Positions 1 through 64,000 of a DNA stretch of 64,000 nt are shown piece after piece. The stretch spans positions 1 to 64,000 of the forward strand of contig JABAQZ010000004.1 in NCBI GenBank assembly GCA_019187405.1. The letters are read 5' to 3'. Source of the stretch: Ignavibacteria bacterium (GTDB lineage Bacteria > Bacteroidota > Ignavibacteria > Tepidaquicellales > Tepidaquicellaceae). Below the pieces are notes generated by a model. The model ran no database searches. It was not told the origin of the DNA and saw only the letters and a program-made list of their open reading frames with translations. The translations under genes and the position numbers were made by a program. The first letter of the stretch is position 1, and the number at the start of each line of letters is the position of its first letter.

Positions 1-468
1 CATTCCTCTAGTGAGGGCGGCAACAAAAAATTCTGATCGTAATTTGCTTTAATCTGATGTGACATTCTTTTTAAATTTGTTTTGCAAATATAATCATTTT
101 TTATCAATATGTTTTGAGACACTCTCAGCATGGGGAAGGGCTGGGGATGGGGTGTCAAAGCTCCGGGGATTAAGGTAGAACATTATCTGCGCTCCCAATC
201 AGGAGAATGGGAGCGAGAGTGTCTCAACAAATGGTGAGAGACTTTTTGTGTTTCATTTCTCTGACAGCTCCCTTTCCCAGCATGGGGAAGGGCAAGGGCA
301 GGGGATGGGGTGTCAAAGCGCTGAGGATTATTGCAAGGGCAACCTTTGTGGTCGCCCTTTTGTATTATGAAACGAAAAATAGTAATGTCAAAACATGTAA
401 TTGCCCTGTTTGATATGCGATTGGAAATGCAGGGTAATGATGAATCTGCCTGATGGAGTTATTTGTAA
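1..468. repeat. Gene-free left edge with dispersed G-rich and palindromic repeats
   Basis: I see no convincing gene here. A G-rich sequence beginning CAGCATGGGGAAGGG occurs at 126-160 and again at 278-318, the second copy carrying a 6-bp insertion. The first copy sits inside nested inverted repeats: TTGAGACACTCTC at 114-126 against GAGAGTGTCTCAA at 215-227, and CGCTCCCA at 190-197 against TGGGAGCG at 208-215. This looks like a small non-autonomous palindromic element. The short open frame across 207-413 translates repeat sequence and is not supported as a gene. Confidence 0.6.
335..359. repeat. REP-like hairpin (AAGGGCAACC / GGTCGCCCTT)
   Basis: A 10-bp inverted repeat with one mismatch and a 5-nt loop. 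The arm GGTCGCCCTT resembles the GGGCGACC palindromes that are scattered in many bacterial genomes. It lies in a non-coding stretch next to other repeats. No role can be assigned from sequence alone. Confidence 0.5.
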
Positions 469-2214
469 TTACTTTATCAACATCAATTTCTTTGTTTCCT
501 TATAGCTTCCTGCTTCAAGCTGATAAAAGTAAACGCCGCTTGGGAGCACGCTCCTGGTGGAAGATGAATTGAATTCCACTTCATAAACTCCCGCCGGTTT
601 CGGTTCATTTACTAATACGGCAACTTCATTCCCCAGTAAGTCATAGATTTTTAAACTTACATTAATCTTTTTGCCATCGGTTAATTGTACCCGGTATCTG
701 ATTTTAGTAACCGGATTAAAAGGATTAGGGTAGTTCTGATAAAGCTTAAAACTTTCAGGAGTAGTCAAATCTCCTGATACGGATGTAGGATTGTCAATTA
801 CAAATTTAATATAACCCTGCGGCGCAGTAAGAGGTTTGTTTACTGTTCTGCCTGAATTTGAAACCGCTGATACATAGTAGTAAATCTTTGTGCCAAGCGA
901 TTGAGCCGGAATGCTTGCCCTGAATGTATCGAGATTCTGCGTCATATTAATCTGATTATATGCCTGTGTCGTATCAGTCCTCCAAAATACTTTTGCCGTT
1001 GAAACTCCGGTTTTGGTTTTAATGTATGCTTTTACTTCATAAGGAGAAGAAGTATTCAATGTATTTAATAATTTTGCATGCGAAATAAATACAGGCTCAT
1101 CAACTCCGATTTCTTTTGTAATGCAGTGTATTGCGCCGAGAGCTGAAATCATGGATGAACAGTTGATCCCGACTACTCTGTAACCCGGCAATGCTTCCCT
1201 GTAAATTCTCAAAGCTGTGGTATCCTGAGAAAAACCATATATAGGAACGATGACAGTCTTATTGACAAATACTGAATTTGTATATGTAAAATAACTTGAA
1301 CTCGGAGGATATTGTCCTGAAGAGCTCGGCGGCATGGGAATTCTTATGACTTTATACGGTCTTCCGTAACATGTAAGAAAATTATTTATTACATACTGAA
1401 GGTTTGCTTCAATCTGCGGTCCGTCTGCAACTCCGGGAGGATATTGACCGACAAGTAATGTTTCCTCATCGAGAAGTTTTATGTGCATGTCAATGTGATG
1501 AATCTGATCATAAGGAAGCGTATTCATTTTAATGTATCTTGTAATGCCAAGATATCTGTTTGCAATGTTATCAATTTGCGCTTCAGTCTTGGCAGGATTT
1601 TCGTCAATTATAAGTCTTGAAGAAAATCCCGTATGATTTCCGTCAACCATAAAATTACCGCCAGTGTGAACAAGGTCATCCGGTGATGCAATTGCCTGAT
1701 AAATCGGCAAGCCCATGAAATTTGCAAAAGCAACCGGCACTGCATCATCGAGAGGTCTCGGACGGTTATAAATCCAATCAATTATCTTTAAGCTGTCTGA
1801 AATTCCAGAATATGCAGCCCACGGACCATAATCTCTGCACCAGACAGAATTAAATGAAGTAACAAGAAATTTCAGATTTGTCAGAGAAACACCTCCGCTC
1901 GATAAATAAGATTTTACTGAATTTGAATCACTGCATACAATGTAAACCCAGCCTTCATCCTGTGCATAATCCACAATCTGTCTTATGATTGAAGTGTAAG
2001 ACGTCCAGGCAACAATTGTTCCCTGTAACTCTTCCCACTCAGCCATTGTTCTTACGGGAGTCGGCGGGGGATTGGTATCATCATTATTCAAAAAAGGCGG
2101 CTGATAGTTTTTATAAATTTCTTTTTCCTTCTCAGTCATGAAATGTGGCAAATCCTGCGGTATTGCATTGGCAGCCGTTACAAAAAGTATAAAAAGAATT
2201 AAAATCTGTTTCAT
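469..2214 (-). CDS. Secreted peptidylarginine deiminase / agmatine deiminase family protein with T9SS tail
   Basis: A 581-aa protein of the guanidino-group-modifying family, which hydrolyses the guanidinium of arginine residues or agmatine to release ammonia. Residues 1-17 form a signal peptide. The catalytic set is visible: Asp128 in WCRDYGPW, His240 and Asp242 in HHIDMH, and Cys364 in GAIHC. After the catalytic domain comes a beta-sandwich region (about 375-470), then a T9SS C-terminal domain starting at YQNYPNPFNP (about 495) and ending KLMLIK. This architecture (signal peptide, deiminase, Ig-like domain, T9SS tail) matches the secreted peptidylarginine deiminase of Porphyromonas gingivalis better than cytosolic agmatine deiminase. 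Protein citrullination is therefore the favoured activity, but this is inference. It is followed on the same strand by nothing within the window. Confidence 0.85.
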   Translation of the reverse strand: MKQILILFILFVTAANAIPQDLPHFMTEKEKEIYKNYQPPFLNNDDTNPPPTPVRTMAEWEELQGTIVAWTSYTSIIRQIVDYAQDEGWVYIVCSDSNSVKSYLSSGGVSLTNLKFLVTSFNSVWCRDYGPWAAYSGISDSLKIIDWIYNRPRPLDDAVPVAFANFMGLPIYQAIASPDDLVHTGGNFMVDGNHTGFSSRLIIDENPAKTEAQIDNIANRYLGITRYIKMNTLPYDQIHHIDMHIKLLDEETLLVGQYPPGVADGPQIEANLQYVINNFLTCYGRPYKVIRIPMPPSSSGQYPPSSSYFTYTNSVFVNKTVIVPIYGFSQDTTALRIYREALPGYRVVGINCSSMISALGAIHCITKEIGVDEPVFISHAKLLNTLNTSSPYEVKAYIKTKTGVSTAKVFWRTDTTQAYNQINMTQNLDTFRASIPAQSLGTKIYYYVSAVSNSGRTVNKPLTAPQGYIKFVIDNPTSVSGDLTTPESFKLYQNYPNPFNPVTKIRYRVQLTDGKKINVSLKIYDLLGNEVAVLVNEPKPAGVYEVEFNSSSTRSVLPSGVYFYQLEAGSYKETKKLMLIK

Positions 2215-2224
2215 TGATGTATAT

Positions 2225-3208
2225 TTAATTATTATTTAAATAAAGATAATCAGTATTGAGATAATTTGATACATAATCTGTAACTGCTTCTTTTATCGGT
2301 GTAATTTTCCCCTGATAACCTGCACTCAAAAGTTTGCCGGTATCAGCTTTGGTATAATATTGATATTTTTCTTTTAAAATCTCTGGCATATCGAAATATT
2401 CAATATTTTCCTTTAAGCCCAAAGATGAAAATACAGGTTTAATGAGATCATTAAATGTATTTGCAGTTCCCGTTCCGATATTATAAATGCCGTTAACGAT
2501 TTTATTTTTCATGAAAAACAGCGTCATGTCAACGGCATCTTTTACATAAAGAAAATCCCTGCTTTGCTCGCCGTCTTTGAATTCCGGATTCGATGACTTA
2601 AACAATCTTGCTTTTCCTGTTTCTTTAATTTGCCAGAAGCATTTATTGACGACACTTCTCATATCGTCTTTGTGATATTCATTCGGTCCGTAAACATTAA
2701 AATATTTCAATCCGGCAATTCTGTCGAGTACTTTGCTTTTTCTAGCCCAAATGTCAAAGAGATGCTTCGAATATCCATAAGCATTAAGCGGCTTCAACAG
2801 GTGAAGCTTATCTTCATCGTCTTCATAGCCGTTTTCTCCGTTTCCGTATGTTGCAGCCGATGATGCATAAATAAATCTTATGTCATTCTCCAGACATTGT
2901 CCGCAAAGATATTTTGAATATTCAAAATTATTCTTAAAAAGGTAATTAAAGTTTTTCTCGGTAGTTGAACTGCATGCTCCGAGATGAAAAACCGTATCGA
3001 CTTTAACATTCTTAAGGAATCCCGATGCTAGCATGTGTCCGAAATCTTCTTTGTCGAATACATCGGCAAATTTTAATGAGACGAGGTTTCGCCATTTGTC
3101 ATTTTCGCCGAATTCATCTACAATAATTATATTGTCTTCTCCGGATTGATTCAGCTTCCATATCAACGCACTGCCGATAAATCCCGCTCCGCCTGTTACA
3201 ATAATCAT
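2225..3208 (-). CDS. hldD: ADP-L-glycero-D-manno-heptose 6-epimerase
   Basis: A 327-aa extended short-chain dehydrogenase that epimerises ADP-D-glycero-D-manno-heptose to the L-glycero form used in lipopolysaccharide inner core. The NADP-binding Rossmann motif TGGAGFIGS lies at residues 5-13 and the catalytic YxxxK at Tyr144-Lys148. The family-specific stretch FNVYGPNEYHK follows near 170-180. Length is close to the usual 310-330 residues. It is transcribed leftward, 10 bp before the deiminase gene, so the two may share a transcript. An LPS-type surface is consistent with the glycosyltransferase/ligase operon further right. Confidence 0.9.
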   Translation of the reverse strand: MIIVTGGAGFIGSALIWKLNQSGEDNIIIVDEFGENDKWRNLVSLKFADVFDKEDFGHMLASGFLKNVKVDTVFHLGACSSTTEKNFNYLFKNNFEYSKYLCGQCLENDIRFIYASSAATYGNGENGYEDDEDKLHLLKPLNAYGYSKHLFDIWARKSKVLDRIAGLKYFNVYGPNEYHKDDMRSVVNKCFWQIKETGKARLFKSSNPEFKDGEQSRDFLYVKDAVDMTLFFMKNKIVNGIYNIGTGTANTFNDLIKPVFSSLGLKENIEYFDMPEILKEKYQYYTKADTGKLLSAGYQGKITPIKEAVTDYVSNYLNTDYLYLNNN

Positions 3209-3291
3209 TTAGTGAAATATTAATTATAAATTGTTAATTGATATTTATTAATTTTTGATTGTTAATTTTTAATTGATAATTGATAATTAAT

Positions 3292-6180
3292 TCAGTGTGC
3301 TTCAAACCAACTGTTCCCAGTTCCAGTCTCCACTTCTATCGGCACATTCAGCTTAATTGCATTCTTCATTTTATCAACAACTATTTTTTTAACTTTCTCG
3401 AGTTCTGATTTCTTTACTTCAAAAACCAATTCGTCATGAACCTGTAATAGCATTTTTGACTCAAGTCTGTTTTTCTGAAATTCCCAGTAGATATTAACCA
3501 TAGCCAGCTTTATCATGTCGGCGGCTGTTCCCTGAATTGGCATATTAATGGCGGCTCTTTCGTCTTCAGCCCGCGCAGATGCATTCTGATTGTTGATTTG
3601 CAATAGATATCTCCTCCTGCCTGTTATTGTTTCCACGTATCCGTGCTGATGAGCGAACTCTTTAGTCCTGTCCATGTATTCTTTTACTTTGGGAAATTCT
3701 CTGAAATATCTTTCGATTATATCCTTTGCTTCCGTGTTTTTTATTTCGAGCCGGTTTGCAAGACCGAATGCTCCGATACCGTAAATTATTCCAAAGTTAA
3801 CTTCCTTTGCTTTTCTCCTCATTCCCGGCGTTACGTCATTCTTTGAATGTAAATTAAATACTCTCATCGCAGTTTCGGTATGTATGTCTCTGTTTTTCTT
3901 AAATGCATTAATCATGTTTTCATCTTCGGAATAATGTGCCATTATTCTCAATTCAATCTGTGAATAATCCGATGACATTATGACGTAATTTCTGTTTTCC
4001 GGAACAAAAGCTTTTCTCAGGCTTCTGCCGACTTCGGTTCTAATGGGAATGTTCTGCAGGTTAGGATCATTGCTTGAGATTCTTCCGGTTGCCGCTGCAA
4101 TCTGATTGAATACAGTATGCACTCTGCCTGTTTTCGGATTGATTGCTTTCTTAAGTCCTTCTATGTAAGTAGATTTGAGCTTTGTCAATACTCTGTAATC
4201 CACAAGCAGAGAAGCAATTTCGTGCTGGTATTTCAGCTCTTCGAGCACTCTGACATCTGTTGAAAATCCCGTTTTGGTTTTTTTTACGGGTGTCAGATTT
4301 AATTTTTTAAAAAGTATATCGGCAAGCTGCTGTGTCGAATTTATATTAAACTTTTCTCCGGCAGATTTATAAATCTTTTCTTCATACTCCTTAATAAGCT
4401 TTGTAGTTTCCTTATCGATAATACCTAAAATGTTTTCATCAATTTTAAATCCCTCAAATTCCATTTCAGATAATACTTTTATTAGTGGAAACTCGATATC
4501 ATCACACAATTTTAGCAGATTGATTTTACCAAGTTCATATTTTATCCTGTGAAAAAGCTGAAGCGTAATGTCTGCATCTTCGGCTGCATATTCTCCGGCT
4601 TTGTCAATATCCACTTTATCCATGGTAATCTGTTCTTTACCTTTGCCAATAAGTTCTGTTATAGATACCGGTCTGTAATAAAGATATTTTTCGGAAAGCG
4701 AATCCATATCATGCGCGCCTTCGGGATACAAAATGAAAGAACCTATTAGTGTGTCGAAGTAAATGTTGTTTATCTCGATGCCGTAATTTCTCAAAACGAG
4801 ATAATCATACTTTGCATTCTGTCCAATCAGTTTGATCTCTTTGCTTTCCAATACCGGCTTTAGTTTTTCAATCGCATAACTAATCTCTATACCTGTTTTA
4901 TTTGCCGGTGAACTTTTCTTTTGGATATCAAACAGCGATTGTTCGTCTTTCTTCCGGCTTTTTGAATCTGAATAAACGGGAATATAATATGCTTCTTTTT
5001 CTTTGAAAGAAAATGACATGCCTACCATGCTGCAATTCATGGCATTTAATGCATCAGTTTCTGTATCAAAGCAAACAAATATATGCTCTGAGAGCAGTTT
5101 GACAAAATCATCAAACTCTTTTTTATCTTTGATAATTTTATAATCATGCTTAACATCTTTTATGGTGAGGATTTTCTTTTTTTGTTCGGCAATGTTGACT
5201 TTAATATCTTCTGCTTTCACTCCTCTGATGCTGAGTTTTTTTACAGTTCCTTTCTCCTGCTCTTTCTCTGGGGACTTGTCGCCTGAATCGCTGAAGTTTT
5301 TTAAACCTTTGGAAAACTTTCTTAAGAGACTTTTGAATTCCATTTCTTCGAGAAGCGGAAGCAATGCATTCGTATCTGGCTCTTTTATATTAAGATTATG
5401 AAAATTAATTTTCAGAGGAACGTCTGTTTTTATTGTTACGAGAGTTTCTGAAAGTAATGCATCTTCTTTGTGAGTAATCAGATTTTCCTTAAGTTTGGGC
5501 TTTGTAATTTTATCAATGTTTTTGTATAGATTATCAATTGAACCGAATTCCTGTATGAGACCGATTGCTGTTTTTTCTCCGACTCCTCTGATGCCTGGTA
5601 TGTTATCGGAAGTATCTCCCATGAGCCCGAGAACATCCGTTACTTTCTCCGGTGGAACGCCGAATTTTTTCATTACGCCGTCTATTCCAATGACTTCATT
5701 ATCCGGTCCGTATTGTGTCTTCGCAGGCTTGTACATAAATACTTTATCGGAAATCAACTGCATGTAATCTTTGTCCGGTGTTACCATATAGCTTAAAACT
5801 TTTTCTTTCTCTGCCTGCTTGACAAGGGTTCCAATTATATCATCTGCCTCAAATCCTTCCAATTCAAGCATCGGAATGTTCATCGCTTTGACTATCTCTT
5901 TTGTCTTGTCTATCTGCCATGGCATATCTGTCGGAATCTCCTGTCTCTGAGCTTTATAAGCAGGGAACATCTTATGTCTGAATGTTGGACTGGCTGTATC
6001 AAAGCAAACAGCAATGTGATCGGGCTTTTCGTCTTCCAGAATTTTTACTATCGAATTAAGAAAACCGTAAACCGCAGAAGTGTTTTTACCCTGTGAATTG
6101 ATAAGCGGATTTGATATAAGAGCAAAATATGCCCTGTAAATCATTGCCATAGCATCGATTAAAAATAATTTTTCAGGCAA
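3292..6180 (-). CDS. polA: DNA polymerase I, with both exonuclease domains
   Basis: A 962-aa family A DNA polymerase for gap filling and primer removal. The N-terminal third is the 5'-3' flap exonuclease (LFLIDAMAMIYRAYFAL start, acidic EADD cluster, helix-hairpin-helix GVGEKTA). The middle carries an intact 3'-5' proofreading exonuclease: Exo I DTET (about 371), Exo II NAKYD, Exo III YAAEDAD. The C-terminal third is the polymerase: motif A SSDYSQIELR (about 735), motif B helix RRKAKEVNFGIIYG, motif C QVHDELV (about 913). All catalytic residues are present, so this is a full-length proofreading enzyme. The ATG start matches the usual family start, so no alternative is needed. Confidence 0.97.
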   Translation of the reverse strand: MPEKLFLIDAMAMIYRAYFALISNPLINSQGKNTSAVYGFLNSIVKILEDEKPDHIAVCFDTASPTFRHKMFPAYKAQRQEIPTDMPWQIDKTKEIVKAMNIPMLELEGFEADDIIGTLVKQAEKEKVLSYMVTPDKDYMQLISDKVFMYKPAKTQYGPDNEVIGIDGVMKKFGVPPEKVTDVLGLMGDTSDNIPGIRGVGEKTAIGLIQEFGSIDNLYKNIDKITKPKLKENLITHKEDALLSETLVTIKTDVPLKINFHNLNIKEPDTNALLPLLEEMEFKSLLRKFSKGLKNFSDSGDKSPEKEQEKGTVKKLSIRGVKAEDIKVNIAEQKKKILTIKDVKHDYKIIKDKKEFDDFVKLLSEHIFVCFDTETDALNAMNCSMVGMSFSFKEKEAYYIPVYSDSKSRKKDEQSLFDIQKKSSPANKTGIEISYAIEKLKPVLESKEIKLIGQNAKYDYLVLRNYGIEINNIYFDTLIGSFILYPEGAHDMDSLSEKYLYYRPVSITELIGKGKEQITMDKVDIDKAGEYAAEDADITLQLFHRIKYELGKINLLKLCDDIEFPLIKVLSEMEFEGFKIDENILGIIDKETTKLIKEYEEKIYKSAGEKFNINSTQQLADILFKKLNLTPVKKTKTGFSTDVRVLEELKYQHEIASLLVDYRVLTKLKSTYIEGLKKAINPKTGRVHTVFNQIAAATGRISSNDPNLQNIPIRTEVGRSLRKAFVPENRNYVIMSSDYSQIELRIMAHYSEDENMINAFKKNRDIHTETAMRVFNLHSKNDVTPGMRRKAKEVNFGIIYGIGAFGLANRLEIKNTEAKDIIERYFREFPKVKEYMDRTKEFAHQHGYVETITGRRRYLLQINNQNASARAEDERAAINMPIQGTAADMIKLAMVNIYWEFQKNRLESKMLLQVHDELVFEVKKSELEKVKKIVVDKMKNAIKLNVPIEVETGTGNSWFEAH

Positions 6181-6241
6181 AGCGCTTATTAAATTTGTTC
6201 CCGGAAAAAAATAAAATGAAGATTACAGTTTTTCATATCCG

Positions 6242-7087
6242 CTAAATTTTATGCAATGCGAGCAGAGGAATTCTGGTATGATAAGCCATTTTCTTTGTCA
6301 GACTTCGGTTAAATATTTTATCTATCAAGGTTCTCTTTTTTATTGCCATTGCAAGCACGTCAACGTCATGAGAATAGACATAATCATTAATTCCTTCGAT
6401 GACTTTTTCTTCTTTTACAAGCTCAAGACTTATGTCCTCGTAATCAGTCGTATTCTTAATTTTGGCAAATTCTTTTTTGTTCATTTCCTCCGAGTTGCTT
6501 CCGGATTCAATTATATGCAGAAGAGTAATGGATGAATTAAAAATACCTGCAAACTCGAGGAGAATTTTAAATGAAGGCAGACAAGATTTAATGTCGTCAT
6601 AAGCATAAACTATATTAGAAATACTTTTGTATGTAACATTACTTGGAATTGCGAGAACCGGTACAGGAGATTTTTCCATTACGCTTGCAGTGCTGCTGCC
6701 GAGAATGAGTTCAGTAATACCGCTTGCTCCGTGAGTTCCCATAATTACAAGATCGATCTTGTAATCTTTTATTACTGAAATAATCTCGTCAACTGCAAGA
6801 CCTTGTGTAACTACGGCTTCTGTTTTAAAAATACTCTGACCATCGATATCTTTGTTAGTATCAATAATTTTTTTGCTCAATTCTTCGAGCCTTTCTTTAG
6901 CAGATTTTTCTTCTTCCTGATATGCAGAAAGATAAATTTCCGCAGGCATGTTCGGATCAATCAGCTGCACGCTGTAAGCATGAAAAAGCAAGAGATTCCC
7001 GCTTATTTTCCTGCAAATTTCAACTGCATAATTCAATGCAATATCGGCATTCGGAGAGAAATCTGTCGGAAATAAAATATTCTTCAT
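6242..7087 (-). CDS. Universal stress protein, tandem UspA domains
   Basis: A 281-aa cytoplasmic protein made of two UspA folds. The first (1-150) opens with ILFPTDFSPNADIAL and ends with the nucleotide-binding motif GTHGASG followed by GSSTASVMEKSPVPVLAIP, which fits the G-2x-G-9x-G-S/T consensus. The second domain (about 155-281) lacks a clear version of this motif, so ATP binding is probably confined to the first. Such tandem proteins are usually induced by starvation or redox stress, but no regulatory site is obvious here. It lies just upstream of polA on the same strand (about 60 bp gap). Confidence 0.85.
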   Translation of the reverse strand: MKNILFPTDFSPNADIALNYAVEICRKISGNLLLFHAYSVQLIDPNMPAEIYLSAYQEEEKSAKERLEELSKKIIDTNKDIDGQSIFKTEAVVTQGLAVDEIISVIKDYKIDLVIMGTHGASGITELILGSSTASVMEKSPVPVLAIPSNVTYKSISNIVYAYDDIKSCLPSFKILLEFAGIFNSSITLLHIIESGSNSEEMNKKEFAKIKNTTDYEDISLELVKEEKVIEGINDYVYSHDVDVLAMAIKKRTLIDKIFNRSLTKKMAYHTRIPLLALHKI

Positions 7088-7456
7088 TAGTTTCTGATTT
7101 TATCAAAAGTCTTAAAAATATTGCATTATTACAATTGAATAATTTTTAATCATACTGACTTTCATTGAACCAGGAAAAATAATGTAAAGAGCTTAAGAGT
7201 GTAATTTTGAAATTAACAAATTTACTTTTCATTGCATCATTTTAAATACCCTTAACCACATTTCCCCTGCACCCCGAAAGCAGTTTCATCTCGCTTCAGA
7301 TCTGGATTGGGAGAGAGGTGGGGGGAATTATGTTGAAAAGGGATTGCAGAAAATCTTTGATGCTTTCGTATGCCGGTATTTATTTTGTGTTCATTTTATT
7401 TGTTGCCTGAATCTCATTAAAATTATTCAGTTCAAGCTTAAAAGTTCATTTCTAAA
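7088..7456. other. Gene-free spacer
   Basis: No gene, terminator or RNA is convincing. The stretch around 7255-7335 is unusually C/G-rich for this genome (CCCCTGCACCCCG, then GGGAGAGAGGTGGGGGG) and resembles the G-rich dispersed repeats at the left edge of the window, but not closely enough to call the same family. Confidence 0.4.
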
Positions 7457-8128
7457 GTGAAATCTGCATTTTATCTTTTGTCACACCATTCTGAATCACT
7501 TGCTCAGAACTCTGAGTCGCTTGCTCAGAACTCTGAATCACTTGCTCGGAACTCTGAATCACTTGCTCAGAACTCTGAACCATTTGCTCAGAACTCTGAA
7601 TCACTTGCTCGGAACTCTGAGTCACTTGCTCGGAACTTTGAATCACTTGCTCGGAATTCTGAATCACTTGCTCAGAACTCTGAATCACTTGCTCAGAACT
7701 CTGAGTCACTTGCTCGGAACTCTGAATCACTTGTTCGGAATTCTGAATCACTTGCTCGGAACTCTGAATCACTTGCTCAGAACTCTGAACCATTTGCTCA
7801 GAACTCTGAACCATTTGCTCAGAACTCTGAATCACTTGTTCGGAATTCTGAATCACTTGCTCTGAACTTTGAACCATTTGCTCGGAATTCTGAGTCACTT
7901 ACTCAGAACTTTGAATCACTTGCTCAGAACTCTGAATCACTTGCTCAGAACTCTGAATCATTGACTGAGTGCTTTGCATCATTGACCGGGTGCTTTGAAT
8001 CGCTGACCGGGTGCTTTGCATCATTGACCGGGTGCTATGCATCGCTGAGCAAGTGCTATGCATCGCTGAGCAAGTGCTATGCATCGCTGAGCGAGTGCTT
8101 TGCATCGCCGAGCGAGCGATATATTTGA
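7457..8128 (+). CDS. Possible heptapeptide-repeat protein encoded by the 21-bp array
   Basis: A 223-codon frame with a GTG start reads through every repeat unit and stops just after the array. The product would be a short non-repeat leader (about 12 residues), 22 heptads of the type S-L-A-Q-N-S-E, then seven or more heptads of the type S-L-T/S-x-C-F/Y-A with one Cys each. No signal peptide, known domain or ribosome-binding site supports it. The minus-strand frame (V-I-Q-S-S-E-Q heptads) is broken by a stop in unit 20. An open frame is expected from the 21-bp period, so coding is possible but unproven. Confidence 0.25.
   Translation: MKSAFYLLSHHSESLAQNSESLAQNSESLARNSESLAQNSEPFAQNSESLARNSESLARNFESLARNSESLAQNSESLAQNSESLARNSESLVRNSESLARNSESLAQNSEPFAQNSEPFAQNSESLVRNSESLALNFEPFARNSESLTQNFESLAQNSESLAQNSESLTECFASLTGCFESLTGCFASLTGCYASLSKCYASLSKCYASLSECFASPSERYI
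7496..8125. repeat. 21-bp tandem array (minisatellite), 30 units in two subfamilies
   Basis: Thirty head-to-tail 21-bp units run without interruption. Units 1-22 (7496-7957) follow TCACTTGCTCAGAACTCTGAA; units 23-30 (7958-8125) follow TCRYTGAVCRRGTGCTWTGCA, the last being partial. Both subfamilies keep the same phase and match at 13 of 21 positions, so one derives from the other. A decayed unit can be seen at about 8200-8230. By hand count, 32 of 33 deviations from the consensus in the first subfamily are transitions. Because 21 is a multiple of three, open frames arise in several frames on both strands. There are no spacers, so this is not a CRISPR. Confidence 0.95.
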
Positions 8129-8607
8129 ATATCAAAATTCTCTGAAAATTTGACTGAATAAATTGGAATGTTGTTTTTTGATGTAAAAATATTTCTGAAA
8201 TGCTTTGAATTGCTTACTTAGAATTCTGAAAGACAATTATCAGAGTAATTAATATTGCAAAAATCATTAACAATGTTATTATAAATCCGGAGGGAAAATA
8301 TTCCGGTGTTTTTATTCAACCTTAAATTATTAAAAGTAAAAAAGCGTTTTTCCGGATTCAGGTGATTTAAATTTAAAAATTTACACTTTGTTTTTAATAT
8401 AGTCGAATTCAAATTTTTCATTAAATCACGGGGAAAAGTTTTGAATACGCTTATCACAGCTTTTCAAAAATTTAATTTTGAATTAAAGTTTAGATGATTT
8501 TAATAAAATTCAGTCTGTAAGGATGTTATGTTAAACTTCACTAAGTAATAAAATATAAACTGAATTTCAAAACTCATTTAATTAAATTTGGAAAAACAAA
8601 TTATAAT
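8129..8607. other. Gene-free stretch between minisatellite and porin gene
   Basis: AT-rich. Apart from the decayed 21-bp unit near 8200-8230 and a possible promoter at its right end, nothing convincing is present. A 79-codon frame on the minus strand (8218-8457) has no recognisable features or start signals and is not called. Confidence 0.4.
8560..8590 (+). promoter_or_regulatory. Possible Bacteroidota-type promoter for the porin-like gene
   Basis: TAAATTTG at 8583-8590 matches the TAnnTTTG -7 element exactly. CTG at 8560-8562, 20 nt upstream, is one base from the TTG -33 element. The start codon lies only 17 nt downstream, implying a very short leader. Confidence 0.35.
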
Positions 8608-9684
8608 ATGAAAAAGTTATTAATTGCTTTACTGCTCGCTTCATTTGTTTCAAATCTTCAGTCTCAGGATAAAAATTCATCTTCAAGTTATCCCAACGGC
8701 AAAATATTTGGATCAGTTTTTGGAGATTATTTCTACAAAGCAGGAGGGGATTCGACAGTATCGCCTCTTGATTTCACTGCTTATAAAAAAGATTATAATA
8801 CATTTGAATTCAGAAGAATCTTTCTCGGATACGAACATAATTTCAGCGAAGATTTTTATTCAAAGGTAACGCTTGCTTATGAAGGTCCATCCGATGTTGC
8901 ATCAAACGGTAAAAGAAACGTCATACTCAAAGATGCATTCTTGAACTGGAAAAATATTTTTTCAAATACAAATCTAACCTTCGGATTGTTCCCGACAATT
9001 GCATACTCATATCATTCAGAAAAAATCTGGGGAAACAGATTCGTCGAAAAGATGATACTCGATCAGAGAGGGTTGACAGCATCGCGGGATTTTGGTTTAA
9101 TGATAAACGGAGCATTTGATAAATCCGGTGATTTTGGATATTATGCAATGGTTGCCACAGGCAGCGGACAGGCAATTGAAAAGAATAAGTACAAGAAATT
9201 TTCAGGAATGCTGTTTGGAAATTTTGCAGGAAAAAAATTTACAGCGGATTTATATGCAGATTATGAACCTTATGAGAATGACAAAAGCAAATCCACTTGG
9301 AATGCATTTGTTGCTTATCAGGTTCCGGAATTAACAATCGGACTTGAATCATTTATTTCAATTCAGAAAAATTTTAACGTGAATGTTCCGACAAACCCGG
9401 GAAACATCGAACCATTTGGAATCAGTTTTTTTGTAAGAGGTAACTTGTCGGGAGAAAAAGTAAAATTCTTCTCGAGATATGATTATTACAATCCGGATTC
9501 AAGGACTGCTCAATATGATTATTACAATCACTTTGTAACTGCAGGAATTGATTACCTGCCTTTGCCGAATATTCACATCACGCCGAATTTATGGCTGAAT
9601 GCCTATGCCAGAAAAAACCCCGCCGGCAAAGGAAGAAAAACTGATGTTGTACCGAGGATTACTTTTTCGTACGATTATAAGTAA
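8608..9684 (+). CDS. Outer-membrane porin-like beta-barrel protein
   Basis: A 358-aa protein with a signal peptide (about residues 1-19, cleavage after SNLQSQ). The rest is made of alternating short strands rich in Tyr, Phe and Gly, with a strand ending the chain at RITFSYDYK, as expected for an outer-membrane barrel. The pattern FEFRRIFLGYEHNFSEDFYSKV near 68-90 resembles the phosphate-selective porin O/P superfamily, but I cannot name a substrate. It stands alone: its predecessor is the minisatellite and its follower, the TetR gene, is separated by nearly 300 bp of repeats. Confidence 0.7.
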   Translation: MKKLLIALLLASFVSNLQSQDKNSSSSYPNGKIFGSVFGDYFYKAGGDSTVSPLDFTAYKKDYNTFEFRRIFLGYEHNFSEDFYSKVTLAYEGPSDVASNGKRNVILKDAFLNWKNIFSNTNLTFGLFPTIAYSYHSEKIWGNRFVEKMILDQRGLTASRDFGLMINGAFDKSGDFGYYAMVATGSGQAIEKNKYKKFSGMLFGNFAGKKFTADLYADYEPYENDKSKSTWNAFVAYQVPELTIGLESFISIQKNFNVNVPTNPGNIEPFGISFFVRGNLSGEKVKFFSRYDYYNPDSRTAQYDYYNHFVTAGIDYLPLPNIHITPNLWLNAYARKNPAGKGRKTDVVPRITFSYDYK

Positions 9685-9689
9685 TATGC

Positions 9690-9916
9690 TCGATGTTCAA
9701 TGATTAATGAATAATGATCAATGATTAATGAATAATATTCAATGATTAATGTTCAATGATTAATGTTCAATGATTAATGTTCAATGGTTAATGAATAATG
9801 TTCAATGATTAATGAATAATGTTCAATGATTAATGTTCAATTTTCAATTGTGTTGTTAATTGTGCGAAAATTTAGGATTTAGAATTGCACATTGAAAATT
9901 GAACATTGAACATTGT
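9690..9916. repeat. Simple-sequence array built on ATTCAATGATTAATG and CATTGAA units
   Basis: Irregular tandem copies of TTCAATGATTAATG and GAATAATG fill 9695-9848. A second small cluster of ACATTGAA units lies at 9886-9916. These belong to the same family of CATTGAA/TTCAATG repeats seen at about 19447-19470 and at 44831-44978. No gene is present. The array separates the porin gene from the TetR operon. Confidence 0.85.
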
Positions 9917-9941
9917 CTGTTTTTCTATTATTTTTAAATAG

Positions 9942-9957
9942 TTAACCATTTGGTTAA
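9942..9957. promoter_or_regulatory. Palindromic operator candidate for the TetR-family regulator
   Basis: TTAACCATTTGGTTAA is a perfect 7-2-7 inverted repeat ending 19 bp before the ATG of the regulator gene. The position and symmetry suit an autoregulatory TetR operator controlling the whole efflux operon. A looser partial copy (GTTTAGTTAA) follows at about 9961-9970. Confidence 0.6.
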
Positions 9958-9976
9958 TCTGTTTAGTTAAATTATT

Positions 9977-10627
9977 ATGAAAAACAGCAAAAATCCTCCG
10001 GATGTAACTGCCGAACAAAAAATCCTGATTTCCGCAAGAGAGATCTTCCATAAGAAAGGTTTTGAAGGAGCGAGGATGCAGGAAATTGCCGATAAAGCAG
10101 GAATAAACAAAGCTCTTCTCCATTATTATTACCGCAGCAAGGAAAAACTCTTCGATGCCGTCTTTGCCGAAGCTTTGAAAACTCTAATTCCAAAAGTGAA
10201 AGAACTTCTCGACGCTGAACTTCCTCTTTTTGATAAAATAAAATACTTTACGGATAATTACATTAAGCTTTTAATGGAAAATATGTATCTGCCGGTATTT
10301 GTAATTTATGAGTTGTTTCAGAATCCCGAAAAAATCCTGAGTAAATTTACAGAGAAGAGTAATTTCACTCCTTCAGTGTTCATTGCACAGATAAGAAAAT
10401 CCGTAAAAAATAAGGAGATTAAGAAGACCGATCCGAGACAGTTGTTTATTAATTTAATGTCACTGTGTATCTATCCAATTATTGCAAAGCCGCTAATAAT
10501 GAAAATTTATGATTTAAACGAGCAAGGATTCAATAGATTTATTAATCAAAGAAAGAAGGAAATCCCTGAATTCATTATTAATTCTATTAAGATAAATAAA
10601 AATTCATCTTCAAATGGAAAAAAATAA
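9977..10627 (+). CDS. TetR/AcrR-family transcriptional regulator
   Basis: A 216-aa one-component repressor. The N-terminal helix-turn-helix (residues about 12-60) has the family pattern: ILISAREIFHKKGFEG, then MQEIADKAGINKALLHYYY and RSKEKLFDAVF. The variable C-terminal helical domain should bind an effector that cannot be predicted. Its stop codon overlaps the start of the HlyD-family gene by 14 bp, so it is the first gene of the efflux operon. It probably represses that operon through the palindrome just upstream. The layout regulator, HlyD, two ATPases, two permeases parallels cecR-ybhGFSR of E. coli. Confidence 0.9.
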   Translation: MKNSKNPPDVTAEQKILISAREIFHKKGFEGARMQEIADKAGINKALLHYYYRSKEKLFDAVFAEALKTLIPKVKELLDAELPLFDKIKYFTDNYIKLLMENMYLPVFVIYELFQNPEKILSKFTEKSNFTPSVFIAQIRKSVKNKEIKKTDPRQLFINLMSLCIYPIIAKPLIMKIYDLNEQGFNRFINQRKKEIPEFIINSIKINKNSSSNGKK

Positions 10628-11612
10628 ATTGTTTTCATTCAAACGAAATAAATACAAGATATCAGTATTACTTTTTTTTGCTTTATCGATGCATAGATGC
10701 AGTGAGAATATACCTGTAAATGGAATCACGGCTTCGGGAAATATCGAAGCTGTGGAGGTTATGGTAAGTTCAAAAAGCACGGGCAATATTAAAGAGATAT
10801 TTGTCAAAGAAGGAGATGTAGTGAAAACGGGAGACTTGCTTTTTGTTATCGATCATGATCTGCTCGACATTCAGCTGAGACAGGCGGAAGCTCAGATGGA
10901 GCAGATGCAGGCGCAGCTAAATCTTCTGCTTGCAGGACCTAGAAAAGAAGACGTAGCTCTTGCAGAAGAACAGCTTAATCTTGCGGAAATAAATCTCAAC
11001 CGGGCAGAGACGGATAAAAACAGGGCAGAAGAACTATTGCAGACTAATACAATTCCCAAACAGCAGTACGACGATGCTTTTACAAAATACGAGCAGACCT
11101 TAAATCAACTGAATACCGCAAAAGAAAATCTTAAGAGAATAAAAAACATTGTGCGTCCGGAAGAAATACAATCATCGAGAGCAGCATTGAAAATCAGCAA
11201 GGTTAACATTGATCTCATCAAAAAAAATATAGAAGACTGCACTATAAAATCTCCGGTAAGCGGCATTGTATCCAAAAAAATTTCCGAAACCGGTGAATTT
11301 GTAACTCCGGGTGCATCGGTTCTCAGCATCGCAGATTTTGAAAATGTCGATCTTTACATTTATGTGACGGAAGAAAATCTCGGTAAAGTAAAACTCGGAC
11401 AAAAAGCAGAAGTTAAAACTGATTCTTATAAAGACAGAGTTTATACCGGCGAAGTGGTATTCATATCGCCCGAAGCCGAATTCACTCCAAAAAATATTCA
11501 AACACAGGAAGAAAGGACAAAACTTGTCTTTGAAATAAAAGTAAAAATTCCAAATCCGGACTTCACATTAAAGTCAGGCATGCCTGCCGATGCCAGACTG
11601 ATTACAAATTAG
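10614..11612 (+). CDS. HlyD-family periplasmic adaptor (YbhG-like)
   Basis: A 332-aa membrane-fusion protein expected to bridge the inner-membrane ABC pump to an outer-membrane channel. After a basic N-terminus and one hydrophobic segment (about 15-27), a biotinyl-lipoyl half-motif lies at GNIKEIFVKEGDVVKTGDLL. A long helical hairpin follows (about 85-185, rich in Glu/Gln/Leu), then the second lipoyl half (TIKSPVSGIVSKKISETGEFV) and a beta-barrel domain. Cys29 directly follows the hydrophobic segment, but the preceding MHR is a poor lipobox, so lipidation is uncertain. It is in an operon with the regulator (overlap) and the ATPase genes (4-bp gap). Confidence 0.88.
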   Translation: MEKNKLFSFKRNKYKISVLLFFALSMHRCSENIPVNGITASGNIEAVEVMVSSKSTGNIKEIFVKEGDVVKTGDLLFVIDHDLLDIQLRQAEAQMEQMQAQLNLLLAGPRKEDVALAEEQLNLAEINLNRAETDKNRAEELLQTNTIPKQQYDDAFTKYEQTLNQLNTAKENLKRIKNIVRPEEIQSSRAALKISKVNIDLIKKNIEDCTIKSPVSGIVSKKISETGEFVTPGASVLSIADFENVDLYIYVTEENLGKVKLGQKAEVKTDSYKDRVYTGEVVFISPEAEFTPKNIQTQEERTKLVFEIKVKIPNPDFTLKSGMPADARLITN

Positions 11613-11616
11613 CATT

Positions 11617-12531
11617 ATGTCAGCGATAGAAATAAATAATCTCAGCAAAAACTACGGTGAAATTTCCGCTGTCAGAAATTTTTCGCTTAACATAAAATCA
11701 AATACAATGTTCGGGCTTGTAGGACCAGACGGCGCGGGGAAAACAACACTCATCAGAATTCTTGCGGGTTTGTTGGACCCTGATTACGGAACGGTTTTGA
11801 TTTCCGGCAGAGACATTAAAAAGCATCCGCACATTATCAAAGAAAAAGCAGGTTACCTTTCGCAGAGATTCAGCCTTTATACGGATCTTACGGTTGACGA
11901 AAATATTGAATTTATCTCCGTCATACACGGTGTAAAAAAATTTCATAAAAGAAGGGATGAGCTGCTTGAGTTTACAAGATTAATTAAATTCAGAAAGTTT
12001 CTTGCCGGACAGCTCTCGGGGGGAATGAAGCAAAAGCTGTCGCTTGCTTGTGCTTTGATATTTAAACCTGAATTACTGCTGATGGATGAGCCGACTACTG
12101 GTGTAGATCCGGTTTCAAGACGTGAATTTTGGATGATATTATCTGAACTAATGAAAGAAAAACTGACAATAATTGTTTCAACTCCTTACATGGATGAAGC
12201 AGAAAGATTTAACGAAATCGTCATGATGAACAGCGGAACAATCATTGCCAAAGGCGCTCCTGATGAAATCAAATCATTAATGAATGAAATGATAATAGAA
12301 ATCGTATGCTCTCCTGTAAGAAATGCATATAAACTTCTCAGAGAAAACTTGGAAAATGAAATACAGCTGTTTGGAGACAGGCTTCACATAGAGGTAAGAA
12401 ATAATGAAACTCTGGATGCGAGAATTAAAAAATTGCTTGAAGAGAATTCGATTGCTGTATCCGATTTCAGAAAAATTACTCCGTCGCTGGAAAATGCTTT
12501 CATTCATCTGATAAGAGATAAAATCGAGTGA
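11617..12531 (+). CDS. ABC transporter ATPase 1 of YbhF-like exporter, H-loop His missing
   Basis: A 304-aa nucleotide-binding subunit. Walker A is GPDGAGKTT (about 35-43), Q-loop Gln is in LSQRFSLY, the signature is LSGGMKQ and Walker B is LLLMDEPTTGVDP. The H-loop reads STPYMDEAE, so the usual switch histidine is replaced by proline, whereas the second ATPase retains TTHYLDEAE. This suggests an asymmetric pair in which one ATP site is degenerate. In E. coli YbhF both ATPase halves are fused in one chain; here they are two genes. About 90 residues follow the core domain, as in this exporter class. Confidence 0.92.
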   Translation: MSAIEINNLSKNYGEISAVRNFSLNIKSNTMFGLVGPDGAGKTTLIRILAGLLDPDYGTVLISGRDIKKHPHIIKEKAGYLSQRFSLYTDLTVDENIEFISVIHGVKKFHKRRDELLEFTRLIKFRKFLAGQLSGGMKQKLSLACALIFKPELLLMDEPTTGVDPVSRREFWMILSELMKEKLTIIVSTPYMDEAERFNEIVMMNSGTIIAKGAPDEIKSLMNEMIIEIVCSPVRNAYKLLRENLENEIQLFGDRLHIEVRNNETLDARIKKLLEENSIAVSDFRKITPSLENAFIHLIRDKIE

Positions 12532-12565
12532 TATTAATTTTTAATGAAACTTGTCCTGTAAAATT

Positions 12566-13513
12566 ATGGAATCCATAATTGTAAATAACATCACAAAAAA
12601 ATTCGGAAAGTTTACATCAGTTGACAATATTTCTTTCAGCGTCGGCAGAGGCGAGATATTTGGTTTTCTCGGAGCAAACGGCGCCGGTAAGTCAACGACT
12701 ATAAGAATGCTCTGCGGTATTCTTGAACCAACTTCCGGCGATGCCGATGTTGCCGGATTCAGCATTAAAGAAAATCCGGAAATGGTAAAACGGAGCATCG
12801 GTTATATGTCGCAGAAATTTTCATTATACAATGATCTTACCGTTAGCGAAAACATAAATTTTTTCGGAGGTGTTTACGGACTTGCAGGGAATCAACTTAT
12901 TGAAAGAAAGAACTGGATATTGAACATAGCGGGACTTGAGAACAGAGAGAACACACTTGCATCAAATTTATCTGTCGGATTCAAGCAAAGGCTCGCGCTC
13001 GGAACAGCTGTTATACATAATCCGCAGATAGTATTCCTCGATGAGCCGACAGGCGGTGTGGACCCGATTTCCAGAAAAAGATTTTGGGAGCTGATAAATG
13101 AACTCTCCGACAAAGGTACTACTGTTTTCGTTACTACACATTACCTCGACGAAGCGGAATTCTGCAACAGGATAACGCTGATAGATTCAGGAAAACTAAT
13201 TGCTTCAGGCAGTCCAAAAGAACTGAAAAGCAGCTATCTTAAGAAAACTGTTTTAAAATTAGAGTGCAGCAACGTTTATAAAACCGTTGAGTTGCTCGAG
13301 AAGGAAGACATGTTTGAAACGGTTAACATTTTCGGAAACTCTATACACGTTACTCTTAAAGGAGAAAAAATTAAAGCTGCTTCAGTGATTGATTTAAAAA
13401 AGCATGAAATTAAAAATCTGCTTTCTGCTAAAGATGTTCAGGTAACGGCAATCGAAGAAATCAGTCCGTCGCTTGAAGACGTATTTATTAACCTTCTGAC
13501 AAAATCTTACTGA
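12566..13513 (+). CDS. ABC transporter ATPase 2 of YbhF-like exporter
   Basis: A 315-aa ATPase with canonical motifs: Walker A GANGAGKST, Q-loop SQKFSLY, signature LSVGFKQ (LSVG instead of LSGG), Walker B IVFLDEPTGGVDP and H-loop TTHYLDEAE. I place the start at the ATG giving MESIIVNNITKKF, which matches the first ATPase start, rather than at an in-frame TTG five codons earlier. With its neighbour it should form a heterodimer coupled to the two ABC-2 permeases. The degenerate H-loop is in the first ATPase and the altered signature is in this one, which would combine in the same composite site or in opposite sites depending on dimer geometry. Confidence 0.92.
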   Translation: MESIIVNNITKKFGKFTSVDNISFSVGRGEIFGFLGANGAGKSTTIRMLCGILEPTSGDADVAGFSIKENPEMVKRSIGYMSQKFSLYNDLTVSENINFFGGVYGLAGNQLIERKNWILNIAGLENRENTLASNLSVGFKQRLALGTAVIHNPQIVFLDEPTGGVDPISRKRFWELINELSDKGTTVFVTTHYLDEAEFCNRITLIDSGKLIASGSPKELKSSYLKKTVLKLECSNVYKTVELLEKEDMFETVNIFGNSIHVTLKGEKIKAASVIDLKKHEIKNLLSAKDVQVTAIEEISPSLEDVFINLLTKSY

Positions 13514-13514
13514 A

Positions 13515-14645
13515 ATGCACGGTAAAATTTTCGCTATATCGAAAAAGGAAATCCTTCAGATTTTGAGAGACAAAAGAAGTCTGCTGATTTTGTTTGTCCT
13601 TCCTGTGGCTTTGCTTGTGCTTTTTGGATATGCTGTTTCTCTCGATGTAAACAACATAAAGATTTCTATTCTTGATAAGGATGAAAGCAATTACTCCAGA
13701 GATTTTATCAGAAGTTTTTACGGTTCGGGTTATTTTGAAATAGTATCTTATCCAAAAAGCGACGGTGAAGTTAACGGAATTCTCGATAAAGGAATTGCAC
13801 AATGCATTGTGATAATACCATTTGATTTTCAAAAGAGGCTTGAAAACAGGGAAGCAGTGCAAGTTCAGTTTCTTATTGACGGAATTGACGCAAGCACGGC
13901 AACTATAATTATGAATTATGTAAATGCAGTTGCAAGGGTTTTTTCCAAAAATATTTCCGGAGAATTTTTGCTTGCACGCGGTAAGGATTTGTACATGCCA
14001 TTAGATGCAGAAGCGCAATTCTGGTATAACAAAGATTTAAACACTACAAAGTATTTCATACCGGGTTTAATTGCTCTTATACTCATGATAATTTCGGTTA
14101 TACTTACTTCGATATCGCTGGTTAGAGAAAAAGAATTTGGAACTATTGAGCAAATAAAGGTTTCGCCGGTGTCAACATTGTCATTGATAATCGGAAAAAT
14201 AATTCCTTATCTCTTGATTTCTCTTGTGATTGCCGCGTCCATATTGCTGATGGGATATTTTCTGTTCGGAGTTGAGGTAAAAGGAAATTACGGAGAATTG
14301 CTGCTTGCAACAGTATGCTATCTCCTGACAACTTTAAGCATGGGTGTGTTGATTTCGACATTTGCGGATTCACAGCAGGTTGCCTTTCAGATTGCAATGC
14401 TTGTTTCACAATTGCCGACGGTAATATTATCTGGTTTTATTTTCCCGATCGAAAGCATGCCTCAGGCAATTCAGCTGTTGTCATACATTACGCCTGCAAA
14501 ATATTATATAATCGTTTTAAGAGACATCCTTATTAAAGGAGTGGGAATCGGAGTATTCTATAAGGAGATTTTGTCTATGCTGCTGTTTGCTTTCTTACTC
14601 ATCACCTTATCCATAATAAAAACAAAAAAGGCAAAGAAGGCATGA
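13515..14645 (+). CDS. ABC-2 type permease (YbhS-like)
   Basis: A 376-aa inner-membrane subunit of the ABC-2 superfamily. There is one transmembrane helix near residues 20-42 (SLLILFVLPVALLVLFGYA), a large extracytoplasmic domain to about 175, then five or six helices ending in a Lys-rich cytoplasmic tail. The conserved cytoplasmic loop VREKEFGTIEQIKVSPVS (about 200) is the ATPase-coupling region. It begins one base after the ATPase stop, and its end overlaps the next permease by 4 bp (ATGA), so the two are translationally coupled. Confidence 0.9.
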   Translation: MHGKIFAISKKEILQILRDKRSLLILFVLPVALLVLFGYAVSLDVNNIKISILDKDESNYSRDFIRSFYGSGYFEIVSYPKSDGEVNGILDKGIAQCIVIIPFDFQKRLENREAVQVQFLIDGIDASTATIIMNYVNAVARVFSKNISGEFLLARGKDLYMPLDAEAQFWYNKDLNTTKYFIPGLIALILMIISVILTSISLVREKEFGTIEQIKVSPVSTLSLIIGKIIPYLLISLVIAASILLMGYFLFGVEVKGNYGELLLATVCYLLTTLSMGVLISTFADSQQVAFQIAMLVSQLPTVILSGFIFPIESMPQAIQLLSYITPAKYYIIVLRDILIKGVGIGVFYKEILSMLLFAFLLITLSIIKTKKAKKA

Positions 14646-15772
14646 AGACTCTAAGGTTGTTTATAATAAAAGAATTTCAGCAGTTTGTCAGAGACAAAAA
14701 AATGGTTACGATAATTTTAATTGCTCCCGTAATTCAGCTTATATTTTTGGGCTATGCGGCAAACAGAGATCTGAAAGACATAAAGACAATTGTTTTTGAT
14801 AAAGATGATTCATACAGCAGCAGGGAATTTATCAGGAGATTTGAAGAATCCGGTTACTTCTTAGTTGTCAGCAAAGCGAACACATACGAGAAGATTACTG
14901 AAATGCTCGATAAAGGCGCCGCTCTCACTGCTATTGTCATTGATGAAAATTTTGAAAAGGATATCAAAGGAAGAAACACATCAAAAGTACAAATGATATT
15001 CGATGGGTCTGACGGTAATAAAGCATCCATTGCCGCCGGTTATGCTCAGAATATACTTGCGGAATATTCTTCAGGCATTGCGGCAGAATATCTTGAAAAA
15101 TCCGGGATGATAACTCTTCCCGCAGGTTCAGTCTCCGGTGAAACCCGTGTCTGGTACAATCCGAATCTCGTTACAAGATTGTTTATGCTGCCGAGCATTG
15201 TCGGACTCATATTAATTATTATAACAACAAATCTTACCGCACTTGCTATTGTAAAAGAAAGAGAGATCGGAACTTTGGAACAATTGATAGTTACTCCTAT
15301 AAAACCATATCAGATGATTTTCGGAAAACTGATCCCGTTTTCAATTCTCGGATTCATTGCAATACTGATTGTACTTTCCGTAATGAGATATTGGTTTGAG
15401 ATTCAGATTAAGGGAAGTGTTGGTTTGCTCATACTGTCATCGTTTGTTTTTATGCTTTCTACACTCGGCCTCGGACTTTTTATATCTACAATTTCCAAAT
15501 CACAGCAGCAGGCAATGATTACTTCATCTTTTCTTATTATAATACCGATGATTTTTTTATCGGGTTTTGCATTTCCCATAGAAAACATGCCCGTAATAAT
15601 TCAATACATTACTTACATCATTCCTCTTAAGTATTTTATAATTATCATCAGAGCGATAGTACTGAAAGGTCTCGGTTTTTCCTACCTGTGGAAAGAAATT
15701 TTGATTTTATTTTCAATGGGAATGATCATACTGATTCTCAGCTCTTTAAGATTCAAGAAAAAGCTGGAATGA
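14642..15772 (+). CDS. ABC-2 type permease (YbhR-like)
   Basis: A 376-aa paralogue of the preceding permease with the same layout: first helix near 20-40, an extracytoplasmic domain to about 170, and C-terminal helices. The coupling loop VKEREIGTLEQLIVTPIKP mirrors that of its partner. Together they should form the heterodimeric membrane channel of the exporter. Homologous Ybh pumps export cationic drugs or Na+ in E. coli, but the substrate here cannot be told from sequence. It is the last gene of the operon; no clear terminator hairpin follows. Confidence 0.9.
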   Translation: MKTLRLFIIKEFQQFVRDKKMVTIILIAPVIQLIFLGYAANRDLKDIKTIVFDKDDSYSSREFIRRFEESGYFLVVSKANTYEKITEMLDKGAALTAIVIDENFEKDIKGRNTSKVQMIFDGSDGNKASIAAGYAQNILAEYSSGIAAEYLEKSGMITLPAGSVSGETRVWYNPNLVTRLFMLPSIVGLILIIITTNLTALAIVKEREIGTLEQLIVTPIKPYQMIFGKLIPFSILGFIAILIVLSVMRYWFEIQIKGSVGLLILSSFVFMLSTLGLGLFISTISKSQQQAMITSSFLIIIPMIFLSGFAFPIENMPVIIQYITYIIPLKYFIIIIRAIVLKGLGFSYLWKEILILFSMGMIILILSSLRFKKKLE

Positions 15773-16020
15773 TTATGTGTTATATGTAATGTAACATTCA
15801 GGAATTAATTGCGTGAATCATTTTCAATTCTCTGATTCAGTTTTATACTTTTATCCGTAGTTGAATAAAATTTTCTGCACAAAGCCGGAATTAATTTATC
15901 CAAAATGATAATTTTGGCAATTTCATTTTACAATTATAAATTTTAAAAGCAATAAAGTTATTTAAACTTTAATTTGAATGTAAATCAATTCTTTTATTGC
16001 TTATTTTGCAGAAAATTTTT

Positions 16021-17295
16021 ATGACTGATAATCACGATATTAAAAAGCTTCTCGATGAGATAAATTACTTTCACGAAGTAACAAACAGAATATCCGAAAA
16101 GAAACCTCTCGATATACTTCTTAATGAAATTATGGAGAGCTGCAAAGAGCTTATGACAGCCGAAGCCAGCTCGCTGCTAATGTATGACGAAGTTGAAAAT
16201 ATTCTTTGGTTTGAAATTGCAACCGGCGAAAAAGGAAAGGAAGTAAAAAAGGTAAAATGTAATATGGGCGAAGGCATTGCTGGATGGGTAGCGGAAAACA
16301 GAACGCCTCTCTTGATTGACGATTGTTACAATGATTACAGATTTAACAAAGAGTTTGACATGAAATCAAGATTCAGGACGCATACAATGATTTGCGCGCC
16401 GATGATTCACAAAGACAAGCTCATTGGCGTAATACAGGTTATCAATAAAAAAACCGAGCCGGTGTTCAGCGATAGAGACTTTAATCTGTTTAATCTATTG
16501 GCGTCACAATGTGCGATTGCTATCGATAATGCAAGACTCATCGAAGTGCAGGTACGACAGGAAGCGCTGAACAGAGAGCTCAAGACTGCATCAGCAATTC
16601 AGAAAAATCTTCTTCCGGATAAACTTCCTGATTTCAAAGATATTGAAGTTTATGCAACAATAATTCCGGCTAAGCAGGTTGGCGGAGATTTTTATAATGT
16701 TTATAAATTAAATGATAACCAGACGTTAGTAATTGTAACCGATGTTTCGGGCAAAAGCATTTCTGCTTCCCTCATTGTTTCTACTATTTGTTCTGCAATC
16801 ATTACTTATTTCAAATTGAAAAATGATAATTTTGAGCTGAATGAATTTGTTGACTGCCTTAACAAAGTTTTGATTGACTCTACTACTTCCGATAAATTTG
16901 CTACGGCATGGTTTGGTCTGATTTCTCACAATGACAAAAAGTTGAAAAGCATTAATGCCGGACACAATGCCATATTCCATTTTAAACGGAACGGTGAGTT
17001 GACTGAACTTAAAGAGGGAGGACTTTTTCTGGGCATTACTGAAATGGAGTATAAAGAGGAAACACTAAGTCTCAGCAAAGACGATTTAATTTATTTTTAT
17101 ACCGACGGAGTAACCGAAGCTATGAACTCCGCGCAAGAGCTATATACTGATGAACGAGCAATTAAACTTATAAGAAACAATTTTTCATCCGAACCTAAAA
17201 TTATTATTGACCGTCTGATATCAGACATTAAGAGTTTTGCTGGTGACGCAGAACAAAGCGATGACATAACCTGCGGAATAATTAAAGTGCTTTGA
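16021..17295 (+). CDS. GAF-domain PP2C-type protein phosphatase (RsbU/SpoIIE-like)
   Basis: A 424-aa cytoplasmic signalling protein. A GAF sensor domain covers about residues 25-175. A PP2C-like phosphatase domain follows (about 200-424), with metal-binding acidic positions visible in QVGGDFYN, VTDVSGKS, YTDGVTEA and DDITCGI. Members of this group dephosphorylate anti-sigma-factor antagonists in partner-switching pathways; no such partner lies nearby. I take the ATG giving MTDNHDIKKLLDEIN as start, since the in-frame TTG eight codons earlier lies in an AT-rich untranslated-looking leader. It stands alone and converges with the metallophosphoesterase gene. Confidence 0.88.
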   Translation: MTDNHDIKKLLDEINYFHEVTNRISEKKPLDILLNEIMESCKELMTAEASSLLMYDEVENILWFEIATGEKGKEVKKVKCNMGEGIAGWVAENRTPLLIDDCYNDYRFNKEFDMKSRFRTHTMICAPMIHKDKLIGVIQVINKKTEPVFSDRDFNLFNLLASQCAIAIDNARLIEVQVRQEALNRELKTASAIQKNLLPDKLPDFKDIEVYATIIPAKQVGGDFYNVYKLNDNQTLVIVTDVSGKSISASLIVSTICSAIITYFKLKNDNFELNEFVDCLNKVLIDSTTSDKFATAWFGLISHNDKKLKSINAGHNAIFHFKRNGELTELKEGGLFLGITEMEYKEETLSLSKDDLIYFYTDGVTEAMNSAQELYTDERAIKLIRNNFSSEPKIIIDRLISDIKSFAGDAEQSDDITCGIIKVL

Positions 17296-17319
17296 CGGCA
17301 TAAGGAATTCCGGAAAATT

Positions 17320-18684
17320 TTATTTATATTTTTTTCTTTTGATCCCATTCCAAAGCTCGAGTGTAGGAAAATCATTAGATTTACCGTCAATTGTATCTTC
17401 ATCTTTTCTATAAATAAAAACCATTGACATTTGAAATGCCGAAGCGAAGCTTTTATTGTCGAGGGTTTTCTGAATGTATGGGAGAAACGTTCCGGTATTA
17501 ATGTACATTTTAACTCTTCCTTCTCTGTCGCCTGCAAAATAATCGTGTCTTTCTTCGTGAGTATGCCCATACATGATGTATTGAATACCCTTGTCAATGT
17601 AATACTTATTCTGAAATTCTTTTTTTGCTCCTTCTACGTAATCATCTTTTGAGCTTCCGAAAATGTTATCAAATATCTTGTATATTTCGACATACTTGTT
17701 GATGGCATCGAAATCAAGGTCTTCAATCAGATCAAGCATCTGCTCAAATCTGTCCGTAATATCCCCGCTGAAAAGCCAGATTTCCGATTTTGTCTTATCC
17801 CATAACTTTGACAACTCGCTGCTGAGCAGACTGCGGAGTGAATCTTTAAATGCATCGAGAAGAATATTCTTATTGTTTGCTTTTATTGTTACGCCGTACC
17901 AGTAAAGCCAGACGAATGCATCGGTAAGCGGTCTGACATTGTTGAGATCTTTTAAAGAGTCGATGAATTTACTGTCCTTTGTTTGCAGCCCGGTTCTGTA
18001 AATTATTCCTGACATAAGCTCGGCAGTAATAACTTCTCCGATGGTCTGTAGTTGATATATGTCCCTCTGAAATCTGGGAACGAAATCATTTTTGTTATTC
18101 AGGAATTTATAAAGCTCGATTCCGTAATTTACTTCATCCCATTCATGTCCGTGTCTGCAAAGCACGGAATATTGTTCGCCGTTGAGATATTCATTTACAA
18201 ACTCTACGGATGAAGGCTTATATGCATGAAGATATTCTTTGATTTTATTCCGAAGGTATGCTGAAGTATTTAATATTCTGTCGTGATTGCCTATTACATA
18301 AGAAATCTTTACTTCCTTATTCCCCGAGAATTTTTGTGAAATAACGTTAAGCATTTTAAAGAAACCTATGCAGCTTTTTGTCTTTGAAATGCCGTCAAGT
18401 ATAATACCGTAATGTTTATCCATTAAAGCTGAATCGCTGTTCATTGCAGTATTTCTGTCAAGACTGCCGTTCCAGGGTCTTTCTTTAAAGTCAAGCTTCA
18501 GCCAGTAATCAGTTCTTACAAAATCAAAGATGTCTCCATTTAGAATTATCCTGATCTCCTTTGCTTCGTTTCTTTGAGAGCAAAGTTCGATTTCTTTTTG
18601 AAGGATTTTTGTGAAAGCCTCCGGCTTTACGTTAAACGAAGTGGTTTCATCTGAAATATGCAAGTCGCTGAATACTACGAGCAT
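17320..18684 (-). CDS. Calcineurin-like metallophosphoesterase
   Basis: A 454-aa protein with all core metal-binding motifs of the family: Asp7-x-His9 in FSDLHISD, GD at 50-51 in NGDIFDF, GNHD at 132-135, and the C-terminal histidines in RHGHEWD (about 175) and YGHTHEER (about 370). About 190 residues of helical sequence are inserted between the last two motifs, which is longer than in simple phosphodiesterases. No signal peptide is present, so it is presumably cytoplasmic. The substrate is unknown; nucleotides or phosphoproteins are both possible. It converges with the PP2C gene, leaving only 24 bp between the stops. Confidence 0.85.
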   Translation of the reverse strand: MLVVFSDLHISDETTSFNVKPEAFTKILQKEIELCSQRNEAKEIRIILNGDIFDFVRTDYWLKLDFKERPWNGSLDRNTAMNSDSALMDKHYGIILDGISKTKSCIGFFKMLNVISQKFSGNKEVKISYVIGNHDRILNTSAYLRNKIKEYLHAYKPSSVEFVNEYLNGEQYSVLCRHGHEWDEVNYGIELYKFLNNKNDFVPRFQRDIYQLQTIGEVITAELMSGIIYRTGLQTKDSKFIDSLKDLNNVRPLTDAFVWLYWYGVTIKANNKNILLDAFKDSLRSLLSSELSKLWDKTKSEIWLFSGDITDRFEQMLDLIEDLDFDAINKYVEIYKIFDNIFGSSKDDYVEGAKKEFQNKYYIDKGIQYIMYGHTHEERHDYFAGDREGRVKMYINTGTFLPYIQKTLDNKSFASAFQMSMVFIYRKDEDTIDGKSNDFPTLELWNGIKRKKYK

Positions 18685-18729
18685 GATAAATATTTATATT
18701 TAAAATATTTTACAAAAGATTTATTAAAT

Positions 18730-19365
18730 TCAAAACTTAATGCTGACTGAATAATAAAACCATTCATCTTGAATCCACGGGAGCAGCTTTCTGTTATCGC
18801 TTTTTGTATTTGGTTTGATTAATAAGTTAAGCACAAGATACTTAGCCGTAAAAGCCGCAGCCTGCGTTATCCAGCTTTTTGAATTGAATAGAAGTTCCAT
18901 TGATTTTTGAGTACCGGCAATTGCAAGTCCCTGAATAAAAACCGAGTAAGCATATTTGTTCATTTCGGAAAAAGGAATAAGCTTCATGAGGTTATGGTTT
19001 GCATAAATGCTTATAAATTCCGCAGGCTGTATATGCATGCTCGGCGTAAAACTGATGAATGCATAGTTTTCAGTAACAGCGCCGAAATTAAAATTACTGC
19101 CCAGGTCATTGAAGATATTTCCGGAAAAATCTTTATTGTTTTTTCCTGCAATGTCTTCAATTTGAATTTTTATAATTCCTGAATTCAGATATTCATCTTC
19201 AGTAACAATATTCTTTTTGACTGAGTTAACATGTTCGTAAATACTTGCAGAGTTTAAATCTAGTATGAGACTTTCACTTCCTTCGTTATTCTGCAATCTT
19301 TGAGAGGAAGCTGAATTAATTGTAATGAAAATAATTAACAGTAATATAATCGCAGGTTGTTTCAT
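18730..19365 (-). CDS. Small secreted or periplasmic protein of unknown function
   Basis: A 211-aa protein I do not recognise. A signal peptide is clear (MKQPAIILLLIIFITINSASSQ). The mature part has a low-complexity start and a stretch of aromatic and small residues (about 85-145) that could form beta-strands. A hydrophobic segment (about 165-185) is followed by an ending rich in Trp and Tyr (WIQDEWFYYSVSIKF). A terminal aromatic residue can mark an outer-membrane protein, but the evidence is thin. It lies 45 bp upstream of the metallophosphoesterase on the same strand. Confidence 0.6.
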   Translation of the reverse strand: MKQPAIILLLIIFITINSASSQRLQNNEGSESLILDLNSASIYEHVNSVKKNIVTEDEYLNSGIIKIQIEDIAGKNNKDFSGNIFNDLGSNFNFGAVTENYAFISFTPSMHIQPAEFISIYANHNLMKLIPFSEMNKYAYSVFIQGLAIAGTQKSMELLFNSKSWITQAAAFTAKYLVLNLLIKPNTKSDNRKLLPWIQDEWFYYSVSIKF

Positions 19366-19647
19366 GATTTTATTTCATGCAGAGAAATAGAATTTATCTT
19401 GCTTCAATATAATGATACTTAATTGAATTTAACAACAAAGAAAACAATGTTCAATGTTCAATTGTCAATTTGCAATTCTAAACATCCGCAACACTAATAA
19501 TACAATTGCCCATTAAACGTGGGTTAGATGTTCTAATCCAAAGCAAAAAAACAATTTGGACGGAAATGCTATTTCATATTTATAGTGCGTCTTTTGAATC
19601 AAAAATTAGATTCATAATCTTTATCTTACACGCATCTTAAATTTTCA

Positions 19648-21204
19648 ATGACATCTAATAACAGCGAACTCGAAAAACGGCTCTGGGATGCAGCGAATCA
19701 TTTCTTTGCAGGAGCGGGACTTACCTCGGCTCAATACTCAACTCCCGTTCTCGGATTAATCTTTCTTAAATATGCCGACGATAAATTCAAGCATGCAAAA
19801 GCCGAACTCGATAAGAAAAAGAAAACAGGCAGCCGTATCAGAATCTCGGCAACAGACTATCATGCCAAAGGCGTTCTCTTCGTTCCCGAAGAAGCATCTT
19901 ACTCTTATCTTCTGAATCTTCCAGAAAGCGCTTCTATCGGCAAAGCCGTAAATGATGCCATGAAAAAAATCGAAGAGCATAATCCGGTCTTGAAAGGTGT
20001 GCTGCCGATAAACTATAATATTCTGACAAACGACGTGCTGTTTGCATTGCTTCGCAACTTCGACAACATCACAATGGATTTGGAAGGCGATGTATTTGGA
20101 AAAATTTATGAATACTTTCTCGGAAAGTTTGCAATGTCGGAAGGTCAGAAAGGCGGAGAGTTCTTTACGCCGACTTCAATTGTAAAGCTCATTGTAGAAA
20201 TTCTCGAGCCGTATAAAGGAAAGATTCTCGATCCGGCTTGCGGCAGCGGAGGTATGTTCGTGCAGAGCGCAAAGTTCGTATCGGAACATAAAAAAAATCC
20301 TGCAGCAGAAATCTCCATTTACGGCGAAGAGAAAACCGAGCAGACAATCCGGCTTTGTAAAATGAATCTTGCAGTTCACGGACTCGAAGGCGATATAAAG
20401 CAGGGAAATACTTATTATGAAGATATTCATAAGTCATTCGGTAAGTTTGATTTTGTGCTGGCAAATCCTCCGTTTAATGTGAGCAGAATAGATAAAGAAA
20501 AGCTGAAGTCCGATAAGCGCTTTCCTTACGGACTTCCGAGAAACGATAACGGAAATTTTCTGTGGATACAGATTTTCTGGTCGGCGCTTAATGATAAAGG
20601 CAGAGCAGGTTTCGTAATGGCTAATTCTGCGAGTGATGCCAGACAGTCGGAACTCGATATCAGAAAATCTTTAATCGAAGAAAGAGGTGTAGATGTGATG
20701 ATTGCGGTCTCGCCTAATTTCTTCTATACCGTGACACTTCCGTGCACGCTTTGGTTTCTGGATAAAGAGAAAAAGAATACAAACCGAAAAGACAAAGTTT
20801 TATTTATAGATGCGAGAAATATTTTCCGGCAGATTGACAGGGCTCACAGAGAATTTACTCCGGGACAGATACAGTATGTGTCAAACATAGCGCGGCTTTA
20901 TAGAGAAGAAGAGATCGATGTTACGCAATTGGAAGAAATGAAGGATCAGTGGAAAAAGAATTTCCCGAAAAATAAATACAGAGATATATCAGGCCTCTGC
21001 AGAGCCGCTACACTCGATGAAATCAGAGAGCAGAATTATTCGCTTAATCCGGGAAGATATGTTGGAGTCAGCGAGAAGGATGATGATGACGGAGATTTTT
21101 ATGAGAAGATTAGGGAGCTGAATGAGGAGCTGGAATTGTTAAATCAAGAATCTATTAAGTTGCAGAAAATTATTTCTGAAAATGTAATAAAGATTGTAAG
21201 TTAA
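19648..21204 (+). CDS. hsdM: Type I restriction-modification system, methyltransferase subunit
   Basis: A 518-aa N6-adenine DNA methyltransferase. The HsdM N-terminal helical domain ([20 protein letters not shown]) covers about 1-140. The S-adenosylmethionine motif I is [10 protein letters not shown] (about 197-206) and catalytic motif IV is NPPF (about 276-279). The C-terminal helices end in a coiled-coil that would contact HsdS. It should form an M2S modification enzyme with the HsdS encoded downstream, and R2M2S2 with HsdR. Its base composition and codon usage resemble the rest of the chromosome, unlike the AT-rich passengers that follow. Confidence 0.96.
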
Positions 21205-21255
21205 ATTTTTTTTTCACTTTATAGCTTAATACGTACTCAAAAAAATAAAATTAAA

Positions 21256-21591
21256 ATGGCAAATTACATTACAAACATTAGTGCGGATACATTTTTAAAT
21301 GCAATTATCCCTAATTTTCCGGACATTCAAAAAAGTGTTATTGATGTGAGAACACCGGATGAATACATGAACGGACACATAAAAGGTTCGTTCAATATAG
21401 ATTTGATGAATCCTGATTTTGAAGCCGAGTTTAATAAACTGGATAAAGATAGAGTTTGGTATGTGATAAGCAATAAAAATACGAGAGGAACAATAGCAAA
21501 GATGATCATGGATGAAATGAGATTCAAAACGGTCCATGATATAATAGGAGGTTATAATGAATGGAAAGTTGAACTTGAAAAAGGATTATAA
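21256..21591 (+). CDS. Rhodanese-fold protein lacking the catalytic cysteine
   Basis: A 111-aa single rhodanese domain: the N-terminal signature VIDVRTPDEYMNGHIKGSFNIDL (28-50) and the C-terminal GGYNEW are clear. At the active-site loop, where active family members have a Cys directly after the Tyr (as in YCxxGxR), this protein has Y69-V70-I71-S-N-K-N. It contains no Cys in that loop, so sulfur transfer is not expected. It lies between hsdM and hsdS, 51 bp after the former. Catalytically dead rhodanese domains can serve as binding modules; a role with the restriction system is possible but only inferred from location. Confidence 0.85.
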   Translation: MANYITNISADTFLNAIIPNFPDIQKSVIDVRTPDEYMNGHIKGSFNIDLMNPDFEAEFNKLDKDRVWYVISNKNTRGTIAKMIMDEMRFKTVHDIIGGYNEWKVELEKGL

Positions 21592-21735
21592 GTGCTCTAC
21601 ACAGAAGAACGGTTTCATTAAAAAATTAAATTATATTTTTTGTTGGTGATCAAAAAATTTACAGATTGCTTGGTTTATATTTAAAAATATCATTGTGAAA
21701 ATTCTTTGGAACAATAACAGCGGCTGAAATTGAAT

Positions 21736-22962
21736 ATGAATAAATGGAAAAAGTATCGATTAAAAGATTTGTGTGTTATTAACAAAGAATCAATCAAGAA
21801 TGAACATGTCTTTAAACAAATTGAATACGTTGATATTTCTTCAGTAGGAACTGGTATATTGTTTGGATCTACAATTATGAATATTGAGAATGCTCCAAGC
21901 AGAGCAAAAAGGATTGTTAAAAAAGGAGACACAATACTTTCAACAGTAAGACCAAATCGCAGATCATTCTATTTTTTTAAAGAAGCTAATCCTAACTTAG
22001 TTGTGTCTACAGGATTTGCTGTCTTAACTCCAAAGCAGAACGTAAACAATAAATTTTTATATTATCTTATAAACGACAAAAATCTATCAGAATATTTTGC
22101 AAATTCTGCAAAAGGTTCAGCGTATCCTGCAATTGATACCGAAATTGTTGAAAACGCAGAGGTAAAAGCTCCAGATATTGATTCGCAAACAAAAATCACC
22201 TCAATCCTCTCCGCTTACGACGATTTAATCGAGAACAATCTGCGTCGGATACAGATACTCGAGGAGATGGCGCAGAGTATATATAAGGAGTGGTTTGTGA
22301 AGTTCAGATTTCCGGGATACGAGAATGCGAAGTTTGTGGATTCGGCAATGGGGAAGATACCGGAGGGATGGGAGGTTGGCAGTATTGGATGCTTATATAA
22401 AGTTAAATCAGGATTTGCTTTCAAAAGCAAGGATTTTAGATCTGTAGGTGAAAATCCTGTTATTAAAATTAAAAACATCCAGAATAAATTCATAGATTTA
22501 AAGAGTTGTGAATATATCAACAAGGAAAATTCATTTAGCGTTAAAGATTATATTTTAAAAGAAGGTGATCTTCTTATTGCTATGACAGGAGCGCAAGTGG
22601 GTAAAATCGGAATTATGCCTTACGATAATAGAAATTGCTACTTGAACCAAAGAGTTGGGAAATTTTTCCCAAAATTCGATTTTTTAAGGAACAATATGTT
22701 TATTTACTTTTTTGCTATTTCAGATGAATTTAGAAATCGAATTGATAATATAGCTGCAGGAGCAGCTCAACCAAACATAAGTGGTTCCGGCATCGAATCT
22801 ATTTCAATCTTAATTCCAACAATTAATTTACTGAAGTTATTTACTGAAGCTATGCAAAATTACATTGATCAAATATTGATATTGCAAAGAAGTAACAACA
22901 ATCTCTCTTCCACCCGCGACTTACTTTTACCGAAGCTGATGAGCGGGGAGGTGGAGGTGTGA
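21736..22962 (+). CDS. hsdS: Type I restriction-modification system, specificity subunit
   Basis: A 408-aa HsdS with two target-recognition domains (about residues 1-150 and 210-385), each followed by a conserved helical spacer. The central spacer contains ILEEMAQSIYKEWFVKFRFPG, and the end reads LLLPKLMSGEVEV. Each domain would read one half of a bipartite DNA target. The DNA encoding the spacers is visibly more GC-rich than the DNA of both recognition domains, indicating domain swapping. I take the ATG giving MNKWKKYRLKDLC; an in-frame TTG lies two codons earlier. Confidence 0.95.
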   Translation: MNKWKKYRLKDLCVINKESIKNEHVFKQIEYVDISSVGTGILFGSTIMNIENAPSRAKRIVKKGDTILSTVRPNRRSFYFFKEANPNLVVSTGFAVLTPKQNVNNKFLYYLINDKNLSEYFANSAKGSAYPAIDTEIVENAEVKAPDIDSQTKITSILSAYDDLIENNLRRIQILEEMAQSIYKEWFVKFRFPGYENAKFVDSAMGKIPEGWEVGSIGCLYKVKSGFAFKSKDFRSVGENPVIKIKNIQNKFIDLKSCEYINKENSFSVKDYILKEGDLLIAMTGAQVGKIGIMPYDNRNCYLNQRVGKFFPKFDFLRNNMFIYFFAISDEFRNRIDNIAAGAAQPNISGSGIESISILIPTINLLKLFTEAMQNYIDQILILQRSNNNLSSTRDLLLPKLMSGEVEV

Positions 22963-22970
22963 GGTGGATT

Positions 22971-23159
22971 ATGATTTCAAATGCAGAATTAGTTAGAAGT
23001 GAATTGAATTTCCGGTTCGAGCAGGTAAAAAATTCTATTTCGCAAGTCCGAGCAACTGACATCAATTCTAAAGAAAGGGACTCCAGGATTGCTGACTTGA
23101 ATAGAAAATTAGCTTTCTATGTTTATTTCATTAAATCAAATTTGATTTTAAGGGAATGA
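22971..23159 (+). CDS. Small protein of unknown function inside the R-M locus
   Basis: A 62-aa protein (MISNAELVRSELNFRFEQV start, KSNLILRE end) that I do not recognise. It is predicted to be mainly helical and charged, with no Cys, signal peptide or membrane segment. The ATG sits 8 bp after the hsdS stop and is preceded by GAGGTGG, an unusually good ribosome-binding site here. An overlapping GTG four codons earlier could couple it to hsdS. Its tight coupling to hsdS suggests a role tied to the restriction complex or to the toxin-antitoxin pair that follows. Confidence 0.55.
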   Translation: MISNAELVRSELNFRFEQVKNSISQVRATDINSKERDSRIADLNRKLAFYVYFIKSNLILRE

Positions 23160-23205
23160 TTTTCTCATATAATCTTTCAACGAGTTTTTTAATTATTAAG
23201 TGAAA

Positions 23206-24345
23206 ATGCGAGTAGAAAATTATAATATAGAAGTTTTAAAATGGGCTGAAGAAAAATTCAGAGTGGAGAATATCGGAGAGAAATTTCCTAAGTTAAAAGA
23301 CTGGGTTAGAGGGCTTTCGGGACCGACGATTAAGCAACTTGCTAAATTTTCTAAAGCAACATCAATTCCGTTTGGTTACTTTTTCCTTGATAAGTTGCCT
23401 GCTTTAACCACAGGTGTTCCATTATTCAGAACAGATAGTCAAACTCCAACAGAAGATTACAGCGCTGAATTAACTGACACAATAAGTGTAATTCAGAAAA
23501 GGCAGGAGTGGCTCAAAGAATTTGCAATTAGCGAGGGATATGAGATGCTGGAATTTGTAGGTTCTTTTGATGAAAGAAGTAATGTAATACAGGTTGCTGA
23601 TGATATAAGAAGCAAACTTAAATTGAATATTGATTGGGCGGAAAGATTTCGAAATTGGGAAGAATCTTTAAAACATTTATTTGATAAAACGGAGCAAGCT
23701 CAAATTTATATATCCATTAACGGTGTTGTAGAGAATAACACTCATAGGGTACTTAATCCGAGCGAATTCCGGGGTTTTGTTCTCACAGATAATTACGTAC
23801 CGTATATATTCATAAACGGACAAGATTTTACGGCTGCTAAAATGTTTACAATTGCTCATGAATTGGCTCACATTTGGTTGGGTAAGACGGCAGCATTTGA
23901 CTTAAAAAATCTGATGCCTTCCCGGCAGGCAATTGAGATGCGTTGTAATGAGATTGCTGCAGAGTTTCTTGTTCCACAAGATTCGCTTACTGACTTCTGG
24001 AAACAAATAAAATCAGACAAAGACCAGATTGAAAAAATTGCAAAGCATTATAAAGTAAGTCAGATAGTTGCTGCACGAAGGCTGTTAGATATTGGAAAAC
24101 TTGAAAAGGTTGAATTCTTGAATTTCTATGAAAAATATAGAGAGAACTGGACTACAAGCAAGAAGAAAAAACAAAAAGGAGGGGATTTTTATAACAATCA
24201 AAACTATCGTGTTGGCAAATCTTTTTTCACACAAGTGTTGACAGCAGCAAAGGAAGGCAAACTTTTATATACAGATGCATACAAGCTTACCGGGTTATAT
24301 GGAAAGTCCTTTTCTAAATTTGAGGAAGCATTATCAAAATCTTGA
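23206..24345 (+). CDS. ImmA/IrrE-family metallo-endopeptidase (COG2856)
   Basis: A 379-aa protein. The N-terminal 60 residues resemble the helical part of a Xre-type DNA-binding region without a full helix-turn-helix. The peptidase domain has the zinc motif HELAH (218-222) and a downstream Glu in CNEIAAEFLVP. The family includes ImmA, which cleaves a phage repressor, and antitoxin-like proteins. The next gene starts inside its last codons with a TTG, an arrangement typical of a toxin-antitoxin pair. A GTG two codons earlier is an alternative start. Confidence 0.85.
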   Translation: MRVENYNIEVLKWAEEKFRVENIGEKFPKLKDWVRGLSGPTIKQLAKFSKATSIPFGYFFLDKLPALTTGVPLFRTDSQTPTEDYSAELTDTISVIQKRQEWLKEFAISEGYEMLEFVGSFDERSNVIQVADDIRSKLKLNIDWAERFRNWEESLKHLFDKTEQAQIYISINGVVENNTHRVLNPSEFRGFVLTDNYVPYIFINGQDFTAAKMFTIAHELAHIWLGKTAAFDLKNLMPSRQAIEMRCNEIAAEFLVPQDSLTDFWKQIKSDKDQIEKIAKHYKVSQIVAARRLLDIGKLEKVEFLNFYEKYRENWTTSKKKKQKGGDFYNNQNYRVGKSFFTQVLTAAKEGKLLYTDAYKLTGLYGKSFSKFEEALSKS

Positions 24346-24854
24346 GCGAAAAAAATCCTAAATACATTCTTGATACAAGTTTGTTTACTCAAGCCAAAAG
24401 AAGTTATTATGCTTTTGATATTGCACCTAGTTTTTGGGAGCACATTATTAATTTAGCGAACAAGAATGTTATTGCTAGCATAGATAAAGTATATTGGGAA
24501 ATTGAAAAAGGTAAAGATGATTTATTTGATTGGATTAAAGATTCATTGGGGCGTGATTCCTTCATTTCGACAACTACATCTCCCAATATGTTATTGCAAT
24601 ATCAGAAAATAATTAGATGGAGCAATGTGAATCAGCAATTTACCGATAATGCAAAGAAAGAGTTTGCAAAATTCGAAGAAGCAGATGCATGGTTGATAGC
24701 ACAAGCAATGGAAAATAGCTCGACAATTGTTTCACAAGAAGTATTTGATCAACATATTAGGAGAAAAATTCCTATTCCAAATGTTTGCAGAGAATTTAAT
24801 CTAAAACATATTGATACTTTTACCTTCTTAAGAGAATGTGGATTCAGTATGTAA
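24342..24854 (+). CDS. DUF4411 PIN-like protein, probable toxin
   Basis: A 170-aa protein matching the DUF4411 family, a PIN-like nuclease fold. Acidic residues that could bind metal are Asp11 (YILDTSLF), Glu53/Glu55 (YWEIEKG) and Asp115 (EEADAWLIAQAM). The C-terminus reads IPNVCREFNLKHIDTFTFLRECGF, characteristic of the family. It starts with TTG in a 4-bp overlap with the upstream peptidase gene, so the two are co-translated. DUF4411 genes next to COG2856 genes are predicted to form toxin-antitoxin modules; RNase activity is inferred from the fold. Confidence 0.8.
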   Translation: MSEKNPKYILDTSLFTQAKRSYYAFDIAPSFWEHIINLANKNVIASIDKVYWEIEKGKDDLFDWIKDSLGRDSFISTTTSPNMLLQYQKIIRWSNVNQQFTDNAKKEFAKFEEADAWLIAQAMENSSTIVSQEVFDQHIRRKIPIPNVCREFNLKHIDTFTFLRECGFSM

Positions 24855-24943
24855 AGCATAGTTAAATAGAAAGAATTAATAAGCAGAACATCTTGGATTC
24901 AATTATGCAGAATACAAATGCCCGCTTAAAATTTTTAAAAAAA

Positions 24944-24959
24944 AACATCTTCAGATGTT
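24944..24959 (-). terminator. Hairpin followed by a T-run on the minus strand
   Basis: AACATCT-TC-AGATGTT is a perfect 7-bp stem. On the plus strand it is preceded by a run of A residues, so on the minus strand it reads as a hairpin followed by a U-tract. No minus-strand gene is visible to its right, so what it would terminate is unclear. It could mark the edge of an inserted module. Confidence 0.3.
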
Positions 24960-25119
24960 AGGCTGATATAGAAATCTGAATGCTAAAAAAGGAAATATTT
25001 ATTTCATTCATATTATCCCATCCATTATATAAATTTTACAATAAAAAAAAATGGAATACATATTGGCAGTAACTGTATGACAAAGAAAAAGTAATACAAA
25101 TTTATAATATTTAATACAA

Positions 25120-25311
25120 ATGACAACAAAGGAAAAATTAATCAGGGAAATAAATAAACTTCCTGAAAAAAAAGTAGAAGAGGTCTATAAGCTATTAAGC
25201 AGCATCGTAAACAAGAAGGATAAAAAGGTAAAGTTAAAGACATATAAACTGGGTGGTAAATTTGATAATGTAAGCGTAAGAGAGTTGGCCTATGAAAAAA
25301 ATTCTGCTTGA
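25120..25311 (+). CDS. VapB-like antitoxin (DUF2281-type)
   Basis: A 63-aa protein beginning MTTKEKLIREINKLPEKKVEEVYKLL-type helix, typical of small VapB/DUF2281 antitoxins, and ending with the motif LGGKFDNVSVRELAYEK that often precedes PIN-domain toxins. The toxin frame begins 20 bp before its stop, the classical overlap. The toxin is decayed, so this antitoxin is probably an orphan unless it acts on another PIN toxin. It lies between the DUF4411 gene and hsdR. Confidence 0.65.
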   Translation: MTTKEKLIREINKLPEKKVEEVYKLLSSIVNKKDKKVKLKTYKLGGKFDNVSVRELAYEKNSA

Positions 25312-25524
25312 TACGAATGTATTAGTTTATTCTATTGATAAGAATTCAATACATCATAAAAAGGCATTCGAGCTTGTTAACAACTTTGAATACGATTTAT
25401 ATACTTCATCAAAGAACATATCAGAGTTTTTAGCAGTAATGAGCCGTCAAAAACCGAATTTTGCTCTCAAATTTTAGAAATAGAGAAAGTTCCATTTCAT
25501 AATTATTTTTTATTCTCCAATTAA
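25292..25524 (+). pseudogene. Truncated and frameshifted VapC (PIN-domain) toxin
   Basis: The N-terminal half of a PIN nuclease is clear for 61 codons: LLDTNVLVYSID with the first catalytic Asp, then SSKNISEFLAV with the second acidic residue. The frame then runs into a stop. A shifted frame from about 25440 continues plausibly (EPSKTEFCSQILEIEKVPFH) but itself stops at 25522-25524, well before the C-terminal acidic residues needed for activity. Full-length relatives are about 130 residues. This is therefore a decayed toxin beside an intact antitoxin. Confidence 0.7.
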
Positions 25525-25551
25525 GTATTTTGTATAAAGAAATTATCCTAA

Positions 25552-28500
25552 ATGCAAAATTACTACACCGAAGAAGCTCTCATCGAACAACCCGCGATAG
25601 AAATTTTCAAGCAGCTCGGTTACGAACATCAAAATTGTTATTATGAAACCTTCGGTGATAACTCGTCTCTCGGACGGGAAACTTCTTCCGATGTCATACT
25701 GATATCAAAACTAAAACCCGCACTTCAAAAACTAAATCCTAATATTCCGACAGAAGGGATAGATTCTGCTATTGAAAAGATTAAAAAAGACAGAAGCATT
25801 TTGAATCCGGTTACGGCTAACAAAGAGATTTATAAACTATTGAAAGACGGAATTAATGTTTCATTTAAGAATAATAAGGATGAAGAAATCGAGGATGTCG
25901 TCAGAGTAATAGATTTTCAAAATCCGGAGAGCAATGATTTTTTTATAGCTTCGCAATTCTGGATAACGGGTGACTTATATAAAAGAAGAGCTGACATTAT
26001 CGGATTTGTTAATGGAATTCCGCTGATGTTCATTGAACTCAAAGGCATTCATAAGAAAGTAGAAGATGCATTTCACGGAAATCTTCAGGATTATCGAGAT
26101 ACTATTCCGCAACTCTTCCTGTATAATGCATTTATAATTTTATCAAACGGTTCGGAAAGTGTAATCGGAACTATAACTTCGGACTTCGGACATTTTAATG
26201 AATGGAAGAGAATTAGTTCGGAAACTGAAAAGGGAGTTGTATCGCTCGACACTATCATTAAAGGAGTTTGCGATAAATCAAGATTACTTGACCTGCTTGA
26301 GAATTTTATATTGTTTCAGAATACGGGAGGAACTCTGATAAAAGTTGTTTCAAAAAATCATCAGTATCTCGGTGTCAATAATGCAATAGAGAAATTTAAA
26401 AAAGTAAAAGACAACGAAGGTAAGCTTGGAGTCTTCTGGCATACACAGGGAAGCGGTAAGAGTTTTTCGATGATTTTCTTTTCGCAGAAAATTCTTAGAA
26501 AGTTCGACGGTAATTATACATTCGTAATTGTAACCGACAGGAGAGAACTCGATAAACAAATTTACAAAAATTTTGTCAATTGCGGAGCAGTTACCGAATC
26601 GGAAGTTCATGCCGAAAGCCGCGCTCATCTGAAAGAGCTGCTGAAAGAAAATCACAGAAACATTTTTACATTGATACATAAATTCGGGACAAGTGCCGGA
26701 GAAGACATTGAAGTTTTATCAGACAGAAAAGATATAATTGTAATTACGGATGAATCACATCGCTCGCAATATGATACTCTTGCATTGAATATGAGAGCGG
26801 CATTGCCGAATGCTTCATTCATTGCATTTACGGGAACTCCGCTTATGACAGGCGAAGAGAAGACGAAAGATACATTCGGTGATTATATAAGCATTTATGA
26901 TTTCAATCAATCAATTGAAGACAAAGCCACGGTGCCGCTTTATTACGAAAACAGAATTCCCGAATTACAGCTTGAAGAAAAAGAACTCTTTAATGATAAG
27001 ATACAGGAAATAATCGAGAACGCTGAATTATCCGAGGATGAAGAATTGAAACTCGAAAAAGAATTTTCCAAAGAATATCACTTAATCGTCAGGGATGACC
27101 GGCTTGAAAAAATTGCAAAAGATATTGTCGAGCATTTTGTAAACAGAGGGTTCAAAGGTAAAGGAATGGTTATTTGCATAGACAAGCCGACAGCCGTGAG
27201 AATGTATGATAAAGTAAAAAAAATCTGGAAAGAAAAAATTGAAGAAGTAAAAGAAAAGTATAAAGCATCACAAGCGATTTACTCTATAGACGTGAGTGAA
27301 CTTGCGGAAAAAATAAAATACATGGAAGAAACTGATATGGCAGTAATTGTCAGTCAGGAGCAGAATGAGATTTCGAAATTTAAGAAACTCGGATTGGATA
27401 TTGAAACTCATCGCAGAAGAATGGTAAACGAAGATATGGAAGAGAAGTTTAAAAATCCCGATGAACCATTTAGATTAGTTTTTGTGTGCGCTATGTGGAT
27501 GACAGGATTCGATGCGCCGTCTGTCTCGACAATTTATCTCGATAAGCCGATGAAGAATCATACTTTGATGCAGACAATAGCAAGAGCAAACAGAGTTTTT
27601 AAAGAAAAATCAAGCGGATTAATCATAGATTATATTGGTATATTCAGAAATCTGAAAAAGGCACTGGCAATTTATGGAAGCGGAGTAAGGACAGAAGCAG
27701 AAGGTCCTGTCAGATCAAAAGAAGAATTAATAGACGAATTGAGAAAGAAGTTGCAAGAGCTTACTTACTTTTGTTTACAAAAAGAAATTGATATTGGCAA
27801 AATTCTTGAAGCCGATGAATTACATGTTATACAACTTATCGATGATTCTGTTGATAAGCTATTAATCAATGATGAAACAAAGAAAAATTTTCTTTCCGCA
27901 GTTAACAGCATAAATTTAATTTATAAAGCAATCTTACCTGATAAAAGTGCAAACGAGTTTCATAAAAAAATCCGGTTAATAAATTCTATAGCATCAAAGA
28001 TACGAGTGCTCGAAGGAACTCCCGATATATCCGGCATAATGAATCAAATTGGCGAACTCTTAGACGACTCTGTAAAAGCAGAAGCATATCAAATTAAAGA
28101 ATCTAATCAGGTTGATTTAAGCAAAATTGATGTGGATAAACTGAAAAAGATTTTTGAAAAAGGAAAAAAGAATACCGAAGCGGAAAAGCTAAAGAATGCT
28201 TTAAGGAATAAAGTTCATCAGATGATTGTGTTAAATAAAAGCCGAACGGATTTTGCCGAAAAACTTGAAGAGCTGATTATAGAATATAATTCAGGCAGCA
28301 TTAATGTCGAAACTTTTTATAAAGAATTAATAAAGTTTACTAAAGAGCTTAAGCAAGAGGACGAAAGAGCAATAAAGGAACAATTAACCGAAGAAGAACT
28401 GGCAATATATGATTTATTAAAAAAACCAAAGTTAAACGAAAAAGAAACAGCTAAAGTAAAATTAGCAGCAAAAGAATTGCTGAAAAGCCTGAAAGCAGGC

Positions 28501-28713
28501 AAGCTTGTAATTGACTGGAGAAAGCGACAACAAACAAGAGCAAATGTAAGGAAAGCAATCGAAGAATCATTAGATAACAATCTGCCAAAGCCACCGGCTT
28601 ATGATGAAACAATATTTAATCAAAAGTGTGATTTGGTATATGAGCATATCTATGAAAATTATTGGGGCGATGGTAAGAGTGTGTATCATGATTTTCAATT
28701 TTTCAAAACATAA
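25552..28713 (+). CDS. hsdR: Type I restriction-modification system, restriction (motor) subunit
   Basis: A 1053-aa HsdR. The N-terminal nuclease of the PD-(D/E)xK type shows RADIIGFVNGIPLMFIELKG (about 145-165) with the Asp and E-x-K catalytic residues. The SF2 translocase follows: Walker A QGSGKS (about 300), DESH box (about 400), motif III FTGTPL, and motif VI QTIARANR (about 680). The C-terminal region is helical and should dock on the methyltransferase. All core motifs are intact, so the system is probably functional. It is separated from hsdM and hsdS by the passenger genes. Confidence 0.96.
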   Translation: MQNYYTEEALIEQPAIEIFKQLGYEHQNCYYETFGDNSSLGRETSSDVILISKLKPALQKLNPNIPTEGIDSAIEKIKKDRSILNPVTANKEIYKLLKDGINVSFKNNKDEEIEDVVRVIDFQNPESNDFFIASQFWITGDLYKRRADIIGFVNGIPLMFIELKGIHKKVEDAFHGNLQDYRDTIPQLFLYNAFIILSNGSESVIGTITSDFGHFNEWKRISSETEKGVVSLDTIIKGVCDKSRLLDLLENFILFQNTGGTLIKVVSKNHQYLGVNNAIEKFKKVKDNEGKLGVFWHTQGSGKSFSMIFFSQKILRKFDGNYTFVIVTDRRELDKQIYKNFVNCGAVTESEVHAESRAHLKELLKENHRNIFTLIHKFGTSAGEDIEVLSDRKDIIVITDESHRSQYDTLALNMRAALPNASFIAFTGTPLMTGEEKTKDTFGDYISIYDFNQSIEDKATVPLYYENRIPELQLEEKELFNDKIQEIIENAELSEDEELKLEKEFSKEYHLIVRDDRLEKIAKDIVEHFVNRGFKGKGMVICIDKPTAVRMYDKVKKIWKEKIEEVKEKYKASQAIYSIDVSELAEKIKYMEETDMAVIVSQEQNEISKFKKLGLDIETHRRRMVNEDMEEKFKNPDEPFRLVFVCAMWMTGFDAPSVSTIYLDKPMKNHTLMQTIARANRVFKEKSSGLIIDYIGIFRNLKKALAIYGSGVRTEAEGPVRSKEELIDELRKKLQELTYFCLQKEIDIGKILEADELHVIQLIDDSVDKLLINDETKKNFLSAVNSINLIYKAILPDKSANEFHKKIRLINSIASKIRVLEGTPDISGIMNQIGELLDDSVKAEAYQIKESNQVDLSKIDVDKLKKIFEKGKKNTEAEKLKNALRNKVHQMIVLNKSRTDFAEKLEELIIEYNSGSINVETFYKELIKFTKELKQEDERAIKEQLTEEELAIYDLLKKPKLNEKETAKVKLAAKELLKSLKAGKLVIDWRKRQQTRANVRKAIEESLDNNLPKPPAYDETIFNQKCDLVYEHIYENYWGDGKSVYHDFQFFKT

Positions 28714-28754
28714 GCATCGCTATTACGAGTAACATAATGTGCTGAATTTAACTT

Positions 28755-30095
28755 TTAACTTTTAAAATGTTTATTGAATTTTGATTTTGAACCATCACCT
28801 ATCTTATTATTTTTGATAAAATGTTTTAAATTGTCAAATTCATTCAGAAACATTTCGTAATCTACAATTTCATAAATATACATTGCCTTTTGATATTTCA
28901 AAGTACTTTTATGACCTGAATAAGGAATATCTAACAATGAGATATAATTTAAAGCTTGTGTAAAATCTTCATTAAAGAATGAATTCATAAAGTTCACATA
29001 CGCTTTAGAGTCCTCTACCTGTTTATGATCCAGTTTACTAATGAATCTTGAACCAAATCTTTCAATTCTTATGGCATCGCCAATAGCAAAGCATGCGCCT
29101 AAATACAAATGGAAAATATGAATCGGAATAATATCATTTCTTGGAGAGGTCATTAGGTTATTTTCAATAAGTGAATCTAAAATTTCGACAACCTCTTTAG
29201 CAATATTCAGTTTATTATCTTTGGTTTTGAACAAGGTAGTAATTAGGCTATAGTGAACACTTTGCTTATGGATCATTGGCAAAATATTCAGATTTTCAAA
29301 AACAATTTTTTTTAAATCCAGATATCTGCTTTCAGTTTTATCCCTAAGTGCAAGGTAGGTGAAATAGTAAATTTTAATGTAATGAGAATTCAATCCGGTA
29401 TTGGCAGTTATTGATTCGGCAATCATTTCCAAACCCGGTGAAATTAAATCCAGAACTTTTGTGGCAGGATTTCTTCCGGGATCAAGATTCCTGTCGCGTT
29501 CGTTAACTTCAGCATTTATATAACTCGCAAATAAAACCATAAGAAAATAAGACAACTGATAAGAATCACAACTAAACTGCAGATTCTCGATTTTAAAATT
29601 TCTATAAAACTGATGATGGTAATGTAATTTCAAATGATAAATCTTAGACATAAAATGAAGATAATCATCAATCTCTAAATTGTTTGCATTCAAATAATCC
29701 AGATCCGGTTCCTTGTCAAATGAATTATGTTTAGTAAGGAAAATCTTAAGTAATTCCCTGTCAAACAATGCATCCAGAAGATACTCATTCTTTTTATATT
29801 CATCTGCATTAAATCTCAGAGTTGCAATAAACTCTTCGGCAAGCTTGTTCAGATCAAAGATCAGATTCTTCATGATGCCATAATTATATTCCTTATCCGG
29901 AAACAACTTCATCCATACTGTTTCCTTTTCAAGAATTGGATCATTTTTTCCGGGTAAGTTATTTTTTATCACAAGAAATAATTTTACTACATTCTCTTTT
30001 TTATTAAAGAAAGGCGATCTGACAAAGTCCTCGAACTTTATCAGTTCCTGTTTTGAAAATGTGCGGATGATCTCGACTAATGAGCTTTTGAGCAT
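28755..30095 (-). CDS. Uncharacterised helical protein, 'SPFFNK' family, copy 1
   Basis: A 446-aa protein of unknown function. It is all-helical by appearance, with no signal peptide or membrane segment. The N-terminal 110 residues (a helix, FEDFVRSPFFNKKENVVKL, LFPDKEYNYGIMKN) match the N-terminus of the protein encoded at 40386-41843, which has FEKFVASPFFNKGRNYLPL and LYPGRKFNKQVMWN. The rest is more divergent but shares the alternating helix pattern of tetratricopeptide-like solenoids. It converges with hsdR. The family appears to occur in Bacteroidota, but I know of no assigned role. Confidence 0.75.
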   Translation of the reverse strand: MLKSSLVEIIRTFSKQELIKFEDFVRSPFFNKKENVVKLFLVIKNNLPGKNDPILEKETVWMKLFPDKEYNYGIMKNLIFDLNKLAEEFIATLRFNADEYKKNEYLLDALFDRELLKIFLTKHNSFDKEPDLDYLNANNLEIDDYLHFMSKIYHLKLHYHHQFYRNFKIENLQFSCDSYQLSYFLMVLFASYINAEVNERDRNLDPGRNPATKVLDLISPGLEMIAESITANTGLNSHYIKIYYFTYLALRDKTESRYLDLKKIVFENLNILPMIHKQSVHYSLITTLFKTKDNKLNIAKEVVEILDSLIENNLMTSPRNDIIPIHIFHLYLGACFAIGDAIRIERFGSRFISKLDHKQVEDSKAYVNFMNSFFNEDFTQALNYISLLDIPYSGHKSTLKYQKAMYIYEIVDYEMFLNEFDNLKHFIKNNKIGDGSKSKFNKHFKS

Positions 30096-30204
30096 ACTAA
30101 TATGTTATATAAAAAAATTCAATGTTTTATAGAAAAAGAAATAAAAGATACCTGTTGAAAAAAACTGATTCAGAATTTCAATTAATAAATATTGAAAATA
30201 CAAT

Positions 30205-30859
30205 TCAGATTCCGCCCCATAGTTTGTTCGCGGGCTTGAAAAATTTCATGTAAGCCCAGACGGTATATGAAACAGCAGTTAACTGAAACAATCCGCCGAC
30301 CGGCTCCCGGTTTTCTCTGATAAAAATATAAAAGGTGAAAAGATTATAAATATGATTATTCTTTCACCAGTACAAAACAATTCAGTACGATATTTTCAGT
30401 ATATGAATAAACTGATTTTTTGAATAATAAATATGTAACGGCAGACATAAGAGGTATGCTGACGAGACGAATGATATTAAAGAATCTGTAAACAAAAGAA
30501 CTGTATTCATTGTAATAATCCGGCAGATCAAATGACGGTTCAGTGTCAATTATGCCTCTTTTTGGTCCAAGCAGCTGGTTCTTTATTGTTATTATTGTAA
30601 CAAGTGTAACAGTGATGAAAATAAACTTTACAGGGTTAAAATATTTTTTCCTTTTTCCCGAAATGTAATCTGCAGTCAGCTGTCCCGGTCTTTTGAACAA
30701 TTCAATAATCAGATAAAACAATCCTTTTTCCAGTGTGATATAATTATCCAGCGTATCTTTTATAATATTTTTCAGAACCGGTCTCGATGTGACTGCTTTC
30801 TGTCCGCAATTACTGCAATAGTTTCCTTCAAATTCTGTTTTGCAGTTTTTACAATACAT
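30205..30859 (-). pseudogene. DUF3667 membrane protein, disrupted by one frameshift
   Basis: The first 167 codons encode a zinc-ribbon start (Cys3, Cys6, Cys15, Cys18) and the family signature TADYISGKRKKYFNPVKFIF with membrane segments, then stop at VLVKE. Directly beyond, a frame shifted by one base continues without a stop for about 50 codons and ends at 30205-30207. That part (FYIFIRENREPVGGLFQLT, then AYMKFFK) looks like the missing final membrane helix and tail. One indel near 30355 therefore splits an otherwise normal-sized gene. It may be a real mutation or a sequencing error in the T/A-rich stretch. Confidence 0.75.
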
Positions 30860-31034
30860 AAAATTATATTTCCCGATTAATTTACCCTATACACGAGACG
30901 AGCTTTCGATAAAAGAAAATTAACTGCTAACCATCTAAGAAGATTTAAAAACATTTATTTCGATTCCTGCACAAAATAAGACTTTTTGACAAAAAATGTA
31001 AGTGCTTAGCCGTGAAAGTCGTGAAAAAGTTTCT

Positions 31035-31065
31035 TTGGAGAATGATATAGCTAAACATATTTTTG
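31035..31065 (+). promoter_or_regulatory. Consensus Bacteroidota promoter
   Basis: TTG at 31035-31037, a 20-nt spacer, then TATTTTTG at 31058-31065 fit the TTG-N19/20-TAnnTTTG consensus of the primary sigma factor in this phylum. The start codon of the next gene lies 37 nt downstream, preceded by AAAGGAG. Confidence 0.65.
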
Positions 31066-31102
31066 TATCAGTTAATAAAAAACATTAAACAAAGGAGAAA
31101 AA

Positions 31103-31513
31103 ATGTTTAAAGCAAAATTAATAATACCGATAGTAATGTTTACATTCCTGATGAATGTTTGTAATTCATATTCGCAGGAAAACATAAAACCAAATTCATC
31201 TGAATTTAATATAGCCCAGAGTGTAAAAGATTTAAATCAGGATTCAAAAAAATTTAATCTTCACAACAGCGCAGCAACAAGTTATGACAATGTAACAAAT
31301 ATCGAATTTGAACTTGGAGAAGAAGCGAATATAATTCTGACTGTTTACAATTCCAAAGGTGAAATAATTTCAACACTTGTAAATGATTTAATGGATGCCG
31401 GAGATTACAATGTTCATTTTAAATCTTCAGAGAAAATTGTTTCAGGTGAACTGACATATAAACTGGAAGTTAAAAGTATTTCAGGAATAAAGAATGTATT
31501 TGCAGTGAAGTAA
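31103..31513 (+). CDS. Mini protein consisting of a signal peptide and a lone T9SS-type C-terminal domain
   Basis: A 136-aa secreted protein. Residues 1-25 form a signal peptide (cleavage near NSYSQ). The following 35 residues are low-complexity. From about 62 to the end the chain aligns in pattern with T9SS sorting domains: TNIEFELGEEANIILTVYNS, GEIISTLVNDLMDAGDYNV, and an ending FAVK in place of the usual MLIK. There is no cargo domain and the YPNPFNP motif is absent. It has a good ribosome-binding site and its own promoter, so it is probably expressed. It may be a small surface or decoy protein, or a relic that lost its cargo. Confidence 0.65.
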   Translation: MFKAKLIIPIVMFTFLMNVCNSYSQENIKPNSSEFNIAQSVKDLNQDSKKFNLHNSAATSYDNVTNIEFELGEEANIILTVYNSKGEIISTLVNDLMDAGDYNVHFKSSEKIVSGELTYKLEVKSISGIKNVFAVK

Positions 31514-31586
31514 CGAAAGACGTTGAAAAGTTAATAAGAATATATGACTCGTAATTTGTAACTCGTAATTTTTAATTGTTCTTTAA

Positions 31587-31659
31587 AAAGCAGCCCGTGA
31601 ATTGTCCGCGAAACATATTCACTTAATTGCATCACCGGTATGCAGGGTTGTTTTTTAAT
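31587..31659 (+). ncRNA. Structured 3'-element, copy 1 (three-way-junction candidate)
   Basis: Copy 1 of a ~70-bp conserved element found again at 34677-34748. An outer stem pairs AAAAAGCAGCCC (31586-31597) with GGGTTGTTTTTT (31647-31658) with two G-U pairs. Inside are GTGAA/TTCAC (31598-31602 with 31618-31622) and GCAT/ATGC (31630-31633 with 31641-31644) hairpins. The element ends in a T-run, so it may act as a terminator or processed 3' end. It begins 78 nt after the stop of the preceding T9SS-tail gene. It could instead be a mobile palindromic repeat. Confidence 0.5.
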
Positions 31660-31721
31660 TTTTAGATATTTGATTTTGGATTTTTGAATTATAATCTCTT
31701 TTTACTTTTAACTAAATAAAT

Positions 31722-34601
31722 ATGAAAACAAAAATTAAAATTACCAATTATTTTCTAATGCTTTTTGTAATGACATCGGTATTTTTTGCATTTAATAATC
31801 CAAGCAATAAAAATTCAATTTCTTCAAATAATTATTTTAAGCTTTTGAATAATGTGACAGAAAATGATTATGTGCCGAATACGGTCATTTTTAAATTAAA
31901 GGAAAGAAATAGAATCAAAGCAAGTCTTAATTCGATTGATAATGTCTTGATCAACGAAGCTTTTTATGATTTAAATACAGTGCGTGTGAATAAAGTTTTT
32001 GCTAATGCAGTGAAACCTCTTTTGAAATATTCCGCTGACGGTGAATATTTGAGCGATCTGTCTTTGATTTATATAATTGAATACAATACACCAACGTCAA
32101 TTGAAGAAGCAGTGAATGTAATTTACAATACAGGAGAAGTAGAATACGCGCAGCCGAAGTATACTCAGAAATTAATGTTTACTCCGAATGATCCTCTCTT
32201 AGGTTCTCAGTATTTTATAAATAAAATTCAAGCGCCTGCCGGCTGGGATATTCAGCAAGGTGACACAAATGTTGTAATAGGAATAGTAGACACAGGGACG
32301 GATTGGGATCACCCGGATCTTCAGGCAAATATAAAATATAATTATGCTGATCCTATAAATGGAGCAGACGATGACAATGACGGATATATTGATAATTATA
32401 GAGGATGGGATTTAGGCGACAGAGATAATGATCCGATGGTATCGCCAAGTGATGACCACGGCTCTATGGTTTCCGGATGTGCTGCCGCTGTTACCAATAA
32501 CGGAACAGGTGTATCAAGTCCGGGATTTAAATGCAGGTTTCTGCCGGTAAAAATATCGAATTCTTCAGGACTTGCAGCAGCGTATGAAGGGATTGTATAT
32601 GCAGCCGAGCACGGATGCACGATTATTAATTGTTCATGGGGCGGAGGAGTTGCAGGTGAATTTGAGCAGGATGTAATAAATTATGTTTCAATTAATAAGA
32701 ATGCATTGGTTGTTTGCGCAGCCGGTAATTATAATTCCGGTGATACATTTTATCCTGCAGATTTAAAATATGTAATGTCAGTTGCATCGACTAATTCAGT
32801 AGATACCAGATCTTCATTTTCAAATTTCGGAAATGGCATAGACGTCTGTGCTCCGGGTGAATCTATAAGAAGTACAATTTATAATAACACATATACATTT
32901 GATGATGGCACATCTTATTCCTCACCTATTTGCGCAGGAGTTTGTGCGATCGTTAAGTCACAATTTCCTTCCTATACAGGTTTACAGGCGGGAGAAAAGG
33001 TTAGAGTAACCTGTGATAATATAGATTTACAAAATCCTTCATTTATCGGAAAACTCGGGAAAGGCAGAATAAATATGATGAGAGCATTGACAATAAGCTC
33101 GCCTTCTGTAAGACTAAATTCTTTTACTGCTGCTGATGGAAACAATAATTTGATTCAGCCCAATGATACAATTACTATTATCGGAGCATTTAAAAATTAT
33201 CTTGATGTAACTACAAATGCACTTGTATCAATAACAACAACTTCCACTTCTGTTACTTTATTAAACGGAAGTTCAACGCTTGGTGTAATTCCAACACTCG
33301 GAACAGTTACCAACAGCAGTTCTCCATTCAGAGTAATTGTAAACAGTAATGCTCCTTTAAATTCAAAAGTTGTTTTTAAATTAAATTATACTGACGGTTC
33401 ATATTCGGACTTCGAATATTTTTTAATAACAGTTAATCCGGGTTATCTCAGCATTAATGGAAACAACATAACAACAACTCTTAACGGTAAAGGTAATATA
33501 GGATACAATGATTATTGGTTAAATACACAGGGTGAAGGATTTAAATATAAAAACGGTTTCAGTCTATTAGGTGAAGGCGGCTTAGTTTGCGCAACTTCAG
33601 GTACAAAAGTTTCCGATTGTATAAGAGGTAATAATCCATTTGTTCAAAACTCAGACTTTACAAATGTCAGTCCTTTTCAAATTACTAAGCCGGGAACAAT
33701 TTCGGCTCAGGACGGAAATACAATATTTAATGATGACGCCGCAGGTTCAAACAAAATCGGAATAGAAATTAATCTTAACAGCTATCAATTTACATCTGCC
33801 GCGGATTCTGATTATGTTATTCTAAAATATAGAATTAAAAATACTACTGCAGCTGACATTACTAATTTCTTTGCCGGACTTTATAATGACTGGCAAATTG
33901 GCTCACTCGGTAACTATAATAAGTCAGACTGGGATGCGGCAAATCAAATGGGTTACGTTTGGAAATCCGGCGGCAATCCGGCTACTTTTACCGGAGTGTC
34001 ATTACTTTCAGCGAATAATGTCAGCTACTGGGCTATTGATGATGATAACAGTGTGGCGGGAAATCCTTTCGGAACATGGGACGGATTTTCAGATGCAGAA
34101 AAATATCGATCATTGTCATCCGGTATCGGACGAGGTCAGGCAGGAGGCGCGAACGGCAATTTTGTTTCCAACATAACAGGAAGCGGACCTTACTCCATTC
34201 CAGCCGGAGGTTATATTACAATTACATTTGCATTAATTGCAGGGGACAATTTAGCGGACCTTCAGGCAAATTGTATTGCCGCAAAAAATAAATATAATTC
34301 AGTCATTGGCATTACTAATCACAATTTACAAGTTCCTGACAGATATTCATTGTCTCAAAATTATCCCAATCCATTTAACCCGGTTACTAATTTGGAATTT
34401 GGAATATCGAAATCGGGATTTGTTTCTTTGAAAATTTATGATGTGCTGGGTAAAGAAGTTGCTGATTTAGTAAATGAAAATTTAAAACCCGGTACTTATA
34501 AATATAACTTTGATGCAACAAATTTAACAAGCGGAATTTATTTTTACAAAATTAAAGCAGGTGATTTTATTCAAACGAGATCGATGATGCTGATTAAGTA
34601 A
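31722..34601 (+). CDS. Secreted subtilisin-like serine protease with T9SS tail
   Basis: A 959-aa S8-family protease. After a signal peptide (about 1-25), residues 50-155 look like an inhibitor-type propeptide. The catalytic triad is intact: Asp190 in GIVDTGTDWDHPDL, His246 in DDHGSMVSG and Ser398 in GTSYSSP (GTSMASP in most relatives), with the oxyanion Asn336 in AAGN. A 400-residue beta-rich region follows. The last ~85 residues form a T9SS domain (SLSQNYPNPFNP, ending SMMLIK), so the enzyme should be secreted and surface-attached or released. The downstream structured element lies 79 nt after its stop. Confidence 0.95.
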   Translation: MKTKIKITNYFLMLFVMTSVFFAFNNPSNKNSISSNNYFKLLNNVTENDYVPNTVIFKLKERNRIKASLNSIDNVLINEAFYDLNTVRVNKVFANAVKPLLKYSADGEYLSDLSLIYIIEYNTPTSIEEAVNVIYNTGEVEYAQPKYTQKLMFTPNDPLLGSQYFINKIQAPAGWDIQQGDTNVVIGIVDTGTDWDHPDLQANIKYNYADPINGADDDNDGYIDNYRGWDLGDRDNDPMVSPSDDHGSMVSGCAAAVTNNGTGVSSPGFKCRFLPVKISNSSGLAAAYEGIVYAAEHGCTIINCSWGGGVAGEFEQDVINYVSINKNALVVCAAGNYNSGDTFYPADLKYVMSVASTNSVDTRSSFSNFGNGIDVCAPGESIRSTIYNNTYTFDDGTSYSSPICAGVCAIVKSQFPSYTGLQAGEKVRVTCDNIDLQNPSFIGKLGKGRINMMRALTISSPSVRLNSFTAADGNNNLIQPNDTITIIGAFKNYLDVTTNALVSITTTSTSVTLLNGSSTLGVIPTLGTVTNSSSPFRVIVNSNAPLNSKVVFKLNYTDGSYSDFEYFLITVNPGYLSINGNNITTTLNGKGNIGYNDYWLNTQGEGFKYKNGFSLLGEGGLVCATSGTKVSDCIRGNNPFVQNSDFTNVSPFQITKPGTISAQDGNTIFNDDAAGSNKIGIEINLNSYQFTSAADSDYVILKYRIKNTTAADITNFFAGLYNDWQIGSLGNYNKSDWDAANQMGYVWKSGGNPATFTGVSLLSANNVSYWAIDDDNSVAGNPFGTWDGFSDAEKYRSLSSGIGRGQAGGANGNFVSNITGSGPYSIPAGGYITITFALIAGDNLADLQANCIAAKNKYNSVIGITNHNLQVPDRYSLSQNYPNPFNPVTNLEFGISKSGFVSLKIYDVLGKEVADLVNENLKPGTYKYNFDATNLTSGIYFYKIKAGDFIQTRSMMLIK

Positions 34602-34676
34602 CGTGAGAAACTATATGTTTGTCTTCAAACGTCGTAACTCTTAACTCGTAATTCGTAATTTTAAATTGTTTCTTAA

Positions 34677-34748
34677 AAACAGCCAGTGAATTGTCCGCGA
34701 AACATATTCACTTAATAGCATCACCGGTATGCAGGGTTGTTTTTTAGA
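34677..34748 (+). ncRNA. Structured 3'-element, copy 2
   Basis: Second copy of the element described at 31587-31659, nearly identical from GTGAATTGTCCGCG onward. The outer stem is shorter: AAAAACAGCC pairs with GGTTGTTTTT, with one A-G mismatch beyond. The GTGAA/TTCAC and GCAT/ATGC hairpins are unchanged, and the T-run is kept. It starts 79 nt after the protease stop, the same spacing as copy 1, which argues for a 3'-UTR role rather than a 5' leader of the next gene (about 210 nt away). Confidence 0.5.
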
Positions 34749-34778
34749 TTTATAAGGCAGAACTATTTCCATATTATT

Positions 34779-34828
34779 AGCCCGCAAATCATATTCTGTA
34801 TGACTTGTTCCCCCGAACAGTGCGGGCT
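34779..34828. repeat. Nested palindrome AGCCCGCA ... TGCGGGCT
   Basis: A perfect 8-bp inverted repeat encloses a smaller TGTTC-CCCC-GAACA hairpin. It lies between structured element copy 2 and the next gene. It might be a REP-like sequence or an RNA hairpin. No further T-run follows, so a terminator is unlikely. Confidence 0.4.
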
Positions 34829-34957
34829 TTGGGAATTTAAAAGATTTGGGATATGGGATTTTGTCGTCCTCGTTAAGCGGGGATTTGGGATTTTAAAAGT
34901 CAACTTTCAATTTTTAACCCGCATCAGCGGATAAACTTTTAACTTAAATAAAACATT

Positions 34958-37084
34958 ATGAAAACAATTTTTATACATTCGTCTTTCGCAATTTTAATTT
35001 TAGTCAGCTCCTTTCTGAATGCATTATCACAGGAGAAAAAGATATATAAAGGTGAAGTTCCAGCTAATTTAGTTAAAGAAGAATTAATTAACAAAAAAGC
35101 GGAACGACAAAATTTCAAGACCCGGGAAATGACATTACTTGAAAGTGAAATGAAAACAGCCAAAGAAAAAGGCGACAAGAATGAAGTTATAAATCTGCAG
35201 AAAGAATATGATGCAATTTCCGGATCGGTAACGAAACCCCCCAAGAAAATAGACATGAAAAGAATAAAACCGGAAGAAGCCGGGTTTGATAATATTTATA
35301 CAAATACTATTTTCAGTACAAATGATCATTTCAGCATCGTTGATATGGCGACTGCCACCGATCAGAGGGGAAGTAATACTGGAAGGATTTGGACTGTTTG
35401 GATTGGAGTAGAAGATGAGTTTGTATACGGTGCAAGTTCATTAGGTCTGGCTTATTCAGATGACAATGGATTAACATGGACAGTGCAGTATTTATATACT
35501 TTTGGCGAATATTGGAATGTGTCTGAAATCGACATTGAGTACCTCGAAGATAATTCTGATAATAATTTTGTATGGATAGTTTGTAATCCAAATGTATTAT
35601 TAATTGTGAACTTAAATAACGGTGCATCGAATGCATATGAAATGCTCTGGCCTCTGAACTACTATGGGGGTTTTTTAAGTCCGAGAATCGTATCAGATAA
35701 CGCTAGATATCCAGACATCCCTTTCATTTACATTGTCATAAAGCAATGGGTACAACCTGATCCTAATATTAATGAATATCACGTTGTCGAGGCTACCGCA
35801 AAGTGTGTAAGTCCGCTTACATCATCGCCGTCTATTTCATACGGGGCATGGTATATAACTTATCCTGATGTTTATATCTATGGTATTCCGGATTATACAA
35901 CAGACATTGCATATTTCAGGAATGGATCGAATGACTCCGTTGTCATACTTATTAATAATACATCGAACCAAATAGATATATATACTCATTCTATTTTTTC
36001 TTTTAATGCTTACACTGCACCGAATTATATAGGAAATTTAAATCCTAATAGTTACATGAATCCCAAGCAAAGAGCTTATCTTGCAACAAACGGCGGATAC
36101 AATAAAATAATGATTGTCTACAAAAAATTTTATGATGTTTATGACTGGGACGTTGCATATTACAGATCAACTAACGGTACTGCAGGCTGGCTTCAGGGTT
36201 ATGTAGATTTCAGTGCGGCAAATGTCTTTGGCGATGCACGTATCATAGGGGAAAGAAACGATGGAGGGAAATTTCATGTAGCTTACATAAATGAACAGAA
36301 TTCTGAAATTTCTTATGCGAGTTCAGATAATTATCTCTGGAATCCGAGAATTTTCCCTTACAGCAATCTAAGATCATATGGCTCATCTGATCCATACAAA
36401 GAAAATATTGGAAATCCTGCTCCAGGCTACTACCAGACTTTTTTCAATTCAGGTTGCATGGCAGTCTGGCTTGATTCTACCGGAAAAAATATTTGGAGCT
36501 CATCGGGCTGCTCAGGTCCTTTCTCACAACCAACAAAAGAACTTTTTCTATTCGGCGCTATTCAGGGATTGTATGATCCGGTTGCAGATGAAATGCTCGA
36601 TGATACAGTTACAGTTTATTTGAGAAATTCAATTTCACCTTTTGCAAAAATAGATTCATCGAGAAAAGAATTGTACGGACCGGGAACAGGTCAGTATTTT
36701 TCTTTTAACAATGCTCAGAATAATATTCCATATTATGTTGAAGTAAAACACAGGAATGCACTCGAAACGTGGAGCGCTGATCCTGTTACATTTGTAAATG
36801 AGAATTCATCTATTGCTTTTTCAGTTGATGCAATTTACGCTTTTGGGAATAATGAAATACAGGTTGATAGTTCGCCTTATAATGTGTTTGCGTTCTTCAG
36901 CGGCGATGTAAATCAGGATGGAGTAATTGATGCTACTGACGCAGGAGCAATTGATAATGATGCATTTAATTTTATGACAGGTTATGTTAATACGGATTTA
37001 ACAGGCGATGATGTTGTGGATGCGACAGATGCGGCGATAGCGGACAATAATGCGTTTAATTTTGTAGGTAAGGTGACGCCGTGA
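34958..37084 (+). CDS. Large secreted protein with dockerin-like C-terminal tail, paralogue A
   Basis: A 708-aa secreted protein (signal peptide about 1-25). A short charged helix (35-100) is followed by a long beta-rich body that is probably a beta-propeller or exo-alpha-sialidase-like fold; the exact family is not recognised. The last ~190 residues match those of two other proteins in the window: AIQGLYDPV..., YVEVKHRNALETWS, then a dockerin-like pair of calcium loops DVNQDGVIDATDAG and DLTGDDVVDATDAA, ending FVGKVTP. No YPNPFNP tail is present. It is a paralogue of the protein encoded at 37416-39533 (SVTKP and DQR/EQR regions align). Confidence 0.85.
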   Translation: MKTIFIHSSFAILILVSSFLNALSQEKKIYKGEVPANLVKEELINKKAERQNFKTREMTLLESEMKTAKEKGDKNEVINLQKEYDAISGSVTKPPKKIDMKRIKPEEAGFDNIYTNTIFSTNDHFSIVDMATATDQRGSNTGRIWTVWIGVEDEFVYGASSLGLAYSDDNGLTWTVQYLYTFGEYWNVSEIDIEYLEDNSDNNFVWIVCNPNVLLIVNLNNGASNAYEMLWPLNYYGGFLSPRIVSDNARYPDIPFIYIVIKQWVQPDPNINEYHVVEATAKCVSPLTSSPSISYGAWYITYPDVYIYGIPDYTTDIAYFRNGSNDSVVILINNTSNQIDIYTHSIFSFNAYTAPNYIGNLNPNSYMNPKQRAYLATNGGYNKIMIVYKKFYDVYDWDVAYYRSTNGTAGWLQGYVDFSAANVFGDARIIGERNDGGKFHVAYINEQNSEISYASSDNYLWNPRIFPYSNLRSYGSSDPYKENIGNPAPGYYQTFFNSGCMAVWLDSTGKNIWSSSGCSGPFSQPTKELFLFGAIQGLYDPVADEMLDDTVTVYLRNSISPFAKIDSSRKELYGPGTGQYFSFNNAQNNIPYYVEVKHRNALETWSADPVTFVNENSSIAFSVDAIYAFGNNEIQVDSSPYNVFAFFSGDVNQDGVIDATDAGAIDNDAFNFMTGYVNTDLTGDDVVDATDAAIADNNAFNFVGKVTP

Positions 37085-37188
37085 AATTGGTTGAGTGAGT
37101 TGATTTCTCAATCTGAGTCCCCGCCGAAAGGTGCATTGTTGATTTTAAAAAATTTCAAAATGCGGGAGACTCCGATTGAACGAAAAAC

Positions 37189-37269
37189 GGCGATGATTTT
37201 GTGGATGCTTCGGATCTGAGTATTGTGGAAAACAATGTAGCGCTTGGAGTGAGTGTGATATCTCATTAA
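37189..37269 (+). pseudogene. Relic of a dockerin-like C-terminus
   Basis: An in-frame stretch reads GDDFVDASDLSIVENNVALGV-SVISH then stop. It aligns with the second calcium loop and the terminal residues of the neighbouring dockerin-tailed proteins (GDDVVDATDAAIADNNAFNFV). No open frame connects it to anything upstream, so it is the remaining tail of a lost gene or a discarded duplicate of the module. Confidence 0.6.
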
Positions 37270-37332
37270 ATTGGATTGGGAATTTCGGATTTGAAAATTT
37301 TTAATTTTTGATATTTGATTTATGATTTTAGA

Positions 37333-37412
37333 TTTTCAACTTTTAACTTTCAACTTTTAACTTTCAATTTTTAACTTTTAACTTTTAACTTTTAACTTTT
37401 AACTTTTAATAA
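37333..37412. repeat. AACTTTT heptamer array ahead of a start codon
   Basis: About ten copies of AACTTTT or close variants (AACTTTC) run up to 4 bp before the ATG of the next gene. The array occupies the place where the leader and translation-initiation region should be. Slippage in copy number would alter the leader. Similar short AACTTTTAAC stretches precede or follow genes near 28748, 31700 and 34927. Confidence 0.8.
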
Positions 37413-37415
37413 CTT

Positions 37416-39533
37416 ATGATGGGAAAGATATTTCACTTAACAGTAATTTTATTTCTTACATGCAATTTAAATTTATTCTCACAGGAATTAACTGTTTCAG
37501 ATAAAGATGAGCCGGCAATCACATTGTCAAATGAGAAAATTAAACTTCCTCCGACACAGGAAAACATTCAGTCGAAGGAGGAACTTATGATCATTGGGGA
37601 AATGAATCGTCTTAAATATGATCAGACTGCTTTGAACGGAGAAAAGATCCTTCAGTTACAGAAAAAACTTGAAGCGTTAAATCACAGGTCAGTTACTAAA
37701 CCTTATGAAACATCTTCCCGATTATTCTCAGATGATGCAATACGGAATCATTTACAGAATCAGACTGACGCAATCACAATGTCAGGGATTTATTCATCTC
37801 CCAGCGCATATATAAAAAGCATTGCAACACAGACGGAACAAAGGCAGGGGGGAAGCGGAACTATCTGGGTTTCGGTAGCTGTCGGAGGCGGAGACGGCGG
37901 AGTTGGCGCGACACCGGATACTTTACTTTTATTTAAATCAGTTAACAACGGAATATCATTCAGTTTATATTCAAAGCTGCCTTTAAATGTCGGGAATAAA
38001 ATAAATTATGATGATATGGATATGGAAATATTGGAATTCAATTCTTACATAAAATATATTCACCTCGTCTTCGGATACATTACAGACGGTTTCACAGGCT
38101 CTTACCGTACAGGACTGGTGTCGTATGACATTATAAGTAACACTGTAGGAAACATTGCCAGCCTTGATTTCCCGGGCAATAACTTCCCGGGCAATAAATA
38201 TACAAGGCCAAGGATTGTCTCGGATAATGCATATTATCAGTCCGGCTCATATGTGACAATTGCAGTAACTCAGGATTCCCTGGATAACGGTAATTATTAT
38301 CACATGACAAAGTTTTGCCGGATTTATAATCCGTATACTATAAACCCTTCTGTTACTTACATGCCAAAAAGTATTTACACTCCGTTTGCAGGATTCAGTA
38401 ATGTAGGTCAAGCTGATATCGCTTATTACAATACCGGATTCAGTGCATCAGGAGACAGTATAATTTTCGTTGTAAGCGGAACACCGGGTTTTTTTAATCT
38501 TGTGCTGACTTATAAAGCTTATGGTAATTCCTCAGAATATCCCGTACAATCCACTATTTTATTTCAGAATTTTAATAATAAAGAATACGCGCGGATCGCT
38601 TCTAACGGAGGAGGAAATCAGAAAAAAATGATGATTGTATATATAGAAGAGAATATCGGTGTCAGCATATTCAAATCTGTTGATGCTAATAACTGGAGTA
38701 ATTCTTTCATACTAGGTGGCGGAGGGATACTCTTTCAATTTAAGTATCCTGATATTATTGGCAGACGAAACTTTGACGGGAAGTTTTATATTACTAATAA
38801 ATCTGAAACACCAATGACAGATGTAATCACATCTTATGTATTCGATAATTTGAACATAACTTCGAGTACGATCAATCACAATAATTCAGGTTACAAATCT
38901 TTTTCGGCTCCAAAACCTTCTCTCAGATTTGTCAATAATGACAGCTGTCTTACAATTTGGCCGGCCTATTCATCGGTTTATTCTTCCTGCGGCTGCAGTG
39001 CAGTTAATCTGGCATTTCGCGCTTACATTCAGGGATTATATGACCCGGTTACAAACTCGCCAAAATACGATTATTCCGCCTTGTATCTGAGACAAACAAT
39101 TCCGCCATATGCAAAAGTGGATTCTGCATTCGGCTACAATGCAACTATTTTTTCATTTCACAATGCAGGTCCGGGTTCGTATTATATTTCAATGAATCAC
39201 AGAAATTCAATAGAAACATGGTATAAGCAGCCGCAAAGTTTAGTAACCCCCGGTATAAATTCCCTGTCACTTTATCAGAATGCATCGGATGCTTACGGAA
39301 GTAATCAGGTGCAGGTAGACAATAGCCCGGTCACATTTGCAATTTACAGCGGCGATGTAAATCAGGATGGAGTTGTTGATGCGACCGACGCCGGAGCAAT
39401 CGATAATGATGCATCAAATTTTGTAACCGGTTATGTTAATACTGATATTACAGGAGATGATTTGGTAGATGCGACGGATGCGGCGATAGCGGATAATAAT
39501 GCGTTTAATTTTGTGGCGAAGATTATCCCGTGA
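37416..39533 (+). CDS. Large secreted protein with dockerin-like C-terminal tail, paralogue B
   Basis: A 705-aa secreted protein (signal peptide about 1-22). It shares its layout with the protein encoded at 34958-37084: charged helix with LQLQKKLEALNHRSVTKP, a beta-rich body starting IATQTEQRQGGSGTIWV, then the common tail AYIQGLYDPV, YISMNHRNSIETW, and calcium loops DVNQDGVVDATDAG and DITGDDLVDATDAA. It ends FVAKIIP. The 168 bp encoding its dockerin part (39335-39502) are identical to 43791-43958 in an unrelated gene, which points to a very recent conversion. Body function is unknown. Confidence 0.85.
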   Translation: MMGKIFHLTVILFLTCNLNLFSQELTVSDKDEPAITLSNEKIKLPPTQENIQSKEELMIIGEMNRLKYDQTALNGEKILQLQKKLEALNHRSVTKPYETSSRLFSDDAIRNHLQNQTDAITMSGIYSSPSAYIKSIATQTEQRQGGSGTIWVSVAVGGGDGGVGATPDTLLLFKSVNNGISFSLYSKLPLNVGNKINYDDMDMEILEFNSYIKYIHLVFGYITDGFTGSYRTGLVSYDIISNTVGNIASLDFPGNNFPGNKYTRPRIVSDNAYYQSGSYVTIAVTQDSLDNGNYYHMTKFCRIYNPYTINPSVTYMPKSIYTPFAGFSNVGQADIAYYNTGFSASGDSIIFVVSGTPGFFNLVLTYKAYGNSSEYPVQSTILFQNFNNKEYARIASNGGGNQKKMMIVYIEENIGVSIFKSVDANNWSNSFILGGGGILFQFKYPDIIGRRNFDGKFYITNKSETPMTDVITSYVFDNLNITSSTINHNNSGYKSFSAPKPSLRFVNNDSCLTIWPAYSSVYSSCGCSAVNLAFRAYIQGLYDPVTNSPKYDYSALYLRQTIPPYAKVDSAFGYNATIFSFHNAGPGSYYISMNHRNSIETWYKQPQSLVTPGINSLSLYQNASDAYGSNQVQVDNSPVTFAIYSGDVNQDGVVDATDAGAIDNDASNFVTGYVNTDITGDDLVDATDAAIADNNAFNFVAKIIP

Positions 39534-39877
39534 TTCAATTATCAATTATTAATTATTAATTATTAATTGTAGAGACGCAATATTTTGCGTCTCTACAAAC
39601 ATTTTGTGTCCTCGTCCCCCCTGTGTCCTCGCAATTGAATGAATTCGTGATTTTATATAAAAACAAAATGCGGGATAGGCAGCGGGAACGAAGAGTAGTC
39701 TATCGTTTCGATCGTTTCACAATTAGAGATTCAGAAATATGAATTAATTATGAATGGGATTGATTATATTTATTTTAGTTTCATTTCCGTTTTTAGTGTT
39801 CACGGAGTTATAAAATTAAAAGATAATTATTAAATCAGTCTTTGAATTATATCTATTAAAATAAATCATTAATTAGT
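39534..39877. other. Gene-free spacer between dockerin protein B and HicBA
   Basis: Contains ATTATTAATT simple sequence (39541-39566) and the TAGAGACGC palindrome described separately. The rest (39600-39840) shows no gene, terminator or RNA structure I can support. Confidence 0.4.
39568..39597. repeat. Perfect 13-bp palindrome TGTAGAGACGCAA / TTGCGTCTCTACA
   Basis: A 13-bp perfect inverted repeat with a 4-nt TATT loop. The TAGAGACGC core is similar to a REP-type palindrome widely dispersed in cyanobacteria and some Bacteroidota. It lies after a dockerin-protein gene. It could serve as a transcription stop in either direction, but no long T-run follows. Confidence 0.7.
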
Positions 39878-40111
39878 ATGAAAGTATATAATTATAGAAT
39901 CCTTCTTAGAAAGGAACCTGAAGGAGGATTTACTGTAACGGTTCCACTGTTGCAAGGATGCGTTTCATTTGGAGAAACTATAGATGATGCAATAAAGAAT
40001 GCAGGTGAAGCAATTGAGTTGTTTATTGAAACCTTAAAACAATACGGTGAAGAGATTCCTGACGAAAAAGACATTCTTGAATATAATCTGACTATAAATT
40101 CAAATGCCTAA
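39878..40111 (+). CDS. hicB: HicB-family antitoxin
   Basis: A 77-aa protein with the partial RNase H-like fold typical of HicB: YRILLRKEPEGGFTVTVPLLQGCVSFGET, then DDAIKNAGEAIELFIETL. It ends without a C-terminal DNA-binding domain, as in the short HicB group. It overlaps the toxin gene by 8 bp. It would neutralise HicA and, in many systems, repress the operon. Gene order here is antitoxin first. Confidence 0.85.
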   Translation: MKVYNYRILLRKEPEGGFTVTVPLLQGCVSFGETIDDAIKNAGEAIELFIETLKQYGEEIPDEKDILEYNLTINSNA

Positions 40112-40325
40112 GACACCAACTTTTACTTCAAAAGATGTCATCAGAATTCTGGAAAGGAGTGGATTTAAGTTAATAAGAACTAAAGGTAGTCACAAGATTT
40201 ATAGAAACGAAGAATCAAAAAGAATTACGATCGTTCCTTTTCACAGAAAAGATTTACCAAAAGGAACTCTGCTAGAAATATTAAAGCAAGCCGGAATTGA
40301 TAGAAACGAAATAAGATCACTTTAA
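40104..40325 (+). CDS. hicA: HicA-family mRNA interferase toxin
   Basis: A 73-aa dsRNA-binding-like toxin. The catalytic His30 sits in the conserved GSHKIY, followed by ITIVPFHRKDLPKGTLLEILKQAGI, which is diagnostic of HicA. It is predicted to cleave mRNA independently of ribosomes. Start codon overlaps the hicB end, so expression is coupled. Both genes are intact and lie beside a truncated ATPase gene, consistent with a mobile defence-related segment. Confidence 0.88.
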   Translation: MPKTPTFTSKDVIRILERSGFKLIRTKGSHKIYRNEESKRITIVPFHRKDLPKGTLLEILKQAGIDRNEIRSL

Positions 40326-40333
40326 CAAAAAAT

Positions 40334-40435
40334 ATGAGTTTCATCAAGAAAATCAGAATCAAAAACTTCAAGAATCTTGTTATACCTACAGCTCATCAAC
40401 TTTCTCCAGCAGCCATTCCTTGTGTCTTTTCCTAA
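40334..40435 (+). pseudogene. N-terminal remnant of an AAA/RecF-type ATPase gene
   Basis: Nine bases after hicA, an ATG opens MSFIKKIRIKNFKNL, the characteristic start of OLD/AAA15/SMC-like ATPases. After about 15 codons the reading frame runs into the 3' end of the minus-strand gene at 40386 and meets a stop. The Walker A region is lost. A deletion joining hicA to the unknown paralogue gene would explain it. The match is short, so this is tentative. Confidence 0.4.
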
Positions 40436-41843
40436 GAGCTTTATCCATTTCGATGTCTTCATGTAATTCATTCAGTTTGATTGAATCAGGATTTTCTTTG
40501 AAGATTAAAAGTCTGTTTAAGTAATTAAAAAATTTCAGGTAAGCTTCTTTTGTATTGCTTTCAATTGCTGTATTGTTTCCGATAAAGTGTTTTGATGAAT
40601 CTATATAATAAAAAAGCAATTCTGATTTGCTGAGTTCGTAGTAAGTTTTTGCAGTAAGTATTCTCACATGAAGTTTATCTCTCAAATCAATAAACTCGAC
40701 TTTATTTACAGATTGCAATGAATTTTCATATTCTTTCCTTGCATAATAAATCAACCCCCACGCTAATGAACTCATGGTTTTCTGTTGTTCCTTTATTAAT
40801 TTCGATGTGTATTCCTTAACAAAATTTTCAGTCCATTCTATTTCACCCAATGAAAGCGCATTCCTTATTATCTGATAATAAAGTGATTTTTGAATTCTAT
40901 TGCCTCCATATGTATCTAGTTCTTTAGCTAGTCTGAATTTATTTATTTCAAAAAGCTGTTTGAGAAACTTTGAATTTCCCAATCTCATCTTATGCGCGCA
41001 ATAATTTGCAAGTGATATGATTGTATTTTTTTGCTCGGTTGTGTCAAAGGAATCACTATTTTCATCAAAGAAATTTTTCATTTCGAAAAAGTAGTTTTCG
41101 TCATTCTCATCCAAACAACACATTATTTTATTGTAATAAAAATTCATCACTGGCGCAAGTTTGTGATTATTCTCTTTTGCTGTGTCAATTAACTTCTTTA
41201 AGTCAAGACTTTTTACAAACTCGATGGGACTTTCAATTTCACTTTCTACATCATACATATTCTTCATAATTTGCAAATCGGAAACCGAAATCGATAGCTC
41301 TGCTAATAAACTTATTATTAAGTATTCAGTGCATTTAATCATTGCATCTAAACTTTTATCCTGTCTTCCCACTAATGATGACCAATATTCTACTTTGTTA
41401 CCTTCGATAATCCATTTATTATGAAAGTGCTCTTTCCCCAATCCAACTGTATTATTGTATTTATCTATCCTTTCAATTTCTTTTGACACCTGTTTATACA
41501 GATGCCTCTTTGACAGTTCATTAAATAAAATAATAAATCTTTCAACCCTGTTATTCTTTAACCCTGTCTGAAGAAGAAATTCAGTTGCAAGTTTTTCAAA
41601 CTCAGATACCTGATTCCACATTACCTGTTTGTTAAACTTCCTCCCGGGATATAATTTTTTATAAATATATTCATATGTCAATATTTCATTTTCATATTCA
41701 GGATGAAATTTCCGAAGTTCAGCGAGTAACGGCAGATAATTTCTTCCTTTATTAAAAAAAGGAGAAGCGACAAACTTTTCGAATAGCTTAAGATCATCTT
41801 TTGTGAATGTCTTTAAGGTATAGATTAACTTTGTATCCTTCAT
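40386..41843 (-). CDS. Uncharacterised helical protein, 'SPFFNK' family, copy 2
   Basis: A 485-aa protein of unknown function and paralogue of the one at 28755-30095. The aligned N-terminus has FTKDDLKLFEKFVASPFFNK, then LYPGRKFNKQVMWNQVSEFEKLATEFLLQ. The remainder is Leu/Glu/Lys-rich alternating helices. No signal peptide, membrane segment or catalytic motif stands out. Both copies lie on the minus strand and each borders a mobile or defence module (hsdR and hicBA). Their role may be regulatory scaffolding, but this cannot be established from the sequence. Confidence 0.75.
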   Translation of the reverse strand: MKDTKLIYTLKTFTKDDLKLFEKFVASPFFNKGRNYLPLLAELRKFHPEYENEILTYEYIYKKLYPGRKFNKQVMWNQVSEFEKLATEFLLQTGLKNNRVERFIILFNELSKRHLYKQVSKEIERIDKYNNTVGLGKEHFHNKWIIEGNKVEYWSSLVGRQDKSLDAMIKCTEYLIISLLAELSISVSDLQIMKNMYDVESEIESPIEFVKSLDLKKLIDTAKENNHKLAPVMNFYYNKIMCCLDENDENYFFEMKNFFDENSDSFDTTEQKNTIISLANYCAHKMRLGNSKFLKQLFEINKFRLAKELDTYGGNRIQKSLYYQIIRNALSLGEIEWTENFVKEYTSKLIKEQQKTMSSLAWGLIYYARKEYENSLQSVNKVEFIDLRDKLHVRILTAKTYYELSKSELLFYYIDSSKHFIGNNTAIESNTKEAYLKFFNYLNRLLIFKENPDSIKLNELHEDIEMDKALRKRHKEWLLEKVDEL

Positions 41844-41991
41844 AATTTGATTAGCTGTAGTTCAAAATTCCTTTAATATTAACTAAAAATCAACATATAA
41901 GTAAAACCAATAATAAGAAAACCTGATTAGTTCAAGGAAAAACTTTCTTTGAATTCGTTTTAAATGTCGGATATTTTTGTAATGTGCACAA

Positions 41992-42070
41992 TGAAGTTTG
42001 TGAAGTTTGTAAAGTTTATAAAGTTTGTAAAGTTTGTGAAGTTTATAAAAGTTTATAAAAGTTTGTAAAC
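41992..42070. repeat. 9-bp tandem array AAGTTTGTA
   Basis: About nine copies of AAGTTTGTA/AAGTTTATA, two with a 10-bp period, lie 57 bp upstream of the SBBP-repeat gene. As with the heptamer array at 37333, it occupies the promoter/leader region of a secreted-protein gene. Confidence 0.85.
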
Positions 42071-42126
42071 AGAGACTCCGACATTGGTTGAATTTTTATT
42101 AAATATTATTCAAAAAAAATAAAAAA

Positions 42127-43989
42127 ATGAAAACAAAAATATTTTTACTTTCGATATTGCTCTTATCTTTTTTCTCAACTAATTCTATTTCACAAGTAAG
42201 TCAGGAATGGGTTTCGTCATATCATTTTACTTCCGATGATGGAAAAGCTTTAACAATAGACGACAACGGAAATGTCTATGTTACGGGAACGAGCGGCAAT
42301 GATTATGCAACAATAAAGTATAATTCTTCAGGAGTTCAGCAATGGGTTGCAAAATATGACGGACCCGCAAACGGCGGTGACGGAGCAACTGCAATAGCTG
42401 TAGATGCTTCGGGAAATGTATATGTCACCGGCGGAAGTAATGGAATTTCGTCGGGCTCGGACTTTGCAACCGTTAAATATAATTCATCAGGAGTTCAGCA
42501 ATGGGTTGCAAGATTATCAGGAACAGGAAACAATGTTGACCTTGCGAATGCTATTGCCGTTGACAGTTCAGGGAATGTTTATGTTACGGGCTTTACTTTT
42601 GGAAGCGGATCATTTCAGAATTATACGACAGTTAAGTATAATTCCTCCGGCAATTTGCAGTGGGTAAAGTATTATAACGGAACAGGGAATAATGCAGACT
42701 TTGCATCTGCTCTTGCTTTGGATGATTTGGGAAATGTATATGTAACAGGTTACAGCAGAGGAAGCGGTTCGAGTGATGATGATTTTGCCACAATTAAATA
42801 TGACTCCGCAGGAAATGAAGAATGGGTAAGAATTTATCAGGGACCCGGAGATGAATTCGATCAGGCACAGTCAATTGCAGTTGACGGATTGAGTAATGTC
42901 TATGTAACGGGGCGTAGTTTTGGAGCGGGAACAAATTATGATTATGCTACAATTAAATATAACTCATTGGGAGATTCATTATGGGTTCAGAGATATAATG
43001 GAGTTGACAATAATCACGATTTTTCAAAAACAGTAAAAGTCGACGCATCGGGTAATGTGTTTGTGCTTGGTCAGAGTTTTAACAATCTGACAAATTATGA
43101 TTTCGCAACGGTAAAATACAATTCAGCCGGTGTTTTTCAATGGGATAAAAAATATAACGGACCGGGGAACAGTGTTGAAAATGCAAATGCAATGGCGCTC
43201 GATGATTCGGGTAATGTGTATATAACAGGTTCGAGCTCTTTGAGCGGACAAAATTATAATTATGCAACTGTAAAATACAGCAACAGCGGAATAGAAAGGT
43301 GGAGTCAGATATATAACGGAACAGCAAGCGGTAGTGATGAGCCGTTTTCAATAGCAGTAGATGCATCCGGAAATGTTTATGTCACAGGAAGCAGCGCAGG
43401 TCTTGGGCAAATGAAAAATTACGTGACGATAAAATATTCACAAAGTCCTCGTGCAACTTTAACGGCATTCATTGAAGGTTTTTATAATTCCAGTTCCAAT
43501 AGTTTGAATAGTGATATAGTTAAAATATATTTGAGAAATACAAGTTCGCCTTTTTCAATTGTCGATACTTCCGTGTCCACACTTGATTCAGTCGGAACCG
43601 GAACATTTTATTTTTCGAATATCAGTAACGGAACAAATTATTATATTATTATAAAACACAGAAATTCAATCGAGACATGGAGCAATTCGGGAAATTCTTT
43701 TGCGTCCGATACATTGATATATGATTTTACAACTGCTGCAAATAAAGCATTTGGAAATAATATGAAGCAGGTTGACACATCACCTGTTAGATTTGCAATT
43801 TACAGCGGCGATGTAAATCAGGATGGAGTTGTTGATGCGACCGACGCCGGAGCAATCGATAATGATGCATCAAATTTTGTAACCGGTTATGTTAATACTG
43901 ATATTACAGGAGATGATTTGGTAGATGCGACGGATGCGGCGATAGCGGATAATAATGCTTCTAACTTCGTAAGTGTGATTAGACCGTAA
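42127..43989 (+). CDS. Secreted SBBP-repeat beta-propeller protein with dockerin-like tail
   Basis: A 620-aa secreted protein (signal peptide about 1-22). Eight repeats of about 50 residues carry the motif DxxGNVYVTG followed by YATIKYNSSG, typical of SBBP beta-propeller repeats. From about residue 440 the chain changes to the module seen in the two proteins upstream: AFIEGFYNSSSN, YIIIKHRNSIETWS, then DVNQDGVVDATDAG and DITGDDLVDATDAA, ending FVSVIRP. The body is unrelated to those proteins, so the tail is an exchangeable module. The dockerin part is identical at DNA level to that of 37416-39533 over 168 bp. Confidence 0.88.
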   Translation: MKTKIFLLSILLLSFFSTNSISQVSQEWVSSYHFTSDDGKALTIDDNGNVYVTGTSGNDYATIKYNSSGVQQWVAKYDGPANGGDGATAIAVDASGNVYVTGGSNGISSGSDFATVKYNSSGVQQWVARLSGTGNNVDLANAIAVDSSGNVYVTGFTFGSGSFQNYTTVKYNSSGNLQWVKYYNGTGNNADFASALALDDLGNVYVTGYSRGSGSSDDDFATIKYDSAGNEEWVRIYQGPGDEFDQAQSIAVDGLSNVYVTGRSFGAGTNYDYATIKYNSLGDSLWVQRYNGVDNNHDFSKTVKVDASGNVFVLGQSFNNLTNYDFATVKYNSAGVFQWDKKYNGPGNSVENANAMALDDSGNVYITGSSSLSGQNYNYATVKYSNSGIERWSQIYNGTASGSDEPFSIAVDASGNVYVTGSSAGLGQMKNYVTIKYSQSPRATLTAFIEGFYNSSSNSLNSDIVKIYLRNTSSPFSIVDTSVSTLDSVGTGTFYFSNISNGTNYYIIIKHRNSIETWSNSGNSFASDTLIYDFTTAANKAFGNNMKQVDTSPVRFAIYSGDVNQDGVVDATDAGAIDNDASNFVTGYVNTDITGDDLVDATDAAIADNNASNFVSVIRP

Positions 43990-44425
43990 TTCAATTACGA
44001 ATTACAGATTAATCCATTACAAGTTTAATTCAGCAGTTGTAATTCCCGCGAAAACAGGAATTCAGAAAATTTAAATAAAGATGAAACTTTTTGATTCTGA
44101 CTATATCAGTGTTGGAATTAGGAATTACGATGAAAAGTTGAAACAATTTTGAAGAATCAAATTTACAAAAATTAATCTTCGTTTCTTCAATGATAAGTCT
44201 CGAGGTAAATGGTTTCAGGAAGTATTAGATAACTCAAGCGGTAATTTCGGGAGCTTAATTGCATGGGGTCGCATTTTAATAATAATCTCCAGCGAAAAAT
44301 TAATCTCGATATTGTAGCGCTAATACAGAGATTTTGTAATCGTTAAATAATTTCATGATTAAGTATAAGCTAAAAGTAATATAGAGAGAGACTGCAACTC
44401 CCTATGCCAAACCCGGTTCTGCAAT

Positions 44426-44500
44426 GACGTAGATGTGAATAAAACCGGTGTTGATAATGATACAGATGCCGGAGCAATTGATAATGTTAGGATGAGTTGA
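44426..44500 (+). pseudogene. Relic of the first dockerin-like calcium loop
   Basis: In frame the sequence reads DVDVNKTGVDNDTDAGAIDN followed by VRMS and a stop. Compared with DVNQDGVVDATDAGAIDN in the intact genes, 12 of 18 positions agree. It lies 440 bp after an intact copy. Together with 37189-37269, which keeps the second loop, it shows that copies of the module are made and lost in this locus. Confidence 0.6.
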
Positions 44501-44830
44501 ATTCATCACTAAATTTACTGCACTTTAAAAAAGCAAAAGTTAATAAAACATATAATAAAAAAATAAATGAACTTACCGAATTGGAATTTAAATAAAAAAT
44601 TTAAAAGCAATAAAAATATTCTGAGTTAGAATTTTCATTTGAACTTTTAATATACTTTAATGAATAGAAGACAATGTATTTGAAGAATGAAATTCTAATT
44701 TATAGAATTTATTTAATTTCACTTTTATATGTCATCTTTGAATAATACTCAGTTACAATCCGCAATGGCAAAATAATCCATAATTCTAAACATTCGAAAT
44801 ATCAATAATGTAATTGATACGCCGCTTCAT

Positions 44831-44978
44831 ATTGAACATTGAACATTGAACATTGAACATTGAACATTGAACATTGAACATTGAACATTGAACATTGAAC
44901 ATTGAACATTGCACATTGCACATTGCACATTGCACATTGCACATTGCACATTGCACATTGCACATTGCACATTGAACA
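44831..44978. repeat. 9-bp tandem array: ATTGAACAT then ATTGCACAT units
   Basis: About seven ATTGAACAT-type units (44831-44910) pass directly into about eight ATTGCACAT units, with a final ATTGAACAT at the right end. The single A/C change at the sixth position separates the two blocks, as expected from unit-wise amplification. Short frames in several registers are artefacts of the period-9 repeat. It lies just upstream of the glycan operon. The same unit family occurs near 9695-9916 and 19447-19470. Confidence 0.9.
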
Positions 44979-45062
44979 TAACCGGACTCCAATGTAAAGC
45001 AATCAAAGCCGGAAAAATGCTATGACTAACAAATTGACTCTTCATTTTGTAATTTATACGCA

Positions 45063-45896
45063 ATGCCAGCAGCAACTCTGATAATTTCAGTTTATGATAA
45101 AGCAAAAGAGCTTGATCTTATACTGACAGCTTTGACCGTTCAAAACTTTAAGGATTTTGAAGTGATAATTGCTGAAGACGGGCAAAGCAGAGGGATAAGA
45201 GAGCTTGCGGATAACTGGAAAAGCAAAAGTCATTTATTGATAAGTCATATCACACAGGAGGATTCCGGATTCCGGAAAAATAAAATTCTGAATGAAGCAA
45301 TAAGAAATTCAGGAAGTGATTATCTGGTATTTATCGACGGTGACTGCATTCCGCATCCTGATTTCATGAAGGCGCATATTGAAAATAAAGTTCAGGATAC
45401 CGTGTTATGCGGCAGAAGAGTTAACCTAACGGAAAGCATTTCAAAAAAAATCAGCAGAGAGAGTATTCTGAATCTGAATTACAGCAGAATAAAATTAAGC
45501 GAGGTGTTATTCTCTGCTTTTAATAAGAAGAGAAATGAATTTAATTTTAATATAGAGGAAGGATTTATCATTAAAAATAAAAAGCTGAGATCTATTTTGA
45601 TGAATGAAGATGAGCATATTCTCGGATGTAATTTTTCAGTTCACAAAAATGTACTTGAGAAAATCAACGGCTTTGACGAAAACTATGAAGGTCCCGGCCT
45701 GGGCGAAGATTCGGACATTGAATACAGAATGAGACTCATTGGAGTTAAATTCAGATCAATAAGAAACCTTGCTGTGCAGTATCATATTTATCATCCCAAG
45801 ACAATTGAATCGGATAAGAATATGGAGTATTACAGGAAAGTAACCGCATCAAAAGAATATTTCTGCAAAAACGGTCTTGTGAAATCAGAAAAATGA
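45063..45896 (+). CDS. Glycosyltransferase family 2
   Basis: A 277-aa GT-A fold transferase, first gene of the surface-glycan operon. The N-terminal nucleotide-sugar binding strand is ATLIISVYDKAKEL, the metal-binding DGD motif is in VFIDGDCIPHPDF (about 95-100), and a second conserved acidic motif is in GPGLGEDSDIEYRM (about 218-230), typical of the ED motif of inverting GT2 enzymes. There is no membrane segment, so it should act at the cytoplasmic face. The donor sugar is not predictable. It ends 3 bp before the next gene. Confidence 0.88.
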   Translation: MPAATLIISVYDKAKELDLILTALTVQNFKDFEVIIAEDGQSRGIRELADNWKSKSHLLISHITQEDSGFRKNKILNEAIRNSGSDYLVFIDGDCIPHPDFMKAHIENKVQDTVLCGRRVNLTESISKKISRESILNLNYSRIKLSEVLFSAFNKKRNEFNFNIEEGFIIKNKKLRSILMNEDEHILGCNFSVHKNVLEKINGFDENYEGPGLGEDSDIEYRMRLIGVKFRSIRNLAVQYHIYHPKTIESDKNMEYYRKVTASKEYFCKNGLVKSEK

Positions 45897-45899
45897 AGC

Positions 45900-46661
45900 A
45901 TGAATAAAATCTCTGCGCTGATAATTTGTTTTAACGAAGAAAAAAACATCGGGAAATGTCTCGAAAGCGTAATTTGGTGTGATGAAAAAGTGGTAATTGA
46001 CGGATTCAGCGTTGATGATACGCCGGGCATTGCTCAAAAATACGGAGCAAAAGTTTATCAAAATGAGTGGAAAGGATTTTCTGAGCAGAGGAAATTTGGA
46101 TTAACTAAAGTTTCAAATGAATGGATATTTTCGCTCGATGCAGATGAACGGTGTTCGCCGGAATTAAAAGATGAAATATTAAATTTGATTGTAAAAAATA
46201 ATTTGACTGAAGATGCTGCCGGGTTTGAAATTCCCCGGAAGAGTTTTTTTCTCGGAAAGTGGATTAAGCATTGCGGGTGGTATCCCGATTACCAGCTCAG
46301 ACTTTTCAAAAAGGAATGTGCTTTTGTAAAAGACAGATTAGTACATGAAGGTTATGAAGTAAAAGGAAAAACCGCGAAACTGCGTTGTGATATTTTTCAC
46401 GAAGCAGTTAATTCAATTTCCGGATATATGATTAAGATTAACGGTTATTCAGGCTTGTCCGCATTGGAAAAGAAGGACAGAGGAAACATAAGTTATGCCG
46501 GAATGCTGCTTAGACCTGCATTTGAATTCATAAAAAAATTTATTTTTCAGCTTGGTTTTCTTGACGGGGTTCAAGGGCTGATGGTGTCTTATTTTCACAT
46601 GATTACAAAAATACTCACTTACGCAAAAATCAGAGAAATGCAAAAGGGAGGGAAAGATTGA
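45900..46661 (+). CDS. Glycosyltransferase family 2, lipopolysaccharide core type (WaaE/KdtX-like)
   Basis: A 253-aa GT2 enzyme. ISALIICFNEEKNIGKCLESV is the classical start of this subgroup, the donor motif is FSLDADERCSPEL (DAD about 81-83), and a later QLRLFKK region matches enzymes that add sugars to LPS inner core, such as WaaE. A C-terminal hydrophobic segment may associate with the membrane. Gene order and tight spacing with the ABC exporter support a role in assembling a lipid-linked surface glycan. Confidence 0.88.
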   Translation: MNKISALIICFNEEKNIGKCLESVIWCDEKVVIDGFSVDDTPGIAQKYGAKVYQNEWKGFSEQRKFGLTKVSNEWIFSLDADERCSPELKDEILNLIVKNNLTEDAAGFEIPRKSFFLGKWIKHCGWYPDYQLRLFKKECAFVKDRLVHEGYEVKGKTAKLRCDIFHEAVNSISGYMIKINGYSGLSALEKKDRGNISYAGMLLRPAFEFIKKFIFQLGFLDGVQGLMVSYFHMITKILTYAKIREMQKGGKD

Positions 46662-48490
46662 TTTACTATAAAAGAATTTTCAGATTTGTCAGACCTTATG
46701 TAAAAAATCTTCTGCTCGCAAACTTAAGCGCTCTTCTTGTAATATTTTTCAGTTTGTTTTCGGTAATTCTGATATTCCCTTTTATTGATCTGCTGTTTAA
46801 TAAAAATGCTCCCGCACAGCAAAAAGATGTAACTTCAATATTTGATTTAAAAGATATTATCATAAATAACTTTGCCGGATTACTTGAAAAATACGACAGA
46901 ACCGAAATTTTAACATATCTCTGCATTCTGATCCTTTTGACTTTCATGCTGAAGAATTTGTTTATCTATATGCAGACTTATTTTATGTCTGTTGTCGAGC
47001 AGGGAATAATCAAGGACCTTCGGTTTGATTTATACACGCATTTTCTGGAACTGCCGCTTGGATTTTATACCGAAGAAAGAAAAGGAAACCTTATCTCGAG
47101 GATTATCAATGACGTTCAGATAATCAAAGATTCGCTCATTGCAGTGGTCAACAGCTTATTCAGAGATCCACCTTCGATTATTGTTTTTTCAGTTGTATTG
47201 TTTTTATTCAATTGGAAAATAACTCTGATAATTTTTTTATTAGCTCCTCTTACAGGTTTTATATTGAGCAAGATTGGAAATTCACTGAAGCGGAGCAGCA
47301 TTAAAGCGCAGGAAAAAATATCCGACATAACTTCAACGCTTGATGAAACACTCGGCGCTATTAGAGTTGTCAAAGCTTTCGGAATGGAAGAATATGAAAA
47401 AAATAAATTTAAAAGTGAGAATGAAAATTATTTCCAATTGCTCATAAAAATTTACAGAAAAAGGGCATTGGGTTCTCCGATTTCAGAATTCATCGGTGTT
47501 ATTTCGATTGTGATAATACTTTATATCTTTGGAAAGGACATAATAAGCGGAGAAAGCGACATGACGCCGGGTTCATTTATTTTTTATCTTGCAGTGTTTT
47601 TTCAAATGATGCCCTCGCTTAAGCTTTTCGGACAGATGTTCAACAGTTATAAAGAAGGAACTGCAGCTGCAGAGAGAGTATTCAATCTTCTCGATACTGA
47701 AGTTTCAATTAAAGACATTCCGGGTGCAATTGCAATATCTGATTTTGCAGAGAAGATTGAGTTCAGAAAATCGGGATTCAGATATGAAAAAGGTGACCAG
47801 GTATTAAGAAACATCAATCTTACTATTCCGAAAGGCACTATTGCAGCAATTGTCGGTCCGAGCGGAGCAGGCAAATCGACTCTTGCAGATCTGATACCGA
47901 GATTTTATGATTTAACCGAAGGTGAACTTTACATTGACAAATACGAGATCAAGACGTTGAAAATAGATTCACTTAGAAAGCTGATGGGTATTGTAACGCA
48001 GGAAACAATTTTATTCAACGATACAATAAGAAATAATATTGCATACGGTGATAAAGATATCCCGGTTGAAAAAATCATCGAGGCTTCGAAGGCTGCAAAT
48101 GCACATGATTTTATTGAGAAGACTGAATCCGGTTATGATACGGTAATAGGAGACAGAGGAGTAAAACTATCGGGAGGCGAAAGACAGAGAATTTCAATTG
48201 CAAGAGCTTTGCTGAAAAATCCTCCAATACTCATACTCGATGAAGCAACATCATCGCTGGATACTGTTTCGGAAATACTTGTTCAGCAGGCGATCGATAC
48301 TTTGATGAAAAACAGAACCTCGATAGTAATTGCTCACAGATTATTTACTATTCAAAATGCCGATATGATAATCGTTTTAAATAAAGGAGAGATTGTAGAA
48401 ACGGGATCTCACTCGGAACTGCTTGAGAGAAGCACATTGTACAAAAATCTGTATGAACTTCAGTTCAGGCATCAGGAAGTAAAAATATGA
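46658..48490 (+). CDS. MsbA-type ABC exporter (fused permease-ATPase)
   Basis: A 610-aa half transporter. Six transmembrane helices lie within residues 1-320 and the ATPase domain in 340-610. Walker A GPSGAGKST is near 400, the signature is LSGGERQ, Walker B LILDEATSSLDT and the H-loop IAHRL; all are intact. MsbA-like homodimers flip lipid A-core or lipid-linked oligosaccharides. The start is TTG, overlapping the previous stop (TTGA) and preceded by GGGAGGG. Placement among glycosyltransferases and a ligase favours flipping of a glycan-lipid, though generic lipid export is possible. Confidence 0.93.
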   Translation: MIYYKRIFRFVRPYVKNLLLANLSALLVIFFSLFSVILIFPFIDLLFNKNAPAQQKDVTSIFDLKDIIINNFAGLLEKYDRTEILTYLCILILLTFMLKNLFIYMQTYFMSVVEQGIIKDLRFDLYTHFLELPLGFYTEERKGNLISRIINDVQIIKDSLIAVVNSLFRDPPSIIVFSVVLFLFNWKITLIIFLLAPLTGFILSKIGNSLKRSSIKAQEKISDITSTLDETLGAIRVVKAFGMEEYEKNKFKSENENYFQLLIKIYRKRALGSPISEFIGVISIVIILYIFGKDIISGESDMTPGSFIFYLAVFFQMMPSLKLFGQMFNSYKEGTAAAERVFNLLDTEVSIKDIPGAIAISDFAEKIEFRKSGFRYEKGDQVLRNINLTIPKGTIAAIVGPSGAGKSTLADLIPRFYDLTEGELYIDKYEIKTLKIDSLRKLMGIVTQETILFNDTIRNNIAYGDKDIPVEKIIEASKAANAHDFIEKTESGYDTVIGDRGVKLSGGERQRISIARALLKNPPILILDEATSSLDTVSEILVQQAIDTLMKNRTSIVIAHRLFTIQNADMIIVLNKGEIVETGSHSELLERSTLYKNLYELQFRHQEVKI

Positions 48491-49335
48491 AAGTTTCCGG
48501 ATTCACAATAATAAGAAACGGTGAAATTTTTGCTTATCCGTTTACCGAAGCAATTCTCTCGATACTTCCGCTTTGTGATGAAATGATTGTGAATGTAGGA
48601 AAGTCAGATGACGATACTTTGGACATTGTAAAATCGATCGACAGCGGTAAGATAAAAATTTTTGAGAGTGAATGGAATATGAATTTAAAAGGAGGGCTTG
48701 TACTTTCTGTTGAAACAAATAAAGCGCTGCAAAAATGCTCGGGTGACTGGTGCTTTTACATACAGTCGGATGAAGTCCTGCATGAAAAATATCATGACAT
48801 TGTCAGAAAGGAAATGCATGATAATTTAAATAAGAGTTCAGTTGAGGGATTACGATTTCGTTACAGACATTTTTATGGAAGCTATGATTACTATCAGGAT
48901 AATTACAGGAAATGGTATATAAAGGAAAGCAGGATAATCAGGAATTCCAAAAAAATTGTATCATGGGGCGATGCCATGGATTTTAGGCACAATGACGGAA
49001 GTAAAATAAAAGCCAAAGACATTGATGCCGAGATTTTTCATTATGGCTGGGTTCGTCCGCCGGATGTAATGATGCACAAGAGAATTGAGTTTGAAAAGTT
49101 ATATGAGAAAGGGAAATCCGCGGAAATTAAAATCGCAGGTTTTAAAAATTTTGACGACCTTGGCAACCTGAAGAAATTTAATGAATCGCATCCGGAAGTA
49201 ATGAAGCACAGAATATCTGTCAGCAGGTGGGACTTTGATGCAAAGCTTGATCATCAGCATCCGGACTGGTTAAGAAAAATACTTATGTTCATTCAGCCGC
49301 TGACTAAGAGATTAAAGAAATCAAAAGTAACATAA
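48487..49335 (+). CDS. Glycosyltransferase family 2-like protein
   Basis: A 282-aa protein with a GT-A-like N-terminus (VSGFTIIRNGEIFAYPFTEAI, DEMIVNVGKSDDDT). The position of the usual DxD motif reads YIQSDEVLHEKY (about 95), so a single-Asp/Glu variant is used. A region WYIKESRIIRNSK (about 140-150) matches transferases in similar gene clusters. Start overlaps the exporter stop by 4 bp (ATGA). It probably adds a sugar to the same glycan; donor and acceptor are unknown. Confidence 0.8.
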   Translation: MKVSGFTIIRNGEIFAYPFTEAILSILPLCDEMIVNVGKSDDDTLDIVKSIDSGKIKIFESEWNMNLKGGLVLSVETNKALQKCSGDWCFYIQSDEVLHEKYHDIVRKEMHDNLNKSSVEGLRFRYRHFYGSYDYYQDNYRKWYIKESRIIRNSKKIVSWGDAMDFRHNDGSKIKAKDIDAEIFHYGWVRPPDVMMHKRIEFEKLYEKGKSAEIKIAGFKNFDDLGNLKKFNESHPEVMKHRISVSRWDFDAKLDHQHPDWLRKILMFIQPLTKRLKKSKVT

Positions 49336-49340
49336 TTAAA

Positions 49341-50567
49341 TTGGACGGAAAAAAATTTACCGATATTACTGACCGGATAATTTTGGTTTGTCTGACAATT
49401 CAGATAGCTTCAGTAAGTATTTCAATTGCCGTATCTTCGGTTTTTTTCGGAATATGGATTTCGTTATGGCTGATCCAGATAATTACTTTGAGAAATGCTG
49501 TCTTGGGAAGTACATTAAGAAAAGAATTATTTTGGATAAATTTGTTTATTGTACTTTACATCTTATCTGAGATTATTTCAAGAATTTTTGCCGTTTATCC
49601 TGAAGGAGCATTTGCAAATCTGAAAAGACTATTGTTGTTTCTGATATTTTTTGTATCGGTAATTAAGATAGTTAATAAGGAACATCTTTACAAAATAATG
49701 TTTATAAATCTTATTGTATTATCAATCATATCGATAATAGAAATAGCCGGATATGCGTATAATTTCGGAGAAATGATTTCACGAATGCCGTTTTCCGAAA
49801 TAAGGATTGATTATTTCAGCTATCCCATAACATCAGGAGAAATTAAGATGATGTGTTTGCTCTCAATATTCCCTGTAATTTTTGTTAAAGAAACTTTGCC
49901 GGTAAAAAAACTTTACTTGGTACTTTTGATACTTCCGGTTTTTATTTCAATGATATTAACGCAATCGAGAAATGTATTTCTTGCATTTTTTTTATGTCTT
50001 CTGATTTACGGGATTTTTGTTAACAGAAAATTACTCCTGATTTACTTTGTTATTTTAATTGCCGGAGCTTTGATTTTGCCTGAAGAATATACAAGCAGAA
50101 TAAAGAGCATTACAGATACATCTCATTTAAGCAATAAGTCGCGTATTGATATGTGGAAAGTCGGGTGGGAAATGTTTAAAGATCATCCGCTTACGGGAGT
50201 TGCCGATTCACACATAAAGGAAATTTACGAGACATACAAGAAACCCGAAGAAAGCAGTGAGGGAGTTCATCTTCACAGCAACATAATAATGATACTTGCA
50301 ACGACGGGAATAACCGGGTTTATTGCATACTGCGGTATTTTCATCTCAATATTTTTAAAACAGATTAAGTATTACTCCGATTCGATTCAAAGCTTAGATA
50401 AATCATTGATGTTTGGCAGTCTGTTGGTGTTTATTTCATTTCACATATCGGGAATATTTGAATGGAATTTCGGCGATCATGAAGTAATGACAGTCTTTTA
50501 TTTTCTGATTTCGGTTCCTTTTGTTTTGAAAAATATAAGCAGTAAAAATAGATTCTCATTAGAGTAA
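49341..50567 (+). CDS. O-antigen ligase/polymerase-like membrane protein (WaaL/Wzy family)
   Basis: A 408-aa polytopic protein with about ten to twelve transmembrane helices. The large periplasmic loop between late helices contains VADSHIKEIYETYKKP and then HLHSNIIMILATTGITG, matching the Wzy_C signature in which a His is essential. Such proteins join undecaprenyl-linked glycans to lipid A-core or polymerise repeats. Which of the two applies cannot be decided. The start is TTG, 5 bp after the previous stop. It is the last gene of the operon. Confidence 0.82.
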   Translation: MDGKKFTDITDRIILVCLTIQIASVSISIAVSSVFFGIWISLWLIQIITLRNAVLGSTLRKELFWINLFIVLYILSEIISRIFAVYPEGAFANLKRLLLFLIFFVSVIKIVNKEHLYKIMFINLIVLSIISIIEIAGYAYNFGEMISRMPFSEIRIDYFSYPITSGEIKMMCLLSIFPVIFVKETLPVKKLYLVLLILPVFISMILTQSRNVFLAFFLCLLIYGIFVNRKLLLIYFVILIAGALILPEEYTSRIKSITDTSHLSNKSRIDMWKVGWEMFKDHPLTGVADSHIKEIYETYKKPEESSEGVHLHSNIIMILATTGITGFIAYCGIFISIFLKQIKYYSDSIQSLDKSLMFGSLLVFISFHISGIFEWNFGDHEVMTVFYFLISVPFVLKNISSKNRFSLE

Positions 50568-50701
50568 TAAAATAGTTTTGCTTTTACTAATAAAGAATTT
50601 CTAAGGAATTATTTTTTACAAATTGACCGGATAATGAAAAGATTTTTAATTTCATATAATTACTTAAATAAATTTAATAATTTTAAAACCAAAAAACATA
50701 T

Positions 50702-51073
50702 ATGAGTGAAAGCAAAAACAAACACCTGTTTTTTTCTTTGGTATACAGTTTCCAGATGCAGGCGATGATACAGCTTGGAAAACTTGCAAATCCGGTAACC
50801 GGAAAAATCGAGCGTGATCTTGATGCTGCAAAGGTTACAATTGACATGGTGGATATGCTTAAAGAAAAGACAGAGAAGAATCTCGAAGATGATGAAATCA
50901 GATTCATTAATCAGGTTGCATCGGACTTAAAACTGAATTTTGTGGAAGAGAATTCAAAGCAAGACGAAACATCAAAGTCTGGTGAAGTTAAAGAAGAAAA
51001 CTCTTCAGGAGAGGCAAATCCCGATAATGAAAAATCAGAAAACAAAGAAACTTCAGATGTTAATAAAGAATAG
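50702..51073 (+). CDS. DUF1844 protein
   Basis: A 123-aa protein of a family often found in Bacteroidota, Chlorobi and delta-proteobacteria. The conserved core LVYSFQMQAMIQLGKLANPVTG, then DLDAAKVTIDMVDMLKEKTEKNL, spans residues 12-72. The last 40 residues are Glu/Lys/Ser-rich and probably disordered. No function is established. It lies just upstream of nadK, on the same strand. Confidence 0.85.
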   Translation: MSESKNKHLFFSLVYSFQMQAMIQLGKLANPVTGKIERDLDAAKVTIDMVDMLKEKTEKNLEDDEIRFINQVASDLKLNFVEENSKQDETSKSGEVKEENSSGEANPDNEKSENKETSDVNKE

Positions 51074-51116
51074 CAATATATAATCTTAAATCAGCAATAA
51101 GAAAACAATTTAATAT

Positions 51117-51992
51117 TTGAAATCTTCCGGAAATACAAGTATAGGAATATTCGGCAATCCGCATAAAAAGGATATTGTAAAACTGCTTTCGTTAATTATC
51201 GGTCAGCTTAATAAAAACGGAATTAAATACCTTATTGATTCTGGATTAAAAAAGCAAATTGAATCATTTAAAAAAATTAAAACTGTCCGTCATGCAGAGA
51301 TAATTAAACATTCCGATATTATCTTTTCACTCGGAGGAGACGGTACATTTTTGAATACAGCGAGGATAGTCGGGAGGAAGAACATTCCGATACTTGGAAT
51401 AAATCTCGGACGGCTTGGTTTTTTTTCGGAGATAGGTCCGGGCGGGATTAAAAATTTTATACCCGAGTTGATAAAAGGCAGATACAAAATCAAAGAGCAG
51501 ACAATTATTGAAGCAGAGATAAATAGAAAACAATTTTACTGTTTAAATGACATTGTAATTGACAAAAGCGAGTCTATCAGGATGATTGAAACTATAACTT
51601 ATTATAACAGTGAAAAAGTATTCAGATGTTTATCCGACGGAATAATAGTTTCTACGCCGGCAGGCTCGACCGGGTATTCAATGTCGTGCAACGGTCCGGT
51701 TGTTAATCCGAAAAGCAGTGTATTGATAATTACTCCGATTTCTCCGCATACGTTGAATGTCCGACCAATCATTATACCGGATGACGGAGAGATTGTAGTA
51801 AAACTTCCGCTGGCAGGCAAAGCAAGAATAACAGCTGACGGGCAGAAGACAGTTTCGTTTAAAACTCCGCTTGAGGTAAAAATGCATAAAGCGGATTATA
51901 CAATTAAAGTCGTAAAAAAATTAAACTCGACTTATTTTAATACACTTACAAAAAAGCTTCTTTGGAATGTTGATAGAAGAACAAATTCCTGA
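51117..51992 (+). CDS. nadK: NAD kinase
   Basis: A 291-aa cytoplasmic enzyme that phosphorylates NAD+ to NADP+. The diagnostic GGDGT lies near residues 73-77, NLGRLGFFSE near 100, and the substrate motif STPAGSTGYSMSCNGPVV near 180-197 is complete. The start is TTG (KSSGNTSIGIFGNPHK follows); no ATG fits the family start better. The gene converges with the rhodanese gene, leaving 1 bp between stops. Confidence 0.95.
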   Translation: MKSSGNTSIGIFGNPHKKDIVKLLSLIIGQLNKNGIKYLIDSGLKKQIESFKKIKTVRHAEIIKHSDIIFSLGGDGTFLNTARIVGRKNIPILGINLGRLGFFSEIGPGGIKNFIPELIKGRYKIKEQTIIEAEINRKQFYCLNDIVIDKSESIRMIETITYYNSEKVFRCLSDGIIVSTPAGSTGYSMSCNGPVVNPKSSVLIITPISPHTLNVRPIIIPDDGEIVVKLPLAGKARITADGQKTVSFKTPLEVKMHKADYTIKVVKKLNSTYFNTLTKKLLWNVDRRTNS

Positions 51993-51993
51993 T

Positions 51994-52362
51994 TCAAAAC
52001 TCGCCGTTTATTTCACCGCCTGAAGCATTCCATCCTTTCCAGCCTCCAATCATTGAATGAACATTAGTATAGCCCATTTTTCTAAGATTATCTGCCGAAA
52101 GTATGGAGCGGTAACCCCCGCCGCAGTAAAGTACTAATTTTTTATCGTGACTGTCTGCGAGAAGGTGTATGTCCCTTTCAAGAATGCCTTTGCCGAGGTG
52201 AACGGAATTCACGATGTTGCCTTTTTTAAATTCGCTTTCTTCTCTTATATCGATCATAATAAAATCTTCCTTATTTTTAATCATATCCATAACATCAGCA
52301 ACCGAACATTCGGATACATTTACTTTTACTTCATCACAAAGTTCATGAAAAGTTTTTGGCAT
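51994..52362 (-). CDS. Rhodanese-domain sulfurtransferase
   Basis: A 122-aa single rhodanese domain with the active-site Cys80 in LVLYCGGGYRS, followed by GGWKGW at the C-terminus. It should accept and transfer sulfane sulfur. It ends the leftward run mnmA-pta-rhodanese with 8 bp to pta, so co-transcription is likely. Delivery of persulfide sulfur to MnmA is a reasonable guess but not shown. It contrasts with the Cys-less rhodanese in the R-M locus. Confidence 0.88.
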   Translation of the reverse strand: MPKTFHELCDEVKVNVSECSVADVMDMIKNKEDFIMIDIREESEFKKGNIVNSVHLGKGILERDIHLLADSHDKKLVLYCGGGYRSILSADNLRKMGYTNVHSMIGGWKGWNASGGEINGEF

Positions 52363-52370
52363 GAAAATTT

Positions 52371-53345
52371 TTATATTAAATTTGAAATAACGGTTGTCAT
52401 ATTAATTATATCTTCGACCGAACAACCTCTCGAGAGATCCATGACTTTTTTGGAAAGCCCCTGAAGTATTGGTCCTGTTGCAGATGCCATGCCGATTCTT
52501 TCTGTGATTTTATACGCTATGTTTCCTGAATTCAAGTCGGGAAAAATAAAAATGTTGGCATCTCCTTTAATAATTCCGTTTGGATTTTTTCTGCTTGCAA
52601 CATTGGGAACAAATGCCGCATCGAACTGAAGTTCTCCTTCGCAAATAAGAGACGGCATTTTCTTTTTTGATAGAGTTACTGCTTTAAATATTTTTTCAAA
52701 TGATGCGTCTTTAGCGCTTCCTTTTGTTGAATATGACAGAAAAGCGACTCTGGGTTTTAATCCCGTAAGTTTCTTAAAATTTAATGCAGTTTGAACTGCA
52801 ATATCCGACAATTGTTCGGCATCAGGCGAAGGTATAACTCCGCAATCTGCAAATGCAAGTACTTTGTTGTTATGAATGCTTTTTGACGGAAATGTAAACA
52901 AAAAAAATGATGATACCGATTTGCAGTTTTTTTCCAATCCAAGTACAGAAATTGAATTACGAAGAACATCCGAAGTCGGATAGACACTTCCTGCAATGAT
53001 ACCGTCGGCAAAATCTTTTTTCAAAAGCATGCATGAAAAAACGAGAGGATCTGAAATTTCCTTCTTTGATTTAATTAAAGAGCGTGATGGATCTCTTTTA
53101 AGCTTGATGCTGTGATATTCGCCGACAAACTGATCGGAAAATTTTAAATCAAGAATGGTAAGGTTTTTATCCGGCGCAAAAGTTTTATCCAGTTTATAAT
53201 TTTTATCGATAAGTATAACCTGTGCAATCTTTTTTTTAAGAATAAATTTTACGGCGTCAATTATTCTTTTGTCATAAGATTCAGGATAAATTATCGTCTT
53301 TATCTTTCTTCGTGCGCTTGCCTCTAAACTTTTGAATAAATTCAT
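52371..53345 (-). CDS. pta: Phosphate acetyltransferase (PTA/PTB domain)
   Basis: A 324-aa enzyme of the phosphate acetyl/butyryl transferase family that interconverts acetyl-CoA and acetyl phosphate. The N-terminus IKTIIYPESYDKRIIDA and the late motif MASATGPILQGLSKKVMDLSRG are characteristic. It is the short form, lacking the N-terminal DRTGG regulatory domain. No acetate kinase gene is adjacent. It is 3 bp downstream of mnmA on the same strand. Phosphate butyryltransferase cannot be excluded. Confidence 0.85.
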   Translation of the reverse strand: MNLFKSLEASARRKIKTIIYPESYDKRIIDAVKFILKKKIAQVILIDKNYKLDKTFAPDKNLTILDLKFSDQFVGEYHSIKLKRDPSRSLIKSKKEISDPLVFSCMLLKKDFADGIIAGSVYPTSDVLRNSISVLGLEKNCKSVSSFFLFTFPSKSIHNNKVLAFADCGVIPSPDAEQLSDIAVQTALNFKKLTGLKPRVAFLSYSTKGSAKDASFEKIFKAVTLSKKKMPSLICEGELQFDAAFVPNVASRKNPNGIIKGDANIFIFPDLNSGNIAYKITERIGMASATGPILQGLSKKVMDLSRGCSVEDIINMTTVISNLI

Positions 53346-53348
53346 ATT

Positions 53349-54449
53349 TTACTTAATGACTTTCTCTATAATTCCGCCGCCTAATATATCATCGCCTATA
53401 TAAAAAACTGCCGACTGTCCAGGCGTTATTGCTTTTTGCGGATAGTCGAATGTAACTTTAATACTGTCTTCACCAGTCTGAAAAACGGTTGCGGGATTTC
53501 CGTGATCATTATATCGGATCTTAACATTTGCCTTAACAGGATTTTCAATTTTTTCAGATTTCATCAGATTAATTTCTTTTAAGATGAAATCAGTATGATA
53601 TAAATTCTTTTCATCATCGATAATAATCTTATTACCCTCAGCATCAATTCCGGATACATACAAACGTTTGCCTATTGATATATTCAGACCTTTTCTTTGA
53701 CCAATAGTATAATATGGATAACCTTTATGAGTTCCGACTTTTTTGTTATTATAAATTATATCTCCTCCGGATATCTTTTCATTGAAATCCGGAAATCGAA
53801 TCTGAATAAGTTCTCTGTAATTATCATTTGGTACAAAACATATCTCCTGCGAGTCAGGAGTATCGGCAGATTTTAAGCCAAGTTTTCTGGCTCTGTCACG
53901 GATTTCGATTTTCGTAAATTTTCCAAGCGGAAATATTGTCTTACTCAATCCAAACTGAGATACTTGCCATAAAGCGTAAGACTGATCTTTAATTTTATCT
54001 TCAGCTTTGCTGATAAAATATCTTTTGGAAATATCGTCATATTCAACTTTGGCATAATGGCCGGTAGCTATATAGTCAGCGCCGAGTGATTCTGCTTTTT
54101 CAAGCAGAACTCCCCATTTAATAGATTTATTGCAGAGCACGCATGGATTAGGAGTATTACCTTTGAGATATTCTGTCAGGAAGTTTTTAATAACGATATC
54201 ATTGAATTTTTCGGTAAAATCAAGCGTATAATGATTGAAGCCGAGTGAATTTGCCACGTTTTTTGCATTGTAAATAGTTTCAAGTGAGCAGCATCCGGAA
54301 TCTTTTTCGGGGAAATCATCATAACCCCAAGTCTTCATAGTAATTCCTATAAGATTAAATCCTTCTTCTTTTAGCAAAGCTGCAGCGACAGAAGAATCAA
54401 CGCCTCCGCTCATGGCTACTACAACTGTTTTATTTTTATTGCTGTTCAC
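53349..54449 (-). CDS. mnmA: tRNA-specific 2-thiouridylase
   Basis: A 366-aa enzyme that makes 2-thiouridine at position 34 of tRNA Lys, Glu and Gln. The PP-loop SGGVDSS is at residues 14-20. The two catalytic cysteines are Cys106 (CVLCNKSIKWG) and Cys204 (SQEICFVPND), both present. The central and C-terminal barrel domains end with GGGIIEKVIK. Sulfur would come from a cysteine desulfurase relay; the rhodanese two genes downstream is a candidate carrier. Confidence 0.96.
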   Translation of the reverse strand: MNSNKNKTVVVAMSGGVDSSVAAALLKEEGFNLIGITMKTWGYDDFPEKDSGCCSLETIYNAKNVANSLGFNHYTLDFTEKFNDIVIKNFLTEYLKGNTPNPCVLCNKSIKWGVLLEKAESLGADYIATGHYAKVEYDDISKRYFISKAEDKIKDQSYALWQVSQFGLSKTIFPLGKFTKIEIRDRARKLGLKSADTPDSQEICFVPNDNYRELIQIRFPDFNEKISGGDIIYNNKKVGTHKGYPYYTIGQRKGLNISIGKRLYVSGIDAEGNKIIIDDEKNLYHTDFILKEINLMKSEKIENPVKANVKIRYNDHGNPATVFQTGEDSIKVTFDYPQKAITPGQSAVFYIGDDILGGGIIEKVIK

Positions 54450-54558
54450 AAATAATCTTAATGTAAAGTTTTAAGCAATCGGTATTAAAAAAGTATTGTT
54501 ATTTAAAATTAATAAATATAAATTAACACATTATTAAATCATTAAAAAGGAGAAAAGC

Positions 54559-55023
54559 ATGTCAAAAAGGGCATTATTTATAATGATCTTTTTATTTGTT
54601 TTTACTTTCGGTGGTGTAATCAGTGATTTTTCATCAGCAAAAGCAGAAACTGTAAACGTATCTGAAAACTCAGATAAAAAGAAAAGTAAAAAGAAGTCCA
54701 AGAAATCTAAAAAGAGAAAATCTTCCAAAAAATCATCAGGGAAGAAGTCATCAAAGAAAAAGAAAAAAGGAAGTAAAAAGTATTCCAAGAAAAAGAAATA
54801 CGGAAAGAAAAAATCCACCGGTAAAAAAGGAAAGAAGAAAAAATCCGGAAAGAGGAAAAGAAATAATTCATCAAGAAGTTATAACTCCGGAAATTATAGC
54901 GCTCCGAAAACTTATGAATATAACAGCGGAAGTGAAAACACGAGCAGGGAATACAAGAGAAGTGAAAGTTCCGAAAGCAACGAGACTTTCAAGAAAGAGC
55001 CCAAAAAAGAAGGCGACAATTAA
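54559..55023 (+). CDS. Secreted lysine-rich low-complexity protein
   Basis: A 154-aa protein with a signal peptide (about 1-30, cleavage near SAKAE). Residues about 38-112 are almost only Lys, Ser, Gly and Arg, in KKSKK-type strings, and the rest is Ser/Asn/Glu-rich. It looks like a histone-H1-like or nucleic-acid- or polymer-binding domain, but exported. No known domain is recognised. A good ribosome-binding site (AAAGGAG) precedes the ATG, and a strong terminator follows, so it is an independent, probably well-expressed gene. Confidence 0.8.
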   Translation: MSKRALFIMIFLFVFTFGGVISDFSSAKAETVNVSENSDKKKSKKKSKKSKKRKSSKKSSGKKSSKKKKKGSKKYSKKKKYGKKKSTGKKGKKKKSGKRKRNNSSRSYNSGNYSAPKTYEYNSGSENTSREYKRSESSESNETFKKEPKKEGDN

Positions 55024-55046
55024 GATTATATTTCTCAATTTATTTT

Positions 55047-55083
55047 ACCCGGGCATTTGCAAGAGTGTCCGGGTTTTTTATTT
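55047..55083 (+). terminator. Rho-independent terminator of the lysine-rich protein gene
   Basis: Stem ACCCGG(GCA)/(TGT)CCGGGT followed by TTTTTTA; one G-U pair in the upper part. Confidence 0.85.
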
Positions 55084-55242
55084 ATTAAAGTGATATGAAA
55101 AATGTTTTAAATGATTCAGAAAATTAGTTTTATCAATCATGCGATAAACATTACGGAAAAAAATTTTACATGAAATTTTAATTTGAAGTTAGAGAAAGGG
55201 TTTTTATATTTTTTGTGGAAATGGTAATCTATATATTGCCAC

Positions 55243-57651
55243 ATGAAAATTAGCTTAAACTGGATAAAAGAATATTTGCCGGGTTTGGATTTTGGCTCTA
55301 TTGAATCACTGACAGAAAAAATGATTTCGGCTGGATTGGATATTGAGCATACTGAAATTCAAAGTGATATTTACAAAAATTTTGTTGTCGGTGAAGTATT
55401 GGAAAAAATCAAGCATCCAAAAGCAGATAAGCTTAGCTTATGCAAAGTGAATACCGGAGACAAAATTTTAAACATTGTCTGCGGCGCCCCAAACGTGGAA
55501 GCTGGACAGAAAGTCTGCGTTGCATTAATGGGTGCAGTAATCCCTGACGGAGGATTTGAAATAAAAAAATCCAAAATCCGCGGAGAAATTTCGGAGGGGA
55601 TGATATGTTCCGACAGCGAGCTGAAATTATCGGAAGATCATTCAGGCATAAAAGTACTTGATTCAAAAGCTCTTCCCGGCGCAAAATTTTCGGATTATCT
55701 TAATTTAAACGACATAATCTTTGAAATCGGCATAACGCCAAACAGAGGCGATCTTTTTTCTCATTTCGGTATAGCCAGAGAAATTGCGGCATTATTCGAT
55801 ACAAAAATTAAAATTCCGGAAATTATTTTAAAAGAATCAGGAACACCGACTGAAGAACTTATTAAGATAAAGATTGAAGACGAAAAACTTTGCAGGAGAT
55901 TTACTGGACGAGTTATTAAAAATGTTAAAATTACTGAATCTCCGGTGTGGCTTAAGAACAGATTGATTTCTATGGGTTTAAGACCGAGGAATAGCATTGT
56001 GGATATTACTAATTTTGTAATGCTCGAAACCGGTCAGCCTCTTCATGCATTTGATTACGACAAAATCAGAGGAGGACAGATTATTGTCAAAACTGCAAAT
56101 GCAGGAGACAAGTTTATAACGCTGGATTCAAAAGAAAGAATTCTTAACGAAAATTCTTTAATGGTGTGCGATGCGGAAGGTTACTCAGGAATTGCAGGAG
56201 TTATGGGAGGTGAATATTCAGAAATTACAAATGAAACTAAGAACGTATTTCTCGAAAGCGCATATTTTGATCCGGTAAATATTAGACTTAATTCAAAGAA
56301 TATCGGACTTAAAACCGATGCATCCGTAAGATTTGAGAGAGGTGTGGATATAGACAAAGTAAGTTATGCATCTGAAAGGGCGGCAATGCTTATACAGCAG
56401 ATTGCAGGGGGCGACGTATCAAAGGATATGCTTGATGTTTATCCGGGGAAAAAAGATGCTAACTTTGTAAGTATAAGAGCTGATAAAGCGAATGAACTTC
56501 TCGGACTGAATTTAAATTCTAATGATCTTATAAATCTATTAGAAAAAATTGAAATCGAATATGCCGGTGAAAACGGGAATTATCTGAATTTTAAAATTCC
56601 GGAATTCAGAAGACTTGATCTGGAAAGAGAAATCGACCTGATTGAGGAAGTTGCACGGATTTATGGTTATGATAATATCAAAGAAGATCCGGTTTTCAGT
56701 TTTGACGTATCGAATATATCCGACTATGGTAAATCGGAAAGGATATTGAATGATGAAATCGCAAATCATCTGACCGGAAGGGGATTCAATCAAATTATTA
56801 CAAAATCGTTAATAGACATTGAGAAGCTTAGGGAAACGGGAAATGATGATGAAGTTGTCAGATTAAGGAATTCAGTTTCAGCCGGATTGGATGCGTTGAG
56901 GAAGGAATTTACACTGGAAATATTTAAAGTTGTAAGAAATAATTTTTTTCATTCGGGGAAAGATATTTCAATAAAATTTTTTGAAACAGGTAGAACATTC
57001 AGAGATTCGGGGGATAAATTTATTGAAGAAGAAAAATTAATGATTGTTTTAGCCGGCAAAAAAGATGTTCCTGTATTTTATTCCGGCGATTCTGGATTTG
57101 ATTTGTTTGACATAAAAGGAGAAGTAGAAATGCTTTTGTCTAAATTGAATCTTGAAAATTATAGATTATTTTACTATAATGACAACAATTTTGATGGTGT
57201 AAGGATAGATATTAGTTTAAATGACATTCTCATTGGCACTATAAATAAAGCAGATAGTAAAACGAGAAAGGAATTTGAGATTGACTGTGAAGTATTTTAT
57301 GCTGAAATTTTCCTTGATAAAATCAAAGAAAAGCTAAATTTAAATAAATATTACAGAGAGATATCGAGATTTCCGGCTGTAAAAAGAGATTTAGCAATTG
57401 TTGTAAAAGATGAAGTAAATTATGATGATTTGCGGGAGCATATATTATGGAGCGGGGGAGGAAATTTAAAAAGCATTGAGCTTTTTGATCTTTACAGAGA
57501 CGAAAAAATAGGCAGCGACAAGAAAAGTCTCGCATTTTCGCTGGAATTCATTTCAAACGAAAAGACATTAACGGATGAAGAGACAAACGGTTTGATGAAA
57601 GGAATAATAACCGAACTTGAAACAAAATTCGGCGCGAGATTAAGAGAATAG
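55243..57651 (+). CDS. pheT: Phenylalanyl-tRNA synthetase beta subunit
   Basis: An 802-aa bacterial-type beta subunit. The N-terminal tRNA-binding (EMAP-like) domain covers about 40-150 (VVGEVLEKIKHPKADKL), B3/B4 follow (about 200-400; GLKTDASVRFERGVD), then the B5 domain and the catalytic-like core region, and the ferredoxin-fold anticodon-binding domain at the C-terminus (FPAVKRDLAIVV). The alpha subunit (pheS) is not in the neighbourhood, so the two genes are unlinked. A T-rich leader with TATTTTTTG lies upstream. Confidence 0.96.
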   Translation: MKISLNWIKEYLPGLDFGSIESLTEKMISAGLDIEHTEIQSDIYKNFVVGEVLEKIKHPKADKLSLCKVNTGDKILNIVCGAPNVEAGQKVCVALMGAVIPDGGFEIKKSKIRGEISEGMICSDSELKLSEDHSGIKVLDSKALPGAKFSDYLNLNDIIFEIGITPNRGDLFSHFGIAREIAALFDTKIKIPEIILKESGTPTEELIKIKIEDEKLCRRFTGRVIKNVKITESPVWLKNRLISMGLRPRNSIVDITNFVMLETGQPLHAFDYDKIRGGQIIVKTANAGDKFITLDSKERILNENSLMVCDAEGYSGIAGVMGGEYSEITNETKNVFLESAYFDPVNIRLNSKNIGLKTDASVRFERGVDIDKVSYASERAAMLIQQIAGGDVSKDMLDVYPGKKDANFVSIRADKANELLGLNLNSNDLINLLEKIEIEYAGENGNYLNFKIPEFRRLDLEREIDLIEEVARIYGYDNIKEDPVFSFDVSNISDYGKSERILNDEIANHLTGRGFNQIITKSLIDIEKLRETGNDDEVVRLRNSVSAGLDALRKEFTLEIFKVVRNNFFHSGKDISIKFFETGRTFRDSGDKFIEEEKLMIVLAGKKDVPVFYSGDSGFDLFDIKGEVEMLLSKLNLENYRLFYYNDNNFDGVRIDISLNDILIGTINKADSKTRKEFEIDCEVFYAEIFLDKIKEKLNLNKYYREISRFPAVKRDLAIVVKDEVNYDDLREHILWSGGGNLKSIELFDLYRDEKIGSDKKSLAFSLEFISNEKTLTDEETNGLMKGIITELETKFGARLRE

Positions 57652-57703
57652 ACCGGAATCAGATTGAAAACTATTAATAAATTATACATCAAAAAATAAA
57701 AGA

Positions 57704-58078
57704 ATGAATCAAAAATCCGGAGAAAACATAGAATTGTTAAATGAGAAGAAAAATTCCGTAAGGAATTCTCTGGATGAGCTGTTATCAAGCACAAAATTAT
57801 TAATTTCAAAATTCAATGAAATCAAAAATGAAAACACATTATTAAAAGAAAACATTAAGAATTTAAATTTAAAAATATCAGAATTAAAATTACAATTTAC
57901 AAAAATCAATACAGAGTTAATAAACAGAGACAAAGAAATATCGGGATTGAAAAGTATAGTTCTGAGTACGGGCGATAATAAAGTTCCGGCAAAGGATAAA
58001 AGCGAAGTAAAGACCAGAATAAAAGAGTTAATATCACGCATTGACAATCATTTGGAGCAGTACGAAGCGGATTCATAA
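57704..58078 (+). CDS. Small coiled-coil protein upstream of zapA
   Basis: A 124-aa protein whose residues 15-90 form a continuous coiled coil with heptads of Leu/Ile (LKENIKNLNLKISELKLQF). No other domain is seen. In many Bacteroidota a coiled-coil gene precedes zapA, and it may play a ZapB-like part in division-ring organisation. This is inferred from position and shape. It is 53 bp after pheT and 73 bp before zapA, on the same strand. Confidence 0.65.
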   Translation: MNQKSGENIELLNEKKNSVRNSLDELLSSTKLLISKFNEIKNENTLLKENIKNLNLKISELKLQFTKINTELINRDKEISGLKSIVLSTGDNKVPAKDKSEVKTRIKELISRIDNHLEQYEADS

Positions 58079-58151
58079 TTAAGGATATGAATGAGGAGTT
58101 TGACTATTTACGGATACACAATTTATTTATAAAATTTCATTTAATTAAGCA

Positions 58152-58451
58152 ATGCCTCAAAAAGACATAAGAGTCAGAATTTTCAACAGTGAATACAATC
58201 TTCAGGGAGAGGATACTGAAAAAGTCGAGAGAGTTTCCGATTATGTTGATGGTATAATGAACCGTATAAACAGTGAGTCGCCGAATCAATCGGAGGAGAC
58301 AATAGCTGTAGTTTCGGCATTAAACATTGCGGAAGAATATTTCAGAGAGAAGGAAAACAGATCTGAATTGGAAAAAGATTATTCGAATTTTCTTGATGAG
58401 AGTTATCTTAAAGTAAAATCCTTAACGGATCATATTAATGGAATTTTATAA
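58152..58451 (+). CDS. zapA: Cell division protein ZapA
   Basis: A 99-aa protein with the ZapA fold: an N-terminal strand pair (RVRIFNSEYNLQG) followed by a helix with VERVSDYVDGIMNRI and a long coiled coil. ZapA crosslinks FtsZ filaments at the division ring. Length is typical. Gene context pheT-coiled coil-zapA-ssrS-rny is the usual order in Bacteroidota. Confidence 0.88.
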   Translation: MPQKDIRVRIFNSEYNLQGEDTEKVERVSDYVDGIMNRINSESPNQSEETIAVVSALNIAEEYFREKENRSELEKDYSNFLDESYLKVKSLTDHINGIL

Positions 58452-58499
58452 GCAGGATATTTAATAGTTCTTTAAAATAAAGTCTTCAGGTTTTTAAAT

Positions 58500-58745
58500 A
58501 AGCCGCTCAGACTAAATAGTCAAACATTATATAAAACCAACAGTTTTAACTATATGGGAGGTAAGCTCATATAAAAATGTTGATTACAGGCCCCATTCCG
58601 GTTTACCGGAAATTTACTGATGCTGAATAAGTATCGGATAGTAAGCAGGGGAAGCAAAAGACATTGTGGCACCGCCCACCGTATTATAGGAAAGGTTTTA
58701 TCATAACCTTTGAACTAAATGCAGAGTCTGAGGCGGCTTTTTTAT
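58500..58745 (+). ncRNA. ssrS: 6S RNA candidate
   Basis: The stretch between zapA and rny is gene-free and folds with a closing stem: AAGCCGCTCAGACT (58500-58513) pairs with AGTCTGAGGCGGCTT (58725-58739) with one bulge, followed by a T-run. Internal hairpins include CCGGT-TT-ACCGG (58598-58609) and AAAGGTT/AACCTTT (58691-58711). The long rod shape, the terminal stem and the zapA-rny location match 6S RNA, which binds RNA polymerase in stationary phase. At about 245 nt it is longer than the usual 180-200 nt, so another regulatory RNA is possible. Confidence 0.65.
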
Positions 58746-58829
58746 TAAAAAAATTTTTAAACAACAACACATAGAATAAAATAATAAAATAATTAAAACA
58801 GAAAAGCGATACGGAGGAAATATTAAAAC

Positions 58830-60485
58830 ATGAATTTAGAATTGTATATATTATTGCCGGTTCTTGTAGCATTATGCATGCTGACATTCTTTTTGGGCTG
58901 GTATTTGAATTCAAAATCAAATAAAACAAAAATTGACGGAGCTGAAAATGTAGCCAAGAAGATATTATCGGATGCAGAAAAAAAATCAGCAGAGACAATA
59001 ACAAATGCCGAAAAAAGGGCAGGCGAAATAATCAGAGACGGGGAAAAAGCTTCACAGAATTTAAAAAAAGAAAAGCTTCTTGAAGTTAAAGATGAGTTTT
59101 ACAGAAGAAAGCAAAAATTTGACGAAGATGTGAAAGAAAGGGAAAAGACAGTAATTGAAGATGAAAAAAGAATTAAAATAGACAAAGAAATTTTAGAGAA
59201 GTCAAAGGAAGAAGTAGGCAATCTTCAGAGCAATCTTGTTAAACTTGAAAAAGAATATACAGTCAAAATCAAAGACACTGAATTTAAAGCTGAAGAGTCT
59301 GATAAACTAATTAAGCAGTACAGCGAAGTAATTGAAGAACAGAAATTAAAACTCCAGAGAATTTCAGGATTAACCGAAGAAGAAGCAAAAAAAATCTTGT
59401 TTGAAAATCTAATAAATGATGCAAAGCTTGAAGCATCTCAGAAAATTCAGGAAATCAGAGAAGATGCAAAACTTGAAAGCAACAGAATTGCCAAAAATTA
59501 TGTCATTCAGGCAATTCAGCGAACGGCATCAGATCATTCGGTCGAGACAACCGTAAGCGTATTGCAGATTAATTCAGATGAGTTAAAAGGAAGAATAATC
59601 GGTAAAGAAGGAAGAAACATCAGGGCGTTTGAAGCGGCAACAGGAGTGGATATAATTGTAGATGATACACCTGAAGCTATTATAATTTCCGGATTTGATC
59701 CTTTTAGAAGGGAAATAGCGCGAGTTGCAATGGAAAGACTGATTGCCGACGGAAGAATTCATCCTGCAAGAATCGAGGAAGTTGTGGAAAAAGTACAGAA
59801 GGAATTAATTGAAGAGCTTATAAGAGTTGGTGAAAATACATTAATTGAAATGGGAATACAGGGAGTTCACAGGGATATTATTACGCTTCTTGGAAGGATG
59901 AAATACAGATCGAGTTATGGACAGAACGTATTGAATCACTCCATTGAAGTAGGTCATTTAGCTGGTATTATGGCAGCTGAATTGGGACTTGATGCACAGA
60001 TGGCTAAAAGAGCGGGACTTCTTCATGACATGGGCAAGACGATTGACAGAAACATTGAAGGACCGCATGCGATACTCGGATATGAAGTAGCAAAAAGATG
60101 CAAGGAGCATCCGGTTATCTGTAATGCAATTGGCGCACATCATGATGAAATGCCGATGGAGCATCCGATTGCAATACTTGTACAAGCAGCTGATTCGATC
60201 AGTGGCGCCAGACCTGGAGCAAGAAGGGAATCTGTCGAAGCATATTCAAAGAGGCTGGAAAAACTCGAAACTATTGCGACTTCATTTGAAGGAGTATCAA
60301 AGACTTATGCAATACAGGCTGGAAGGGAAGTGAGAGTCATTGTTGAACAGGATAAAGTCAACGATGTAACGCAGGATCAGCTTGCAGCTGATATAGCTCA
60401 TAAGATACAGGAAGAGATGGAATATCCCGGGCAGATAAAAGTAAATGTAATCAGAGAGAGAAGGTCAATTGCTTACGCAAAATAG
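58830..60485 (+). CDS. rny: Ribonuclease Y
   Basis: A 551-aa membrane-anchored endoribonuclease that starts mRNA decay. An N-terminal transmembrane helix (about 5-27) is followed by a long Glu/Lys-rich coiled coil to about 200. The KH domain has GRIIGKEGRNIRAFEAATGVD (about 250). The HD domain has LLHDMGKTID (about 397) with the metal-binding His-Asp. The AGREVRVIV region near the end is characteristic. Length and layout are as usual. Confidence 0.96.
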   Translation: MNLELYILLPVLVALCMLTFFLGWYLNSKSNKTKIDGAENVAKKILSDAEKKSAETITNAEKRAGEIIRDGEKASQNLKKEKLLEVKDEFYRRKQKFDEDVKEREKTVIEDEKRIKIDKEILEKSKEEVGNLQSNLVKLEKEYTVKIKDTEFKAEESDKLIKQYSEVIEEQKLKLQRISGLTEEEAKKILFENLINDAKLEASQKIQEIREDAKLESNRIAKNYVIQAIQRTASDHSVETTVSVLQINSDELKGRIIGKEGRNIRAFEAATGVDIIVDDTPEAIIISGFDPFRREIARVAMERLIADGRIHPARIEEVVEKVQKELIEELIRVGENTLIEMGIQGVHRDIITLLGRMKYRSSYGQNVLNHSIEVGHLAGIMAAELGLDAQMAKRAGLLHDMGKTIDRNIEGPHAILGYEVAKRCKEHPVICNAIGAHHDEMPMEHPIAILVQAADSISGARPGARRESVEAYSKRLEKLETIATSFEGVSKTYAIQAGREVRVIVEQDKVNDVTQDQLAADIAHKIQEEMEYPGQIKVNVIRERRSIAYAK

Positions 60486-60515
60486 TTTTAATATATTATC
60501 AAAAAATATTTCTAA

Positions 60516-61124
60516 ATGAGTAAAGGAAAACTTATAGTAGGAATAACGGGTGGAATAGGTTCCGGAAAAACCGTAATCTGCAAAATGCTTGCTAAACGGG
60601 GATTTAAGGTATACAATGCGGATTTAGTTGCAAAGAGCTTGTACCTAAAGGATAAAAAATTAGTAAAGAGCCTTGTTAATGCTTTTGGGAAAGATATATT
60701 AAATTTCAAAGGAAAGATTAATCTGCATAAATTGAAAGAGATAATTTTTTTAAATAAGAAAAATTATAAGACAATAAACAAAATTGTTCATCCTGCAGTA
60801 ATTGATTATCTAAATAAAGAGATTAAGAAAAGTAAATATGACTTAGTACTAATAGAATCTGCGGTTTTATTTGAAAGCGGATATTACAAGTCTTTTGATT
60901 ATATAGTTTCCGTTTATGCCGACAAAAGAATCCGTACAAAACGACTTATATTAAGAGATGAATCATCCAAAAATGAAATTCATCATCTGATGAAGTTTCA
61001 GCTCGATGATAAGAAAAAAATGGAAATGTCTGATTTTGTAATAATGAATAACAAAGGTCTGGATGAACTAAAAAAGCAGGTTGATTTCTTAAGCAGAGTT
61101 TTGAAAGCTCTTCATGTGAATTAA
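60516..61124 (+). CDS. coaE: Dephospho-CoA kinase
   Basis: A 202-aa P-loop kinase for the last step of coenzyme A synthesis. Walker A is GGIGSGKT (about 12-19), the lid region has KRLILRDESS (about 145), and VYADKRIRTKRL precedes it. The size is typical. It is 30 bp after rny and ends with a terminator. Confidence 0.93.
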   Translation: MSKGKLIVGITGGIGSGKTVICKMLAKRGFKVYNADLVAKSLYLKDKKLVKSLVNAFGKDILNFKGKINLHKLKEIIFLNKKNYKTINKIVHPAVIDYLNKEIKKSKYDLVLIESAVLFESGYYKSFDYIVSVYADKRIRTKRLILRDESSKNEIHHLMKFQLDDKKKMEMSDFVIMNNKGLDELKKQVDFLSRVLKALHVN

Positions 61125-61203
61125 TTAACTGAATTCCTGAATAATCATGTTTTAATCACTTAAGAGTGATTTTAGATGAATTTGCAAATGTAAACAAAGA
61201 TGT

Positions 61204-61237
61204 AAAGCCCCGGGATTTGAACCGGGGCTTTTTTTTG
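61204..61237 (+). terminator. Rho-independent terminator after coaE
   Basis: Stem AAGCCCCGG/CCGGGGCTT with a short loop, followed by eight T residues. Confidence 0.9.
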
Positions 61238-61239
61238 CA

Positions 61240-61551
61240 GTAAAAATGAAGTTAAATCGGTAAAAAATTCATAGAGATGTTTTAAATAGCGGAATATGTA
61301 AATTTAGACAAAAATAATTCTGTTTTTTCGGGTATTGAATAGAGGGAAATACTGATTTTACATGAGTATATCTACTCATTTTTGATATTTATACGCAGGA
61401 GGTTTTTTAAAAAAAGTTAAAAATTTGAAAAAATCTGCAGGTAAATTAAATTTAAAGCAGATTTCAAAATAGGGAAGAAAGATATTACAGATATGATTTA
61501 AAATTTTTTGTAAATAGCATCTCAATAATTTATTTTGACAGCAAATTTAAC
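61240..61551. other. Gene-free stretch between coaE terminator and MlaF-like gene
   Basis: AT-rich convergent intergenic region. It holds a second small hairpin, ATGAGTA-TATC-TACTCAT (61362-61379), followed by TTTT, which could be a weak terminator for plus-strand transcripts. Nothing else is seen. Confidence 0.45.
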
Positions 61552-62286
61552 TTAAAGTTTCTTATCAGTTCTGTTTAAAAAATCTCTGATTAAAGTATCA
61601 CTGGTTTCGGTTAGTTCCTTTGGAGTACCTTTGAAATATATTTTCCCTTCATGCATCATAGCCACTTCGTCTGCAACATCATATACGCTGAAAATGTCAT
61701 GTGTAACTACAATTGATGTAACTTTCAATTTTTCAGAAAGGTCTTTTATGAGCTCGTCAATCTGATCGCTCATAATCGGATCAAGTCCTGTGGTAGGTTC
61801 ATCATAAAGAATATATTCAGGATTAGTAGCAAGCGAGCGGGCAAGGGATACTCTTTTTTTCATGCCTCCGGAAAGATCCGATGGTTTCATTTTTTGAATG
61901 CCGGGAAGCCCAACCAGCTCAAGCTTTTCTTCAACAATATCTTTGATTTCGTTTTTTGGAATATTTGTATTTTCTTTTAAAGCCAGTCCGATATTTTCTT
62001 CAACATTCATGGAATCAAATAAAGCTGCACCCTGAAATAAAAATCCGAATTTTTTTCTTAAAGAATAAACTTCTTTTTCGTTCATCAAGGTAATGTCTTT
62101 ACCTTCGATATAAATATGGCCTTCGTCAGGAGTAAGAAGACCTATAATATGTTTTAGCATTACGGATTTACCGCAGCCGCTTCTGCCGATAATCACAAGC
62201 GTAATACCTTTTTCAATTTTTAAATCAACTCCGTTTAATACTTTTTTAGCTCCAAAACTCTTTTTTAAACCTGTAATATCAATCAT
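61552..62286 (-). CDS. ABC transporter ATPase, MlaF/Mkl type
   Basis: A 244-aa ATPase with Walker A GRSGCGKS, signature LSGGMKKR, Walker B YILYDEPTTGLDP and H-loop VVTHD. GRSGCGKSVMLKHIIGLL and LARSLATNPEYILYDEPTTGLDPI are typical of MlaF, the ATPase of the lipid-asymmetry transporter. No MlaE permease or MlaD gene is adjacent (its upstream neighbour is divergent), so the partner must be encoded elsewhere or the assignment is generic. All catalytic motifs are intact. Confidence 0.85.
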   Translation of the reverse strand: MIDITGLKKSFGAKKVLNGVDLKIEKGITLVIIGRSGCGKSVMLKHIIGLLTPDEGHIYIEGKDITLMNEKEVYSLRKKFGFLFQGAALFDSMNVEENIGLALKENTNIPKNEIKDIVEEKLELVGLPGIQKMKPSDLSGGMKKRVSLARSLATNPEYILYDEPTTGLDPIMSDQIDELIKDLSEKLKVTSIVVTHDIFSVYDVADEVAMMHEGKIYFKGTPKELTETSDTLIRDFLNRTDKKL

Positions 62287-62448
62287 CCGGTTATTCGAAA
62301 GTTTAATTTTTAAAATTCAAAATTAATTCATAAAAAGCTTAATAGATACGGATTAAGAAATAGCAAAATGAGGATACAAATATTGATATTAATTTTGCTT
62401 ATCTACAATTAAGTAAGAAATTTTAAACAAAGTGCAACATATTTTTCT

Positions 62449-62479
62449 TTGTTTTTTAAAATTAATTGCAATATTTTTG
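62449..62479 (+). promoter_or_regulatory. Consensus Bacteroidota promoter for the Omp28-like gene
   Basis: TTG at 62449-62451, a 20-nt spacer and TATTTTTG at 62472-62479. The ATG at 62510 lies 30 nt downstream. This supports the ATG start over the in-frame upstream codons. Confidence 0.65.
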
Positions 62480-62509
62480 AATACTAAAAAAATTAAAACA
62501 ATTACCGAA

Positions 62510-63577
62510 ATGAAAAAGACATTACAACTTTCAATTTTAATGTTTGCATTGGCATTCATTTCCCCAAAAATTACTTATTCTCAGACATACAATGCAGTTC
62601 TTGAATATTGCACAGGTACATGGTGCCAGTGGTGTCCGTGCGGACACTCAAATGTTCATGACATTCTATCTAATTATCCAAATACCGTAGTACTTGCTTA
62701 TCACGGAGCAGGTTCTGATCCGTGGCAGACATACACATCAGGCATCAGATCATTATTCGGTTTTTCCGCATATCCATCGGGAGTTGTCGGAAGAAAAACT
62801 GGAATCATTACTTATTCAGCTTGGAATAATGAAGTTGTGTTACAGACATTACTTACTCAGCCCGGAGTAAGCATCGTAGTAAATAATAAATCTTACGATG
62901 CAGGCACAAGAACATTGACAGCAACAATAAAGGTTACTGCCAATACAAATTTGAACGGTGAATTTTACATTAATTACGTCTTGACAGAAAACAATCTTGT
63001 TTATCCGCAAACAGGTAACGGATCTTGTGCGGGAGGTTCAAATTATGTTCATGGACATGCTGTAAAAAGTATGATGAACGGAGATATTGGCGAACTGATC
63101 CACTCTGGAGAATGGAGCTCAGGGCAGGAAGTAATCAGAAATCTTACTTATGTACTCCCGAATTCACCGCAGGTAAGCGTTCCTGAAAACTGCGATTTAA
63201 ACATTTTTGTTTACAAGCAGGGTTCAAGCATTTCTTCAAACAGCAATATTCAGCAGTCTTTGAGGACACCAGTTATTGGTACAACCGGGGTTCAGAATAC
63301 TTCAGCATTAGTTAAAGGATATGAATTATCTCAGAATTATCCGAATCCATTCAATCCTACAACAAGCTTTACTTTCTCTGTTCCAAAAGAAGGATTAACG
63401 AGCCTTAAATTTTATGATGCGCTTGGAAATGAAGTTGCAACATACATTGACGGCGTGATTAAAGTAGGAACATACAGTGTTGAGTTTGACGGATCAGGTT
63501 TATCCAGCGGAGTATATTTCTATACATTAGTTACAAGCGATTTCAAGGAAACAAAGCGAATGATATTAACTAAATAA
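62510..63577 (+). CDS. Omp28-like secreted protein with T9SS tail
   Basis: A 355-aa protein. Residues 1-25 form a signal peptide (cleavage near TYSQ). The N-terminal domain has a thioredoxin-like Cys motif, TGTWCQWCPCG (Cys39-x-x-Cys42), as in the Omp28-related family, followed by beta-rich sequence. The C-terminus is a T9SS domain (LSQNYPNPFNPTTSF, ending MILTK), so it should be secreted across the outer membrane. A thiol-disulfide role is suggested by the CxxC but is not proven. The chosen ATG is the one following a consensus promoter. Confidence 0.85.
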   Translation: MKKTLQLSILMFALAFISPKITYSQTYNAVLEYCTGTWCQWCPCGHSNVHDILSNYPNTVVLAYHGAGSDPWQTYTSGIRSLFGFSAYPSGVVGRKTGIITYSAWNNEVVLQTLLTQPGVSIVVNNKSYDAGTRTLTATIKVTANTNLNGEFYINYVLTENNLVYPQTGNGSCAGGSNYVHGHAVKSMMNGDIGELIHSGEWSSGQEVIRNLTYVLPNSPQVSVPENCDLNIFVYKQGSSISSNSNIQQSLRTPVIGTTGVQNTSALVKGYELSQNYPNPFNPTTSFTFSVPKEGLTSLKFYDALGNEVATYIDGVIKVGTYSVEFDGSGLSSGVYFYTLVTSDFKETKRMILTK

Positions 63578-63599
63578 TTTAATAAATTTCATTACTTGC

Positions 63600-63629
63600 A
63601 AAAGCGGGTTTACAAATCCCGCTTTTTTT
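63600..63629 (+). terminator. Rho-independent terminator after the Omp28-like gene
   Basis: Stem AAAGCGGG/CCCGCTTT with loop TTTACAAAT and a following T-run. Confidence 0.85.
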
Positions 63630-63667
63630 ATGTCTAATTTCCGAGCAGTTAAGTTACTTTATTAAAC

Positions 63668-63698
63668 TTGATTATTTTATAAATCTAAACTAAGTTTA
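63668..63698 (+). promoter_or_regulatory. Near-consensus Bacteroidota promoter
   Basis: TTG at 63668-63670, a 20-nt spacer, then TAAGTTTA at 63691-63698 (TAnnTTTG with the last base changed). The next start codon is 39 nt further on. Confidence 0.5.
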
Positions 63699-63737
63699 CA
63701 AAAAATTTATTTTAAAAAATTAAAAAAGGAATCACAA

Positions 63738-64000
63738 ATGAAAAGTAAAATTTTACAAGTTTTATCATTATTTGTTTTCATTATTTTCATTTCCAATTCT
63801 GCTTATTCGCAATGGACAATTGCCGGAGCAGTCTCAGGCGCAGGCACATATCCGAGTATTTCTGTTGTTGATCAGAATACTGCATGGGTAGCCGGAGGGA
63901 CAAATACTCCTTCCATATTCAGAACCACTAATGGCGGCACATCATGGCAGACAATCCCTACAACTGGCATTAATTTAGATGTATTTTGTGTCTGGGCAGT
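63738..64000 (+). CDS. Secreted beta-propeller-like protein, 5' part only (runs off the window)
   Basis: The first 87 codons of a gene cut by the window end. A signal peptide (MKSKILQVLSLFVFIIFI, cleavage near AYSQ) is followed by sequence of the BNR/Ycf48-type beta-propeller: a WVAGG strand, then FRTTNGGTSWQTI. Such proteins in this group usually end with a T9SS tail, which cannot be checked here. A near-consensus promoter lies upstream. Confidence 0.7.
   Translation, partial: MKSKILQVLSLFVFIIFISNSAYSQWTIAGAVSGAGTYPSISVVDQNTAWVAGGTNTPSIFRTTNGGTSWQTIPTTGINLDVFCVWA

Follow-up and report, generated by a model that had tools for sequence, protein, structure and literature searches.

A structured RNA element, a candidate cis-acting leader, accompanies one clade of a linked protein family in exported-protein operons of Ignavibacteria

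We describe a family of RNA elements, termed type A, which lie in operons for exported proteins in Ignavibacteria and are linked to one clade of a protein family that we call X. Comparative sequence evidence indicates that the type A element is a real structured RNA. We lean towards regarding it as an undescribed cis-acting RNA element, and no earlier description of it was found in the open-access literature by title or abstract. On balance, it would act as a leader that controls either the stability of each exported cistron or its translation, and the likeliest trans factor would be the cognate X. The stretch of DNA analysed here (64,000 nucleotides; the window) carries two copies, which a first-pass annotation had read as 3′-UTR elements and not as leaders.

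The two window copies (Table 1) are 96% identical over 71 nt by BLAST, other matches in the genome being weak, and a repeat search of the window returned them as a 93-nt direct repeat (31570-31662 and 34659-34751, 88% ungapped match). The duplicated structured element of about 70 bp noted in the annotation is thus confirmed. Both copies also fold in RNAfold as had been claimed, with two inner hairpins that close the outer helix and a U-rich 3′ side (MFE z-scores of −3.9 and −2.7). The terminal T-run reported earlier is indeed present, yet it is base-paired to the A-run of the outer helix; it characterises the intercistronic subtype and is missing in many other members. Both copies are intercistronic, with the next start codon about 60 nt downstream of copy 1 (at 31722) and about 207 nt downstream of copy 2 (at 34958). 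Their distances from the preceding stop codons, previously given as 78 and 79 nt, come to about 73-75 nt when counted from the stop ends at 31513 and 34601.

Table 1. Coordinates of the type A copies, their neighbours in the window and the leaders of other X clades
Feature	Position	Strand	Details
Cognate protein X gene, divergent from operon	28701..30095	-	X profile match 456.8 bits, 464/493 positions; helical-repeat-like
DUF3667 zinc-ribbon gene, between window X and operon	30356-30859		
Operon promoter (predicted)	31030..31070, approximate	+	TTTCTTTG ... TATTTTTG; operon-head sequence comparison; upstream of small gene
Small exported protein gene, 136 aa, first of operon	31103..31513	+	weak FlgD_ig/T9SS-like tail
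Conserved 5′ flank, common to both copies	31570..31582	+	TTTTAATTGTTCT; from 93-nt repeat
Type A element (putative leader), copy 1	31583..31661	+	CM R1 92.7 bits; fold -25.1 kcal/mol, z -3.9
Copy 1, P1 5′ arm	31583..31596	+	TTAAAAAGCAGCCC; RNAfold, P1 covariation
Copy 1, P2 hairpin	31597..31622	+	GTGAATTGT...ACA.ATTCAC; variable sequence and length family-wide
Copy 1, P3 hairpin	31628..31644	+	TGCATCACCGGTATGCA
Copy 1, P1 3′ arm	31645..31658	+	GGGTTGTTTTTTAA; RNAfold
Exported subtilisin-like protein, T9SS C-terminal tail	31722..34601	+	3′ of copy 1
Type A element (putative leader), copy 2	34672..34750	+	CM R1 85.2 bits; fold -21.2 kcal/mol
Exported dockerin-tailed protein	34958..37084	+	3′ of copy 2
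Type B leaders	L126, L141-L144, L146, L147, L149-L154, L156, L157, L159		about 150-380 nt upstream of X
Type C leader, beside third X pair	L041:13540-13830, L036:11002-11380		CGGGAGRGAA...TTCTCTCCCG

Across the family, the type A element is a three-way junction in which the outer helix P1 meets two hairpins, P2 of variable sequence and the nearly invariant P3 (GCAU-CACCGGU-AUGC). The P3 loop reads [C][A/G]CCGGU, and the CAT..CCGGTATG stretch of P3 is almost unchanged across 42 members. P1 reaches 17-18 bp, and the 3′ arm reads GGTTATTATT or GGGCTGTT. Compensated sequence changes in P1 and P2 span about 12-18 bp, P2 also varies in length, and in a sister-family copy (L140) P1 has changed once more with compensation (AATAATAAG/CTTATTATT). 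In a sequence-only alignment (A1) of some 20 further copies in genomes of the same family, drawn from a DNA search of 59 relatives, two-sided changes were seen at 13 of 23 pairs, and none of 500 shuffles was as good. An enlarged alignment (A3), which was fitted to the covariance model and hence biased towards structure, had 94.0% of cells paired and two-sided changes at 15 of 23 pairs, in 161 cells; none of 500 shuffles matched it, and slid controls were only 36-46% paired. The two alignments agree in their verdict on structure, and the annotation's proposal of a structured RNA, to be judged by a covariance model and compensatory changes, is borne out. G-U pairs are found within the helices, which supports the sense strand as the functional RNA.

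The element might instead work as DNA, either as an operator for X or as a recombination or transposition site of the REP, MITE or attC-like kind. At the DNA level P3 comes close to a palindrome, which in L086 is perfect over 16 bp; a locus can have several copies; and the copies are linked to X, all of which would suit such a role. The compensated changes in P1 and P2, the change in P2 length and the G-U pairs on one strand speak against it, as does the arrangement of the copies, which are not dispersed and almost without exception run in the same direction as the next exported gene, and we consider this explanation very improbable. The palindromic mobile repeat that the annotation kept as its main alternative is excluded by strict strand and position bias, and a dispersed REP or MITE was ruled out by low copy number (five in the genome, 42 in nine genomes), strand and position. 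An integron attC site was rejected, as the 3′ arm, which reads GTTATTA, departs from the core GTTRRRY (partner RYYYAAC). An upstream ORF from the invariant ATG in P3 was also considered, but a one-nucleotide variation in P1 puts it in different frames in different subgroups.

A search of 29 genomes of the family with the covariance model R1 recovered 42 strong members, distributed over nine of these genomes (E<=1.4e-5, where E-values come from a short calibration and are rough, and most genomes are MAGs), including five strong copies in the window's genome. A second model, R2, run on 294 genomes of the class, returned the same genomes with one additional copy in each of two sister-family genomes and nothing elsewhere in the class sample. 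The type A family therefore counts 44 members, 42 in one family and two in its sister family, all Ignavibacteria. In a phylum sample of 395 genomes, the window's own genome was the sole one to give a match, under stricter filters that may overlook weak, distant members. A DNA pattern scan of named genomes yielded Ignavibacteria MAGs, two of which are named simply 'Bacteroidetes bacterium'; a pattern match in L178, which bears a deltaproteobacterial title, does not resemble a member and was set aside. Searches with Rfam gave no match at either element copy in the window region (4227 families, E<=10) and, at gathering thresholds, none at the leaders of seven loci that represent types A, B and C. 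In a sister-family genome, two matches to Acido-Lenti-1 RNA above the Rfam gathering score lie near X genes (L139:5945-5989 and 12203-12247, minus strand).

To place the element in its genomic context, we tabulated the neighbours of all 44 copies, with start sites, promoters and start codons as predicted. The upstream neighbour is divergent in 26 copies (L035 among them after correction of an over-extended ORF), and three further copies have a distant same-strand gene upstream, at 313-416 nt. Together these form the 29 TSS-proximal copies; the other 15, both window copies included, are intercistronic. A CTTTG-N15-22-TAnn(n)TTG motif (also given as CTTTG-N20-TAnnTTTG), which we take to be a Bacteroidota-type promoter, lies upstream of 25 of the 29 TSS-proximal copies, of none of the 15 intercistronic ones, and in 2.3% of intergenic 102-nt windows. 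The 5′ end of P1 sits 7-16 nt past the -7 box in most promoter-bearing copies, such that P1 would begin at about the predicted transcription start, if this is some 5-8 nt 3′ of the box. Past the element, the next start codon usually follows within 21-75 nt and opens a protein with a signal-peptide-like N-terminal sequence. By its place between a promoter and a same-strand start codon, the element is a 5′ leader in 29 of the 44 copies, those outside operons, 25 of them with the motif; the window copies are intercistronic.

Among the intercistronic copies, downstream start codons, where identified, are 60-207 nt away. The 5′ flank common to the window copies is possibly a decayed promoter remnant, and a related sequence, GTTCTTT, comes after the promoter in some TSS-proximal copies. 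Two copies are exceptional: one (L036) has no same-strand gene downstream and ends its operon, and in another (L040) the next gene is 688 nt distant. Runs of CTCGTAA, like the heptanucleotide arrays of the window (see below), precede some intercistronic copies.

Seen by themselves, the two window copies could be read as a leader or as a 3′ element. The latter reading, that of the annotation, takes the element as the 3′ end of the upstream gene, be it an intrinsic terminator, a stability element or an sRNA 3′ end. It draws on the window copies and 13 others that follow a same-strand gene, on the U-rich 3′ side and on the copy that ends its operon, and the U-runs and GC-richer stem of the intercistronic copies might serve a terminator. 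The wider family places the element differently, given that 26 of the 44 copies follow a divergent gene, so that no transcript ends there, and that 25 of the 29 non-intercistronic copies stand just 3′ of a promoter and 5′ of an exported-protein start codon. Moreover, the U-run is missing in many members, and an intrinsic terminator scan called none at either window copy. In all, 29 of the 44 copies have no same-strand gene end close upstream. Even the fixed spacing behind coding sequences proved a local coincidence, since, where an intercistronic copy closely follows a gene on its own strand, it begins 19 to 138 nt after the stop of that gene. We therefore regard a 3′-end element as scarcely probable.

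The best rival to the regulated leader is a passive stabiliser, placed at the native 5′ end or at one made by processing, of long and abundant exported-protein messages, with no regulator involved and with X acting only at the promoter or elsewhere. That P1 begins near the predicted transcription start and extends to 17-18 bp is in keeping with this, as is the start of type B leaders (see below) 5-9 nt past the -7 box, and reuse between cistrons suits the protection of processed ends. A passive cap would, however, need neither a near-invariant P3 loop and junction nor a separate architecture for each X clade, which leaves this explanation somewhat unlikely. The ompA 5′ UTR is a 5′-terminal stem stabiliser, and like type A it places a helix at the mRNA 5′ end, or close to it, in a gene for an envelope or exported protein. 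Type A differs from it by the three-way junction, the near-invariant loop, the X-linked, clade-specific types and the recurrence between cistrons.

A metabolite or ion riboswitch is less likely than the passive stabiliser, because the downstream genes encode exported proteins, not metabolism or transport, and because other X clades use unrelated leaders. While a compact three-way junction with conserved loops, a 5′ leader position and strong covariation would all befit a riboswitch, the element is restricted to two families, and a conserved terminator or SD-sequestering platform was not seen; we judge it improbable. Type A resembles the cis-regulatory leaders in Rfam (riboswitches and protein-binding leaders) in being a conserved 5′ leader with covarying helices and a defined class of gene downstream. 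It departs from them in pairing with a paralogous helical-repeat-like protein family, in occurring also between cistrons and in having no Rfam match. BglG-type RAT and ANTAR hairpins are protein-binding antitermination leaders, which likewise combine a leader RNA with a linked regulator gene. In type A, by contrast, no overlapping terminator/antiterminator pair was found, and the partner would be a helical-repeat protein.

Protein X has about 490 residues, and its gene is divergent within 400 nt of the element in 24 of the 29 TSS-proximal copies. Five lack a divergent X, one of which (L082) has a convergent X downstream. The genes divergent from X encode large exported proteins. An X profile search gave 35 matches in the 3.78 Mb of the window's genome. 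X is confined to two sister families, where it is present in 41 of 79 genomes, and was found in none of 35 genomes from the other families of the class; a search of viral contigs gave none. By sequence, only sub-threshold matches were obtained in Pfam, NCBIfam and PDB. The AlphaFold model of X is all-helical (mean pLDDT 89). Foldseek returned nothing at E<=0.001 with this model, its matches having E>0.02, and a second look with VIA-align placed X closest to Rap, NprR and AimR; their Z values among the top seven, 10.9-13.4, are borderline scores where helical repeats are concerned. The C-terminal part of about 350 residues aligned with Rap Phi3T at Z 13.4 (rmsd 5.5, 288 aligned), while for the N-terminal 140 residues the best Z was 5.5, with HTH-like proteins among the weak matches and no reliable fold match. 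The model thus suggests, at a borderline level, an RRNPP/TPR-like helical-repeat protein. X resembles the RRNPP receptors (Rap, NprR, AimR) in having an adjacent gene as candidate target and a cytoplasmic location and, at the borderline level just given, in its C-terminal structural alignment. It differs from them in its identity of 8-12%, borderline Z, lack of a sequence-profile match and of a clear N-terminal HTH match, in its occurrence outside Firmicutes, and in having a structured leader RNA in place of a known peptide gene.

The type of leader goes with the clade of X. A tree built from 53 X proteins groups those associated with type A in a single well-supported clade (27 of 28 rows), and two label changes suffice compared with 17.9 in shuffles. 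A second tree, to which sister-family X and members of another clade were added, gives this clade (clade A) 24 type A rows of 26, both sister-family ones included, and the four leader labels need 5 changes as against 28.3 in shuffles. The association is not circular, because type A was assigned by searching whole genomes for the RNA, without reference to X. The window X at 28701..30095 falls in clade A. In another X clade (L126 and relatives), most leaders are H-type pseudoknots (type B), located at the predicted transcription start of the genes divergent from that clade. Their stems differ in sequence with pairing kept and many compensatory differences (for example GGCTATATGATGCTC/GAGCATCGTATAGCC in stem 1 and ATCCCCCAAA/TTTGGGGGAT in stem 2), as seen in most of 17 regions with a promoter call. 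The link is weaker for type B than for type A, because its loci were picked by X homology and some (L145, L148, L158, L169) have no such pseudoknot. A third X pair stands beside a type C leader (Table 1), and further X-paired leaders (L115, L119) have long inverted repeats as well. The congruence between X clade and leader type could also be plain co-inheritance of a linked cassette.

Building on the fold and its covariation, on the orientation and position of the copies, on the link to one X clade and on the exported-protein operons, we propose a cassette made of a divergent cognate X gene, a promoter, the leader and one or more exported T9SS or dockerin proteins. The leader most likely works at the RNA level. 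P1 would close, protect or gate the mRNA 5′ end, whether native or made by processing between cistrons, and a trans factor, for which the linked X is the most plausible candidate, would recognise the conserved P3 and junction and set the stability or translation of the following cistron. Alternatively, X may act at promoter DNA, with the leader as a separate layer; its candidate operator there is a conserved sequence just upstream of the -33 box, which differs between X clades. This conserved stretch measures about 60-100 nt (..GTGAAACCCGCCAAAAAGTTTCTTTGG..; L033:6446-6693, L038:8639-8862, L036:6406-6621, window 30860-31102).

The work adds an undescribed class of putative cis-regulatory RNA, tied to a large unannotated protein family. 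It offers a functional hypothesis for a family that has no Pfam name, and a promoter-plus-leader signature from which the targets of that family could be predicted. If protein and leader cooperate, they would represent a new, paralogue-specific RNA control of surface and exported proteins in Bacteroidota and a source of ready orthogonal pairs. More tentatively, Ignavibacteriales may hold dozens of such paralogous cassettes per genome, in each of which an RRNPP/TPR-like protein would specifically recognise the leader RNA of the divergent exported-protein gene. In that case, X clades and leader folds (three-way junction, H-type pseudoknot and others) would have diversified together, producing a large natural set of orthogonal protein-RNA pairs.

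In the window, the operon promoter is followed directly by the small gene at 31103, with no leader in between. The gene order of X, small gene, element, subtilisin-like gene, element and large exported gene occurs again in two other genomes (G021 and G022), with one inserted ORF in G021. The window X itself is a 446-aa ORF with one in-frame TAA and a stop before the last ~30 model positions, and so appears to be C-terminally truncated, without the last ~30 residues. A second X paralog (40386-41843) is divergent from an exported beta-propeller/dockerin gene (42127-43989) and has simple GTTTGTAAA-type repeats where the leader would be. Three exported genes share a near-identical dockerin-like C-terminal tail, GDVNQDGV(V/I)DATDAGAIDNDA... 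(36848-37106, 39297-39555 and 43753-44011). The window also contains intergenic heptanucleotide arrays of the ATTGAAC, TTTTAAC and ATGATTA types (9672-9946, 37320-37410 and 44803-44991) and, at 7343-8140, a tandem array of 26 overlapping repeats spaced 21 nt.
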